This document shows positions 1 to 64,000 of a stretch of 64,000 nucleotides of DNA, piece after piece. The notes under the pieces were generated by a model that saw only the letters and a list, made by a program, of their open reading frames with translations, did no database searches and was not told where the DNA came from. Position 1 is the first letter of the stretch. Each line of letters begins with the position of its first letter. The translations under genes and the position numbers were made by a program. Source of the DNA: Xiphophorus maculatus. Its lineage: Eukaryota > Chordata > Actinopteri > Cyprinodontiformes > Poeciliidae. The DNA lies in NCBI RefSeq assembly GCF_002775205.1, contig NC_036457.1, positions 3,767,650-3,831,649 on the forward strand, written 5' to 3'.

Positions 1-3000
1 CACCGGCGAGAAAAGCGCTGCTCCTGCGAGAACCAGAAAGACAAGGAGTGTATTTTTTTCTGTCACATCGGCATCGTCTGGGTCAATACCCCGAGGTGAG
101 CAAACGGGAGATCAACATTAAACATTTTAGGAGTTTGTTATTGTGGTAATGGCTGAGCTGGAGTGCTGGGCTGATGATGAAGAATAGCAGAGATAAGACA
201 CAACCTGCAGTAGCTGCTGGATGGGAGGATATGCAAACAGCAGCTGCAGTCCAAAACGAAGACAAACTGTCTCTGTGGTCCCGGTTCTCAGCCTGTAAGG
301 TCATTAAATTACAGATGGGAAGAAACAGCATCTTTAACTACAACAAATATTAAGTTTCTTCAGAAAACTGTTGGACCCAAACGGTCTGAAATTAATTCTA
401 CAACCTCTAATTAAAAGACAACAATCTAATAATATTTTCCAAGATCAGTGATAAATGAAGAACAACTACTGCAGTAAAGTTCAAGCCTCTTTAATTAAAA
501 ATACAATTATTCTTTACATGCTTGAGATTACCAGATTAATTTAGCTAAAGTTAAACATTTTATAAACAGAGTACCAGCTTTCCAAAGTGAAGCTTCTCCT
601 GCTATAAATCTGCCCAGCTGGGAAGATGAATGTCAAAGACGTCATGGTTTTCCCCAGAAAATATATTTCTAATGAGGACCAACATGAAACTCACACCAGA
701 TGTCCAGGGAAACCAACCGTATCCACATGTACAAAACATATAAATCCATGAATTATCTTATGGGTGATAAAGTGGAATCAGGCAGTAATGAAGACGCTTC
801 CTAAGAACTGTTTTCTGTAAAGTATGGAACAAATTATCTAATTTGTTGCTCAGCTATAATTTTGGACACAAACTGTCTTCCATAAACTCTGATCTTTATT
901 CCTTTTCATAAATTTACAGTTGGATTGAAATCATTTGTCTGACTTGTTAATCCTTTTGTTGAGAATGTTTTACATTTCTCTATTCATCCTTCGTTTAGTC
1001 GCATGATGTTCCCACGTCCTAACTTCTCTACTGGTAAACATGGCGCATGCATCTTTAGGCATCTAAAGAGTTAATGTTTGGTCTCACTGGACCATAACAC
1101 ACCCAGTTCTTTAATGGGTTGTCCAAATGTTCTGGAACAAACCTTACACCAGATTCAACATGCTTTTCCTTCAGCAGTGGAGTCTTGTGCAGTGAGTGGG
1201 CATAATTTTACGTTTTATTTGAAACAGTACATTTGCTAATTTAATATGCATGTTCATTTAAGTTAGAAGACATAAATAAACTGCAGTTGAGAATTCATGG
1301 AGAACTCGACAGAGCAACAGTCATACAACGTTTTATAAAATGTGTGACATGGAACAAAACACAACGACACAACGAATGTCCAAAATGTGCATTTGTGCTT
1401 TAAAAACAGCAAACTATTTACAATATACAAAAATAAAAATTGTTCAAACAACAAAGATGTGAAAGTATCAGCACCGATGTAATTTAAAATGAGTAAAACT
1501 GTGAAAATAACTGCAGAAACCAGCGGTGATGGTTCTAGAGTCCAACAGCTGCTGGGAGGAAGAACCTGTGATTACGCTCATTTTTGCACATAGGATGCAG
1601 AAATTTGTCATTGAAGAATCTCTAGAGTTTAGCAACAGATTCATTCAGACATTGTGAAACTAGCACCAATGTTCTGCAGCGGTAAGGTTGCAAAGATCTT
1701 ACCCATCATGCTCCTGGGGTGATTCCTTGGTAGTAAATTAGGTTTTATAGGCCACCAGTTCGGTTTAAACTAACTGGTGTTAATTCCTGCTGATAGTGAC
1801 TTGATTTCTGTCTAAATACTTTTTTATTTTAGCTATTTTCTTGGCTTTCGACCTTTGGCTTACAGAAGCCATCATGTTGAGATATTATGAGAATATTGAT
1901 TTTAATCAAGACACATTTTGCAATATTTTATATCTGCTCCATCATCTTAAGGACTCCTGTGTGGAGTATTAAAAATAGTAAAGTAGCGGGTCCTCAACCA
2001 GATAGTTTAGGCGCCATGCCGACTGCCTGATAATAACTTCTGGTCCCAGAACCAGTGGTGCCTACAGTCCTAGACTGTTTTAGATAACGTTGACCCTAAA
2101 AAGTTGCTGAAGTGAATGTAGCTATTTACAACGTAGCTCCTTCCCCATAAAGTTCAAACTTTGCCTGTGAACGTTTTAATGACACCAGAGGAATACATGT
2201 TTAAGTTAGACTAGAGACCTGACTCCAGTTTAAAAGTAAAGAAGAAGCCAAAATGCCACTGAAACATTGTTAGGACCACATGCATGTCTTTTAATTTGCC
2301 TGGTTTTAAATAAGAGGAAACACATCTCCATTCACAATCACCTCCAACTAACTGGATTTTAGTTGAGTATGCACAAGCAATGACTGAGCAGTTAGCTGTG
2401 GTGGAGGTAATAAGAAAGCACATCTTTCCTAAAGAAGGGTAATTTCTGGAGTGTTTCCTCTGGTTTCCTAAATAGCCGGCTTGAAACTTTTAACAACAGA
2501 ATGAAGAAACCTCAAGAGTTTAAGGCTATTATAGTCAGATGCTCCTTTACCCACAATCAGTTAACCCCTCCTAGGCTGCTCCCATTTAGAAATCGCTTAC
2601 CAGTGCAGTTGGAAATGTTCCTCAGAAATGACTTAAACTTGTAAAACTTTAGCTAAACATTAATATCTGACCAGTAAAACCAATGAGGAAAGTGTTCTTT
2701 ATAGACTGATAAAAATGTGCCTGATTTCTGAAACTCTCCTTGTGTTTCCCATCAGTTCAAGTAACAGCTAAAGCTCTTTTTTTTGTCATTTCCCCATAAA
2801 TTTGCAGATGTTTTGAGGCTGAATTAAAGGTCTTTACAGTCAGACTCAAAATTAATTAAGTTGAGGTCAAGTAAAAAAAAAAGGGTTTCACCAAAATAGC
2901 TTCCAGAGAGGATCCCAAACTGTCTCAGATTGTTGGTTTGGTCTAAACATAGCAGTGTGGTTACAGGAGATCTTCCTGCCTTCTCCATAAAAAGCTCTTA

Positions 3001-6000
3001 AACAGCAGAAGCGGTGCCCACCATCACTAACTGCCACTAAACGCTGCGGTCTCTTTCGTCTTAAATCATTCTCTTAAAAACATTCGTCTCTTCAGTAAGC
3101 CAACTTTTCAGCTTGAGAAATGAAAACACCTAATCTAATTACCAGCATTCCAAGAATTACACTGATGGTTGGTGAAATGTTCAAATCTATCATTTCTAAT
3201 TGACTTAATATGTGATTGGCAGCAAAAACACAAGCAATTTTTTTTTGTATAATTGGATATTCAGGCAAATATTCAATTGACAAATATTAGTAATGAACTC
3301 AAAAAATTAATCCTTTCTGAAAAAGAGACAAGAAGAAACCAGGTGTTGAAAGAAAACCATCAGAGATCCTGTTTGTCCAAACAGCTGGAAGATGATGGTC
3401 AGAGGAAACTGGAAGTAAATTATTTGGTATTTAAAGGAACAAATGCCAATATTGCAAATCCCTTTAATAAAGAAAATCCAATAAAATAGTTTTAATACAA
3501 CAAAATGTGGCCCTGTATTCAATTTAACGTAACATAGAGTAGAACAGATTCACTAATGGCTTCATACAAGGAAATGCAAGATAATTTGAATTTATGGTAT
3601 AAAACTCAAAGTGTTTAAATGAAATTTCAGATTTGTCTGCTGTTAGGGACTTGGAATGGAAATCTGTTTAAATTTTCAAGACTTTTCCATTCTACAATTT
3701 AAATTATTTGTGGCAATACTTTTTTCTTCACAAAATTCTACGGTTAATATTTCATTTCTAGATTCTGATTTTCACTGTAACCGCCTGGAAAACCTTAACG
3801 CTCCCAATTCCCAACATTCCCAATTAGCAGCTATCTCTGCTGGGAGTCTTCTTTGTTTTGTTTTGGTGTCACTTTGTGACGTTGCACTGCAAAATGTTGC
3901 ACTGTGCACTTAGTTTTACACATAAACATTCTGTCAATCAATCATGATAAAAATAAAAATAATCTGAAAAATACCAATTAAGAAATTATACAAGCATTTG
4001 TTGTATCATTTTCTCAGTAAATCCTATTTATTGAATTAGATTATTATTTAAAAATAAATAATAATCTAAAGTCTAATTTACATCAAAATTAACAGATCAG
4101 TAAAACTATCTGACTTTTATCTGAGAGCCTTGAAGAGCCTGGAAAATAAATCGTTTTTTATTACATTGTTAAAACCACAAACATCAAGTGAATCATTTGG
4201 GAGGAAAACAACAGTCCTATAAAAGTAAATGTTGCTTAAAGTCAGAGATTCACCCTAAGAAATGTCCAAATAAGTAGTGAAATAAACGAGGAGTTTGGGT
4301 TTTCGATAGCTGCCTTTAGGCGTCCAGCGCAGCTGCAGTCCAGGTGAAAGACGGAACGGAGGGATGGAGGAACGGAGAAACGGAGGGATGGAGGAACGGA
4401 GGGATGGAGGAACGGAGGGACAGAGGAACGGAGGAACGGAGAAACAGAGGGATGGAGGAACAGAGGGATGGAGGGACGGAGGAACGGAGAAACGGAGGGA
4501 TGGAGGGATGGAGGAACGGAGGGACGGAGAAACGGAGGGATGGAGGAACAGAGGGATGGAGGGATGGAGGGACGGAGAAACGGAGGGACGGAGGGACGGA
4601 GGGATGGAGGAACGGAGGGACGGAGAAACGGAGGGATGGAGGAACGGAGGGATGGAGGGACGGAGGGATGGAGGAACAGAGAGTGAAACTCAATCTAAGT
4701 TTTCTCCACATCTGGACACGTTGGATTTACAAGGACACACCATGAAGCAGTTTATCTGGCAGCCACCGCCGTAAACATCATCCAAACGTTGACTGTCTAA
4801 TACGGTTTAAATACTCTTACCCTCGGTTTCCATGGTAACACCGATGTTTGGGCAGATTTTTGTACTTGTGTCAGGAGCTGTCAGCACATATTTTCAGGTA
4901 ATAAAAAAAGATGTTATCTATTAAAGCTGGGAGCTGGTGCGTTTGGTCTTAGTAAATCGATGTACTCAGCATGAACCTTCTTCTTTTGGGGCTTTTAAAG
5001 ACTTATTTCTTTTCCAGGAGGGAACAATTTTACAACACTCAACTGCAGCCATTTTAAAATACAGAAAATGGAGGCAAACGTCGGAACGCATTGAAGATTT
5101 CCTCTGATTTATGAAGAGGGGAAAATCTTCATGCAGGCAGTTAAATATTTCAAGTTTTTGTGCCACCAACAGTTAAGTAGAGTAAACACAACATGCAGTT
5201 TCCAAATTATTCTATTTTTTTAAAGGAAAAGTTATCAAAACCAACCACTGTTAACCCAAAAGTCTGCATCACTTAAAAAAATCATGATGATAATCCCCAA
5301 AGGAACATCAGAACTGCTGTCACACGGCAGAGGCAGTATAGTGATCTGGGAATGCTTTTCTGCTTAAAGGAGAATCAGATCCACGTCTGAATGATTCAGA
5401 AAAACAACTAAATAAAGTTCTGCAGTGGCCTAGTCAAAGTATGGACTTAAATCTGAATGAGATGCGAATGGAATAAATTGTTGCTAATCCTAATCCATGA
5501 ATTTTCAAATGTCATCATTCGTTACCTTATTATCACTTGTTGATCTGAAACAGTTAAGTGGGGCAACAGAGGAAAACAGAAAGACATCTGGAAGGACGCA
5601 AATAATTTATTCAAGTCTGAGTGTAAAATGATGTTAAATCCATAACAGATTCAAACGTGTGCAGCCAGCTTTCTATCAAAAGTCCGGAGAAATATGAAGG
5701 TCCGTTATGAACGAATGTAAACGTATGGCTGCAGCTGTGGTCAGACTCCAACAACACCAGCTACAGGTCCGATTCTTTTAAAGCCAGAAGGCTGCAAAGG
5801 TCACATCAGACAGTCCAGTAGATGCCACTCATCTGTGTGAAGGCAGAGGAAATGTTGGCACCGATTTCTGGGCTGTTTGATGTTTTCTGGCAACAATAAC
5901 AGGGAAGAAACATCGAGTATCTGCCACTATGCAGCCGTTACTCATTGAGCTGCAGTTCAGCAGTTCAGCAGTTCAGGTCACCCAGATTTATTCCTCCCTG

Positions 6001-7301
6001 CAGCCCAAGAAAGGAGTCCTCTGACACTCAGGAGGGATGGAAGGTGGAGGCAACAGCAGGGAGGTCAACAAGCCGCTGAGAGGAAAATAAATGATATTGT
6101 AGAAATGAGGCAACTGAGGAGGAGGAGGAGATGAAAGGGGTTATATGTTATCTCCAGCTGTGGGGGGGAAATGAGATCCAGATGTGCTGCCGATAACAGA
6201 GTCGTTCAACTCTTATACGTCTAAATTTGGTTCAAAAATGTTCCATTTGGAAGCAATTCTGGTTTTATTTGCTGTTACACCTTTATTTAAAGCTGAAGCG
6301 CTGAGCTGCAGACAGTTCCCGCTGCGGTCGCATTAATGCAGCCGATGGTCCGGCTTTAACCTGCAGCCACTCCGGCACCACGAACATCCAGCTACCGCGG
6401 CTCCAGAAACAGATCACAGGAGCCATGTTTGTGGTTTGTATTAAACTTTGGCTCACAGAAGGATAATTGCAGCTTTTTGATGGATTTCTGGGAAATCCTT
6501 TCCAAACCTTCCAGTTTGTAATCGTGAGCTCGAGTTTATTTTGAGTTCAGGTTTATCTGTCATGAGCAGTAAATACTGAATTTATTGAAGCCCTTTACTC
6601 TGAAAAAACAATGTCACAAATATGCAAATTAAAGAAATATAGCCTTATGGTGTAAAACAGTCAGATTATTAAAGACTCGTCAAATATCCGCATTCATAAA
6701 TCTGACTGTAGAAACAAACTCAGAGGTTCCTTCACCAAAAACAAAATGAATGTTAAACTTTATCAGGCTTTCTGAAATTAAAAAATGGAGGTTTTAGGAA
6801 GTGAATGAATGAATCCCAAGACTGCTGTGAACTAGAAATCTATATTCATGCATATTTTTTAATTTGAATGCAAACATCTATCAAAATATAAATGTTTTAT
6901 AAAATTAACCTTCTTTGATGAGAGGCACATCAAATATATTCAAAAGAGAATTGGAAATTGGCACTAAATATTTAGTTCCATATTAACTATTTGGTTTCAA
7001 ACTAAATACTTGACTGTAAAATAAATATTTAGTTAGCAAGCTAAATATTTAACTGGCTGTGTAGAATCAAACTGATCCTCCAGTTTCAAGCAGCTAATTT
7101 TTTGAAATTGAAGCCATTTTATCAGAACTATTCCAGTATTTTAAAATAAATGTCTGAATCTTTTGTCTTCCAGCCAGGTGGTGCCGTACGGATTCGGGTC
7201 GGTGCGCCTCCGGAGGGAGCTGCAGCGCTGCTTCTGCACTGACTCACAGGACACTGAGTGTTTCAGCTTCTGCTCTGAGCACATACAAACACTGTGAGTG
7301 A

Positions 7302-7334
<33 letters not shown>

Positions 7335-8143
7335 TGCATGTTGACTTAAACATGGACTGCACATGAAAACAGAGACCAGAAGCTCCAGGGCCTGATGGGG
7401 GATTTTACCGCCTCCATCTTCCTGTTCTGGTTCTCATCCAACACTTTCATGAGATTTCCTCCTGCAACTCAGCAAACAAATAACCATACAGGCACAAATG
7501 GACACAGGTGCAATCACTGTACTACATTATATATTTGCAAATTTGGTTCCTTGCATTATTGTAAATATTATTGCCGATATGGTTTACTCCCATTTATATC
7601 TGAATTTCACTTAAAAACAGTGACATTAAAGCCTGTTTCACTTTTTTCCAAGTAATTTTAAAATGTCTTATTTAATACCTAAAATGTTCAATGCACTGGA
7701 TCAATCAATTAAGTTTATTTGTGTACCATATTTCAGCAGTTCAAACTGCTTTACATCATAAAAACACAAAAATAAAGTCATGAAATAACATTCAGTCACC
7801 AATTGAGAAACTTGTAGCAAATGTTACATTTTGTCGAGTACAATCATCAAAATCATTAATAGTTTCTTTATTAAAAAACAATTTTCAGATTTATACAATT
7901 CTATGTTATCTGTGAAAACACCAATAAGAGAATTGTTTAAATTTATTGGCTTCATAACAACCCTACATTTAAATAGACATGAAAACTACGTTTTTATTTT
8001 GCTGACCAAGAAAAATAAAGAAAATGGTTTTTGCCTGCAGGGAGGAGGACGCTGTTGTGAAGAGGAAGACTGAGAAGATGAAGAGCTACAGAACTGCATT
8101 GTGGGAAAAAAGAAACCGGCACGCTCTCAAACACCAGACCTGA
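1..8143 (+). CDS. edn: Endothelin precursor, 3' part (partial, spliced)
   Basis: Exons 1-95 (cut by the window edge), 7174-7293 and 8041-8143, all joined in phase 2; stop TGA 8141-8143. The first exon reads HRREKR, a furin-type site, followed by a 21-residue endothelin starting CSC and ending [12 protein letters not shown], then VNTP. The four cysteines have the exact C-x-C-x7-C-x3-C spacing, and the W-V bond is the site normally cut by endothelin-converting enzyme. The second exon continues with VVPYGFGS, matching the conserved linker, then RR and the endothelin-like repeat [16 protein letters not shown] with the same cysteine spacing. The third exon encodes a basic 34-residue tail ending HALKHQT. 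The product is a secreted peptide acting on endothelin G-protein-coupled receptors. The usually conserved Asp18 is Gly and Tyr13 is Phe, so the paralogue (edn1, edn2, edn3 or the fish edn4) is left open. The signal-peptide exon lies upstream of the window. Confidence 0.95.
960..1215 (-). mobile_element. Decayed Tc1-like transposon piece
   Basis: The complement contains a segment reading roughly 'ATGGTCCAGTGAGACCAAAC', which resembles the Tc1 transposase region encoding LW(T/S)DE-TK, followed further on by other degenerate Tc1-like sequence. No open frame remains and no terminal repeats were identified. The family call rests on pattern memory only. Confidence 0.35.
4346..4682. repeat. Purine-rich minisatellite (GGAGGAACGGAGGGAT-type)
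   Basis: Irregular head-to-tail array of short units such as GGAACGGA, GGGATGGA and GGGACGGA, so one strand is almost pure purine plus scattered T and C. It gives long shadow reading frames on both strands (EGWRNGGTE-type and SVPPSLHP-type) that are artefacts of the repeat and not genes. It lies inside the endothelin intron. Confidence 0.9.
5275..5480 (+). mobile_element. Tc1-like transposase relic
   Basis: Broken frames retain recognisable Tc1 transposase pieces: [14 protein letters not shown] (the GGGSIMLWG-CF region) and [14 protein letters not shown] (the WPSQSPDLNPIE motif). In-frame stops and indels separate them, so the element is dead. It lies in the endothelin intron. Confidence 0.6.
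7302..7334. repeat. (CA)n microsatellite
   Basis: An uninterrupted CA run of about 13 repeats followed by an imperfect tail, starting only 8 bases after the donor site of the endothelin-like exon (exon end 7293). Confidence 0.9.
7696..7805. repeat. Dispersed teleost repeat
   Basis: The sequence around CAATCAATTAAGTTTATTTG and TTCAAACTGCTTTACATCAT matches a very common fish interspersed motif (TTTATTTGTAT-AGCACATTTC ... TTCAAAGTGCTTTACAT). Family assignment is from memory and needs a repeat library search. Confidence 0.5.
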
Positions 8144-8438
8144 GACGGAGGCGCTTCACCGCTAACACCAGCTCTTCAGAACGGAAGTCCTTCAAGTATC
8201 TAAAGCAACTCATATTGGACCCTTCAGTACGTGGCGGCGGTCCGGTCGTGTACAGTGACATTTTTTGTTAATGTGATGATGATGATGATGTTTGAACCAG
8301 AGCTTTGAACACTGACAGGCTTTGGCTCACAAAATGTATGAATATGTGACCTTTGTGTCGACTCCAATCCGGCTTTTAACTGTTAGAAACAGCCGATCCG
8401 TGGAAAACCTCAAACCTGAGCATCCAGGGAGTTTCCAC

Positions 8439-8444
8439 AATAAA
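8439..8444 (+). promoter_or_regulatory. Candidate endothelin poly(A) signal
   Basis: AATAAA about 300 bases after the endothelin stop codon, the first canonical signal downstream. It lies at the edge of a transposon-like segment, so the real 3' end could be elsewhere; another AATAAA occurs near 10080. Confidence 0.35.
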
Positions 8445-9035
8445 AAGTCCACAACTTTTTATGTTTTGTCACATTACAACCATAAACTTCATTATATGTT
8501 TTGGTTATTTTATGTGACAGGGCCGTTCACCTAAACAGACTGAGCCTAGAGGGTCACGGTATCTCTAGAGGAGCTGCAGAGATCCACAGCTCAGGTTTCA
8601 GTGCAAATGTTAGCTGCACACGACAGATCTGGAAAAGAGTAGAAAAATGTTGAAAGAAAACTGTAAAAATCTCTTCTGGAGTTTATAAAAAAACAGCAAA
8701 TATATACAGTAAGTCTCAATAGAGCTCCAGTTAGCCACTATAACTGCTGAGTTAGAATGGTCTAGTTAAAGTACAATTGAAAATCTGTGACAAAACTTTA
8801 AAGTGTGAACATCTATTAAATGTTGTTTAACTCAAGCTATTTTTCTGGGATGATTTGTTCGGGTTTAGGAGACTGAATTCATCCATGCCATACTTTTAGA
8901 TTTTTATTCTTAAATAATTTTCCTAACTTCACAGTTATGCACGACTTGATGTTGATCCCAATGAAATTCATTTTAGTTTGCAGTTGTTATGTCACAAAAT
9001 GTAAGAATGTTTGAAGGGCGAAAACACTTTTTAAT
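8445..9035. mobile_element. Degenerate DNA-transposon-like element
   Basis: The left part reads ACTTTTTATGTTTTGTCACA and TTATTTTATGTGACAGGG; the right part contains TTATGTCACAAAATGTAAGA and GGGCGAAAACACTTTTTAA. These resemble the ends and flanks of widespread fish and amphibian Tc1-type non-autonomous elements (typically 'TTTTATGTGATAGACC ... GGTGTGAATACTTT'). No coding capacity remains. Confidence 0.35.
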
Positions 9036-11645
9036 CTTACTCCAGCGTGTATGGAGCAGTAAAAGGGACAAAAATCAGACAAATGGAAAATCTGTGTCTT
9101 CAGTGACACAAGATAAGAGTGAACAAGTGAAATTCCAATACCTGCTTTCACCTAGTATGTAATTATCCCTGTAGCATTTGCACCTTTTTCCATCTGATTT
9201 CTTCCTTCCACTAAACTTTCTCGGATACAATGCTCTGTGAACAAAAAGCTTCTTGCTTGGTGTTGCAGATGTTGAAATTAAATCTGGCAGCTCACCAAGA
9301 AGAGGTTATTTGTCTTAACAGCAGCACTTCATGATCCAGGAGAACATTGTGTCCTGTTCAATTTTTTAACAGAAAAATGGCTCTGAATAGTGATTTTTAT
9401 TTTTAATTGTATGTCTGACTTTTGTGTCTATTACTCCAACATACCACAATCATCAACAGGGGAAAAAAAGCTTTTAGGGTCAAAAGTGAAACCGAGTGGA
9501 AACAAATGGAATTCAGTATTATATTTTTTTGCAGTTTTTTTTAAGCTTTTCTTTGGATTTTGGCTTTTTCTCAATTTCAGACGAGTCTTTGTTACTAGCT
9601 ACTCTTCTGAAAACAATTTTCCTCTCAAACGTGGTTTGCGGTGTTTGACTCTAAGATGTGAATGAAGCTCCTTCATGCTGGGCTCAACAGCTCTGCTCTG
9701 AATCTCCATTTTAACATTCAGAAAAGCTGCTTACATTTCAGCTTCAGCCTGACAAGGGATTATAAATTACAGATAAACTCGCTTGTTCAAAGACTAATTG
9801 TACGATAATCGGGACTGTGAGGATTTCACCTGCTGTCAGAGTTTCAAACTCATCGTGTGAATATGAATAATAATAATAATGATAATAATATATCTGTCTG
9901 TAAAGAAATGTTTTTGCTGCTTCGCATAATGTTTTGTGTATTTTTTCCATGAATGCATGCATCAAAGCAGCAGTAACAGCTGTTTGCTGTTTCTCTGTGT
10001 TTATATCTGCACCTTTGCTTCTTCCTCCGACATGTTAAAGTATCCGTGAAGAATAATGCACACAGATGGTAGAGTGTAAAATAAAGTATTTATTTCATGT
10101 CTAACCCCAGAATCCTCTCCATCTCTTCATTGTGGTGAAATGTTGTCACTTAAAGAACCAGAACAGTCATTACAAATATGTTCAAATCTTTTGGTTTTCT
10201 CTGAAAATGATACATGTGAGAAATTCAAAACCTGTTAACCCATTTTCAGGACGTCGTTAAGGACTTCAGAAAACATGTTAAAGCTGTGGCGTCCTAAATT
10301 CAGTCCTGAAGACTTGGTGTACTGCTAACTGAAAAGTTAGTTAACATTAAAACACTACAACAACATGCTATTTGGCAGTAGCTAAAGCGCTACGTTTAAC
10401 CATGTTGATGCCCACCATGATTGCTTTATTTCAACAGACTCATCGTCCATATGGACATAAAACCAGAACAAAGACATGATACACAACAACACATAAAAAA
10501 CTGAAACTGATGGTACAGACTGAGAAACCTCAGAGACTCAGAATGGTCTTTATCTGCTTGCCCTTAGCAGTGCAGCTTGACTCTACATGGGTTTTCCATA
10601 ATAATTGAGTACCAGTTATAGTGGTACAAAAAGTGCAACATGATTTATACGAAACACAAACACATGGAAGTTTTGTTAAGCTTTATTTTTGGTCTGCCAT
10701 TTTCCTGAGAAACTCCAAATACCCACAGTTGCTGTTGTGGATTTTTATAAATGACTGCGTCAAAAAACTTGCTCTTTTGACGCAATCAGTCACCTCACTT
10801 CCTATCCAATCATTATCTGGCAACCTTTTGACCTGGAGTTTTCTGCCTGACTCAGCATGCTTGGAAATCCAGAGTAGTAGGTCCTAAAATAAGAGCCTGG
10901 TGCCACATAACTGTTGCCAGTGGAAAAGCCTCTTAACCACATGTAGTCAAGTAGGCGCTAGTCAAAGAGGGGCATTGGTTTCTAACAACCAGTAGTTGGA
11001 TCCAGGTCCAATTTTGCATGCCAGGTTCCCAGCTTTATGAAGTGGGACCAGGAAGTAAGAAAAAATCTCTGCCAGAGAAACAAAAAACAACATTTTAGTG
11101 ATTCTTTTAAATTTGTCAAATTCTTAGATACATCTACAAACAATAAGTTTCCTGCCACTTTAACTGGCTCAAAGCAGATATATCTGCACCCTGACTTAAA
11201 ACGTGAATAGTTACAGAAATCTGATGCATACCATCTACATTCAGTCATTTCTTTCTGGCATGAAATTTCCTGAAGCAGTTAAGACCTAAGAAAATAACTG
11301 TCATCAAGTCTGTAAGTAGACTGTGCTCAGTTGTAATAATCCCTTCAAACAAAATGGCTGCTGGATTCATATTGTATAATTGTGTTGATAGATGGTGAAT
11401 GAGCTTCCAGACGTGTGATGAGGCGGCTGTTTGGATCCATTCTAAGGCACGGCAGACTGTTTAATTATGGATCGGATTCATTCGCAGGGAAACTTCTGTC
11501 ATCATCGGTGAAAATTGATGCAAATCGCCTCCATCAACATGCCAACACCTGGAAACAATGAAGCCGGGTCAGTTAGGAAAACAGAACAAGTGATGATGGA
11601 GATCTTTACTGCTGAAAACTGACGGAGTTTAGTTTAGGCATAATG
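9036..11645. other. Non-coding stretch
   Basis: No gene recognised. Short open frames (for example 9390-9665 and 10621-10887) lack family similarity, conserved motifs or convincing splice sites. An AAT/GATAAT-type microsatellite lies at 9867-9890. Confidence 0.6.
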
Positions 11646-11659
11646 CTGCCACCTGGTGG
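11646..11659 (-). promoter_or_regulatory. CTCF-type core motif
   Basis: The complement reads CCACCAGGTGGCAG, a full match to the CTCF core consensus CCASYAGRKGGCRS. It sits in otherwise unremarkable sequence. Such motifs can be carried by dispersed repeats, so occupancy is not implied. Confidence 0.4.
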
Positions 11660-13249
11660 ACAATCTGGATCACAACAGGAGGAACTGAATTAGTTTTCAA
11701 ATGAAACGTGATTTGAGTTTGTGATCAGGCCTTTAATTTGCCAGATATTTTTTGATTTATTCTGAAGAGGTTTTAAAACAGCACACCTTCTCTTGAGCCA
11801 GGCAGTAATTATAAAACCGAACAATACGACAGATCTGATGTATCATTAGGAAGGACTGGAGTCACTAATGAAGCCGAAGCTGCCTGACATTTTAATTAGC
11901 ACCACCTAGTGAACAATATGTAGAACTTCACCAGGATTTGTGGCACTAGTCAAACTAGTTTTGACATCAGAGATGTGTTTGGATTGTACTCTGAAGTTAT
12001 GAGGATGTGATGAATTTAAATCCTCGCAGACTTGACGCTTCTTCTCTTCGGATAACTCTGACAGATGACGGTGGAAAGTTTCTTCAGATCGACCTAAAGG
12101 TGAGTTCAGCAGGTTGGAATCATCTTGATCTCTTAGACTGGATCAGAAAGGTTAATTTCAAACAGCTGTTAACTATTAAGGGGTAAGTTATGCCTACAAG
12201 CTATTTCAGTGTTAAAATCTCATGTAAAAAGCTAAATATTGATGTTTTCATCCTGTAAAATATATAACTATATGCTTTAGAACTTGAAAATGTGACTGAA
12301 TACTCTGTATGTTGAGCATTTTTCTTAACATGTTATCCCAAAGTCTTAATGCTGCAAAAAATAAGCCAAATGCAATCTTATTTCTAACTTTAATTTTTCA
12401 GTAATTAATTAAAATTATTGTATTAAAGTCATAGTTCTGATATAAATGCTAAGAGGAAGTTCAGACATAAAGGACTGTGACGAGATGAATATAATTTACT
12501 GATAATCAGCAGAGATAAGAAAACCATTTGAAATGGTTTGACAGATTTATCAGGACATGGTGGGATTCATTTACATTCTACGCTTTTATTACCTGGATTG
12601 TTGAATAACCAGGAAACTTTATCATGATCAGTTTCATTAATAAATATGGAACAGAGATCAAACACAACTAAACTAAAAGATTTCAGGATCTGTCACCTGT
12701 TGAAAGATATTGCAGAAATATTTCATTTCATTCATATTTTTTCTTGATTTTCTTTTCAGTGCCTTAAATTGACAACAAGCCAAACCTGAACGGAAACAAT
12801 TAAAAAATTAACTGGATGCACAAATTTTATTTATCTGAAGGCATGTAGTATTTAATTAAGCAGTGAAGTGACACCAGTTAAATGTTACATGGACAGAAAA
12901 CCTTGTTTTATATTTTCTATACTATAAACTGTATCCACTGATACAGTTTTCTATTTTTGAAACTTAAATCACATCAGTTATATCTCTGCTTCACCAACAT
13001 ACAATAAGAAACGAAACATCTAAAACAGAATAAATGGAAAATAACCATACAAATAATAATGCTTAGAATTTGTCAATTTAAATATTTAACAAAATTATAA
13101 AAATCTAAGCAAATGCAGCAGAAAAAAATTATTCAAAAACAGAGAGCTAGAACAAGTGAACATATGACACTTTCTCTTTTATATTATTCATAAAGTACAA
13201 GTTAAGTGTGTAGGAGCCTCTGAACGTCATGTTTTCTGTTATACTGAAG

Positions 13250-13364
13250 GTCAGTGACATAAAATGGACTCTGCTGGACAAGAACTTCAAGCTGAAGCTC
13301 GATCCAAGAAACTGGTTGTGCGTAAATCATCAATAGATAAATATGCAGAATTTAAGAAGCAGAG
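13250..13364 (+). other. Exon-like unit 1 (QAEA peptide)
   Basis: Bounded by an AG (ATACTGAAG) and a GTTAGT donor. The open frame from an internal ATG reads MDSAGQELQAEARSKKLVV then RKSSIDKYAEFKK. It is paralogous to the unit at 13806-13923, including the flanking TTTTCTGTT acceptor tract. Fish NLR-B30.2 genes carry N-terminal ~30-residue peptide repeats encoded by single exons, and a B30.2 relic lies 1.4 kb downstream; that link is inference. Confidence 0.35.
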
Positions 13365-13805
13365 GTTAGTTTAGATTTATGTGACTTTAGATGTTGTATT
13401 GATAAAAAACCTTAAAAGAAAAGATAGATTAAAAGAAAAGCCAAATTAGACTAAGGAAATATTTGGGAGATAATCCTGATGGATTAGTTTTATTTAAACA
13501 GCCAGAGATGTCTTGGAGCTGTGCAGAAATGTGTAAGATTTTAAACATTGTTAGTTTTCACTGTGTGGATTTCTTGGCAGTAAAACGAAACTGAGCTGAA
13601 TTTATTGCTTAACTTGCGCCTTTAAAAACTACACACGAACACTTGAAGCTTTTCAAACATGATTTTTGTGGTACATTACCTTGCAATCTGTAATTCAGCA
13701 AGTTGTTGATCATTTGTAATACAAATTAGATTCTGGCATAAAATCTTGGTTTCCTGACCTGTGCAGAAATATCTGAACATCATCTGGTTTTCTGTTTTGC
13801 TAAAG

Positions 13806-13923
13806 TTCTCAGCAAGAACACAAAATAGATGCTGCTACACCAGTAAATCAAGCTGAAGCTGGATTCAAGAGTTTGCTCAAGCGTAAAATATGAATGGACA
13901 GAGACATTGACTAGAAACAAAGA
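13806..13923 (+). pseudogene. Exon-like unit 2 (QAEA peptide), broken
   Basis: Acceptor TTGCTAAAG ending 13805 and donor GTAAGT at 13924. The frame reads IDAATPVNQAEAGFKSLLKR and then K-I-stop, aligning with unit 1 at D-[SA]-A, QAEA, K-L and RK. The TGA after KRKI breaks it as an internal coding exon. It looks like a tandem exon duplication that has decayed. Confidence 0.35.
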
Positions 13924-14754
13924 GTAAGTTTCCTTTTACCCTATGCTCTCTTCATGTTTTACAATGAAAACAAGGGAAAGAAAATGTATCAATATATTTT
14001 CAAGTTTTTGAATTGTAACATGGGAACAGCTTGTCTATAGAAATCTGAAATCAAATAATTAATCTGTCATGAGACACTAGAGAAACATCAAACGACAAAC
14101 TAAGAAAAAATCCTTGATACAAAGTGTAACCCTGCCTAAAGAAGAGACGCTGATCTAATTATCTGACAAATGCACAAAATAAAATTAGGTGCTGCACAAT
14201 ATTAGATAAAGATCACTGGATTAAATTCCCTGCCCTCATGAAGATGATGAAGTAGATCTGGAAATTGGAGTTTCAACCAGAGTTTTTTTTTTTATTATTT
14301 TCTCTATATTCCAATATTACTAATATTCCTTCCCCTCTGCCTGTGTGAACCTCAGCATCTGGTCTAAAATCAGCACAGAGGTGCGTGACAGTCCAGCCAT
14401 TCCTTTCTGGTATCTGCCAATCCAGTTTCACCAGGAAACATTTCATAAGTTTCACTAGACACGAAATGTTTTAGTTACAAATGTTGGTCACAGACTGTAG
14501 GATGGAAAAACCCGACGTTCATCAGATTTTTTCTAATTAATTTTACATGACAGAAATTGCAACAAAGAGCATTAAAATCTGAAGCCTAGAAGTGATTCTA
14601 TAATCTCAAACAAACAATTCCAGATGATTAAGAAGTAAAGTTATGATAAAACTGAAAAACAATGTTCAAAGCCCCGCCCAGACTCAGATTGGTAAATGCG
14701 TGACAGCGGGCTGACGCCTTTCCTTGTTTCTGTCTAGTCAACAGTAGCAGGAAT

Positions 14755-15126
14755 GTTGTCCGAAAGGAGGAGTTTGCATAGCCATCAGTTACAGACGAAT
14801 CAAGAGGAATGACTGCAAGTTTGGAGAGAATGAACTTTCCTGGAGACTGAGCTGCCCTGATGGTGGATATTCTATCTGCCACGGGAACAATCAGATATTC
14901 ATCCCGTCCTCATCCTGGTCCCACAGCTGTGTATGTGGACTGTTCGTCTGGCATCCTGTCCTTCTACAGGGTCTCATCCGACACAGAGCTCCATCTCTAC
15001 ACCTTCAACACCACCTTCACTGAACCACTTTATGCTGGCTTTGGGTTCACCTCATATAACTCCTCAGTGTGTCTGAGGAGTCATGTTCTCTATAGTAAAC
15101 ATGACAGTTATTTGACAAAACCTTAA
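14755..15126 (+). pseudogene. B30.2/SPRY domain relic (NLRC3-like or TRIM-like), frameshifted
   Basis: One frame carries GGVCIAISYRRIKRNDCKFG and ENELSWRLSCPDGGYSICH, the SPRY core seen in fish TRIM and NLRC3-like proteins (IAVSYK ... FG-ND-SW-L-C). Near 14920 the homology moves to another frame, which continues TAVYVDCSSGILSFYRVSSD, then LYTFNTTFTEPLYAGFGF, the standard SPRY C-terminus, and stops at 15124-15126. The frame change with no splice signal marks a pseudogene or an assembly error. No PRY, NACHT, RING or LRR sequence was found nearby, so the parent family is not decided. Confidence 0.75.
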
Positions 15127-16345
15127 TCTTTAATAAATAAGTAAAATAAAATTAATTTGTGAATTTCAAGCTCTCACAATTTTTCCCGTCTCAATCTTTA
15201 ATGTGCTTTGAAACTAAATCTGTGTTCGATCAACATTTTTCTGCGTCTTTGACCACATTCAAACTACACGTTTTCTATTACAATATTGCAATCTGTTTTC
15301 AATTTGTATGTATTTTTTCTATTCCTGGATGTTGAAATCCCTTCTAAGCTTGTGATTATTGCTTCTCACAAGATAATCATTATTGATCTGTTTGCATATA
15401 TGCAATGAAAAGAAATCCATTTTATGAGGATTCATTCACTTTGATCAAAAAAATACAAATCTTATTTGATTTGACATTTTTAGTCTACAATAGGGCAACT
15501 GTAGTTTTCATTCAGATAGCAGCAGGTCTGTTTGGTTATTTTTTTTCCCTTAAATGTAATAATTGTTTCAAAACATGTTTTTGTATTTGCTCGTGTTATC
15601 TTTATTTTATATCAAATTGTATTTGTTCTGAAGCACATAAGTGTGTCCAAAAAAACTGAAGATAATTATAAAGTTTAGAAACTGTATGACAAGAAACGGT
15701 GGATGTAAAAAAACTTCTTAAAGTTCATCATATTTTTGTGGAATGTATTACTTATGAATCAGAAAGAAGGCAGTTCCCAAAATAAAGAAAAACAATGAAC
15801 ATTACATTTACAATTGATAAAATTATTGGTATTAATGTCGGTGAAGTATTAGGTCAAATTAAGAGAAGTGTCTATTGGGGTTGCCTTCCCCAGATAAAAG
15901 AATAGAAGCTGACTAATAAACTATTATTTTAAAGTCACAAATGTGTTCTGTGAAGCTGAAATTGTGTTTAAGCTGGTGTACCTCAATGGTATAGAGAAAT
16001 ACTTGAAATTATTCCAAAGTACAGTAGAGTCTCAGTGTAACGAAAACGGAAACGGACAAACCTTTGGCGGCCCCTGATGGACTACTTTCTCAGTGCATTC
16101 AACTGGGTATAAAATCTAACAACTCATTTTCATGTACTTAAGTATTTTATTCATTTTTTTATTTATCGTATTTAGTTCCCTTTCTCCATCCCAATAATAA
16201 TAATAAAGTGAAAGTAAGTGATTTTTGGAAAATACAAACTTAATAGAGAGAATTTAGTTTATTAATGCGAAGTTGAACTAAGTTCTCAGCATTAGGGTTT
16301 TGTTTTTTTGTTTTGTTTTGTTTTATCTAATGTCCATACTCCAGC
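15127..16345. other. Non-coding stretch
   Basis: AT-rich, with no credible exon. The ORF at 15405-15659 has low-complexity hydrophobic composition and no recognisable domain. Confidence 0.6.
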
Positions 16346-16359
16346 CCAGTAGGTGGCGG
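16346..16359 (+). promoter_or_regulatory. CTCF-type core motif upstream of THAP-E2F6
   Basis: CCAGTAGGTGGCGG matches CCASYAGRKGGCRS at every position. It is part of the longer string AGTAGGTGGCGGTAATGCAC, which recurs in many vertebrate genomes, so it may be repeat-borne. It lies about 245 bases upstream of the chosen start codon of the THAP-E2F6 gene. Confidence 0.45.
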
Positions 16360-16414
16360 TAATGCACCATATCACAGTTGCCCAGCCAACCGCCATAAAA
16401 AAAAGAGAACTTGT

Positions 16415-16422
16415 ACTTCCGG
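16415..16422 (-). promoter_or_regulatory. ETS/GABP-type promoter motif
   Basis: ACTTCCGG (complement CCGGAAGT) lies 170 bases before the start codon in a locally GC-rich region with GGCGCGCG and CTTCCCGC, the latter one mismatch from an E2F site. This is typical of TATA-less housekeeping promoters. Confidence 0.4.
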
Positions 16423-16590
16423 ATCAGAGACCTGATAGTTTCCTGAGGCGCGCGACGTAAACAGACTGCATGCGGCGGGAATGTGGATGTGTTTTTCCTG
16501 AAGTTTTTGTCCCGGTTTTCCAGCCGGAACATGATCCCTGCCGCCGCTTCCCGCTGGGTTCGGAAGGAAAACAAGCCGGTGTTCAGCGGC

Positions 16591-19500
16591 ATGTGGAAGT
16601 GCGTCGTGTCCGGGTGTCCGAGCCGCATGGGGAGCGTGAACCGGGGCGCCTTGAAGCGAGGACCGAAACGGTTCTTCAGGTTCCCCACATCTCCGGACCG
16701 AGTAAAGGTACGGCGGAGGCTTCGGGAAGTAGTCCAAGCCCTGAAGTAGCTGTTGTTTTCCCTGTTTGGTCCAGTATATTTCCTGGTCTTTAAAAAGTCT
16801 AATGGCACAATAGAAAGTGAGGGAAAATGTGCATTTCCGAGATTTATTCCCAATCCCAATGTCTGAAAGTGTTTCCTTCTTTCTGCAACTTCTGCACTTC
16901 TTCATCCTAACATGTTTCCTTCTGTTCTTCCTTCATTTTGACCTTAATTGTGTTAATATCTTCTATTGCTGCGTCCTTCCATCTGTCCTGATTCTCTTCT
17001 TTTTCCTATTCTTTCTTTTTTGTGTTCTTCTTCTATCCTATCTTTTTATGTTTCTTTGTGTTTACTTCCATGGATTCTGCATTTCTCTCCTTCATCTAAT
17101 TATTTTTGCATCCTTTCCTCCTTTTCATTTCCTATTTCCTTACATCTTCCTTCCTTTCATTCTACCCCTTCCTTCCTTCATTCCTTCCTTCCTTATGTCC
17201 TTCTCTCCTCCCATCTTTCCATGCATCCTGTCTTATTTCCTTCTTTGGATCCTTCCTTCCATGTTTTTTTTTCATCCTTCACTTTGTCCTTGTTTCTTTC
17301 CTTACACTCTTCCTTGTTCCCTTCCTTCCTTTTTGTTCTTTCTTCTTTTCCTTTCATTTTCCCTTATTTTCTTTTTTCCTACCATTATTCCATATTTCCT
17401 CTCTTGTTTCCTTCTCTTACTGTGTGACCTTCCTTGTCTCTCCATCCTTTCTTGTTTCCTCGCCACCCTCCCTTTTTGTCTTTTTTTAAATCCGTTCTTC
17501 TTTCCTTGCCTCCTTCCTCTCCTTATGCATGTTTTTCTTTCATCTTTCTTTGTATTTTATCATATTTCCTTGTCTTTTCATTTGTCCTTCATTCATTCTT
17601 CTAATTTGTTTTGTGTCCTCTCATCCCTCCTTGTCTCCTCTCCTCCCTCCATGCCTCCTCGTCTCCTAGGTATGGCTGGCGGCGTTGAGGGAAACCGATA
17701 AGGATCCGTCTGAGCAGCATTTCATCTGTGAGGATCACTTCCTGCCGGAGGATATTTCAGGAAACGACGTTCGGAGCGACGCCATTCCCATCATGCCTCC
17801 TTATCTGGACGGGCCACAGTTCCCGACCGGCGCCGATCCGTTACTGGAAGAGGAGCAGTGGGCGACCGGCGGCTGGGGTGATGAAGAGGAGGAAGATGAA
17901 GATGAGGCACCAGAGCAGGTCTGGAGTCAGTTTCTACCTCTTTCATCGAATCTTTAATGCGAGATAAAAATAATAAAATCTGGTTTCTGATCTCCAGAAT
18001 CCAAACAGACGTGCTCAGAACCCATCAGAACCTGATGTGAAGAGGTACCACAGTCTCAGAAACCGGGTCAAATTCACCAAATTACAGGGAAATCTAAATA
18101 ATATTTGTTTCCTTTTCTTCAGTGAATTTTGTCCTCAGGATAAAACGACCGACTGGTTCATCAGAGAAGGTGAGTCACGACAAATTAGTTTCTATTAATT
18201 ATGAAATAAATGTTTATTTTCCAATAATTATGAGATAAATGTTTTTCTAACTAATAACTATGGGATAAATATCTTTATTCATTTTGATGGCTGGAAAATT
18301 TGCAAACCAAATCCTGGATTCTTTTCCTCCGTTATTGATTTCCTCTTCTTTCTTTTTTTTTGCTGTTTTTCAAACTATTTAATGTTTCTAGAAAGTCACA
18401 ATATATCAGCATTATCATCTGCTTCCTTCCTTTCACCCTTACTTCTTTCCTTCCTTTCATCCTTCCTTCTTCCCTTCTTTTCACCCTTACTTCTTTCCTT
18501 CCTTTCATCCTTCCTTCTTCCCTTCTTTTCACCCTTACTTCTTTCCTTCCTTTCATCTTTCCTTCTTTGGTTTCTTTCACCTTTTCCTTCATCCATCCTT
18601 CATTGCTTCCTCTACTCATCCTTCCTTTCTTTCATCTTTCATTACTTTCCATCCTTTCACATTTCTTTGCTTCTTTTTCATTATTTCATCCATCTTTTTA
18701 TCGTTCCTTCCATCTGTTAATCCATTCTTCCTTCACTGCTCTCTTCCATCCATCCTTCATTTCTCCTTGTTTCAGCTCATGAACCTGTTTTCAGGTGATG
18801 CCTGATACATCAGCGTTAACATCGGTACCGGTCCGATAAATGAAACCAGGCCGACATTTTAAACTGTGTCCAAAGTTTTGGTAATATTGGTGAATATTGG
18901 AAATCAACCATTCAGTATAAATATTGAACGTTGCCCCAAGATTTCATATCGATGCATCGCTAATGTTTTAATATCAGGCCAAGATAAATAAGTAAAGTAA
19001 TATTTTTTGTTTGAATCATGCTATTGATTAAGTGTTAAACCAGCCTGGCTCTGTTGGCACGGTAACATCACAGCGGTTCTGTCTCCAGGTACTCCTCTGA
19101 CCCGGCTCACGCGGGGTTTCCTCCAGCTGCTCATGGCCGACCCAGACGCCTTGCTGGACGTCAGAGAGGCGGCGGAGAAGCTCCAGACCCACACACACCG
19201 AGTCCAGAGCGTCGTGGACGTCCTGCAGGGTGTCGGACTCGTCCAGAGCGACTCGGATGAGCGGGTCCGGTGGATGTAAGCGGCTGGAATCGGTTCTGTT
19301 CAGAGTCTCTGTAAAAGATTCAGGAATGAGATCAGCAGAGAAACCGTTCAGGTCACAGAGGAAGGAAAACATTCCTGATTAAAACCAGTTCAGCCAGTAC
19401 CACAGACTGGAAATGGTCCTTCTGGTTCTGTCTGTCCATCCTTCTATGTCTCTGTCATTCTGTCTTTCCATCCATCCTTCTTTGTCTTTTCATCTTTAAT

Positions 19501-22211
19501 TTAATTCTTTCATTTTTCCTTCTTTGTTTCCATCTATCTATTCATCCATCTTTCCTTCCTTCTTTGTCTCTTATCTGCCCTTTCATCCTTCCTTACATCC
19601 ATCCTTGCTTCCTTTAATCCTCCCTTCCTGATGTCAGTAGAAACATCTGCAGTAAATTCACAGCAAATTTTAATTTAAATATTAAATCAGACATTTTTTT
19701 AAACATGTTTTCTCCAAACTCCTTGTTGTGTTTCCGTGTTTAAACTGAAATCTGGAATCCTTGAACCAGAATCTCTCCCTCTCCTTCCCTCTCTCTCGTT
19801 CTCTCTCTTTCTCTGTTCAGAGGAAGTAGCCCCATCTTCAGCTTCCTGTGGAGAGACACTTTGACCTTCCTGACGATGCTGCAGGGGCTGAAGGTCATGG
19901 AGGAGGAAGTGGACCGTCTCTTTAAATCCTGCGCTCAGCAGCTCTTCGACCTCACTGAGGATGAGGAGAACTCTTCATATCCTTCTGAGTCTGACTGAGG
20001 AGCTTCTGCGTCTAAATATCTTACAGATATGAAGCTGGTTTGGTGTTTATGTTGCGATAATGAAGCAGCAGTTTGATCTTTCCAATCCACGACATAAACT
20101 TTAATTGAAAAATATTTATTTTAGATGTAAAAACAAGACAATAAAAATAATGCTGTTTTTTTTAGTCTTGTTGTTTATGTAGCAATGTATCTGGGAAGAT
20201 GACATATGCTAAGTTGCTTTTGCACTAGCTAGCTCCGTCCAACCAGAACAGTATGCGCAACAATAAAGTTCAGCCATTTCATTCTGAGTTGGAGCGCGTT
20301 GAAATAAAACACAGTGAGGAGGGGAGATGAAGATGAGACACGCTGGTGTTTGTGCTTCCAGCAGTACGCTGCGAAGATCTCCAGTTTCTAACTCAAACTG
20401 TTTACATTTAGCATCATTTTCACAGATTTATTAGTGATGTCTCACAAAACTTAAAGATGCTTAATTTTTTATTTCAACAGCTATGCATTTCTATCCAGTT
20501 TGTTTTGAGTTTGCATTAGCTCCTGCTAATGCTGTTAGCCGTAGCTAACCTAGTAAACAGTAGATGATGCTTGTTTCAACCAATGGCTCACGCATAGCGA
20601 CATTAAAACGTAGGTGAAAAATGGAATGAAGATGAACAATTTCTAAAGTAACTATAAGTTTTTACTTTCCCTAACCAAAAACCTTTAGGTTAAAATGACA
20701 ATTCCAACATATTTAGACCAACTGGTTTAATTAGTTGTGGTTCTTTTGAGAAGCGTTTTGATCTTTAACTTTTCTTCACGCTGGCCTACGTCCGCTGCGA
20801 TGACATCTGTCGCCTTGGAGACCTGCAGCATCAGACGGTGATCGTCATCAAATCTCCCCCAGAAACGAAGCTGATCATTCCTCCTCCTGACGAGGTGAGC
20901 AGATCCCAGGGGAGAGCAGCCGATCCCAGAGAGATGGATTCATTCTCCCTGGTTTTATCTGAAATGATGAAACTAGATTAAAGCTGATTGTTTTTCTGGT
21001 TCCGGCGCTTCAGGACGGGATTCGGATGCAGCTGAAGTCGGAGAACGGTCCCATCATGGCACTGACCTGTGACGTGGGAACTTTGACCTCTGAACTCACA
21101 AACAACAGCGTGGCATTCTCGGCGCTGGAGAGTCGCGTCAGGGCGTGTACGATTGATGAAGGTACCTGGAATAGAGTAATCAGAAATACTTCTAAAACTT
21201 TGGGTGGATTTTAAATATTACTTTACGATCATCTCATCTGTGTCACTTTAGTTTATTCTTCATTTGAAGGATAAACTCGTCATCTCTGCTAAATTATTTT
21301 CCGAAATACTCTTATTTCTCCACATACAGATGTATCTAAATAAAGTGGAATATCATTGAAAAGTATATTTATTTCAGTAATTTAATAAAACATTTTAAGT
21401 TTATTGACTCTAGGCACTAAAATGGTCATTAAGTCACATATTGGTACTTTTTACTGGAAAATTACCTTAAAAATTGCACGTTTTCCTACACATTGTTTCT
21501 TTCCATGAAATTTTCCATCAATATTTTTGGATTGAGCTTGTGCCGCAGGCAGTCAAAAGCAACTCAGATGATTTTCCCTTGGTATTCAGGTAAGGTGATT
21601 CTGATGTTGTCCTGGTTCAGCAGTGGATTGGGACATTTGTGCTCAGAGACATCGGCATGTTTTCATTTTTGAAGCTCCGATTCCATCTTTAGTTTTCGCT
21701 TTTTGAATCTCGCCTAAAGACTCGAATGGCTTTACTTCGCAATTCTCCCAAATCTGTGGTTATTCCTGCTGTGCAGTTTTTCCTTCCACTTAACTTTCCA
21801 TTCGTATTTCTGGGTCAGCATGCAGGTAAGCAGGGTTCCTCATGATGTAGCCCCTAATTTTGCCAAAACTTAACATTCTGGTTTTAAAAACTCTTTTCTT
21901 ATTGGAATCATTTAATGATTTTGTAAGCAAAAAAAATCCACAAAACGAACAAAGAAATGCTTAAAATATGTTTTATAATAAAATGAATGAAATAAATGAA
22001 CTTTTCAATGTTACATTAATTTAATGAGATGTTTTTATTACACTGATAAATACTCGACTACTGACCGAAGCCATTTGCTTTAAATTGGTTGATTTCTCTA
22101 TTATTTTTCTGTCTGACTTTCTTTAAATCCTGAAGTTCAAAAGGAAAACTGATTAAATGTTTGACTTTTATTCACCTGCCACTAGTGGTGAACAAGAAGA
22201 TGAAGATCTAG
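16591..22211 (+). CDS. e2f6: THAP-domain E2F6-type transcription factor
   Basis: Nine exons in continuous phase: 16591-16707, 17670-17918, 17998-18044, 18123-18169, 19089-19275, 19821-19976, 20780-20894, 21014-21161, 22186-22211 (363 aa). Residues 1-80 form a THAP zinc finger: MWKCVVSGC gives Cys4 and Cys9; exon 2 gives the invariant Trp41 and FICEDHF with Cys59 and His62 (C-x4-C-x49-C-x2-H). The ATG before WKC is preferred because THAP domains start there. An acidic linker follows (DEEEEDEDEAPEQ). Residues 154-215 match an E2F winged helix (LTRLTRGFLQLL, LLDVREAAEKL, VLQGVGLV), but the DNA-reading R-R-x-Y-D motif is replaced by H-R-V-Q-S. Residues 216-350 are the coiled coil and marked box (LAYVRCDDICRLGD, TVIVIKSPPETKL). 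A THAP-E2F6 fusion has been reported in zebrafish. The 26-nt last exon is the least certain; read-through of the eighth exon into its intron would stop at 21214. Confidence 0.9.
16990..17665. repeat. Polypyrimidine (CCTT/TTCC)n tract in THAP-E2F6 intron 1
   Basis: Long imperfect C/T-only sequence dominated by CCTT and TTCC, filling most of the first intron up to the acceptor CTCCTAG at 17669. It generates several long leucine/serine/phenylalanine-rich shadow ORFs that are not genes. Confidence 0.85.
18436..18570. repeat. 48-bp pyrimidine-rich tandem repeat
   Basis: Two full identical 48-bp units (18436-18483 and 18484-18531, each starting CCCTTACTTCTTTCC) and most of a third, embedded in a wider CTTT/ATCC-rich stretch to about 18770. 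Similar sequence recurs at 19430-19640. All lies in THAP-E2F6 introns. Confidence 0.9.
19977..20779 (+). other. U12-type AT-AC intron in THAP-E2F6
   Basis: The exon ends AACTCTTC and the intron begins ATATCCTT, the U12 5' splice consensus. It ends TCTTTAACTTTTCTTCAC: TCTTTAAC is a good U12 branch site about 10 bases before the terminal AC. Joining these sites restores the E2F reading N-S-S-L-A-Y-V with no frame loss, whereas no GT-AG choice does. E2F-family genes are known for conserved minor-spliceosome introns. Confidence 0.9.
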
Positions 22212-22432
22212 GAAGAGGATGAAGATTTTCTCAGCAGGTAAAGGGAGAAATTATCGTTTTATGGAGAGATTTGTATTTATAAGCAGAAATATCGGTTTAT
22301 TTCATCTGTTTATTCTTTTTTTGTAGGATGAAAACCCAACGATGCGTCAAACTGAAGGAACTCTGAGGTGGAAGAGGAAAACCTCTGAATGTTCAGTGTT
22401 GGGTTCAGAACTGACTGGAAATTTGAACCTGG

Positions 22433-22438
22433 ATTAAA
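22433..22438 (+). promoter_or_regulatory. Candidate THAP-E2F6 poly(A) signal
   Basis: ATTAAA, a common variant signal, about 220 bases after the predicted stop and followed by a T-rich stretch. Confidence 0.4.
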
Positions 22439-22486
22439 GTTTCTTTCTGTTTGAACGTTGATGGGGGGAAAATAACCAGTACCACA

Positions 22487-22500
22487 GCGCCCCCTGTTGG
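22487..22500 (-). promoter_or_regulatory. CTCF-like motif (one mismatch)
   Basis: The complement reads CCAACAGGGGGCGC, differing from CCASYAGRKGGCRS only at position 4. It lies just past the end of THAP-E2F6 and points toward the motif at 16346. Confidence 0.3.
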
Positions 22501-24089
22501 CTGAACCAAAAGCTGCTGCCTTTCTTTTTGGATCATCTCAGCCACCTCATCTTCTCAGTTCAACAATTTAAACTTTGATAATTTTTTTGTTAAACTGGGA
22601 GGTAAACGGAGACCAGAACAAGCTGCTGGTTTAACTGGTGGATGGACTGAAGATCTCAAACCAACTTTTTTTTCTTTCTTCGAACTTTAACCTCTTTGCT
22701 GTTTTTATCCAAAGTAGAGAAGCAGGAGAGATGAACAGCTGGTCAGAAACTCAAAAATCCAATACTTTTCTGTACTGTGAATGCAGCACTTGAAGCATTA
22801 ATGGGAAGCGCTCTTTAGTGTCTTCAAGCCGTTTAAATTGAAACTAAGACGTAATTCAGGCTGCAGGGCGGCGAGAGAGAGCAAGACTTTCATCAGATAA
22901 CTGGAAGGATGGACATATTGCAAAAGACTTGCTCTTTTTTATTATTTTGAACTTTCTGTTGTTGTACATGCTTGATTTGAAAATATTAGGGGTCTTAGTC
23001 GTCACACACATTTAGTCTGTGTAATACTAACCACACTTATGAGTGGTTAGTTTTAGCATTAAGATGCTAAAATCTATTTAAAATGTGAAAATCCTTAATC
23101 CTTCAGTCAAAAACCCTATTTTACATTAAGTGCTTTCTCACACAGTGTGACGTCTCACCTACTCTAAATGCAACTTAATAATAACGGCGGAAAGGCTGGA
23201 ATAAATATTTTCTTTACTAACCTGGAGACATCTCTGTTTGGTTTTATTTTTCATTTTCATGAAGGAGGAACAGAAATGAGTTTTGATAGAAACGTGTTAA
23301 ATGTTAAAATGTTCCTTTGTTTGTGTTGCTGCTGTTTCTCTTTCATCTGTTTGAGTTGAAAGAGAAGAAACCAGATATCCAGATGGGATCAGCAGAAGCG
23401 AAAATGCTCCAACGCAACACTGAACTTAAAAGTTAAACTATTTTTTACTTCTTAGTTTCTTTATATATTCTGAGATTCGCAAAATATATTGAAACCAATA
23501 AAAGATTCGACTTCAGAGTTAAGAAATAATCCCTCATTTTCTGTCTTTAACCAAACTGGTTTGTACAAATTACTTGAACTAAACCCTAATTATTTTGAAA
23601 AAGAAATCATTCTGAGTGAATTACCTCCACAGCATGCAAAGAGCAGCTATACATTCCTATTAATAATCTAATTATTTCATTTGATATGTGCTGAAGCAGA
23701 GACAAAGGGATTTTTTTATACTGTTTGCATGTTTGTTGGCTTTTATTTTTTTACTTGCACGATAGAAGCGTATGGTAAAAGAAAGGACTGAATTCCTGTA
23801 TCATTGCCTCAATCACACCATAACGATGCTGAGCAGCCAATCAGAGGCAGATAAATCTAATATCACAGTTTAATGCATATTTGTTTTCACATAAACTTCA
23901 AAATAATTATTTTAAGAACACATCAAGTGACCAAAACTGTCTGTGGCATTAATTTCTTAAACCAAATCCAAACTATTTTGCTTTTAATAATGATGATAAC
24001 TAAGTCAAGTCCATTTTCTGATGGACTTGAAAGAACTTTCATAAAGGAAACAACCATTAAAGCTCAGTTTGATTCTCTGATGGACTCTG
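22501..24089. other. Non-coding spacer
   Basis: No gene seen. From about 23820 the sequence is homologous to the region upstream of Ig gene copy C (36790-37070), for example CAGCCAATCAGA(G/T)GCAGAT, so it is the left flank of the duplicated Ig unit. Confidence 0.6.
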
Positions 24090-24732
24090 GTGGACTCTGG
24101 TCCAGACAGCTGGCATTTCTTCTGCTGCTGATCTGACTGGTTGTAGCATCAGATCAATATTAACTGCCAGCAGTAGAGGGGCTGGTGGGTTCTGATAGAT
24201 GACTAACTCAGCAGCAGAGCATTCTGGGATTTATAGTATAAGTGGTGAAAGCTCTAGTAAACATTTTTATTCTAAAGTATTTATATTTTCTGCTGTAAGG
24301 ATCCAGTTGGACCTGTTTGGATTCTGTTCTGACTGGGTTTATCAGAGTCTCAGAGCTGCTGGGTGTCGGTGGACTAACCGCAGCCTCTGGTGTGCATGAC
24401 AGGTTATCTCTGACTGCTCAGGCAGGAAATTAGAACAAGTTGTACAAAATATATACAGTTAAAAAAGAGGAAATAAAATCCTAGTCTGCTGTCCTTTACC
24501 TGCAGATTCTTCATCTAAAACATCTCAGTGTTACAAAGTGAGTTAAATAGTTTATCTGTTCATTTTAACTGAAGTTATGTAACTGTGCTTCATTCTGCGG
24601 TTTTCTGTCAGTCTCTAGAAAGTGATAAGAGCAAAATGACAGGATACATTGCAACCAGGAAATATGATCAATATTTTCAGATCAGCAGCAGAGAAAAGAC
24701 TCTCAGTTCAGCGGCTGATAGACGGACAGGAG

Positions 24733-27700
24733 ATGTTGGTTCTGGTTCTGGTTCTGGTCGTTGTGCTTCAGTTTGAAGGTAAAGATCTGTTTTCTTTGGT
24801 TTACTGTTGCATTTTATGAAAATATGAGAATTAATATTTAGAAGTTATAATTGCCTATTAGTTAATCAAGTTTTTACTAAGCATATAAAACGATGTGGAA
24901 AAAAATTGGATTTAACATTTTTCTTTTGTCAACTCAAACTTGTAATCTGACAGATTAAAACGTTAATTTATGCTGCTATAAAAATATCTTAGATTTTTAA
25001 GGGATTGAAAATAAAAAAGATTGTTATAGCAGTTGCCCTGCGACAGACTGGCGACCTGTCCAGGTGACCCCGCCTCTCGCCCGAAACGATCGCTGGAGAT
25101 GCAGCAGGACCTCCTGACGCCGACAGGGACCCGGGTGTTAGAAAATGGATGGATGTTATAGCAATAAATCTAACATTGTGCAACAAAGATTTTAAAGAAG
25201 TACAAACCTTCACAGTTTTTGTGAAGGATGAATTGTGTCAAACTTTAATGTCTTTGTTTCTGCTGCAGGAACCAGAGGAGGAGAAATTCATCTCTATCAC
25301 AGAGAAGGAGAAAATGTTGTTCTACCTTGTAACATTCCCGCATCGTCTTACCAATGCTCCAATGTTAACTGGTTTTACAACAAGGGTAAAAATACAAATA
25401 CTCAGCAGAAGGTTTTCAAAGGAAGAGTTATTCAGAGTTTACCTCCGTATGACAAGTTTAATGTGAGCAGCAGCTGCTCTCTGACCATCAACACCATCAC
25501 TGCTGATGATGCTGGAAGATACACCTATAGACCTGGTTCAGGAACCTCCTCAGATCATTTTGTCTATCTGAATGTTTTAACCAGTGAGTATGTAGACCTG
25601 AATGATTTAACTCTCAGACTCTTTGCTTCTGATCAACTTGGTGAAATGTTGGTCAGATGTTTCTGACATCATCAGTTCTGATTTCCTTTTTCTCTGAAAC
25701 CTTGAACTTCTTTGGACTTTAACATGAGGGAACGTCTCAGTGACCTGATGCAGTCAGAAGTTCACATGTTGTTCTGTCAGAGAAACAATCATTTATTTAG
25801 ATTCAAATAAACATTACCCATCAGTCCACACACCTGGTTTAACTTTGCAGTCAATATATTACATCGAAGACATTAGTTTATTTGTTAAACATTGGTTTAC
25901 CTACCAATGATTGACGTAAACTCAAAATGCAGTTTAAATGTCTGCCCTGTACCTCTGTTGGGTTTCTGCTACTTCCTGTTCCAGCTTCCATCAGGAAGTC
26001 GGCTCATCAGAGTGAACGTTGTGCTCGGCTGCTGAGGATGTTTAGATTAATCAGTTTATCTCTTATGGTGGATCAATGTTTGATCAAACTACTGAATCAT
26101 TTACTTTAAAGATGTCTTGTTTTTTTCCGTCATGCTGATGAAAACCTGCTGAGATTCATCAAATAACATGAAGACCAAATCTAAAAAAGTTATCAAAATG
26201 TTACATTGTTATTAGTTTATATTCTACTGTCTGAAGCCTGAGACACTTAACCCTTTAAGGTTTTCACTTTAGAAAAAGTTACTTTAACATCTTCTAGACT
26301 TAGACAACAGTTTTTATTTTTCTTTCAGTTTCAAACGAATTTTCAACAAAGGATGATTTTGCATTAGAGTGTTCCCTGGAGAGATACAGTGGGTTGGATG
26401 TTTGTCCAGAGAACAGTTTCCGCTGGTTGGATGAACAGGAACTGAACTGACTGAAGGTGTTTGTTTCGACTTAAGAGGACCGAGACTCTGTGTTTCCTCT
26501 CTAACTGTGAAGAATGAGAGCGACACCAGCAGAAACTACACCTGCCAGTTTGTTGAAGGAAACAGAGTGAAGGCTGAAGATCACTACACAAGTGAGGTTA
26601 AAGGTGTGACACTTTTTATTTACTGAGGAAATTAGATAAACAGCAGGTATTAGGAATCAATAGTCTGTTTAAAAGTCTAAACCAGTTTTCCACCTGAAAC
26701 AAAACTGTTTAATTAATTACTTTTTTTATGCCTGATAAATAAGAATGAAAGTTTAAATCACTGAAACAACCTTTATGAAAGAAAGAGGACAAACTTATCA
26801 CTACAAAATTAAAGCTAGTGTTTTACATACAGTGGTACTAAGTGAGATTTATGTTCATAACATGAACATATGTGAAAGCAAAGACTGATAACTGAAGATA
26901 TTTCAGATTTGGGTCTTTTCCTTTACTTACTTTTGACTCAATCAGCATAAATATTAGAATTTATACAATTTTGTTGTGTTGTAATTATTTTTCAAGCTTT
27001 TTCCCCCCTTTTTTAATTCCTTTGTCATCTTTTACAAACCTGACAAAAATATGGCTACGTGTGTAATAGTTTTATATATTTTTGTTTGTGCAGTTTGAAG
27101 AGAAAAATCTCTGGTTTCAGTTGTTGAATGCTGATAAATTCCTTTATGAAAATATTGTAAAATATATCCTTTTTTTGCATTCAGAGAAACCGATAATAGG
27201 TAGTACAACACACAGACATTATTATTATTATTATATAATTAATAGCTAAATGTAGAGCAAAATATTTCTCTCTTTCTCAGGAGTTGTCACAACAGAACAA
27301 GTCCATCTCTACCACAAAGCTGGAGATGAAGCTGTTCTGCCCTGTAACAGACCTTCATCATCATCATGTTCCTCTGTTAACTGGCTTTATAAGAGAAATG
27401 AAGACATGAAATATCAACAGGAAGTTCAGAGAGGAATCGTTCAGAGTTCACCTCGTTCTGCCAGGCTGAGTTTGGACAGAATCTGTTCTCTGATCATCAA
27501 CAACATCACAGCTGAGGATGCTGGACGTTACCGCTGCAGATATAATGCATATGTTTATCTAAACATGCTGATCAGTAAGTAATCTAAATAATGACTCTAC
27601 CTGCTGATTTCAGTCTTTTTAAGATCTGACTGTTTAGATCATGATGTGTTTTTAGTTCAGTCAGGACTGGAACTGGATCCGTCTGATTTTAGAGACTGAA

Positions 27701-29132
27701 ATCTGTTCAGTTCTCTCATTATGATGATATTTATGTTGTAGTGGTGAAACTAATTTAATGATATTTCCAATGGCTAATCTTTGTATTTTATCGCAAAATG
27801 TTTTGTCTGCAATGTTTCCATAGAAAAGCTGCTGATCATTACCATAAAAATAAAAGATTTTCTCTATGAAAAGTCTTAATAATGAAATGTGATTTTCTTA
27901 TTTTCTTTCAGTCTCCTCATCTCCTACTGTTGATCCAACAAAGAATGAAGACGTAACATTATTCTGTTCTCTGTTGAGATACAGATCATCAGGTTCTTGT
28001 CCAGATAAAAGTCTCCTCTGGTTGAACGAAACAGGAAGTGAGCTGACTGAAGGTGATGGATATAAATCTGGAGGACAGACTGGTTGTGTTTCTCTTCTGA
28101 CTGTGAATCTTCAGAGCAGCAGAAGATTCACCTGCCAGTTTGTTGAAGGAAACGAAGTGAAGATAGAAGCTCAGTATGGATCTGAAGGTATGAAGTCTTA
28201 TTCTTATAAATAAGTTAAAATTTTGCACTGAAACACATCAGCTTCTGTGTAAATATCTCATTGATTTATTGTGAATCTTATGATTAAACAATATATTTCT
28301 AATTTATTGTCAATAATTTGGACACTTTGACTTTTCACACCACAGTTTCTATGTAGATCTCCAGTTTTCTTCTCCATCATGGTGGTTCAGGTTCTCCTTG
28401 GTTCTACATGTGGATCCAAAGTCACAAACACTCAGATTGATGTTCAGTCCACCATCATGTTCAAACTATTTTCTTCCTAAATCAGATGAAAATGATCCCA
28501 TCAGGTTGTTGCTCCGTCTCCTCCTCAGGCCCCCCCGCCTCGTCTCCTCTGAGCTTCATCATGTTGACTCTGAAGATCACAGGACTGATCCTGATGGTTG
28601 GAATCACTGTTGGTATCATCAGAACCAGAGGTGAGGAAACTCAGCTACAATGGAGACGATTTACACAGTTCTTACTTTAATCACTTTATTCTGTTTTTCA
28701 CTGCAGGGAGAAAAAAGCCTCAGAAAGACATTAATGTAAGAGAAACAATCATGAAAAATACATTCATAGACCTTTTATATGTAGATTATAAATGACAATC
28801 TTGTTTCTTTAGACTTGAAATTTCCATCTTGTAACATCAATTGCCCAATATTGCTTTATTCTTCTTCTTTTTAAAACCTTTACCTGAAAACATCTCAGAA
28901 GAAAAACATGATTTGACTTTTAAATCATGTAAAACTGTTATTTTTGCCTGTATTTTCTCATTACTATCCTTTGTGATGCTTTTGAAGTTTCTCTCTAAAT
29001 GTCCCTTTTGTGTCTGTAACTGTTTTATCCAGTCAATATCTGCTTGTATCTCAGGTTCGTTTTGCTGTTGATGACGACACAGTGACCTTTGAAAATGATG
29101 GAGAACGTTCTGCTGCCGCCGCGCTCCACTGA
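24733..29132 (+). CDS. Ig-superfamily receptor, copy A (damaged; possible pseudogene)
   Basis: Exons: 24733-24778 (signal peptide MLVLVLVLVVVLQFEG), 25269-25583 (V1), 26329-26603 (C1), 27281-27574 (V2), 27912-28187 (C2), 28529-28630 (transmembrane), 28707-28735 and 29055-29132 (tail, stop 29130). Two defects are visible. In V1 the second canonical cysteine (YxC) is tyrosine: RYTYRP against YTCRP in copies B and C (codon 25526-25528). In C1 one base is missing against copy B (GATGAACAGG for GATGATACAGG), giving a stop at 26448-26450. Because C1 is a phase 1-1 exon, skipping it would restore a 379-aa V1-V2-C2 receptor. The last Ig domain, transmembrane segment (FIMLTLKITGLILMVGITVG) and tail are intact. 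Family name not recognised; it belongs to the large unnamed fish V-set receptor group. Confidence 0.7.
25020..25155. repeat. LINE-type (L2/Maui-like) 3' tail
   Basis: CCTGCGACAGACTGGCGACC, TGACCCCGCCTCTCGCCC and the end AAAATGGATGGATG match the very common 3' tail of fish L2-clade elements. It sits in intron 1 of copy A only; copies B and C lack it at the same place. Confidence 0.65.
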
Positions 29133-29352
29133 GCTTCATCACATCCATGAAGATTCATTAAAAAAGCTTCATTTTAACTGTAAACCAGTCCAAAAGGATA
29201 TTTTGCATTGAGTTAACTGCATATGTAATTTTAATTGTGTTAAATTCAGTGTTGATTAAAAACACCGTAGATAAGATAAAAGCTGATTGTTTAGTCTAGA
29301 ATAGTTTGGGATAAGATGCTTTAAATGTGTTGTTTGCTTCCTGTTTGGTGTA

Positions 29353-29358
29353 AATAAA
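29353..29358 (+). promoter_or_regulatory. Poly(A) signal, Ig copy A
   Basis: AATAAA about 220 bases after the stop codon, at the same relative position in copies B (35582) and C (41783). Confidence 0.6.
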
Positions 29359-29399
29359 AGATTTGTCACATATTTTGTCGTATTTCAAAGAACTCGTGT

Positions 29400-30060
29400 T
29401 TTATAAAAGGAAATCATGTAGAGCAGGAGGGATTTGCTGATCACTCATTGGTTAATGTCCAGAACGTGGGAGGAGAGAGGAGAAAGGACAAGAAGTAAAA
29501 TATGGGGCTTTGTTGAAGTTTTAAAAAGTCCCGTTTTGTTTTTCCTTATCAAACATGTTTTGGACCAGTCAGCTCCTGATGTTCAGTCGGTTTCATCCTT
29601 ATCTGGCGCTGTGCTGGTTTTGGCCTGGAGGTTATCCTTCTGAAAGCTTTGCTCTCATTGCTTACGTTGTTCTGTGTCTTATTTTGGACAGAGGAGCTAA
29701 GACAGAATCCATCTTGTTTGAAGAGACTGGAGGAAAAACTGACCATTTTTTCTCACTTTTACTCCAATTTGCAATATTTGCTCTCATTTCAACTGCTTAC
29801 TTTTTGTGTTCACTCTGTTATTGTTCTTTCCATAGAAGCTACACCTGGTCTGGTTTAGCTGTGATACCTTCCTGCAGGAGGGCATCCACCAGGATGATGC
29901 TGCCATCAACTAATTGTTCTCCTTCTCCTGCTGTTAACATTCCTGGAATCCACAGCTGTAAAATATGGCAGTGAAGATCAACTTCAAGGTTCTTTCATGT
30001 ACACAAGTGATGCTTGTCCAGAGAACAGTTTCCACTGGTTGGAAAACTGTGTGTGCGTAC
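29400..30060 (+). pseudogene. Spacer relic of an older Ig gene (unit A)
   Basis: At 30008-30045 GATGCTTGTCCAGAGAACAG then TTTCCACTGGTTGG matches the C1 exon of the receptors (GATGTTTGTCCAGAGAACAG at 26395), so a piece of a degenerate Ig C-type exon lies downstream of each gene. The preceding 29555-29974 is an open 139-codon frame kept in unit B with one replacement. It has hydrophobic stretches (FALIAYVVLCLIL) but no recognised domain and no splice support. Confidence 0.45.
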
Positions 30061-30908
30061 ACATTCATTGTATGAAATAATTTGGGTTATAATTAATTAT
30101 ATTTGTGTACAATTAATATAACCTAAAGATTATATTGTATATTTACACACATTTAAAGACTCTAATCTTTAAAACTGTTGATGGACTCTGGTCCAGACAG
30201 CTGGCATTTCTTCTTCTACTGGTCTGACTGGTTGTAGCATCAGGTCACATTTAATGTCAACAGAAGAGGAGGCTTATAGATGGCCAACTGGGCAGCAGAG
30301 CATTCTGGGATTTGTAGTATAAGCAGTGAATGGAAAAGTAAATATTCACCACTAATAATAGAGTAAGAGTATAAAATACTTTTATTCTAAAGTATTTATA
30401 TTTTCTGCTGTAAGGATCCAGTTGGACCTGTTTGGATTCTGTTCTGACTCGGTTTATTTGCTCTGTCTCAGAGCTGCTGGTGTTAGTGGACTGACTGCAG
30501 CCCATTAATATGCATCACAGTTTATCTCTGACTGCTCAGGCAGGAAATTAGAACAAGTTGCACAAAAAATATACTGTTAAACAGCAGGAAATAAGATTTT
30601 GTTTTTATTTTCTCCACCAGCAAATCCTTCAGCTAAAACATTTAGTTCATTTGAGTGTTACAGAGTGACAGAATTAAATGTAGTTTAAATGTTCATTTCT
30701 AACTAAAGTTTTGCTGGTTGCTTGTTTTGATGGTTTTCTGTCAGTTTCTGGAAATGATCAAATTGATAAGAGGAAAATGACAGAATAGGTAGGGACGTGA
30801 ATTTGATTTCAATCATTATTTCAGCCACAAACAGGAAACATCATCAGTATTTTCAGATCAGCAGCAGAGAAAAGTCTCTCAGTTCAGCGGCTGATAGACG
30901 GACAGGAG

Positions 30909-33900
30909 ATGTTGGTTCTGGTTCTGGTTCTGATCGTTGTGCTTCAGTTTGAAGGTAAAGATCTGTTTTCTTTCACATCAAGATGAGAAAAATTAAAGGA
31001 CATTTTGGTTTATTTCTGTATTTTACAACAAGTTGTGTATTAGTTAATCAGTTTTGTACCAAATATATAGAAACATTTTCAAGGATTAAAATGCTAATTA
31101 CTATTGTTGTAAACATGTCTAGAATAGCTCCTTAAAAGGTAGACAATAGAATGTTTTAACAACAAATCAAACATCATATAACATAAATAACTACACAATT
31201 TTAATTTCACCTTCATGATTGTATTTGTGAATGAAGAGGTGTTTAGAACTTTAATGTGTCTGTTTCTGCTGCAGGAACCAGAGAAGAAGAACTGCATCTG
31301 TATCACAGTTACAGGCATAATGTTGTTCTACCTTGTAACAGTCCTTCATCGCTTTCCTCATGCTCTGATGTTACCTGGTTTTATAACAAAGATAAAAATA
31401 CTCAGCAAACGGTTTGGAACGGAGCAGATTATCAGATTTCACATGGAGCTCACAAGTTTAATTTGAGCAGCAGCTGCTCTCTGATCATCAACTACATTGA
31501 TAATGATGATGCTGGACTCTACACCTGTAGACCTGGTTCTAATGCCTCCTCAGATGGTTTTGTCTATCTGAATGTTTTAACCAGTGAGTATGTAGACCTG
31601 AATGATTGAACTTGTTAACACCTCTGCTGTGTTTCTGCTCCTTCCTGTTTGAGCTGGGGGCGGGGCCAAGCTGTGATGTCATCAGGAAGTCGGCTCATCA
31701 GAGTGAACGTTGTGCTCGGCTGCTGAGGATGTTTAGATTTAATCAGTTTATCTCTTATGGTGACTCAATGTTTGCTTAAACTACTGAATCATTTACCGTA
31801 CTTTAAAGATATTTTGTTTTTTCCATCATGCTGATAAAAACCTGCTGAGATCTATAATATTAGTTCAGATCAATCATCAAGAGACATGAAGACAAAATCA
31901 AAAATTTTATCAAAATGATCTTGTTACTATTTATTTATTTTATATTGTACTGTCTGCAACATGAGACTCTTAACCTTTTGTTAAGATTCTCACTTAGAGA
32001 AAGTTACTTTAACATCTTTCAGACTGAGACAGCAGTTTTTATTTTTCTTTCAGTTTATGAACAACATGTCTCTTCAGTAAAGGATGAGTTCACAGTAAAG
32101 TGTTCCCTGGAGAGATACAGTGGGTTGGATGTTTGTCCAGAGAACAGTTTCCGCTGGTTGGATGATACAGGAACTGAACTGACTGAAGGTGTTAGTTTCG
32201 ACGTAAGAGGACCGAGACTCTGTGTTTCCTCTCTAACTGTGAAGGATGAGAGCGACAGAGGCTACACCTGCCAGTTTGTTGAAGGAAACAGTATGAAAAT
32301 TGAAGTAAACTACGCACCACTTACCTTTAAAGGTATGATGACTTTTATTAAATGAGAAAAACAACAGGAAATACAAGGATTTTGTGAATGTTTTTTTTTT
32401 AATATTCATCAGTTCACTTTATTTCGGTAAATTATCAACATTAAACAGAAAACAAAAACGTAACAATAAACAATCCCATAATTTACCAAAAAAGGAATAG
32501 GCTGAAGCCAAAAACTTGTTCACATACTTGCCAGCCTACCGTCATAAAAGATATCTTCTGTAAATATAGATATACATACAAAACTACATACAAACACACA
32601 TGTATATACATGTAAACACATACGTTTTATACAAACATGATTACACAATGCATATATACATCTACGAAACTGTATAAGATATCATTTTACATTTTAAGGC
32701 TCTTTTAAAGCTTTAAATATTTTTGCAATAAAATCTAAAGTTTTCTATGGAAGAGGATTAAGGCCACTGAAAAAAAAATAATTCTGACTTTTTTCTCAGA
32801 ATTTAGGGATTAAAGTCAGAATTATTTTTTGTTTTTTTTCCAGTGGCCCTAATGCTCTTCTGTAGTTTTCCGCCTGAAACAAGCCAGACAAATAAGATTC
32901 AGACCATTTTTATTATCTGCTGTAGTTTAAATCATTTAAACAACCTTTATGAAAGAAAGAGGACAAACTTATCACTACAGAATTAAAGCCAGTGTTTTAC
33001 ATGAAGTGGTTCTATGAGGGATTTATGTTCATAATAACATGAATAAGGGTGAAAGCAAAAAGTGATAACTGAAGATATTTCATATTGAGATTTTTTTTTC
33101 TTTTCTTACTTTTAACAATAAATAATAAAGTCAGAATTTATGCAAATTTGCTTATACAATTTATGGGGGTTTTTGTCGTCTTTTTTGGACCTGCGGTAAA
33201 AAATAGTTTTATGACTAGGAGTAAAACGGTACACCAAATAGCCTAACTGTAAATAAATACATTTTTATTTCTATATTTTGAAGAGAAAAATCTGTGGTTG
33301 CAATTGTTCACCACAGATATTTTCCTTTGTTAAAATATTATTTTATAAAATGCATTTTGTTTTTTTACTTTAAACAGATTCTCTTTTGGAAGTGAATACA
33401 GGCAGAAAAGCACAGAGATAATTATTATTTTAAAGTACGATAAAATGTTTCTGAATGTGTTTTTTTAGCAGAAAACAGAGAAAGAATCCAGATCTACCAC
33501 AGAGCAGGAGATGAAGCTGTTCTGCCCTGTAACAGATCTTCATCATTCAACTCATGCTCCTCTGTTGACTGGCTTTATGAGAGAAATGAAGACATGAACA
33601 AGGAACAGGAAGTTCAGAGAGGAATCGTTCAGAGTTCATCTCGTTCTGCCAGGCTGAGTTTGGACAGAAACTGTTCTCTGATCATCAACAACATCAATGC
33701 TGAGGATGCTGGACTTTACACCTGTCAGCCTGAAGATGGAAGCAGTTATGAAACAGATGTGTATCTAAACATGCTGATCAGTAAGTAATCTAAATAATGA
33801 CTCTACCTGCTGATTTCAGTCTTTTTAAGATCTGACTGTTTAGATCATGATGTGTTTTTAGTTCAGTCAGGACTGGAACTGGATCCGTCTGATTTTAGAG

Positions 33901-35361
33901 ACTGAAATCTGTTCAGTTCTCTCATTATGATGATATTTATGTTGTAGTGGTGCAGATTATTTAGTTATACTACCAAAGGCCGACCTTCATAGTTATTGCC
34001 AGATGTTAGTCTTCAATGTTTTTACAGAACAGCAACTATTAAAGACAATAGAAATAAAAGTTGTACTTTTGTTTCTCTATATAGAAAATATTTAGTTCTG
34101 ATAGGTTGTCTTATTTTCTTTCAGTCTCTTCATATCTACCAGCTATTAATCCAACAAAGAATGAAGTGATCACATTATTCTGTTATATGGTGAGATCCGG
34201 GTGGTTCAGTTCTTGTCCAGATAAAAGTCTCCTCTGGGTGAACGAAACAGGAAGTGAACTGACTAGTGAAGGTGATGGATATAAATCTGGAGGACAGATT
34301 GGTTGTGTTTCTCTTCTGACTGTGAATCTTCAGAGCAGCAGAAGATTCACCTGCCAGTTTGTTGAAGGAAACGAAGTGAAGATAGAAGCTCACTATGGAT
34401 CTGAAGGTATGAAGTCTTATTCTTATGAATAAGTTAAAATTTTGCAATGGAAAACATTCATTGCAACATTTTCCAATAAATTTATTGATTTATTTCATCT
34501 TATTATTAAACAATATATTTCTAATTTATTGTCATTATTTTGGACACTTTGACTTTTCACACCACAGTTTCTATGTAGATCTCCAGTTTTCTTCTCCATC
34601 ATGGTGGTTCAGGTTCTCCTTGGTTCTACATGTGGATCCAAAGTCACAGACACTCAGATTGATGTTCAGTTCAAACTATTTTCTTCCTAAATCAGATGAA
34701 AATGATCCCATCAGGTTGTTGCTCCGTCTCCTCCTCAGGCCCCCCCGCCTCGTCTCCTCTGAGCTTCATCATGTTGACTCTGAAGATCACAGGACTGATC
34801 CTGATGGTTGGAATCACTGTTGGTATCATCAGAACCAGAGGTGAGGAAACTCAGCTACAATGGAGACGATTTACACAGTTCTTACTTTAATCACTTTATT
34901 CTGTTTTTCACTGCAGGGAGAAAAAAGCCTCAGAAAGACATTAATGTAAGAGAAACAATCATGAAAAATACATTCATAGACCTTTTATACATAGATGGAA
35001 AAAGACAATCTTGTTTCTTTAGACTTAAAATTTCCATCTTGTAACATCAATTGCCCAATATTGCTTTATTCTTCTTCTTTTTAAAACCTTTACCTGAAAA
35101 CATCCCAGAAGAAAAACATGATTTGACTTTTAAATCATGTAAAACTGTTATTTTTGCCTGAGTGCTGAATGTGTTAAATTATTTTCTCTGTACTATCCTT
35201 TGTGATGCTTTTGAAGTTTCTCTCTAAATGTCCCTTTTGTGTCTGTAACTGTTTTATCCAGTTAATTTCTGCTTGTATCTCAGGTTCGTTTTGCTGTTGA
35301 TGACGACACAGTGACCTTTGAAAATGATGGAGAACGTTCTGCTGCCGCCGCGCTCCACTGA
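30909..35361 (+). CDS. Ig-superfamily receptor, copy B (intact, V-C-V-C)
   Basis: Exons: 30909-30954 (signal), 31275-31583 (V1), 32054-32332 (C1), 33469-33780 (V2; a NAGNAG acceptor allows 33472), 34125-34406 (C2), 34739-34840 (transmembrane), 34917-34945 and 35284-35361 (tail). All joins are in phase and give 478 aa. V1 shows VVLPC, VTWFYN and DDAGLYTCRP; V2 shows AVLPC, VDWLYE and DAGLYTCQP; C1 and C2 share a form with CP(E/D), L-W, L-V and YTCQFVEGN or FTCQFVEGN. The membrane segment FIMLTLKITGLILMVGITVG contains a lysine, and the tail (GRKKPQKDIN, VRFAVDDDTVTFENDG) has no ITIM or ITAM. This suggests a cell-surface immune-type receptor using an adaptor for signalling; ligand unknown. No assigned family name. 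Confidence 0.85.
32385..32660. repeat. Dispersed teleost repeat insertion
   Basis: Present in intron 3 of copy B and absent from copies A and C. It begins with a T run and contains AAAAAAGGAATAGGCTGAAG and CACATACTTGCCAGCCTACC, resembling a common fish retroposon end, followed by a TACATACA-rich tail. Confidence 0.5.
32745..32872. mobile_element. Palindromic MITE-like hairpin
   Basis: AAGAGGATTAAGGCCACTG at the left and CAGTGGCCCTAATGCTCTT at the right are inverted repeats, and the interior (AATAATTCTGACTTTTT ... AAAGTCAGAATTATTTTTT) is also complementary, so nearly the whole 128 bases can fold on itself. It has no coding sequence. It lies in copy B intron 3 only. Confidence 0.75.
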
Positions 35362-35581
35362 GCTTCATCACAGCCATGAAGATTCATTAAAAAAGCTTTA
35401 TTTTAACTGTAATTCAATCCAAAAGGATATTTTGCATTGAGTTAACTGCATATGTAATTTTAATTGTGTTAAATTCAGTGTTAATTAAAAACACCGTAGA
35501 TAAGATAAAAGCTGATTGTTTAGTCTAGAATAGTTTGGGATAAGATGCTTTAAATGTGTTGTTTGCTTCCTGTTTGGTGTA

Positions 35582-35587
35582 AATAAA
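35582..35587 (+). promoter_or_regulatory. Poly(A) signal, Ig copy B
   Basis: AATAAA in the conserved 3' UTR about 220 bases after the stop. Confidence 0.6.
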
Positions 35588-35629
35588 TATTTGTCACATA
35601 TTTTGTCGTATTTCAAAGAACTCGTGTTT

Positions 35630-36290
35630 TATAAAAGGAAATCATGTAGAGCAGGAGGGATTTGCTGATCACTCATTGGTTAATGTCCAGAACGTGGGAG
35701 GAGAGAGGAGAAAGGACAGGAAGTAAAATATGGGGCTTTGTTGAAGTTTTAAAAAGTCCCGTTTTGTTTTTCCTTATCAAACATGTTTTGGACCAGTCAG
35801 CTCCTGATGTTCAGTCGGTTTCATCCTTATCTGGCGCTGTGCTGGTTTTGGCCTGGAGGTTATCCTTCTGAAAGCTTTGCTCTCATTGCTTACGTTGTTC
35901 TGTGTCTTATTTTGGACAGAGGAGCTAAGACAGAATCCATCTTGTTTGAAGAGACTGGAGGAAAAACTGACCATTTTTTCTCACTTTTACTCCAATTTGC
36001 AATAGTTGCTCTCATTTCAACTGCTTACTTTTTGTGTTCACTCTGTTATTGTTCTTTCCATAGAAGCTACACCTGGTCTGGTTTAGCTGTGATACCTTCC
36101 TGCAGGAGGGCATCCACCAGGATGATGCTGCCATCAACTAATTGTTCTCCTTCTCCTGCTGTTAACATTCCTGGAATCCACAGCTGTAAAATATGGCAGT
36201 GAAGATCAACTTCAAGGTTCTTTCATGTACACAAGTGATGCTTGTCCAGAGAACAGTTTCCACTGGTTGGAAAACTGTGTGTGCGTACAC
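35630..36290 (+). pseudogene. Spacer relic of an older Ig gene (unit B)
   Basis: Near-identical to the segment at 29400-30060, including the Ig C1-like fragment GATGCTTGTCCAGAGAACAG at 36237 and the 139-codon frame (35783-36202). Confidence 0.45.
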
Positions 36291-36402
36291 ATTCATTGTA
36301 TGAAATAATTTGGGTTATAATTAATTATATTTGTGTACAATTAATATAACCTAAAGATTGTATATTTACACACATTTGAAGACTCTAATCTTTAAAACTG
36401 TT

Positions 36403-37722
36403 CATTGTTTTTTGTTCCTAAGTTAATATTTTGACTTTGAAATAAGCCAATGTGTGCTACATGATAAATCTTCATGCCTGAAGTTTATTCACAATCTGTT
36501 TACTGATCACAGTCATAACATAACAGTGATGAGAACATCAATAAACTGGTGCACTGATAATAAGAGGTGAGGGAAAATAAAGATAATTAAAAGTATATAA
36601 AGTAGTTGTACAAACACATTTATTAGTTATTTGTTTTATGTTGAGTTTAGAGGTTTTAATGAACTCTGGTCCTCTGAACTACTTCAAATAGGAATAGGAG
36701 GCCTACATGGTGTTGCATTGATATGCTTCTGATCTGTTTTTACTTAATCAGATAACAGAGACTCGTGACACGGCACTAAGTTGCTGTGTCAGTGCCTCAT
36801 ACAGGCCATAACGCTACTGAACAGCCAATCAGATGCAGATGACTCAATTATCACACTTTGATGCAAATCTGTCCAAATAAAACTTCAAAATCACTTTTAA
36901 AGGACACGTCAAATGACCAAACCTGTCTGTGGCATTCATTTCTTAAACCAAATCAAAACTATTTTGCCTTTAATAATGAAAATAATTTAGTCAATGTCCA
37001 GGAGTTAAAATAGCAAATAAGTTCATAAAGGAAACAATCATTGAAGCTCAGTTTGATTCTCTGATTTATTCTGGTGGACTCTGGTCCAGACAGCTGGCAT
37101 TTCTTCTTCTACTGGTCTGACTGGTTGTAGCATCAGGTCACATTTAATGTCAGCAGAAGAGGAGGCTTATAGATGGCCAACTGGGCAGCAGAGCATTCTG
37201 GGATTTGTAGTATAAGCAGTGAATGGGCTGTTTCCCAGCGGTCCAGCTATAGGAGACATTGGGAAGTTTCTCACAGGACAAATTTGTCTGCAGCCTGCAG
37301 CCTCTGCTGTAAGGGATTCACTTTGGATTCTGTTCTGACTCGGTTTATCCGCTCTGTCTCCTGGTGTTAGTGGACTGACTGCAGCTCATTAATATGCATG
37401 AAGCAAAGGACATTACAACAAGCTGTATAAAAGATGCAGTTAAAGAACAGGAAATAAAACTTTCTTAGTCTGATATTTAATGTTTTTTACTTGCAGATCC
37501 TTCAGCTAAGACATCTCAGGGTTCTCGGCAAAGTTAAATGTAGTTCATCTGTTCATTTCTATGCCATGCAATTTGTTGCTTCTGTTTCTGGTTTCCTGTC
37601 AGTGACCAGAAAGTGTGATAAGAGCAAAGAGATACATTACAAAGAGGAAATATATTCAGTATTTCCAGATCTGCATCACAGAAAATTCTCACAGTTTTCA
37701 GCAGCTCATAGACGGACAGGAG
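36403..37722. other. Spacer and 5' region of Ig copy C
   Basis: 36403-36780 shows nothing recognised. From about 36790 it is homologous to the left flank of copy A (23820 on), and from 37072 to the left ends of units A and B. No coding exon before the signal peptide at 37723. Confidence 0.6.
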
Positions 37723-40700
37723 ATGCTGGTTCTGGTTCTGGTCGTTGTGCTTCACTTTGAAGGTAAAGATCTGTTTTCTTTCATATGAAGATGAGAAAAA
37801 TTTTAAAAAACTTTTAATTACTGTGATATTCTGTGGAAATATGAGAATGAATATTTAGAGGTTAATTATATCATATATTAGTCAATCAGGTTTTGACGAG
37901 ATATACAATAAATGTTAAAAAAAAATTTGGATAGAATATTTTTCCTTTGTTGACTCAAACTTCCAATCTGACAGAGATTAAAACATTGATTACTGTTTTT
38001 ATAAAAATGTCTTAGCTTTTTAATGGTTGTCAATAAAAAGACATAAATAACAATAAGTCAAACATGATGTAACATAAATAAAGAGGTACAGACCTTCACA
38101 GTTTTGTGAAGGATAAATTGTGTTAAAACTTTAATGTCTTTGTTTCTGCTGCAGGAACCAGAGGAGAGGAACTTCATCTCCATCACAGAGAAGGAGAAGA
38201 TGTTGTTCTACCTTGTAACAGTTCATCGTCTTCCTCATGCTCTGATGTTACCTGGTTTAACAACAGAGGTAAAAGCCAAAATACTCAGCAGGAGGTTTGG
38301 ACTAGGAACGTATTTGAGAATTCACTTCAAGCTTACAGGTTAAATATGGACAGAAGTTGCTCTCTGGTCATCAATGACATCGGTCCTGCAGACTCTGGAC
38401 TCTACACCTGTAGATCTGGTTCTGATGCTTCCTCAGATGGTTTTGTGTATCTGAATGTTTTAACCGGTGAGTATGTAGACCTGAATGATTTAACACCGTT
38501 ACCTGTTGTGTTTCTTCTACTTCCTGTCTGAGCTGGGGGCGGGGCCAAACTTTGCTAACATCAGGAAATCGGCTCATCAGAGGGAACGTTGTGCTCGGCT
38601 GCTGAGGATGTTTAGATTTAATCAGTTTGTCTTGTATTGTGGTTCAATGTTTGCACAAAAAACAGAATAATTTATTTTCAAGATGTATTTTTCATCATGC
38701 TGATAAAAACCTGTTGAGATCTGCAATATTAACATACATCAATCACTAATTTACATGGAGACATCTAAAGTTTTATCACAATCTTCTCTTGCTGCTATTT
38801 ATTTAATAATCTATATTCTGCAGCCAGAGACACACTCATTTTTCATACAATGAATGTGTGACAATTATTTCATACAATGAATGTGTACGCACACACAGTT
38901 TTCCAACCAGTGGAAACTGTTCTCTGGACAGGCATCACTTGTGTACATGAAAGAACCTTGAAGTTGATCTTCACTGCCATATTTTACAGCTGTGGATTCC
39001 AGGAATGTTAACAGCAGGAGAAGGAGAACAATTAGTTGATGGCAGCATCATCCTGGTGGATGCCCTCCTGCAGGAAGGTATCACAGCTAAACCAGACCAG
39101 GTGTAGCTTCTATGGAAAGAACAATAACAGAGTGAACACAAAAAGTAAGCAGTTGAAATGAGAGCAACTATTGCAAATTGGAGTAAAAGTGAGAAAAAAT
39201 GGTCAGTTTTTCCTCCAGTCTCTTCAAACAAGACGGTTTCTGTCTTAGCTCCTCTGTCCAAAATAAGACACAGAACAACGTAAGCAATGAGAGCAAAGCT
39301 TTCAGAAGGATAACCTCCAGGCCAAAACCCTTTAACATTAGTGAAAGTTTCTCTCAGACTAATTTTCATTTTTCATTTGGTTTATTCGCCTCCAGCTGAA
39401 GATCACCGAAATAATCTATAACAGAGGACAAATTTATCACTACAAGATTAAAGCCAGTGTTTTACATGTAGTGGGACTATGTGGGATTTATGTTCATAAT
39501 AACATGAAAATATGTGAAAACAAAATGATAACCAAAGATATTTCAGATTTGGGATTTTTCCTTCACTTATGTTTGAATCAGAAGTATAAATAATTGTCAA
39601 TAGTTTTGCATTTTTATTTTGCCAGGTAATTTTTTGTCTTTCTTGTTTTTAAGAAAAATCTTTTGTCGTCTTTTTCAAACTTGCTGAAAAAGTTTTATCA
39701 TTTTTTTGAGTTGCAACAGGACACAAAATAGTCAAAGTATAAATAATAGCAGTTTTATTTCCTCAGCTTGAAGAGAAAAATCTGTGGTTTCAATTGTTGA
39801 CCACTCATATATTCTTTCATTAAGTAATTGTCAAAGGTGCAGTTTAAATTTTTTATCTTTAAACAAATTCTATATTTCAAGTGAAAACAGACAGAAGAGC
39901 ACAGAATGTAGCGTAAAATGTTTTTCTGAATGTCTTTCCCACAGTTAGCAGAGGAGAACCAGATGATATCTACTACAGAGGAGGAGATGAAGCTGTTCTG
40001 CCCTGTAACAGACCTTCATCACTGGACTCCTGCTCTGCTGTTGACTGGTTTCATAAGAGAAATGAAAGCATAAAAATTCAACAGGAAGTTCAGAGAGGAA
40101 TTGTTCAGAGTTCACCTCGTTCTGCCAGGCTGAGTTTGGACAGAAACTGTTCTCTGATCATCAACAACATCAATGCTGAAGATGCTGGATGGTACAGATG
40201 CAGTTATGACACAGATGTGTATCTAAATCTGCTGATCAGTGAGTAGTTAGTCTGCAATTTTTCCACAGAACAGCAAATGTTCATGACATTAAGATTAGTT
40301 GGTTTAGTACAGACATGTAATAGTCTTGTTTTTTTTTCAGTCTCTTCATCTCCACCAGATATTGATCCAATAAAGAATGGAAACATCACATTACTCTGTT
40401 CTCTTGTGAGATCCAGAGGATTTGGTTCTTGTCCAGATAAAAGTCTCCTCTGGGTGAACGAAACAGGAAGTGAACTGACTGGTGAAGGTGATGGATATAA
40501 ATCTGGAGGACAGTTTGGTTGTGTTTCTCTTCTGACTGTGAATCTTCAGAGCAGCAGAAGATTCACCTGCCAGTTTGTTGAAGGAAATGAAGTGAAGATA
40601 GAAGCTCACTATGGATCTGAAGGTATGATGTCATCACATCTGTCTCCACAGCCATGATAATTTCTCATGAAGAAGTTAAATTGTTGAATATAAGACTAAG

Positions 40701-41553
40701 TTATATACTTAGTCTTATAGTTTTATTTTATCTTACTATTAAACAATATATTTCTAATTTATTGTCATTATTTTGGACACTTTGACTTTTCACACCACAG
40801 TTTCTATGTAGATCTCCAGTTTTCTTCTCCATCATGGTGGTTCAGGTTCTCCTTGGTTCTAAATGTGGATCCAAAGTCACAGACACTCAGATTGATGTTC
40901 AGTCCACCATCATGTTCAAACTATTTTCTTCCTAAATCAGATGAAAATGATCCCATCAGGTTGTTGCTCCGTCTCCTCCTCAGGCCCCCCCGCCTCGTCT
41001 CCTCTGAGCTTCATCATGTTGACTCTGAAGATCACAGGACTGATCCTGATGGTTGGAATCACTGTTGGTATCATCAGAACCAGAGGTGAGGAAACTCAGC
41101 TACAATGGAGACGATTTACACAGTTCTTACTTTAATCACTTTATTCTGTTTTTCACTGCAGGGAGAAAAAAGCCTCAGAAAGACATTAATGTAAGAGAAA
41201 CAATCATGAAAAATACATTCATAGACCTTTTATATGTAGATTATAAATGACAAACATTATGTAAACAGTATTGATTTTTATCTTTTTCCCTTTTTAGTCT
41301 CTACCTTGAAATATCTTAGAAGAAAATCAACATTCATTGAACTATAATGTTGTAAAACTGTTATATTTTATGAGTAATAAAGGTAAAAGCTGTTATAAAG
41401 GATTTTCTCAGTATCATTTGTGATGCTTTGATATTTTTATTTAAATGTCCCTTTTGTGTCTGTACCTGTTTTATCCAGTTAATATCTGCTTTTTTCTCTC
41501 AGGTTCGTTTTGCTGTTGATGACGACACAGTGAATTATGAAAATGATGGATAA
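37723..41553 (+). CDS. Ig-superfamily receptor, copy C (three Ig domains, short tail)
   Basis: Exons: 37723-37762 (signal MLVLVLVVVLHFEG), 38155-38466 (V1), 39945-40238 (V2), 40341-40622 (C2), 40984-41085 (transmembrane), 41162-41190 and 41503-41553 (tail). The frame is continuous, giving 369 aa. The C1 exon of copies A and B is absent; its place is taken by an inverted copy of the intergenic spacer (38864-39330). V1 keeps YTCRS and V2 keeps WYRCS. The transmembrane exon is near-identical to those of A and B, with the same buried lysine. In the last exon GGAGAA has become GGATAA, so the tail ends at NYENDG and loses nine residues; the position that is F in A and B is Y here. Likely functional as a three-domain receptor. 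Confidence 0.8.
38841..38886 (+). repeat. 19-bp direct repeat at the inversion junction
   Basis: TTTCATACAATGAATGTGT occurs at 38841-38859 and again at 38868-38886, separated by 8 bases. The second copy is the first part of the inverted spacer piece; the first looks like a templated duplication made during the rearrangement. Confidence 0.85.
38864..39330 (-). repeat. Inverted copy of the Ig intergenic spacer
   Basis: Reverse complement of about 35843-36310 in unit B (and the matching part of unit A), including the Ig C1-like fragment and 110 residues of the spacer frame read on the minus strand. Homology stops sharply after GGATAACCTCCAGGCCAAAACC near 39329. Confidence 0.9.
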
Positions 41554-41782
41554 CGTTCTGCTGCCGCCGCGCTCCACTGAGCTTCATCACAGCCATGAAG
41601 ATTCATTAAAAAAGCTTCATTTTAATTGTTAGCCAAAAGAATATTTTTGCATTGAGCTATCTGCATATGAGTAGTAATTTTTAATTGTGTTAAATTCAGT
41701 ATTAAATCCATTATAAATGTGTTAAAAAGCTGTTTGTTTGAGATAAGAAGCTTTAAATGTTCTTTGCCTCCTTTTAAATGCA

Positions 41783-41788
41783 AATAAA
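41783..41788 (+). promoter_or_regulatory. Poly(A) signal, Ig copy C
   Basis: AATAAA about 230 bases after the stop, aligned with the signals in copies A and B. Confidence 0.55.
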
Positions 41789-41799
41789 ATCTTTGACAC

Positions 41800-44480
41800 A
41801 TATTTTGTTTTATTTTGAAGAACTCATATTTTATAAAAGGAAGTGATGTAGAGCATGAGGAATTAACTGATCACTTATTGGTTAATGTCCAGAAAGTGGA
41901 AGGAGAAAATAAAAAACAGAAAGTAAAATTTGGACATTTGTTGATGTTAAACAAAAACTGTCTTTTTTTATTTAACAAACATAAACAAAACAAACACTTT
42001 TTGCCATTATGTCATAAAAAAACAATTGTCCAGAATGAACAAATAGATTTTTTACAAGTAGATCATAAAAATATGAACTTCAAAGTTTAAAAAAAAGTTA
42101 ACACACTAAAGAGGAACAATTCTCCATGTAAACATATGACTATATATGGTTCACAAAGAGAAAATCAAAATGAAATGGCTTTAAAATTTCCTGGAGTAGC
42201 TGGATGTTAAGTTGCTCTTTGAGATCTTTCAACCTTGATTCTTTTAAACATGCTTGGTATTAATCAGGCTACAGAAATTGAATTGACTTCCAAAGTTAGC
42301 TAAATGAATTATATTCTCACATCGCATTTTCCTCCCAATTAGATTAAACTTTTTTTTATGTTTAATTTTGGCTGTTTGTTTGAAATTAGTTGCTGAATAT
42401 AAACCAAAAACTCTGATAAGTACATTTTTATCTGGAAAATGCGAAATTATCTATGTTAGTTTGGTGATTGAGTGAGATATTCCTGGGTAAAATCACATAA
42501 AAATTGTAACATGCAGTTTGTTTCTCTTATGATTAATATCAATATTCATTTTACTGCTTATTCTGGAACATTACCAGCCATTGTATGTTTCTTTTGCTGC
42601 TTAAACTGGATTCAATATTCAGTTAAATTAATCAAAATGTGAACATTTATTTAGTCCAAATTAAGCATAAAGATTTCAGATGGCATTTGCATCTCCAGCT
42701 TGTTCAATTAAGAGATTTAAAATGTCCCTCTTCCCCCGGCAGCCAGCAGGGGGCAGCAGTCAACTGGTAGGAAACGGACTCGGACTTCAAGCGTGAAAAA
42801 GATCCAGTGGTTCTGATCTTCTCAGCTGATTTAAATCAGTTTCTCATTACCAGAACTCGAAGGATCCGACCTTTCGGACCTGGAACTTCTCCATCCCTTA
42901 CAGACCTCAGCAGGAAGGTTCCTGGTTCTTCCTGGGTTTGGATTTTGTCCTTGTTCATGCTTGATCTGACCCATCTCTCAGGTAATCCGCCGCCGTTATG
43001 GCTGGGACAGAAGTTCCTCTTCATCTGATCTGTGTCCATGTCAGCTGCTGATTAATGTTTAGTTCTCTCCAGATCTGGACCGTGGTGTTTTCTGAAGGAG
43101 GTTCTGGGGAACAGAGTTTCTTTCCAGATGCTGATTGTTCAGAGCAGCTATCAGAAATAGTGTACTCCAATCCAATGGATGAGCAGGATAACTTTCTCAA
43201 AGAAAGTGCTTACATAAAAACCATGTCTATTAGTAGTAGAAATAATATTTAAAATGCCTAAAATTGTGAGAATAACATCAGGATTGTAAATATTTAGTGT
43301 TTGTTGGGAGCAGAAATAGTTATAGAGTCCAACATCTGCTGAGAGGAAGGATCTCCTCTAATGCTACTTTGTCCACTTTCACTCTTTCACTCTTAACTTC
43401 TACCAAATATTTCACTTTTTTGTGATTTTCTTAAAATTGCAGTTCAGGTTTTAAGTTTTCGCTTACAGCAGGTTGGGGAGGTGTGAATGGGTGATGAAAC
43501 TCTGATGTGGGATAAAACCAGCAAAACCATAGGTCTCGTTTCAGATTCCTAGGTGAACACCAAGGAGCAGCATTTTCAATTTCTGCCAAAAGCAGGCAGC
43601 AGACTACAGCACAGGGCATGACACTTCATTTTAATTCACATTTTGCAAAGAAGGAAGTTGCTATCATTGTCTTCTTCTGAGGTTTTGGTGCAGCGCCCCC
43701 ACAGGCGAGGAGGGTAACAGATTTTTTTAAAGGTTTTGCTGGTTTGAAACAAACCACAGCAAGTGAAATCGTAACAAATGTTACAATTCTGTCCCCGATT
43801 GGACGAAGTCTACCAAACTATCAGGTATGAAAACATTCTAAATTTCTTCCTGCGAGATGTTGGAAGATCAGGTGATGCACAGAGACACAGTTTCTAGAAG
43901 CTTGTGGGAAAATGTTTGGTGGCAGTGCAATGGGTAAGACACTTCACCAAAGGTTAGTGTCTGTGTATATTTATATAAGCCTCTATGAATGATTTCATCC
44001 AAACCTGTTCACCAGTTTTTATTTTCTCATTGGCATTCCTCAGAACAGAATTCAGAAATTCTCAAAAATGCTTTTTCAATCTTTAAATGAATTTGTCGCT
44101 GGTCCACATCAGAAAATCTGTTTCCTGTTCCTTTGAGAAAGTTTGCAAATGCTTTTGTTCTTCATGCAAGAGACTTTGTTCAATTCACTGCTTTTTCTAA
44201 CATTTTCAGTGACTTTTGTCACGTTGATCAAAATGTTTTATACAGATCTCTTTTGAAGAACATTTAAGCATCATTTCATTTTAAGTCTTTAAGGCTAAAT
44301 TACTGAACTGACTGTCATAATGTGTGGGTCATATTTAGATGTTTCCATCAGACATTTTTACTAAATCCACCCTGAATTGGTACATTTTCCCTGTTGAATC
44401 TGGACTTTCTCCAACGTAGGTAAATGTGTGAAGCTCTAGTTTTTTTAAATGAAATGAGAGTTCATCTGATGAACCCGGAG
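41800..44480. other. Non-coding stretch right of the Ig cluster
   Basis: 41800-41950 still resembles the 3' spacer of units A and B (CTTATTGGTTAATGTCCAGAA). Beyond that no exon, domain or known repeat is recognised. The ORF at 42807-43028 has no splice or family support. Confidence 0.55.
42743..42756 (+). promoter_or_regulatory. CTCF-type core motif
   Basis: CCAGCAGGGGGCAG is a full match to CCASYAGRKGGCRS. It lies 1.2 kb past the last Ig gene and could mark the right edge of the cluster. Confidence 0.5.
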
Positions 44481-44493
44481 CCGGTAAATGGCG

Positions 44494-44702
44494 TATAAAG
44501 CCGGTCCAGAACTGAAGAACTTTAAAAATCCTGAACATGATCTAATCACTGTGTTTGTCACAGAGGTGTGGTCTGCCGAAACAAATCCTCCTCCTCCTGT
44601 TGGGTTGCAGAATCCCGCCCTCCTGCTGTCAGAACCGAGGAACCGGGTTGGTCCAACTCAGACTGGAGCCAACAGAGACGAAGGAGACTGCTTGTGCTGC
44701 CG
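44494..44702 (+). other. TATA box and possible first exon, product unknown
   Basis: GCGTATAAAGCC at 44491-44502 is TATA-like. Downstream, 44564-44702 is flanked by TGTCACAG and a strong GTGAGTCC donor, so either a TATA-driven first exon ending at 44702 or an internal exon is possible. All three frames are largely open and none has recognisable homology; one ends GDCLCCR just at the donor. No second exon was found. Confidence 0.25.
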
Positions 44703-45179
44703 GTGAGTCCTTCTGCTCTCCTCTCCGTCCGTCTTTCCTTCTGGACTTTCTGCAGCTGCTCAGAGGAGGTTTCTGTGGATCCTGGAGGATTTTCTTCCTC
44801 TCTGGTCCGAGCAAAACGCTTCCTGCTGATCCCTAAAACTGCTGAAGATTATTTTAATGTCTCTAAAACCAACCAGCATCACTGGTTACCAAATACAGCT
44901 GATAACTACAGATGGACGTCTTGATCTTAAAGGGACTTAGAAACGTTTCCCATACGAGAATTTTATCGTTTTATGATTAAGAAGAGACCAAAAAGTTCAG
45001 TTTATTTAGAGATTAGAGAGAAAATATCACATTTTCTGCTCATATCTGTTCATTTCTATCCAGTTTCAAAGCTACATCCTGTTCACCAAAGATCGTTTCT
45101 TCTACTAAAACATGCAGCTGATAAAATTAAGAGTTTTTTCTTTCTATTGGTGAGATTCAGAGTTTTAAAAGCAACAGAG

Positions 45180-45560
45180 CTGTGAGAAAGTATTTACACC
45201 CTCAGGTTTCTTCTGTTTTTGCTTTTTTTAGTCCAATTTAAATGTTTCAGAGCTTCAAGTAACTTATTAAAAGCTATGAAAGCAACTTGGTCTTTTGTGG
45301 AAAAAATAATTACACCCTAATCTTTATAGCTGGGCTGGAGCAGCAGAGTGTGAGTCGCTAACATCACTATGGAGGGAATTTAACCCTCTGCTTTGCTGAA
45401 TAGTTTTAATTCAGACACAGTGGACCTAATCATCCAAGTAAATTGGATTTAGCTCAGGACTTTGACTAGACCATGATAAGACTACTAGAGTTTTTAAAAA
45501 TTATTCATAGGTGAATCTGCTGGAGAGCTATAGATTGTTGCTTTGCTGCTTAACAGCAAA
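45180..45560 (+). mobile_element. Degenerate DNA-transposon-like piece
   Basis: GAGAAAGTATTTACACCCTC and AATGTTTCAGAGCTTCAAG resemble the left end of a common fish Tc1-type element (AAAAAGTATTTGCCCCCT ... AATGTTTCAGATCATCAA), followed by AAATAATTACACCCTAATC. Non-coding. Confidence 0.4.
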
Positions 45561-46117
45561 GTTTTAACCAGCATCACAAATGATGGTTGGATTTTTTTCC
45601 CTTTATCTCTTATTTTAGTTTTGTTTCATTAATGTTTTTTATTCATTTGTTTTTTTAAATAAGTTTAATTGTATTTCTTATACATTTATTTAAATTTTAT
45701 TTGTTTAATAATCTGAGATCATTTAGTTTCTCCTCTGTGTGATTCTGTTGGATTGGTATTTGATCTGATCTGGCCTACTTCGTGTTGTCAGACAGGTTCT
45801 GTTCATGTGATTTCTTCAGGCCTGTTGAAATTGAACCATCACATTTTTGAACTTTTGGTTGAGTTGGTTTGTTTCTGGGGGTTTTTTTTATTTATTTATT
45901 TTTCAATAAGAAATGAAACAATCGTTTGAAAACTGCTCGCTTTTACTTATTTTGACATTTTGGATATTTAAAATCTGTAAGAAACAAATATAATACTAAA
46001 TTAAAACAAATTTTGACACCAAGATAAATTCCCAGATCTTTGGAAATGTTTTTTCCAGCAAAAATCTAACAATGTTTACATTTTATCTTGCCTTAGTTGC
46101 AGTATTTTAGCTGAAAT

Positions 46118-46434
46118 GCTCTCGTTTCCTCGTGTTGCTCTCGTTTCCTCGTGTTGCTCTCGTTTCCTCGTGTTGCTCTCGTTTCCTCGTGTTGCTCTCG
46201 TTTCCTCGTGTTGCTCTCGTTTCCTCGTGTTGCTCTCGTTTCCTCGTGTTGCTCTCGTTTCCTCGTGTTGCTCTCGTTTCCTCGTGTTGCTCTCGTTTCC
46301 TCGTGTTGCTCTCCTTTCCTCGTGTTGCTCTCGTTTCCTCGTGTTGCTCTCGTCTCCTCGTGTTGCTCTCGTTTCCTCGTGTTGCTCTCGTTTCCTCGTG
46401 TTGCTCTCGTTTCCTCGTGTTGCTCTCGTTTCCC
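46118..46434. repeat. 19-bp minisatellite, about 16.6 copies
   Basis: Nearly perfect tandem array of CTCTCGTTTCCTCGTGTTG, with only a few single-base variants (CTCCTTTCC, CGTCTCCTC). Since 19 is not a multiple of 3, each frame cycles through the same 19-residue peptide, which explains three overlapping open frames on one strand and one on the other. None is a gene. Confidence 0.97.
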
Positions 46435-46639
46435 CTGCAGCCGTCGGGTGGAAACCCTGCGGCGTGACTCCAGGCAGGTTGCTGTGGGTCTCTGTTGTGA
46501 CTAATGAGCGGACCCATTAAAGCTAAACGGCGTCCCGCAGGGAGACGGTTCAGGACTGTTCAGGACCTCAAACCCCAACAGACCCTCTTATGTTCGGGTC
46601 GGGGAACCGGGTCGACCTTCAAAGCCTGGCAGAGGTCAC

Positions 46640-46770
46640 TTTATTCGCATAATTGCAAGACGAACAGGTCCAGGTGGTGGAATGGCCTAGTTAAAGTCCA
46701 AATTGAGTGGCAAGGCTTGGAAGTTCTACTGATCTCCAACCAGATCTGACAGAACGTCAGCCTCTCTTTG
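46640..46770 (+). mobile_element. Tc1-like transposase relic
   Basis: GTGGAATGGCCTAGTTAAAG TCCAAATTGAGTGGCAAG corresponds to the Tc1 coding stretch for V-E-W-P-S-Q-S-P-D-L-N and the following L-W-Q-D-L, with deletions. CCAGATCTGACAGAACGT matches the next conserved part. Out of frame and dead. Confidence 0.55.
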
Positions 46771-47039
46771 GGTCCCAGTAGAACCAGTGCAAAGTCAATA
46801 ATCGTACCGCCTCGGTGATCAGGGAGGTCAAAGGTCACCTGATCTCTCTCTGAACAATAGCAGCTTGTTTTCGAAGTGTTGGCGCTGCGTCAGTCGAGTG
46901 TCCAGATGTCCCGTCCGTTCAGCAGGAGGCCGAGTGAAACTCATCAAGCTGATAATCAGACGCTGATCAGCGATCGGGTCGGTTCCGACCAGCTGCTTCC
47001 TGCAGGTGGTTTACAGTGGCAAACGTGGAGAAAAAAAAT

Positions 47040-47510
47040 CAAAAATGAATTTTATTTGTTTATAATTAAAATTTTTATTCATTTTGTTTATAATTTTTTA
47101 TTGATTTTTCTGATTTATATTTATTATTATTTTAGTTTTTTAAATTTATTTCTGTTTTATTTAGTTATTTATATGAACTTTTTTAGTCCTTATTAATTTA
47201 GCTATTCTTTATCTGTTTATTTTTTTCATTTGTTGTATTTAATATTTTTATTCCTTTATTCATTTCTAATAGTTTTATTTCTTGCTTATAGTTTTTTTAT
47301 TTGTTGATTTTATTTATTCATTTTATTTTTATTGTTTTATTAAATTAATTTAGCTATAAATATTTTTATTATTCATTCACTTTCTATTTATTTTTATTTT
47401 TGCGTTGTTATATACTGTTTTATATACATGTAAGGTTTTTTTGTTTTGTTTTGAAATTTTTATTCATTTTTTAAATGTATTTATTTTTATCCAGTTATTT
47501 TTATGATCAA
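47040..47510. other. T-rich low-complexity stretch
   Basis: About 470 bases dominated by TTTATT-type sequence on the plus strand. It has no coding or regulatory signal that I can recognise; probably decayed simple repeat. Confidence 0.7.
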
Positions 47511-48349
47511 ACATAAACCCAAATTCTCTGATCTTCTCAGACCTTTTCTGTAAAGATGAATTCATGTGATATTTAGAGTTTTGATCTGAAATAGTTTACA
47601 GACTCAGAAGAACCGGTTCAGTCCAAATGTTTAGATGAGGAAGAACCACTTGCCTTACCAGATCACACTCTGCATTTCCCCCTGATTATCCTCCATGTTG
47701 TTCTGCAGAGCAGCAGAAAACCCAGCAGCTCCAGCCGGATTGTTGTTCCTGGGACAAACCGACACGGAGCGGCTTTCCGCACGAGACCGAGCTGATAAGA
47801 TCGGACTCTGGATCAGAACTCAATTAGAACTCTAAATCCAGCAGCTTCTGGCTGATTGGACTAATTGGATCAGAACAGAGTTTGTTTTGTTTCTTTTCTG
47901 CATGTTTGAGGTTCTTTAAACCGGCTTCATGGACCGACTGCAGTAACCGAGTTAGAACGTTTCGGGTCATCAACACACAAGAGTTAAATCTGCATTTGTT
48001 CTTTTGTTGGTGCTTTTAAAGATCCATTTGCACTTTAAAGGTGCAGTTCTTTATTTATGTACTTTTATTCCACTCTGATGGAGACAAATCTGGGATTTTC
48101 TGTAGGAAAAAGACGTTTTATTGTCTTTATCAGCAGTTTCAGTTTCATGTTCAGGTCTGTTGGAGTTTTAACAAGCATATTTTAATCTGATTTTTCTTCA
48201 TTATAGTTAAACTTTAAACTGAGTTTAAAGTTGTAGGAAATGAACAAACATGCAGATCTAAAACTGCACGTGAAAAACAAAAAAATGAAGCTGGTTTGTT
48301 GCAACAGGGCAGAGATTCATTTGGAATCTGTAATTCAGGGTTTTTTTCT
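47511..48349. other. Non-coding stretch
   Basis: No exon recognised. An AG after a pyrimidine tract at 47706 (GTTGTTCTGCAG) opens into a short GC-richer block to about 47815, but there is no donor and no domain. Confidence 0.5.
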
Positions 48350-48364
48350 CCACAAGCAGCTGAA

Positions 48365-48500
48365 TTAAAGAGCGACCTCCCCCTCAGACGCTGCATGATT
48401 ACTGAGAGGAAACGCTGCAGCTCATCGTAATGAGGTTTATTTACAGCCTGCAGCTGTAATTTCAGGAGTCTTCTGTCTGCGCAGAGCGGCTTCGGTTTCA
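48365..48500. promoter_or_regulatory. Candidate conserved regulatory element
   Basis: A compact run of factor-like motifs without coding sense: CATGATTA (homeodomain/Pbx-like), TAATGAG, GTTTATTTAC (forkhead, reverse GTAAATAAAC) and CAGCTG (E-box), in sequence of higher complexity than its surroundings. No conservation data are available, so this is a guess from motif density. Confidence 0.25.
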
Positions 48501-48672
48501 TGGGGGCCCAACGCTGCAGACTGGGGGACTCAGTCCGACAAATCTGAACAGACTTTACATCCAGAACGATGCGAGGATGAGTTTGTTTGACTTTTACCTT
48601 CCACCCTAAGAATCTCTAGAGGAAACCAGTGACGGATCTTCTGTACAAGAGTTTCATCCATCTGACCTTACG

Positions 48673-48790
48673 GTGTTCAACCTGTGGCCCAGGGGGCCGC
48701 TAGTGGCACCTGGATGGATTTTTTTTTTTTTCGTTACCCCCCCCGGCCACAATTCAAGTATAAATTGGGACAAAACTTTATCTTTTGAAT
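48673..48790. repeat. Dispersed repeat (GTGGCCC-type)
   Basis: TGTTCAACCTGTGGCCCAGG GGGCCGCTAGTGGCACCTGG, a T run, then CCCCCCGGCCAC resembles the common vertebrate non-autonomous DNA-element motif found again in reverse sense at 52920-52975. Confidence 0.45.
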
Positions 48791-49149
48791 CAAAATCTAC
48801 TGACAAAAATGTCAGATGCAACACAATGCATGTCTACTCATTGACTTATAGTCTGAAGTTCACCTTGTTTCACCCAAATCTACTTTAAATTGCTGAATTA
48901 AAGTTGCTTAAACACAGGAAGTGTTTTCAAATGAGAACTGATCTAGATCCTTTTGTTGCTGCTGAGAAATACAAAATATTTTTCCAAACCCAAAATGATA
49001 ACAAACTGGATGCATTTCTTTCAACAAGAAAAAACCATTGAATTTACAATCCAGTTTCTACAAAAAATGTTTAATTAAAATAGTTAATGCTTTATTTATT
49101 GTTAAGTAGATAAAAAAATACAAAATTTTATGATGGGAAAAAACAGCTG

Positions 49150-49345
49150 AGACATTTTTAACAGAGAAATGTGACGACATCCTGAAGGCAGAAGCTTCTT
49201 AAAGAGACAGAATCCCAACTTCAAGGAATTAAATGTTGACGTAAAATTTCTTTTAAGTCATATTTGCTATATAAATATAACAACTGAAGGTAATATAGTT
49301 CTTAGATGTGCCTTAAAATGGAATTATGTGGCTAAAAATAAATAC
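49150..49345 (+). mobile_element. Truncated MITE, same family as 50408-50895
   Basis: Shares CTTAAAGAGACAGA, AAAATTTCTTTTAAGTCATA, TATAACAACTGAAG and the following TAATATAGTTCTTAG with the right half of the element at 50408-50895. Only this half is present. Confidence 0.6.
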
Positions 49346-50407
49346 TACTTCCAATTTAAGAAGTGTTGTGTTCATTGCAGAGTCATAAAAACAGAAAACT
49401 AAATATGGAAGTTATTGCTCTGCCCAGTTCAGATCACATTTTGTTCTCTGGCGATTAGATGCTGGTTCTTTCAGAAAATAATGAATTTTTCATTAAGTTC
49501 TGTTTGGTTCTGGTGGGAACCAGGATCTGAACTGTTCTGCAGCGTTGCGTCACCGAGTCGCCGTTCTTCCAAACAGAAACTCTCAACAACCAACCAGGAT
49601 CAACGTTTCCTCAGCAGCTGCTTCCAATTAATCCCAACAAGAACAGCCTCTCTCTCTCTCTACCCATGTTACCACATGATGCACTGCCTCGCTCGCCCAC
49701 CCGCCCTCTCCACAGTCGGCATGTCGTCATGAATGTGTTATTAATCTGAAAACACTCAGAACAGACTATTAGTTTCAGATTTTCAAACATTTCATCTGCT
49801 TTGTTAGTTCCAGACTAAATTAAATGTTCGACTGTAAATATTTGGGATTTTCAGGAAGCTCCGCGTTGGGAAGGTCGTCTCTAGTTTCTTTGTGGCTGCA
49901 GGACAGTTTCAGCTTTAATTCCCCATATAAGCTATCCTGGTTTCCCTCTCCGTCTTTTCCCAAACTGTTAAAAGGATTTAATACAAGTTGGAAGAAGTTT
50001 CTCGTTATCCTGGACGGATCTTTCCATTCCTCAGAAAAATGCTTCCTCATATCAAGGTCAGATTTCTGCTTCTGTGCGGCTGTTACTCCGGTTTTCCATT
50101 GCTGCTCAGCATTTTGACTTGGACCAGTTTGGAAGAATCAAACTCGGTCTTATCCGGCTCTGGATCAAGAACCAGTTCTGCAGCAGAAACCGAAAAAGAA
50201 GGATAAAAAATCTTCCATGACTGACTTTCTGGTTTCCTGTCTTCCCTGAAGCCGAGATATTTAAGTAGCCTTTAGATTTTGTCTGAGAAATCATAAAAAA
50301 AATCTGAGTCGAATTTTAATATTTATGCAAAATGTAGATCAACACTAACCAAAGACAAGACATTTTTTATTTAGGTGACTTCCTGTTATTACTGCTCTGG
50401 TAAAAAT

Positions 50408-50895
50408 GCTAAAGGGGCAATATTATGTAATATCGACATGTTTGAGCTTTACGTCAAGATATAAAGTTCTTCCCTTATAAAACATTCCTGTAGTGTCGCC
50501 TTAGTATCACATGTTTGAGAAGTCATTTAATCTCCATGGTAACCAATCAGCTGAGCAAAATGATTGGATGGACCTAGCCCCGCCTTTGGGACACAGCTCC
50601 TCCCCCACTCAGCTCCTTCAGACTAGCCAGCAGCAATTAGCAAACAGCTGGTGAAAATGTAGCTCATTATAGGAGCTGCTTATCAAAGCAACCCATGTTG
50701 GGATGACTTCCAGAAAGAGCAGGAGTTTTTAAAGAGACAGAGGCCAAAATTACAAGGCCTTAAAATACGAATTAAAATTTCTTTTAAGTCATACATATGT
50801 ACAGCATTTTTATAACAACTGAAGTTAACATAGTTACTTGACTATGCTGTAAATGGCACTTTGTGCCCGGAAAACAAATAACAAGGCCCTTTTAA
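50408..50895 (+). mobile_element. Non-autonomous DNA transposon (MITE)
   Basis: Begins TAAAGGGGCAATATTATG and ends ACAAGGCCCTTTTA, giving imperfect terminal inverted repeats around AAAGGGGC/GGCCCTTT. The interior (TTTGAGCTTTACGTCAAGAT, CATGGTAACCAATCAGCTGA, CCCCGCCTTTGGG) matches a widespread fish element. It has no ORF. Confidence 0.6.
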
Positions 50896-51179
50896 AATTG
50901 TATTAATTAATCCACGACTTTCTGATTTTCTGCAGGATAGATGAGCGCAGAAATCCGTTTCATTTAAACGAGTCAGGATGAAACTTCGAGAAAACATTTC
51001 CTGTTCGAAACTCAGCTATGCCTTCACTCAGAGATATAAACTAAAACCATGAAAAAAAAAACAAGTTATTTCTTTCCTCTGCTCTACTGAATATAATTAA
51101 ACACAAGCTACAAAACTAACTGCAAATAACTGTTTTATAACATTTGTTTTATGTTTAAATATAAAAATAGTATTAGAAA

Positions 51180-51370
51180 AGCACCTTTCACTTGCTGTGT
51201 AGCACGGTGAAGGATCTGTGATGCTGTGGGCCTGTTTGTCCTTTGGAGCCTTATCAGAGTTCCTGGCATTTCGCCTGGATTCCCTCTGGTGTGGAGCTGA
51301 AAGCGAGTCGCCTCCGACTCTTTCAGCAGGATAATCATCCTAAACATCAACACAGAAACGGCTCATTGGG
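51180..51370 (+). mobile_element. Tc1-like transposase relic
   Basis: Fragments VKDL-CCGPVCPL and LFQQDNHPKHQHRNG correspond to the Tc1 catalytic-domain region ending in FQQDNDPKHT. Frameshifts separate them. Confidence 0.55.
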
Positions 51371-52239
51371 CGCAGAATCAACTTCTTCCAGAACCGTCCC
51401 GGTTCTAAATCCCAAAGCGAAGCCCGGGTTTGTGATCCAGCTGTGTTGTTGTTCTGGTTTGGAGCTTTGAAGTCGCCCTGTTGGTTTGCTCTTCCTCTGC
51501 CTCAGATGTTTGTATTCTTCTGGTTTTGTAGAAGTCGGATCAGGACACAATCCGTCTTGTTGCTACAATCTGACATCGCTCTGATGTTTAACGCAAATAT
51601 TTCACAAAATAACAAACCAATCAAAACCACATCAGTGGTCCAGCTCATCTGGTTACTGCAAGATTCCTCTCAGATAATCCTGTGGTTTTTATCAGCTTTC
51701 ATCCTTTTGTTTCCCAACGCCTTGTGATTGAATTTCTCGCCGTGTTTCTGATTGCAGCATTTTCCAGCCGGTCGTTGTGTAACGAGTCCAGCGTTCCTGA
51801 GCTTCCTGCGGTTTCTGGGGACTCTGGCAGCAGCTCTTGTGTAAAGTTACAAACTCCAACTGGTTTGTTTTCACGCAGCAGCTGCAGAGAGGCTGAAGGC
51901 CGTCCAGGCATTGTTTGAAATCACACACCATGTGTTTAGATGTAAAGAATGTCAGTTTTAACCGCAGCATTGATGTTTTTTAGATCTAAAAACCAATAGT
52001 GGAACTGATTCTGAGTCAGAAACCAAAATGGACCGGAAAGATGCAAAAACAGTCCGAAAATGAGCATTATCCCTTACTGGTTTAGGATAAATAAACTTGA
52101 AATGGTTTGAAAACGTTCCAGTTTTCCTGCTCGTCGTGTCCGAACAGCGACGCGGGACAGGAAGTGTGCGACTGGGATGTTTGACCCTTCGTAAGGCGTT
52201 TGATTCCAAAGCGTTTCAGAGGAAAGCAGCGTGTGGCGC
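51371..52239. other. Non-coding stretch
   Basis: Several open frames on both strands overlap here with no common family or splice structure. I assign no gene. Confidence 0.5.
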
Positions 52240-52351
52240 TGACGTCAGGTTGTTTATCAGCAGGATGGGAAATTCCCGCTCCAGCAGCCAGATGTGTCTC
52301 CAGTTTATCTGCTGGTCGGTTTGGCAGGAAGCCGACGGTTAAATATAAAAG
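52240..52351 (+). promoter_or_regulatory. Promoter-like cluster: CRE, kappa-B and TATA box
   Basis: TGACGTCA (perfect CRE) at 52240-52247, GGGAAATTCCC (perfect palindromic kappa-B site) at 52267-52277 and TATAAAAG at 52344-52351, in that order on one side of a predicted start near 52375. The region is GC-richer than its surroundings. The first downstream ATG (52400) opens only ten codons (MDSPAFNADA), so the transcript could be non-coding or spliced to later exons. Confidence 0.45.
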
Positions 52352-52919
52352 CTGCTGCTCTGTTTTTAACCTGCATCACAGAAACACAGGAAGCAGGAGA
52401 TGGATTCCCCAGCTTTTAATGCAGACGCTTGAGCTGCACCTCCTTCATGTTTGAATGCAAAGCAAGCAGAAAGTACATTCACAATTAACAACAATAATAT
52501 GTGTTATTTAGCCTGTAATCAGAAAAAATCTAGGAGTTCATTTTTCAAACTCATATTTTTACTGTTATTCATAAAGATGTCTCAGTTAGCTAAATGCTAG
52601 TTAAACATTTAGCAGGCTAAATATGCAGCTCCAAACTAAATTTCTAGATCCAAGCTAAATATTCAGCTAGCAGGCTAACTGAATATGAATTAAATTTAGC
52701 CTGCTAGCTAATTTTAATTTAGTCTAACTGGAGAAAAAAACTCAAATTTTGACATTACTCTCTCAACTTTTCTGAAGAAACATAGAAAATATTAAACTTT
52801 TGGAGTTTTTCTGAGTTTTCAGAAGGGTTTACTATTTTTCTGAGTTTACTCATTTTTTCCCGTCTACATTGGCCCTAATATGCCATTGAAAACATCTGTG
52901 CTGTATCATTCTTGAACTG

Positions 52920-52985
52920 AAGTCAGGGGCCGCAAATGGCCCTCGGGCCACACTTTGGACTCCCCTGCATTAGGGCCATAAAAGA
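52920..52985. repeat. Dispersed repeat (GGGCCGCAAATGGCCC-type)
   Basis: AGTCAGGGGCCGCAAATGGC CCTCGGGCCACACTTTGGAC is a common vertebrate DNA-element motif and is related in sense-reversed form to 48673-48790. Confidence 0.5.
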
Positions 52986-55900
52986 TTCAGATGAGCTTAT
53001 TCAGGCATCTTATCAGGATGCCTTCTGGGTCCTTTCTGGACTTGTTCAACCAGGGTTAGACCCAGAATCCTCTGGAAGGACCACATGAATCTCTTCTGGT
53101 TTTGGTAAGACCCGCAGGATGTCCTTGGAACGACCTCCACCTTCTCCTAGGCTCGATAAACCAGTGAACCTTAAATAAGTGGATTTATGATGATGAGTGA
53201 AGTGACCAGAGGACCAAACTCTTTGTGTTCATATCAGCGGCTCTTCTGCCTCTGATGTCTGAGATGTTTCCTCAGTCTTGATCCGTCTGCTCGGTCAGAT
53301 CAGCATCACTTCTACAGCCGAGGCCAGAAAACACTTTGTCTTTTGTCTCTGTAATACTTTGTCCACTCAGCGGGTTTTCAGTGAAAGCTTCGACATTCCT
53401 CTGAGGCTCAGACCAAACCCGGCTGGTACAAACCACTAAACACCTCTGGGATCATTACCTGCCCCGAAACAAGCGGACCTTTCTCTGCTTTCCACACATC
53501 CTGCAGCTCTGCAGCCTCTCAGCTTATTTACAACCAAAGCAAAGCTCTGTAATCACGTTTTTTGGTGACAAGGGAAACTTTGTTGACCAGCTCTCTCTTG
53601 AAACCACAGAATCACTCAATCTGCAGACTAAAACGGTGCAGTGAGGGAAACCAAACACCCTGAGACATTTTGGAGTAGAAACTCCTGAAGGAAAAGGTCA
53701 GCGGTTATTACAGCTCGTGGTCTTAATTGTGTTTTGGCAGCACTTCCTGTCTGTTATGATAAAGTTTGACGTAATGACTTAAACGAAACAATACCTTACA
53801 GCAGTTGGGTGGAGACCACTCCAGCAGGCCTTTGTTTGGATTTTTGGAGCACTAAGCAGCTTGAGGAGCCAACTCCCTCACTACAACTCAGATTTAATCA
53901 GGTTAGAGGTCAACGCTTAGACAGTCACACAATGACAGACCTCTAAAGTGCAGCTCTGCATCGCAGCGAGCGCAGAAATACCTGCAGAACCAACAGCAGG
54001 TCTTACAGTTATCAGTCACGTTGGTGCATTTCTCAAATCATTTTTGGCTTTTGCAAAACAATTCATACAAAATGTAAAATCTATATCAACGAACATGTCA
54101 GTGCCTCAGAAGGACAAGTTCTCGTTTCATTGGGTTCTGATAAGACAGTCAGATTTTAGTCATGTTGTCAGTAAAACACTGGATGTTCTGCTGTAAACTA
54201 TGGTTAAAGTTTTCATGTCAAGTATTGTAATCATGACAGACCAGTAAAGGCATAAATGTGGTAAAAGATTCACATTTACATCTTTACTGTAACTTATTGA
54301 TAGATCATGTGATGTGATACAGAAAGCAAGAAAAAAACGAAAGTATCAATAGGAACATAAGACAATCTCCTAAAGGAAAACTGAACATGCAGTTATGTAG
54401 AAAATATATTTCTTCCTAATTCTGCCACAGCCTCACTCCTCTTCCTCTTCCTCTTCCTCTCTCTGGCTGTTTACCTCGTCCAAATCCTTGTCCTTCCACT
54501 GTCACAAATGTAACATCATGTTTGTTTAACTGTAAAAAAAAAAGCTACAGAAATGTCTCTTCAGGTTTCAGTCGGATGACGGACGATGTCCACCTGTAAT
54601 GAAACACACATTCATGCTCTCCCCAGTTAAATACGAGTGTTTTCAGTTGGTTTGACCTCCTCCAGGCTGTGTTGATCCTGCGGTCGGACTTTATTTACAC
54701 AAACTTGGAGCTAACCACAGAATCCTGCTAAATTCTCTGTGTTTACATGTGTTTTTATGCATGTGTTTGGGTTCCTGCTGCTCTGTAGTCTAGTCTGACA
54801 TAATAAAATGAACTGAGCACCGTTGGCTCTGTAAGGTTGCAGATAACCTGCACATTTTTAAGTAAATCAAACTGTGTTTGTTGTCACAGTTTTGAAGTGT
54901 GGAGCGCTCAGGAAAAAGAAAACCTTCTCCAGCGGCGGTTGTTTTGGTTTGGACTCATTTAGCAGCATCAAACCACAAGCAGCATCAAACTCTGCAATTT
55001 GAGCTGCGATGACTCATTTATTTCACTAAATGTAGCCGCTTGGAAATCAAAGGTCCAGTTTTAGAGCTACGCATGAAAACATGCAGCTCAGTCCTGAAAA
55101 CTACGCTCTGAGGTTTGTTAGCGATGCAAAGCACAATGTTCATGACATTTGTCCAAAAAGAATACATTTCCACACAGATTACAGAGAGATTTTGCTAAAT
55201 TAGTGAGAAATTAACAACTGTACATACAAGTAGAATTAAGTCCAAAATTATTCAGACATCTGTTGAATTTATGTTTAAAATAGTTTTTATTCAACCTAAA
55301 GCTTTGCTTCTAGCAGGAAATGAGACGGTTTTGGTCTGCAGAGAAGATCATCAAGTCCAACTTTTTCTCCAGTTAGTGTCTCTGCAGACCCCACACATGC
55401 CTGACATAAACTGCTTAGACTTTTACTTTCAGGTTGGTGCTACATAGAGAGTTCTCTGATGAACACTTAAAAGTCAAAATGTGATCAATGTGATGAATAT
55501 TTCCCATGTCGTCTTCTTTTATAAAAACACAAGATACATTCATTATTGGCTCCTTATTCTCTCTAAAATCTTGCAGAAAATTGTATATTGAAGTTTTCCA
55601 GTCTGGGTTAAAGAACCGTCACAGAAGAGTCAGCACTGTTAAGGGATTTTAATTATACATTCTCTGCAACAGATTGTGATCGCTGTGTTGTTTTGGTTGT
55701 GCTGCCTTCGATACAGTGGGCCATCAGATTCTCTCCCAGAAGGCATCTGGGGCCTGAGTAGACTGAATGACAGCAGACACTCGCCTCCTGTTTTGTGTGT
55801 CGATGTTCCTTCAGCACGTTCCGTCACTGAGGGAATCTTGCATCAGTTCTGCTGTCAGAGACCCATTGATGCTTTTTCTGGTCATTTACCCTGAGCTGAG

Positions 55901-56222
55901 GCCTCCAGCGGTCCCCGAGGGGCCCGAGGGGCCTCCAGGGACCCTTATAATTCAATCTGAGAGCTGTGTGCATCAGCAGGGGTTCCTTTATTTAGTCTCT
56001 TTTGTGGTAGTGAATATAAATCTGTTTCATGTTTTCTGCAGCTGTCCAAACTTATTAAAATGTACATAATCATAAGATGTGGTCTTTGCGGCAGATCTTT
56101 CATGCATTATGATCTATTAACATACTACCAGAGGGAGATGTTGCTTCATACTGCCTGTAGATGGACTAGGTAGAAAAATAATATGGTAACTTAATTAAAA
56201 TGACTTTCTCTCCTTCTAACAG
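52986..56222. other. Non-coding stretch
   Basis: No domain recognised. Notable only for CCTCTTCCT-type repeats at 54431-54460 and the imperfect palindrome CCCCGAGGGGCCCGAGGGGC at 55914-55933. Short frames at 53948 and 55676-56069 are unsupported. Confidence 0.5.
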
Positions 56223-56290
56223 GGAAGGATTTGAAGAAGAACCAGAAATCCTGGACAGAGGTTCAGATTCTCTGATCAGAAGAGCTTCAT
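56223..56290 (+). other. Exon-like segment, product unknown
   Basis: Acceptor TTTCTCTCCTTCTAACAG and donor CAT/GTAGGT surround 68 bases that are open in only one frame: EGFEEEPEILDRGSDSLIRR then AS. The RRAS sequence resembles a basophilic kinase site. It ends in phase 1, compatible with the exon-like segment at 62829. No family recognised. Confidence 0.3.
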
Positions 56291-57009
56291 GTAGGTTTGT
56301 CTTCCTTTTTGATTTAGTTTTCCTGTTAATTGTTTCATGTGGAGCAAATGTCCAGTGAACTGCTCCATCTAGTTTGGGTTAGATATGAGATTTTATAAAG
56401 TTATGGTTTGGGAAATGGAGAAAAAAATTATTTATGTCACTGTTGAATTCAGATTTAAAATTATTTTAATCAACCTAAAAGTTTCATTCTGACAGGAAAT
56501 GAGATATTTATTGCTCAAAAGATCAAAAACCAAAGTAAAAAGAGTGTTGGTTCAAAGAAATATTTGATCTGTTTTATAGGGGAACAAATGTCATGTTAAT
56601 TATTGTCTATACTTATCTCCGTAATTAAACATTTCTTTGGAGACGACCCAAGTTTGAGGTTGGAATGTCCCTTTACCATCACCCTAATCTTGAGCCCCTT
56701 TCAACAGATGCTCTCAGATTCTGGTTGATCCACTATTAGGTTTCCATAAATAATTAATATTTCAATATTAAAATAAAATGTACTTAAAAATGCTAACTTG
56801 GTCCAAAGTCAGAACAAACTGAGCTGTTAGCTCACCAAAACGTGTAATAATGCGATGTAGATCATTAATTTAGTGAAGTTTTCATATAATTAATGCAGTA
56901 ATAAACATTTATAACCATTCATAAACATTTTATGAAACACTGATTTACTTTGTAAGCATTCCTCTAAGCTAATCCCACAGGGAGGACTGAAAATTAGATC
57001 AAACTAACA

Positions 57010-57370
57010 GCCTGGTTTCCCCCTAAAACTAAATTGCTTTGTGAATTAATCTAAGAGAAATCTCAAATTGTATGTAAAAACATAAACAGTTTTTAATTAT
57101 ATCTTACTGCACTTGGAATAAGACAAAACTAACTTACAAGTAACTTTTTAGTGAGATATGAGTTTATTTGAAGTAAATAATGTTATAATTCTGACAGATT
57201 ACTTAACAAGGCAATTTTTCCATTACAAGTGAAATCATCTGCCAGTGGAACTAATAGTGTTGATCAATAATCAAGAATTATTGACCTAAAACAAGTTCCT
57301 ACATTGTGCTGAAAATTTTCTTGTAAGTTAATAAAACAAAGTTATGAAATTTGCGCCAAAAACGAGACAC
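57010..57370. repeat. Degenerate dispersed repeat
   Basis: CTTACTGCACTTGGAATAAG ACAAAACTAACTTACAAGTA and TTCTTGTAAGTTAATAAAAC are the near-complementary arms of a common fish element built on TTGCACTTGAAATAAGACAA; a related piece lies at 60160-60270. Confidence 0.45.
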
Positions 57371-58337
57371 AAATTCTTGGAAAGATTTTGAGTTTTTGCA
57401 ATGAGGACAAACATTTTGAATATAACATCTGATGATTTGTCAATGGAAATCTTGGCTTTGTCTAAAATATTTAATAGATCTTTGTCTTGTTTTTGAGATG
57501 CTGTTTAACTTCTTTGTTGGTTTTTTCTATCATTTTTCTCATGCGTTTCTCTAAAACTTGCAGAATAGACAAGTTCATATTGGTGTTGGGAAGCTGTTTT
57601 ACATAAAATGCATTAGATCCTGTTTGTTTTAGTGTTCATTCAGTGAAACCAACATGGTGTTTTTACTTGTTTTTATCATACTGGTCCAGTCCTGGTTTCA
57701 TTAACAAGATAATATCTTTGGGTTTTCTCTCATTATTCAATCATTCTGTTTATAAGCGGATTTAAGCCAACCATCAGGGATCAGAGGGTGTTAAAGTTTC
57801 CTGCAGATGTGTGAACAGATGAAGGTGATCCGACTGTAACTCAGATTTATTGGTGACCCGTAGATAACCTCAGCTGGTTAAGGTAAACCGTGTTTAATCC
57901 AGGACCAGATCTGATTATTCCCCCGGCCAGCAGACTGCTTGATACGATTACAGACAATCGATTCAATGGAGCAGCCAAGCATTTCATTTTATTTTATTTT
58001 TGATCATTTGATAATTATTGGTATCTTGCTGGTGTGTTTTAGAACAAGAAAATGTAGTTTTTCCTCAAACAAATCTGACCAAATGTCTGATTCACAGAAA
58101 CGTTTGGCAGTTTGTTGAGCTGAGAGTTTTTGACCCTGAAGCTTTGTGCAGTCCGTCTTGTGTTGAAGAACTTGGTGGAGGTTTTGTGTTGTTTTGGGGT
58201 TTTTTACTCAAAGTTATTTAAGAACTTATATGAGTCATTTGTTCATTTTTGATGCCAAAATTCAATTTCAAGAGTACATTTTTCAGAGTTCTTGGTTGAA
58301 AAAGTAGCAGTTGTTAGGATTTAAATATATAAGCTAC

Positions 58338-58475
58338 AAATGGATGGATGGGATCATAGGGATCAGTGGATAAATGGATGACAAAGACAGGCTGGATGGA
58401 CGGATGGATGAACAAATGGCTGGATGGACGGATGGATGAACAAATGGATGAATAGACTAATGGACGGACGGACGG
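58338..58475. repeat. GGATGGACGGATGAA minisatellite
   Basis: Irregular array of GGATGGAT, GGACGGAT and GAACAAATGGAT units, ending GGACGGACGGACGGAG. Confidence 0.85.
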
Positions 58476-58559
58476 AGTCCATTTGACTCCATATGTATTT
58501 CCAACCTCATCCAAGCCATGACTTCTTTTTCTTTTTTTTTATCCTCCATTGTCATCCAG

Positions 58560-58779
58560 ACTGAGTAACTCCTCCTTCTCCTCCTCCTGTTCCTCCTCCA
58601 TCAGCAGATCCTCCTCTCTAAAAGCTTCCTCAGTGTTCTGCAGAACCTTACACCAAACAGGAAGCAGCGACTGCGACCCCACCCATAGCCCCCACCCCCG
58701 ATCCCCACCTGGAGAGCGGCGCTCCGCCCGTCTGCCCAGTGGTGGCACAAGGAGTCCAGTCACCCCAACAGGAAGCTGA
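58560..58779 (+). other. Exon-like segment, serine-rich, product unknown
   Basis: A strong acceptor (T-rich tract then ATTGTCATCCAG) opens only one frame: LSNSSFSSSCSSSISRSSSL then KASSVFCRTLHQTG, RSPPGERRSARLPSGG and a stop after TPTGS at 58777. Codon third positions favour C. A second frame carries a proline-rich run and ten glutamates (to 58933), and the minus strand is also open, so the true frame and even strand are unsure. Confidence 0.3.
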
Positions 58780-58939
58780 CTTCCTCTTCCCTCCTCCATC
58801 CAGGCTCACTTCCTCCGCTGAGAGGAACGCTGCTCCTCCTTCTCCTCCTCCACCTTATCCAAATCTCTCTGTACTCTCCCATGAAGAGGAGGAGGAGGAG
58901 GAGGAGGAAGAGCACAGCTCCAGCTCTTTATAGAATATT

Positions 58940-60908
58940 CAATCCCAGATAAAGAAAACTCACCAACACATCAATGTTAATCTGGTACATGTTCTTCCTG
59001 CTGTTAGCAGATGTTCTGGACTTCCTGTTTCCTGTTTCTCTCAGCTCTAACTCAGCTGCTGATGTTCAGATATTCCGACCTGTTCTGATTTTGTGATTTA
59101 ATTAACGATGGAAGTCATTTAAATTTTTGGTTTTCTTCTATCTCTCAGTTCTAAAGCTCAGATTATCTTCCTCTGCTCAGATTATTTCCATCCTGCCATC
59201 ATTTATGGAAACATTTTGTCAACTTAGTATAATTTCCTCACAGCCACTTTTCTGGAGAGCTGAAGATAAAACTGGAAAACAATAATATGCTGATAGGAAA
59301 AGCTGGAAAAACCTGGAAAGTATGGAGTTTCTCTTTTTTTCTTTGTTTTTCCTCTTTTCTTTATTCCTTTCCTTCCTTAAAGGCTTTTTTTTTTTGTAGG
59401 TTTATTTTTTTAGTCTTTTTTAGTCTCAATTATAAATATCTGATATACATATAGATTAGTTATTGATTCATTGTATTTGGGAATACAATGATAATTTCCA
59501 TTTTTATTCAGTGTTTGCCCAGGTTTTTATTTGACTAAATCGTCTGAATCCAGATATAAATAAGAGGAAAAAACTGTTGGATTTATTGTTGCAATGAATG
59601 TTGCAGCAAAGCCTAAGCTTTCATATTTCAGGTTTATTTTCTTTTTGTTCCTCAAGTTTCGATAGTTTTTGAAGCGTTCCTGCACATAATTAACCATCAT
59701 CAGACTCTCTGTAGTGTGCCGCCATAAACTGAAGCCAAGTCAGATATGTTAGTGACTTTAACTGGGTCGTGTTGAAGTTAGTGTGAAGTCAGAGCATAAG
59801 AGGATCAGCTGGTCGTTTGTCTCTGGGAGAACAGGTGGCAATCTCCTCAGCTGCATTAATATTTTCAATTCAAATCCGATGAATTCTTTCATTCTGCTGC
59901 TGGGCCGAACCGGGGGAGGTGATGAGGAGGAGGAGAAGGTCTTTGTCTGTGAAGAATGGAGAGGGGGTCGGCCGTGGCAGGGCGTCCTGCGAGCCAGCAG
60001 ATGGCCGATGGGTTGAGCAGACAAAAGTGAGCCGCAGAGTTTTTCCTTTTAAAGCTGGAGAGACCAACACAAAGCGTCAGACTGAGTGGGGGTCAGCCTG
60101 AGGCATCAGCATCCAAGAAATGATAGATATATATTCTGTAGCTCTATTTCTAAAACATTACAAAATAATCTTCTTTAAAAAGTTTTTTCTCATTTTAAGA
60201 ATATTAAGATTTTTGCACTAGAAACTAGACAAAACGTACTTGGTGAGATTTAGTGTTTTTGCAGTGCAGTCTTAAAGGAACTGGTGCTGAGATAGAAATG
60301 GTTAATCTACACCAAGATTAGTTTTTTGGTTCTTTTTTTTTTGTAGGACCAAGAAGTGATTTGGTGAAAATATATTCAAAACAATAAGTTTTTTCCTTAT
60401 AAGCAACCATGTAGTTTTGTTTCATCAGGCCTGTTGTGTTGTTCAAAGTTGCAGGCTCCTCAAAGATCGATATCGATGTAAAAGTTGAGACTCTCAGACT
60501 TCGCAGTCAAATGCAAACTGAAGCCATGTTTTCTTTTTCTGGATAAAGATCTAATCATCATTATTTGGACATTTATTTACATCAGGTCAACACAGTTTCC
60601 GGAGTCCTGATCTGTCCCCAATAGAGAAAACAAAAATAGGACAAATTTCTCAAATTGTTGAAAACTTTGATACATGTTTGTAGAGAGAATAAAGCACAAT
60701 AAACAGATAATATCCCAGATAGCTTCATGCTTTTAATGCCAGAACAGCATTAAATGTTGGGAGGAGGGAAAAACTTCACTGAAGCGAGGAATGCGGGAAA
60801 ACCTGTCAGATTACTGATGAAACTGTGTGAAACAAACTCCTCCTATAATTAAACCTCCTCCTTGGAGTCACAGCTGTCCAGGGTTCAGCCCGCTTCTTTC
60901 AGGAGAGG
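58940..60908. other. Non-coding stretch
   Basis: No gene recognised. A dispersed repeat (TTTGCACTAGAAACTAGACA ... GTTTTTGCAGTGCAG) lies at 60160-60270. The acidic frame at 59783-60016 lacks splice and family support. Confidence 0.5.
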
Positions 60909-61054
60909 TCAGAGGTCGGCGATGCGTTCGGGGGTCAGTGGCTCGTCCTCCTCCCTTCGTCTTCCTCCCTCTTCCTGCTGCGGGACAGGATGGGCGCTGC
61001 CCGGCTCTGGCCGGCTCTTACGCACCGAACCTTGAGTTTGTCGGAACCTCTGAC
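60909..61054 (-). other. Possible terminal exon on the minus strand
   Basis: Read on the complement, acceptor CGCTAACAG is followed by an open frame GQRFRQTQGSVRKSRPEPGS, then AHPVPQQEEGGRRREEDE and a stop after PLTPERIADL. Composition is GC-rich and charged, unlike its flanks. No upstream exon or family was found. Confidence 0.25.
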
Positions 61055-61193
61055 CTGTTAGCGGAAATGAATGTTCAGAGTTTTTATTGCTCTGCAGAAG
61101 ATGTGTAATTGAGTAATGATTTCTGATCATGTCAAAGGTTGTTGGTTTAAGCGCAGCAGGAAATCCTGTTCTGTTTGCTCCGAGTAGAAGAAT

Positions 61194-61528
61194 GGATACC
61201 ACTTTACAACAAGGCTCCCCTTAAAGTTAGCTAATAAAAAGTTCATATATTATTAATTCATCTCTAAGCACTTTATAAATCATTAATTAGTGTTTATTAA
61301 AAAGATCTACCGTTCTTGCAAAATCTGTTCAGCTATATATTTTATCCAGAGATGTTATACTAAATATTTCAGACTATTTAGATAAGCATTAGTAAATGTA
61401 TATTTTTAGCATAGTCTCTTTCTCATCCTTACTTGATAATGATTTAAGTGTTTATAGATTCATTAATAACATATTTATAAACTATTTATTAGCCATCTGT
61501 AATGGGATCCTTATTGTAAAGTGGAACC
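61194..61528. mobile_element. MITE with terminal inverted repeats
   Basis: The left end GGATACCACTTTACAACAAG and the complement of the right end GGTTCCACTTTACAATAAGG match over about 24 bases. The 335-base AT-rich interior (TTCATATATTATTAATTC, AACTATTTATTAGCC) has no ORF and matches a common fish element type. Confidence 0.8.
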
Positions 61529-62828
61529 AAAAAATGTAGAATTACTCAAAGTTCTTTATGTAGTTTTATTTGAACATTATAAACTGAACTGACCCCTTGT
61601 ATTCACTCAGGTTATGAACTTCAGCTGTCTATTTGTCCCTCTAAAAATACTTATAACTGCATATTTTAATAGTTCAAACACCAAATATACCATAATGTGC
61701 ACAAATATGTAAACTTGAAACTGTTTTAGCACTACCAAAAAATCTACCGTTTTCCTCGTCTACACTCTTGGGGTTTCATCCAATCAGCATAAAGGAAAAT
61801 AAGTGCCGCTCTTTGATTGGCTGCTTTGTAAATGTCAAGTAGCATTGCAACTTTATTTTCAGATTCCAGAGTTGCATTTTCTTTATGGAACTACGTATTT
61901 AGATATGCTCTACCAGAAAATCTGCAAATTTTTCACAGAAAAATCTGTGAATACAGAACTCAGAATAGGCAGAGATCCAATGTACAGGTTATATTTCTGC
62001 AAAACTGTTCATTCAAAAATTATTGCGAGAGTTTGGAGTGATGTTTTGAGGGTTGCAAGTTCAAATCCAACTGGATGATGCCTTGCTTCCTCATATAGTT
62101 GTCAGCAAGACACTTTTAGTTTTTGTTTTGTCTTTGCAGTTTTGATTTTCTTCCTCTTTTCTGGCTTTTTCTTTTTCCCTTTTCTTCCTTTTTTTCTCTT
62201 CTCTTTTCCATTTTTGTCTTAAAAAGGGGGAACGTTTTAATTTTCAAGCCACAAAGTATCATTTAGTGATTTTTTTGTGTTAAAAACCAACTTCAAACGA
62301 TTTTTAACAGTTTTTTTACACTAACAGTTTATGCAAGTTGTCATAAAGACTTTTTGTTTAAGTGTGAAAAAGTATTTGCTGGAGTTTTAAAGGACAGTAA
62401 ATGGACTTGGTTCTGTCCAGTTGGGTTTTAGCCTCCTCAGGTTGTCAGAACTCCCTTCTGCTTAATGCATCTTAATATTTTTCAGTAAACATTCAGCGGG
62501 AGCTGCAACATCTCAGCAGCACCTTGTAGCTGATGATTAACTGGACTCCGTTGTTCTGAACGGTTGAGCAGCTGCAGCCAGATGAGCTCAGCCTGCAGAT
62601 TTCATGTTTGACAGGAAAAAAGAAGCAGAAGGAAAGAAAACCAGGCGAAAATTGCTCAGCATTCCAGAAAACCAAAATAAACAGGAGGAGGACAAGGTCT
62701 GGTTTCAGAAACAGAAACGTCATGGAAGAGAAGGAGAGAGGGAAGGAGGAGGGGAAGGGGTTCGTACAAAAGGAAAGTCTGTGTGTTGGAGCTCACAAAG
62801 CCCCTCCCTCCTTCTGTTCTCCCAACAG
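61529..62828. other. Non-coding stretch
   Basis: No gene recognised. Contains a polypyrimidine tract at 62090-62220 and short unsupported frames at 61803-62078. Confidence 0.5.
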
Positions 62829-62918
62829 ATGAGCAGAAAGAGGGAGAGAGAGAGAGAGGAGCTGGAAGGACGCAGAGGAGGACGGAGAATGAAGAGGCAG
62901 CTGTGGATCTGAAAACCG
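62829..62918 (+). other. Exon-like segment, charged, product unknown
   Basis: Acceptor TTCTGTTCTCCCAACAG and donor CCG/GTAAAA bound exactly 90 bases. In phase 1 the frame reads EQKEGERERGAGRTQRRTEN then EEAAVDLKT. Low-complexity GAGA content weakens the case. It would join in frame to the segment at 56223-56290. Confidence 0.25.
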
Positions 62919-63486
62919 GTAAAAATCCTGAATCTTCATCATCATTTTACACTGAGAAGCAGAAAGTTTTAGTTTCATTTTATCATCTGATGAGATCCTG
63001 GTTCTGGATAAAACTGATTTTAGGTCATTTAGGTCATTTCTGCTCATTTCAGAGAGAGAGAGAGAGAGCTGCATGTTAAACGGAGCAGGTGGAATTACTG
63101 CAGCAGAGTTAAAGACGTTTCATTGGTTGGTGAAATAATCAGTAAATGTTCAAAATAATAGAAAAATCTGAAGGTGATCAGGAATCTAATGTCAGCATTT
63201 CTGATTTGATCCTGAATAATTTAGTTAAAATGAGTCAAACCTTAAAGTTTAGAATTATTGCAGCTTTTTGATGCCTTGAATTTTCAGCTCTGTTGGTTCA
63301 TGATGAGTTCAGGTGCTTTATAAGTACAGTCTTAGTCTGATTTGATCGCCAGGGGTTCCTACAATTTAACAGTTAATAAAATGTCCTCAACAAACATCTG
63401 AAAAGTGTGGCGTGCCTTTGAGGTAAAACTTTGTGGAACCACTTTTCTATACAGTTACAGCTGCAGATTTTTGGGTGGGGGGGGAT

Positions 63487-63650
63487 CTACAACAGGTTCT
63501 GCAGCATCTTCTTACCAGAAGAAATGAATCTTCTCCATATTATTATACTGCCATCATCATGCTTAACAATGGGGATGAATGATGATTTACTTAGTTTTCC
63601 TTTGGGATAAATAAAGTATTTTTGAATGTCAATTTGAATTTTAACAGTTA
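63487..63650 (-). mobile_element. Tc1-like transposase relic
   Basis: The minus-strand frame contains PIVKHDDGSIIIWRRF, a worn form of the Tc1 motif VKHGGGSIMLWG-F. The 156-codon frame around it is otherwise unrelated to transposase and should not be read as a gene. Confidence 0.6.
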
Positions 63651-64000
63651 GTTGTTTTTTTTCGCTTTTTCTGCCAATCTTATCATTTTGCATGGAGGCC
63701 ATTTCTCCTAAATGCCTTTTAGCTTTTTTCAGCAGTTTCTTTGTTTTTGCTGCTCTTCTATTAAAACCAGAACTGTTCGGTGCACGACTACAGTTCGTCC
63801 TGTGAAATTCTGCATAATATGAAAAAAGATGTAACAAGTGAAATAAACTTTTCACCAATATTATGGAACGATTGATATAAAAGGATCTTAAATCTTGCTG
63901 AAAAGTTACCAGTAGGTTTGTTTTGTCTTTTTTAAATGTGCTGAAATATTTGAACAAGAAAGATTTTGTATTTTTGCAGTGTATGAAATGAAAGCAAAGC

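Follow-up and report, generated by a model that had tools for sequence, protein, structure and literature searches.

An intact THAP–E2F6 fusion gene of Xiphophorus maculatus with an altered E2F recognition motif

Zebrafish E2F6 is reported to carry a THAP domain (work by Clouaire et al. in 2005), so that the THAP–E2F6 fusion as such is already known in zebrafish. Mammalian E2F6 helps to bring PRC1.6 to germline genes via E2F sites, and the human protein, with 281 aa, is shorter than that of the large yellow croaker. An indirect trace of the knowledge of fish THAP–E2F6 can be found in a paper on aphids, where a statement that THAP proteins have a part in the cell cycle of "different fish species" is referenced to an E2F6 paper (a passage of PMC4246565). 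Among the literature matches listed, from a coverage that mostly excludes subscription papers, no title dealt with THAP–E2F6 or with motif loss in fish E2F6.

In mouse cells, the silencing of Tuba3a by E2F6 requires DNA binding as well as the marked box, to which the choice of E2F6 targets is also ascribed (passages of PMC8195999). In human cells, MGA has been modelled as the tether of E2F6 in PRC1.6. Occupancy of the tested PRC1.6 promoters, whether E2F6-dependent or L3MBTL2-dependent, was not restored by an E2F6 unable to bind DNA (L68E,V69F), which the authors read as a loss of PRC1.6 association (passages of PMC5806899). Given this need for DNA binding in mouse and human, a natural E2F6 without E2F reading would be expected to have another address or to work otherwise. 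A candidate for such a protein is encoded in a stretch of 64,000 nucleotides of Xiphophorus maculatus (NC_036457.1, positions 3,767,650 to 3,831,649), hereafter the window, whose own numbering is used throughout.

The gene model and its surroundings

The gene is intact and occupies positions 16531–22211 on the + strand; its nine coding exons join into a single open frame of 1152 bases, ending with a stop codon at 22209–22211. The predicted protein has 383 aa if translation begins at the ATG at 16531, and 363 aa from the in-frame ATG downstream at 16591 (MWKC...), where a previous sequence-only reading of this DNA had placed the start. Seven of the eight introns are of the GT-AG class and one, the sixth, is AT-AC. 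The features of the model and of its upstream flank are as follows.

16474..16481, - strand: E2F-type site TTCCCGCC (GGCGGGAA on the + strand), 49 bases upstream of the first ATG
16531..16707, + strand: exon 1, start (ATG 16531 or 16591) with the N-terminal portion of the THAP domain (C24, C29 and P52)
17670..17918, + strand: exon 2, remainder of the THAP domain (W61, C79, H82, F83, AIPIM box) and acidic linker
17998..18044, + strand: exon 3, linker; GT-AG sites, frame maintained
18123..18169, + strand: exon 4, linker reaching the winged helix
19089..19275, + strand: exon 5 (187 bases), with the E2F winged helix (E2F_TDP, aa 175–237, 56.8 bits)
19821..19976, + strand: exon 6, coiled coil, preceded by the last part of the winged helix
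19977..20779, + strand: sixth intron, AT-AC, with donor ATATCCTT, branch-like TCTTTAAC and 3' end TTCTTCAC
20780..20894, + strand: exon 7, marked box, part 1
21014..21161, + strand: exon 8, marked box, part 2, then a short tail
22186..22211, + strand: exon 9, final eight residues and stop, placed by splice sites and frame alone

Exon 9 is the least certain of the nine. The GC content is 54–66% in six of the exons, 38–47% in exons 3, 4 and 9, and 33–47% in the introns; exon 5 reaches 66%, with 82% at third positions. The reading as a pseudogene was rejected, since the nine exons contain neither a stop nor a frame break. Short introns, the neighbouring immunoglobulin gene cluster and the THAP–E2F6 fusion known from fish all agree with a teleost source.

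The stretch between exons 6 and 7 is best explained as a U12-type AT-AC intron, which accounts for the marked-box join of these two exons. In it, TCTTTAAC lies close upstream of the 3' end TTCTTCAC, in the pattern of this class, and the assignment is drawn from the place of the intron and not from the rarity of its donor word, ATATCCTT being found four times in the window against 4.36 expected. In place of this intron 48 GT-AG pairs were tried, five of which keep the frame, and each of these costs more than 30 residues of the coiled coil and marked box, including LAYVRCDDICRLGD completely or almost so. The AT-AC join retains this sequence, and the more than 30 residues that it saves match E2F1, E2F4 and E2F5. 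Minor introns have been reported in 75% of E2F genes (a passage of PMC6865273).

Upstream of the gene, the E2F-type site is the sole match to TTSSCGCS in the window, where 1.50 are expected, and is thus no more than chance would give. It is surrounded by a short CpG-rich stretch (observed/expected CpG of 0.94 and 1.04 in two 400-base steps, 16201–16800), and its position could allow auto- or cross-regulation by E2Fs. The window holds 149 open reading frames of at least 75 aa, and 20 of those above 40% GC, lying outside the gene, were scanned against Pfam; five matched (four immunoglobulin and one SPRY under its cut-off) and 15 were blank. The immunoglobulin matches are V-set exons of a tandem receptor cluster, at 27256–27579, 33444–33785, 38127–38528 and 39917–40243; the segments 27291–30179 and 33474–36402 are 93% alike and mark a duplication of ~6.2 kb. 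A stretch of 467 bases that looks like a recent mobile element is present in three copies (29616–30082, 35844–36310 and 38863–39329), of which the third is inverted and the first two are each 99% like the third. The SPRY-like match is an exon at 14851–15123, left of the gene, and scores 22.2 bits against the Pfam cut-off of 26.3. Minisatellites are found at 46117–46433 (19-base unit, 16.7 copies, 98% matches) and at 4358–4681 (16-base unit, 20.8 copies, 80% matches), and scans of the window with Rfam (gathering scores) and for tRNAs returned no matches.

Domain content and the altered winged helix

The spliced protein was searched against Pfam with E up to 1 and the gathering score as cut-off, and five families were reported. 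THAP (aa 24–99, 44.7 bits against 23.9), E2F_TDP (56.8 bits against 25.7, profile positions 3–65 of 65) and E2F_CC-MB (aa 256–345, 96.1 bits against 33.9) pass, the last being the strongest of the three domains, and MarR_2 and HVO_A0114 each stay under their own cut-off. The sequence-only reading had described a THAP and E2F6-type fusion in one gene with a well-preserved marked box, and the open frame and the three scores bear this out. It had also found all THAP zinc ligands in place, and the C2CH set is indeed complete (C24, C29, C79, H82); P52, W61, F83 and P99, which we take to be THAP consensus positions, are likewise present and the AIPIM box is retained, which suggests a DNA-binding finger in use. 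The named matches among the nine listed for the N-terminus are the solved THAP1/THAP2 chains 2ko0, 2jtg and 2d8r, zinc fingers with which the THAP consensus is shared at weak similarity (E 3e-05 to 1.3e-04). In a search of solved structures with the protein (E up to 5; 25 sequences listed), four E2F chains rank on top. Three of them, from E2F1, E2F4 and E2F5, match in the coiled coil and marked box and one, from E2F4, in the winged helix; the remaining 21 matches, mostly haemagglutinins with E no lower than 1, seem to be due to chance. The prokaryotic library NCBIfam yielded no match, and no relative of the 175-aa E2F part of the protein was confirmed in viral contigs (5 pattern matches) or prokaryotic contigs (69), as expected of a vertebrate gene.

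Aligned with MAFFT, the CC-MB region shares 35/85 positions with E2F1, 32/88 with E2F4 and 26/88 with E2F5, E2F1 being the nearest of the three. The pattern D[LI]F[DE], presumably that of the pocket-protein-binding motif, does not occur in the six frames of 16000–23500, and 38 residues follow the Pfam CC-MB match. The identities fit the E2F1/2/3/6 subgroup and, taken with the absence of this motif from the frames searched, the E2F6 type. E2F6 has been described as arising together with E2F1–3 and losing the RB-binding domain (a passage of PMC3224931), and a contrary grouping is given by a full-length tree of croaker proteins, which places E2F6 beside E2F4 and E2F5 (a passage of PMC12154468).

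The scaffold of the winged helix, which reads ...AAEKLQTHTHRVQSVVDVLQGVGLVQSDSDERVRW, is kept, with LTRLTRGFLQLL, AAEKL and VLQGVGLV present in the spliced protein as the sequence-only reading had it, and its central assertion, the replacement of R-R-x-Y-D by H-R-V-Q-S, likewise holds. The motif and its solved counterparts are as follows.

19196..19210, + strand: HRVQS instead of R-R-x-Y-D, aa 210–214
E2F4, solved: RRIYD
E2F8 first winged helix, solved: RRIYD
E2F8 second winged helix, solved: RRLYD (weak, i-Evalue 4.6)
DP-2, solved: RRVYD (E 0.016)

Three of the four fixed positions are changed, H standing for the first R, Q for Y and S for D, and the second R is retained, while all four solved E2F/DP winged helices aligned, the distant ones included, carry RRxYD; these four, which stand for three distinct sequences (E2F4, E2F8 and DP-2), were collected by a structure search with E2F4 as the query, two of them through weak alignments. 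The wing, VQSDSDERVRW, has lost three Lys relative to E2F4 (two to Asp, one to Ser) and gained two Arg, and the winged helix of E2F4 is one residue longer in the turn. With His counted as neutral, the net charge goes from +3 in E2F4 to 0 here in the recognition helix, from +2 to -1 in the wing and from +5 to -1 in both together, and over the stretches compared it is +4 in E2F4 against -2 here. Judged from the sequence, the motif change is wider than the earlier reading saw, the charge of the wing being lost too. The recognition helices of E2F4/DP2 and of E2F8 sit in the major groove and touch bases, guanine is the contact of the first Arg in the DP-type motif, and E2F4 and E2F8 also use a minor-groove Arg (passages of PMC4686757). 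By eye, the Arg ahead of the winged helix (REGTPL) aligns with this reported minor-groove residue. It is quite probable that the E2F half is without the normal reading of E2F sites; the retained second Arg and the two Arg gained in the wing may permit residual binding.

A sequencing error could have produced HRVQS only through several base changes. The sequence-only reading had pointed to an exon restoring R-R-x-Y-D as the observation that would undo its claim; no uninterrupted RRxYD is present in the six frames of the whole 64 kb window (such a search does not reveal a motif divided between two exons), and none is hidden in the other frames of exon 5. An alternative exon was rejected on these grounds, together with the finding that exon 5 is not skippable in frame, its length of 187 bases meaning that skipping would break the frame. 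When the E2F4 winged helix was searched against the six-frame translation of the window, in pieces of 15 aa or longer, exon 5 was the sole significant match, the next having an E of 2.3, and no second E2F6 copy was found. The AlphaFold model of exon 5 alone, made without relatives, is too poor to interpret (pLDDT 69.5, pTM 0.36, two helices only). The HRVQS change, known here from a single sequence, could belong to one species, to one paralogue or to all teleosts.

A possible exchange of DNA address

On its own, the E2F half would no longer recognise the E2F half-site. Pairing through the coiled coil and marked box would be maintained, probably with DP, as would the contact with E2F6-type co-repressors, and DP with its own RRVYD could read one half-site. 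The choice of sequence would then be made mainly by the THAP finger, possibly with the DP half-site, and the repressor would have exchanged its DNA address. Taken as a whole, the picture of an intact E2F6-type repressor with an N-terminal THAP finger and an exchanged DNA address seems to us evenly poised. That E2F6 in a fish lineage has handed recognition to the fused THAP domain, so that the repressor, and PRC1.6 perhaps with it, goes to THAP sites and the winged helix is left as a mere pairing surface beside DP, is a more tentative account, which we consider possible but doubtful. Of the move of targeting to the THAP domain proposed by the sequence-only reading, the loss of the motif and of the basic wing and the completeness of THAP and marked box stand, whereas the shift itself, with the E2F6 partners kept, is only plausible.

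THAP1 contacts DNA through R29, R42 and F45. These residues are mostly not kept here and so offer no guide to the specificity of this THAP finger. The absence of the DNA-binding-dead human E2F6 from the tested promoters counts against the proposal, since a loss of E2F reading might take the protein off PRC1.6. With regard to pairing, croaker E2F6 has been reported neither to bind DP1 in yeast two-hybrid nor to move it to the nucleus, and croaker E2F1, 2, 3 and 5 were likewise negative on both counts (passages of PMC12154468), so that the DP1 assay may be weak; the description of E2F domains as conserved across species in that study may also count against the proposal.

The retained coiled coil and marked box, next to a recognition motif that is gone, would also suit a decoy or scaffold, which pairs with DP or E2F6 partners without specific DNA reading by the E2F half, weakens other E2Fs by sequestering DP or co-repressors, and uses the THAP domain for stability or protein contacts. 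In C. elegans, LIN-15B without its THAP domain keeps 6774 of 8861 peaks, a finding that may also count against a THAP address, and LIN-36 without its own is undetectable (passages of PMC8552245). We nevertheless find this explanation unlikely: the complete C2CH THAP domain with its AIPIM box suggests a working DNA-binding finger, and the failure of croaker E2F6 to bind DP1 in yeast two-hybrid speaks against a role in holding DP.

The losses scattered across helix and wing could, on the other hand, reflect a fast-changing second E2F6 copy, with the E2F half under relaxed constraint here while RRxYD and the classical role rest with another fish E2F6. Tetraodon nigroviridis is listed with two E2F6 genes and zebrafish with one (a passage of PMC3224931), which makes a second copy a rival to be taken seriously, but the frame, splice sites, THAP domain and marked box are all intact and no other E2F6 lies within the window, and this account too strikes us as improbable. 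It is also conceivable, if hardly to be expected, that E2F reading is altered rather than lost, the His and the remaining Arg touching a changed half-site while DP reads the other; the second Arg, the fold scaffold and the REGTPL Arg, at the place where, aligned by eye, E2F4 and E2F8 use a minor-groove Arg, would all suit this, but the motif has also lost its Tyr and Asp, the wing its lysines, and the domain is net negative.

Comparison with known E2F6 proteins

If its E2F half is indeed DNA-blind, this E2F6, with another DNA-binding domain in the same protein, would offer a natural experiment that asks whether targeting needs more than the marked box and its partners. It would also bear on how a transposase-type domain may give a conserved repressor a new address, and, were the change teleost-wide, results on E2F6 from zebrafish or medaka could not simply be transferred to mammals.

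Like the E2F6 of vertebrates in general, the protein described here has one E2F winged helix followed by a coiled coil and marked box and a short tail without a pocket-binding motif; unlike it, it carries an N-terminal THAP domain, has HRVQS for RRxYD and has lost the lysines of the wing. With the THAP–E2F6 reported from zebrafish it shares the N-terminal THAP domain on an E2F6 protein. The E2F6 of the large yellow croaker (PcE2F6), with 396 aa, is close in length to the 383 aa predicted here and has no pocket-binding domain either; eight exons are reported for it against nine coding exons in our model, and its DNA-binding domain is called conserved, as are E2F domains across species (passages of PMC12154468). 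This protein, known from a cloned cDNA, is long enough to include a THAP domain, which is absent from the main text of that paper (passages of PMC12154468). The minor-class intron, finally, is a feature that the present gene has in common with many E2F genes (a passage of PMC6865273).
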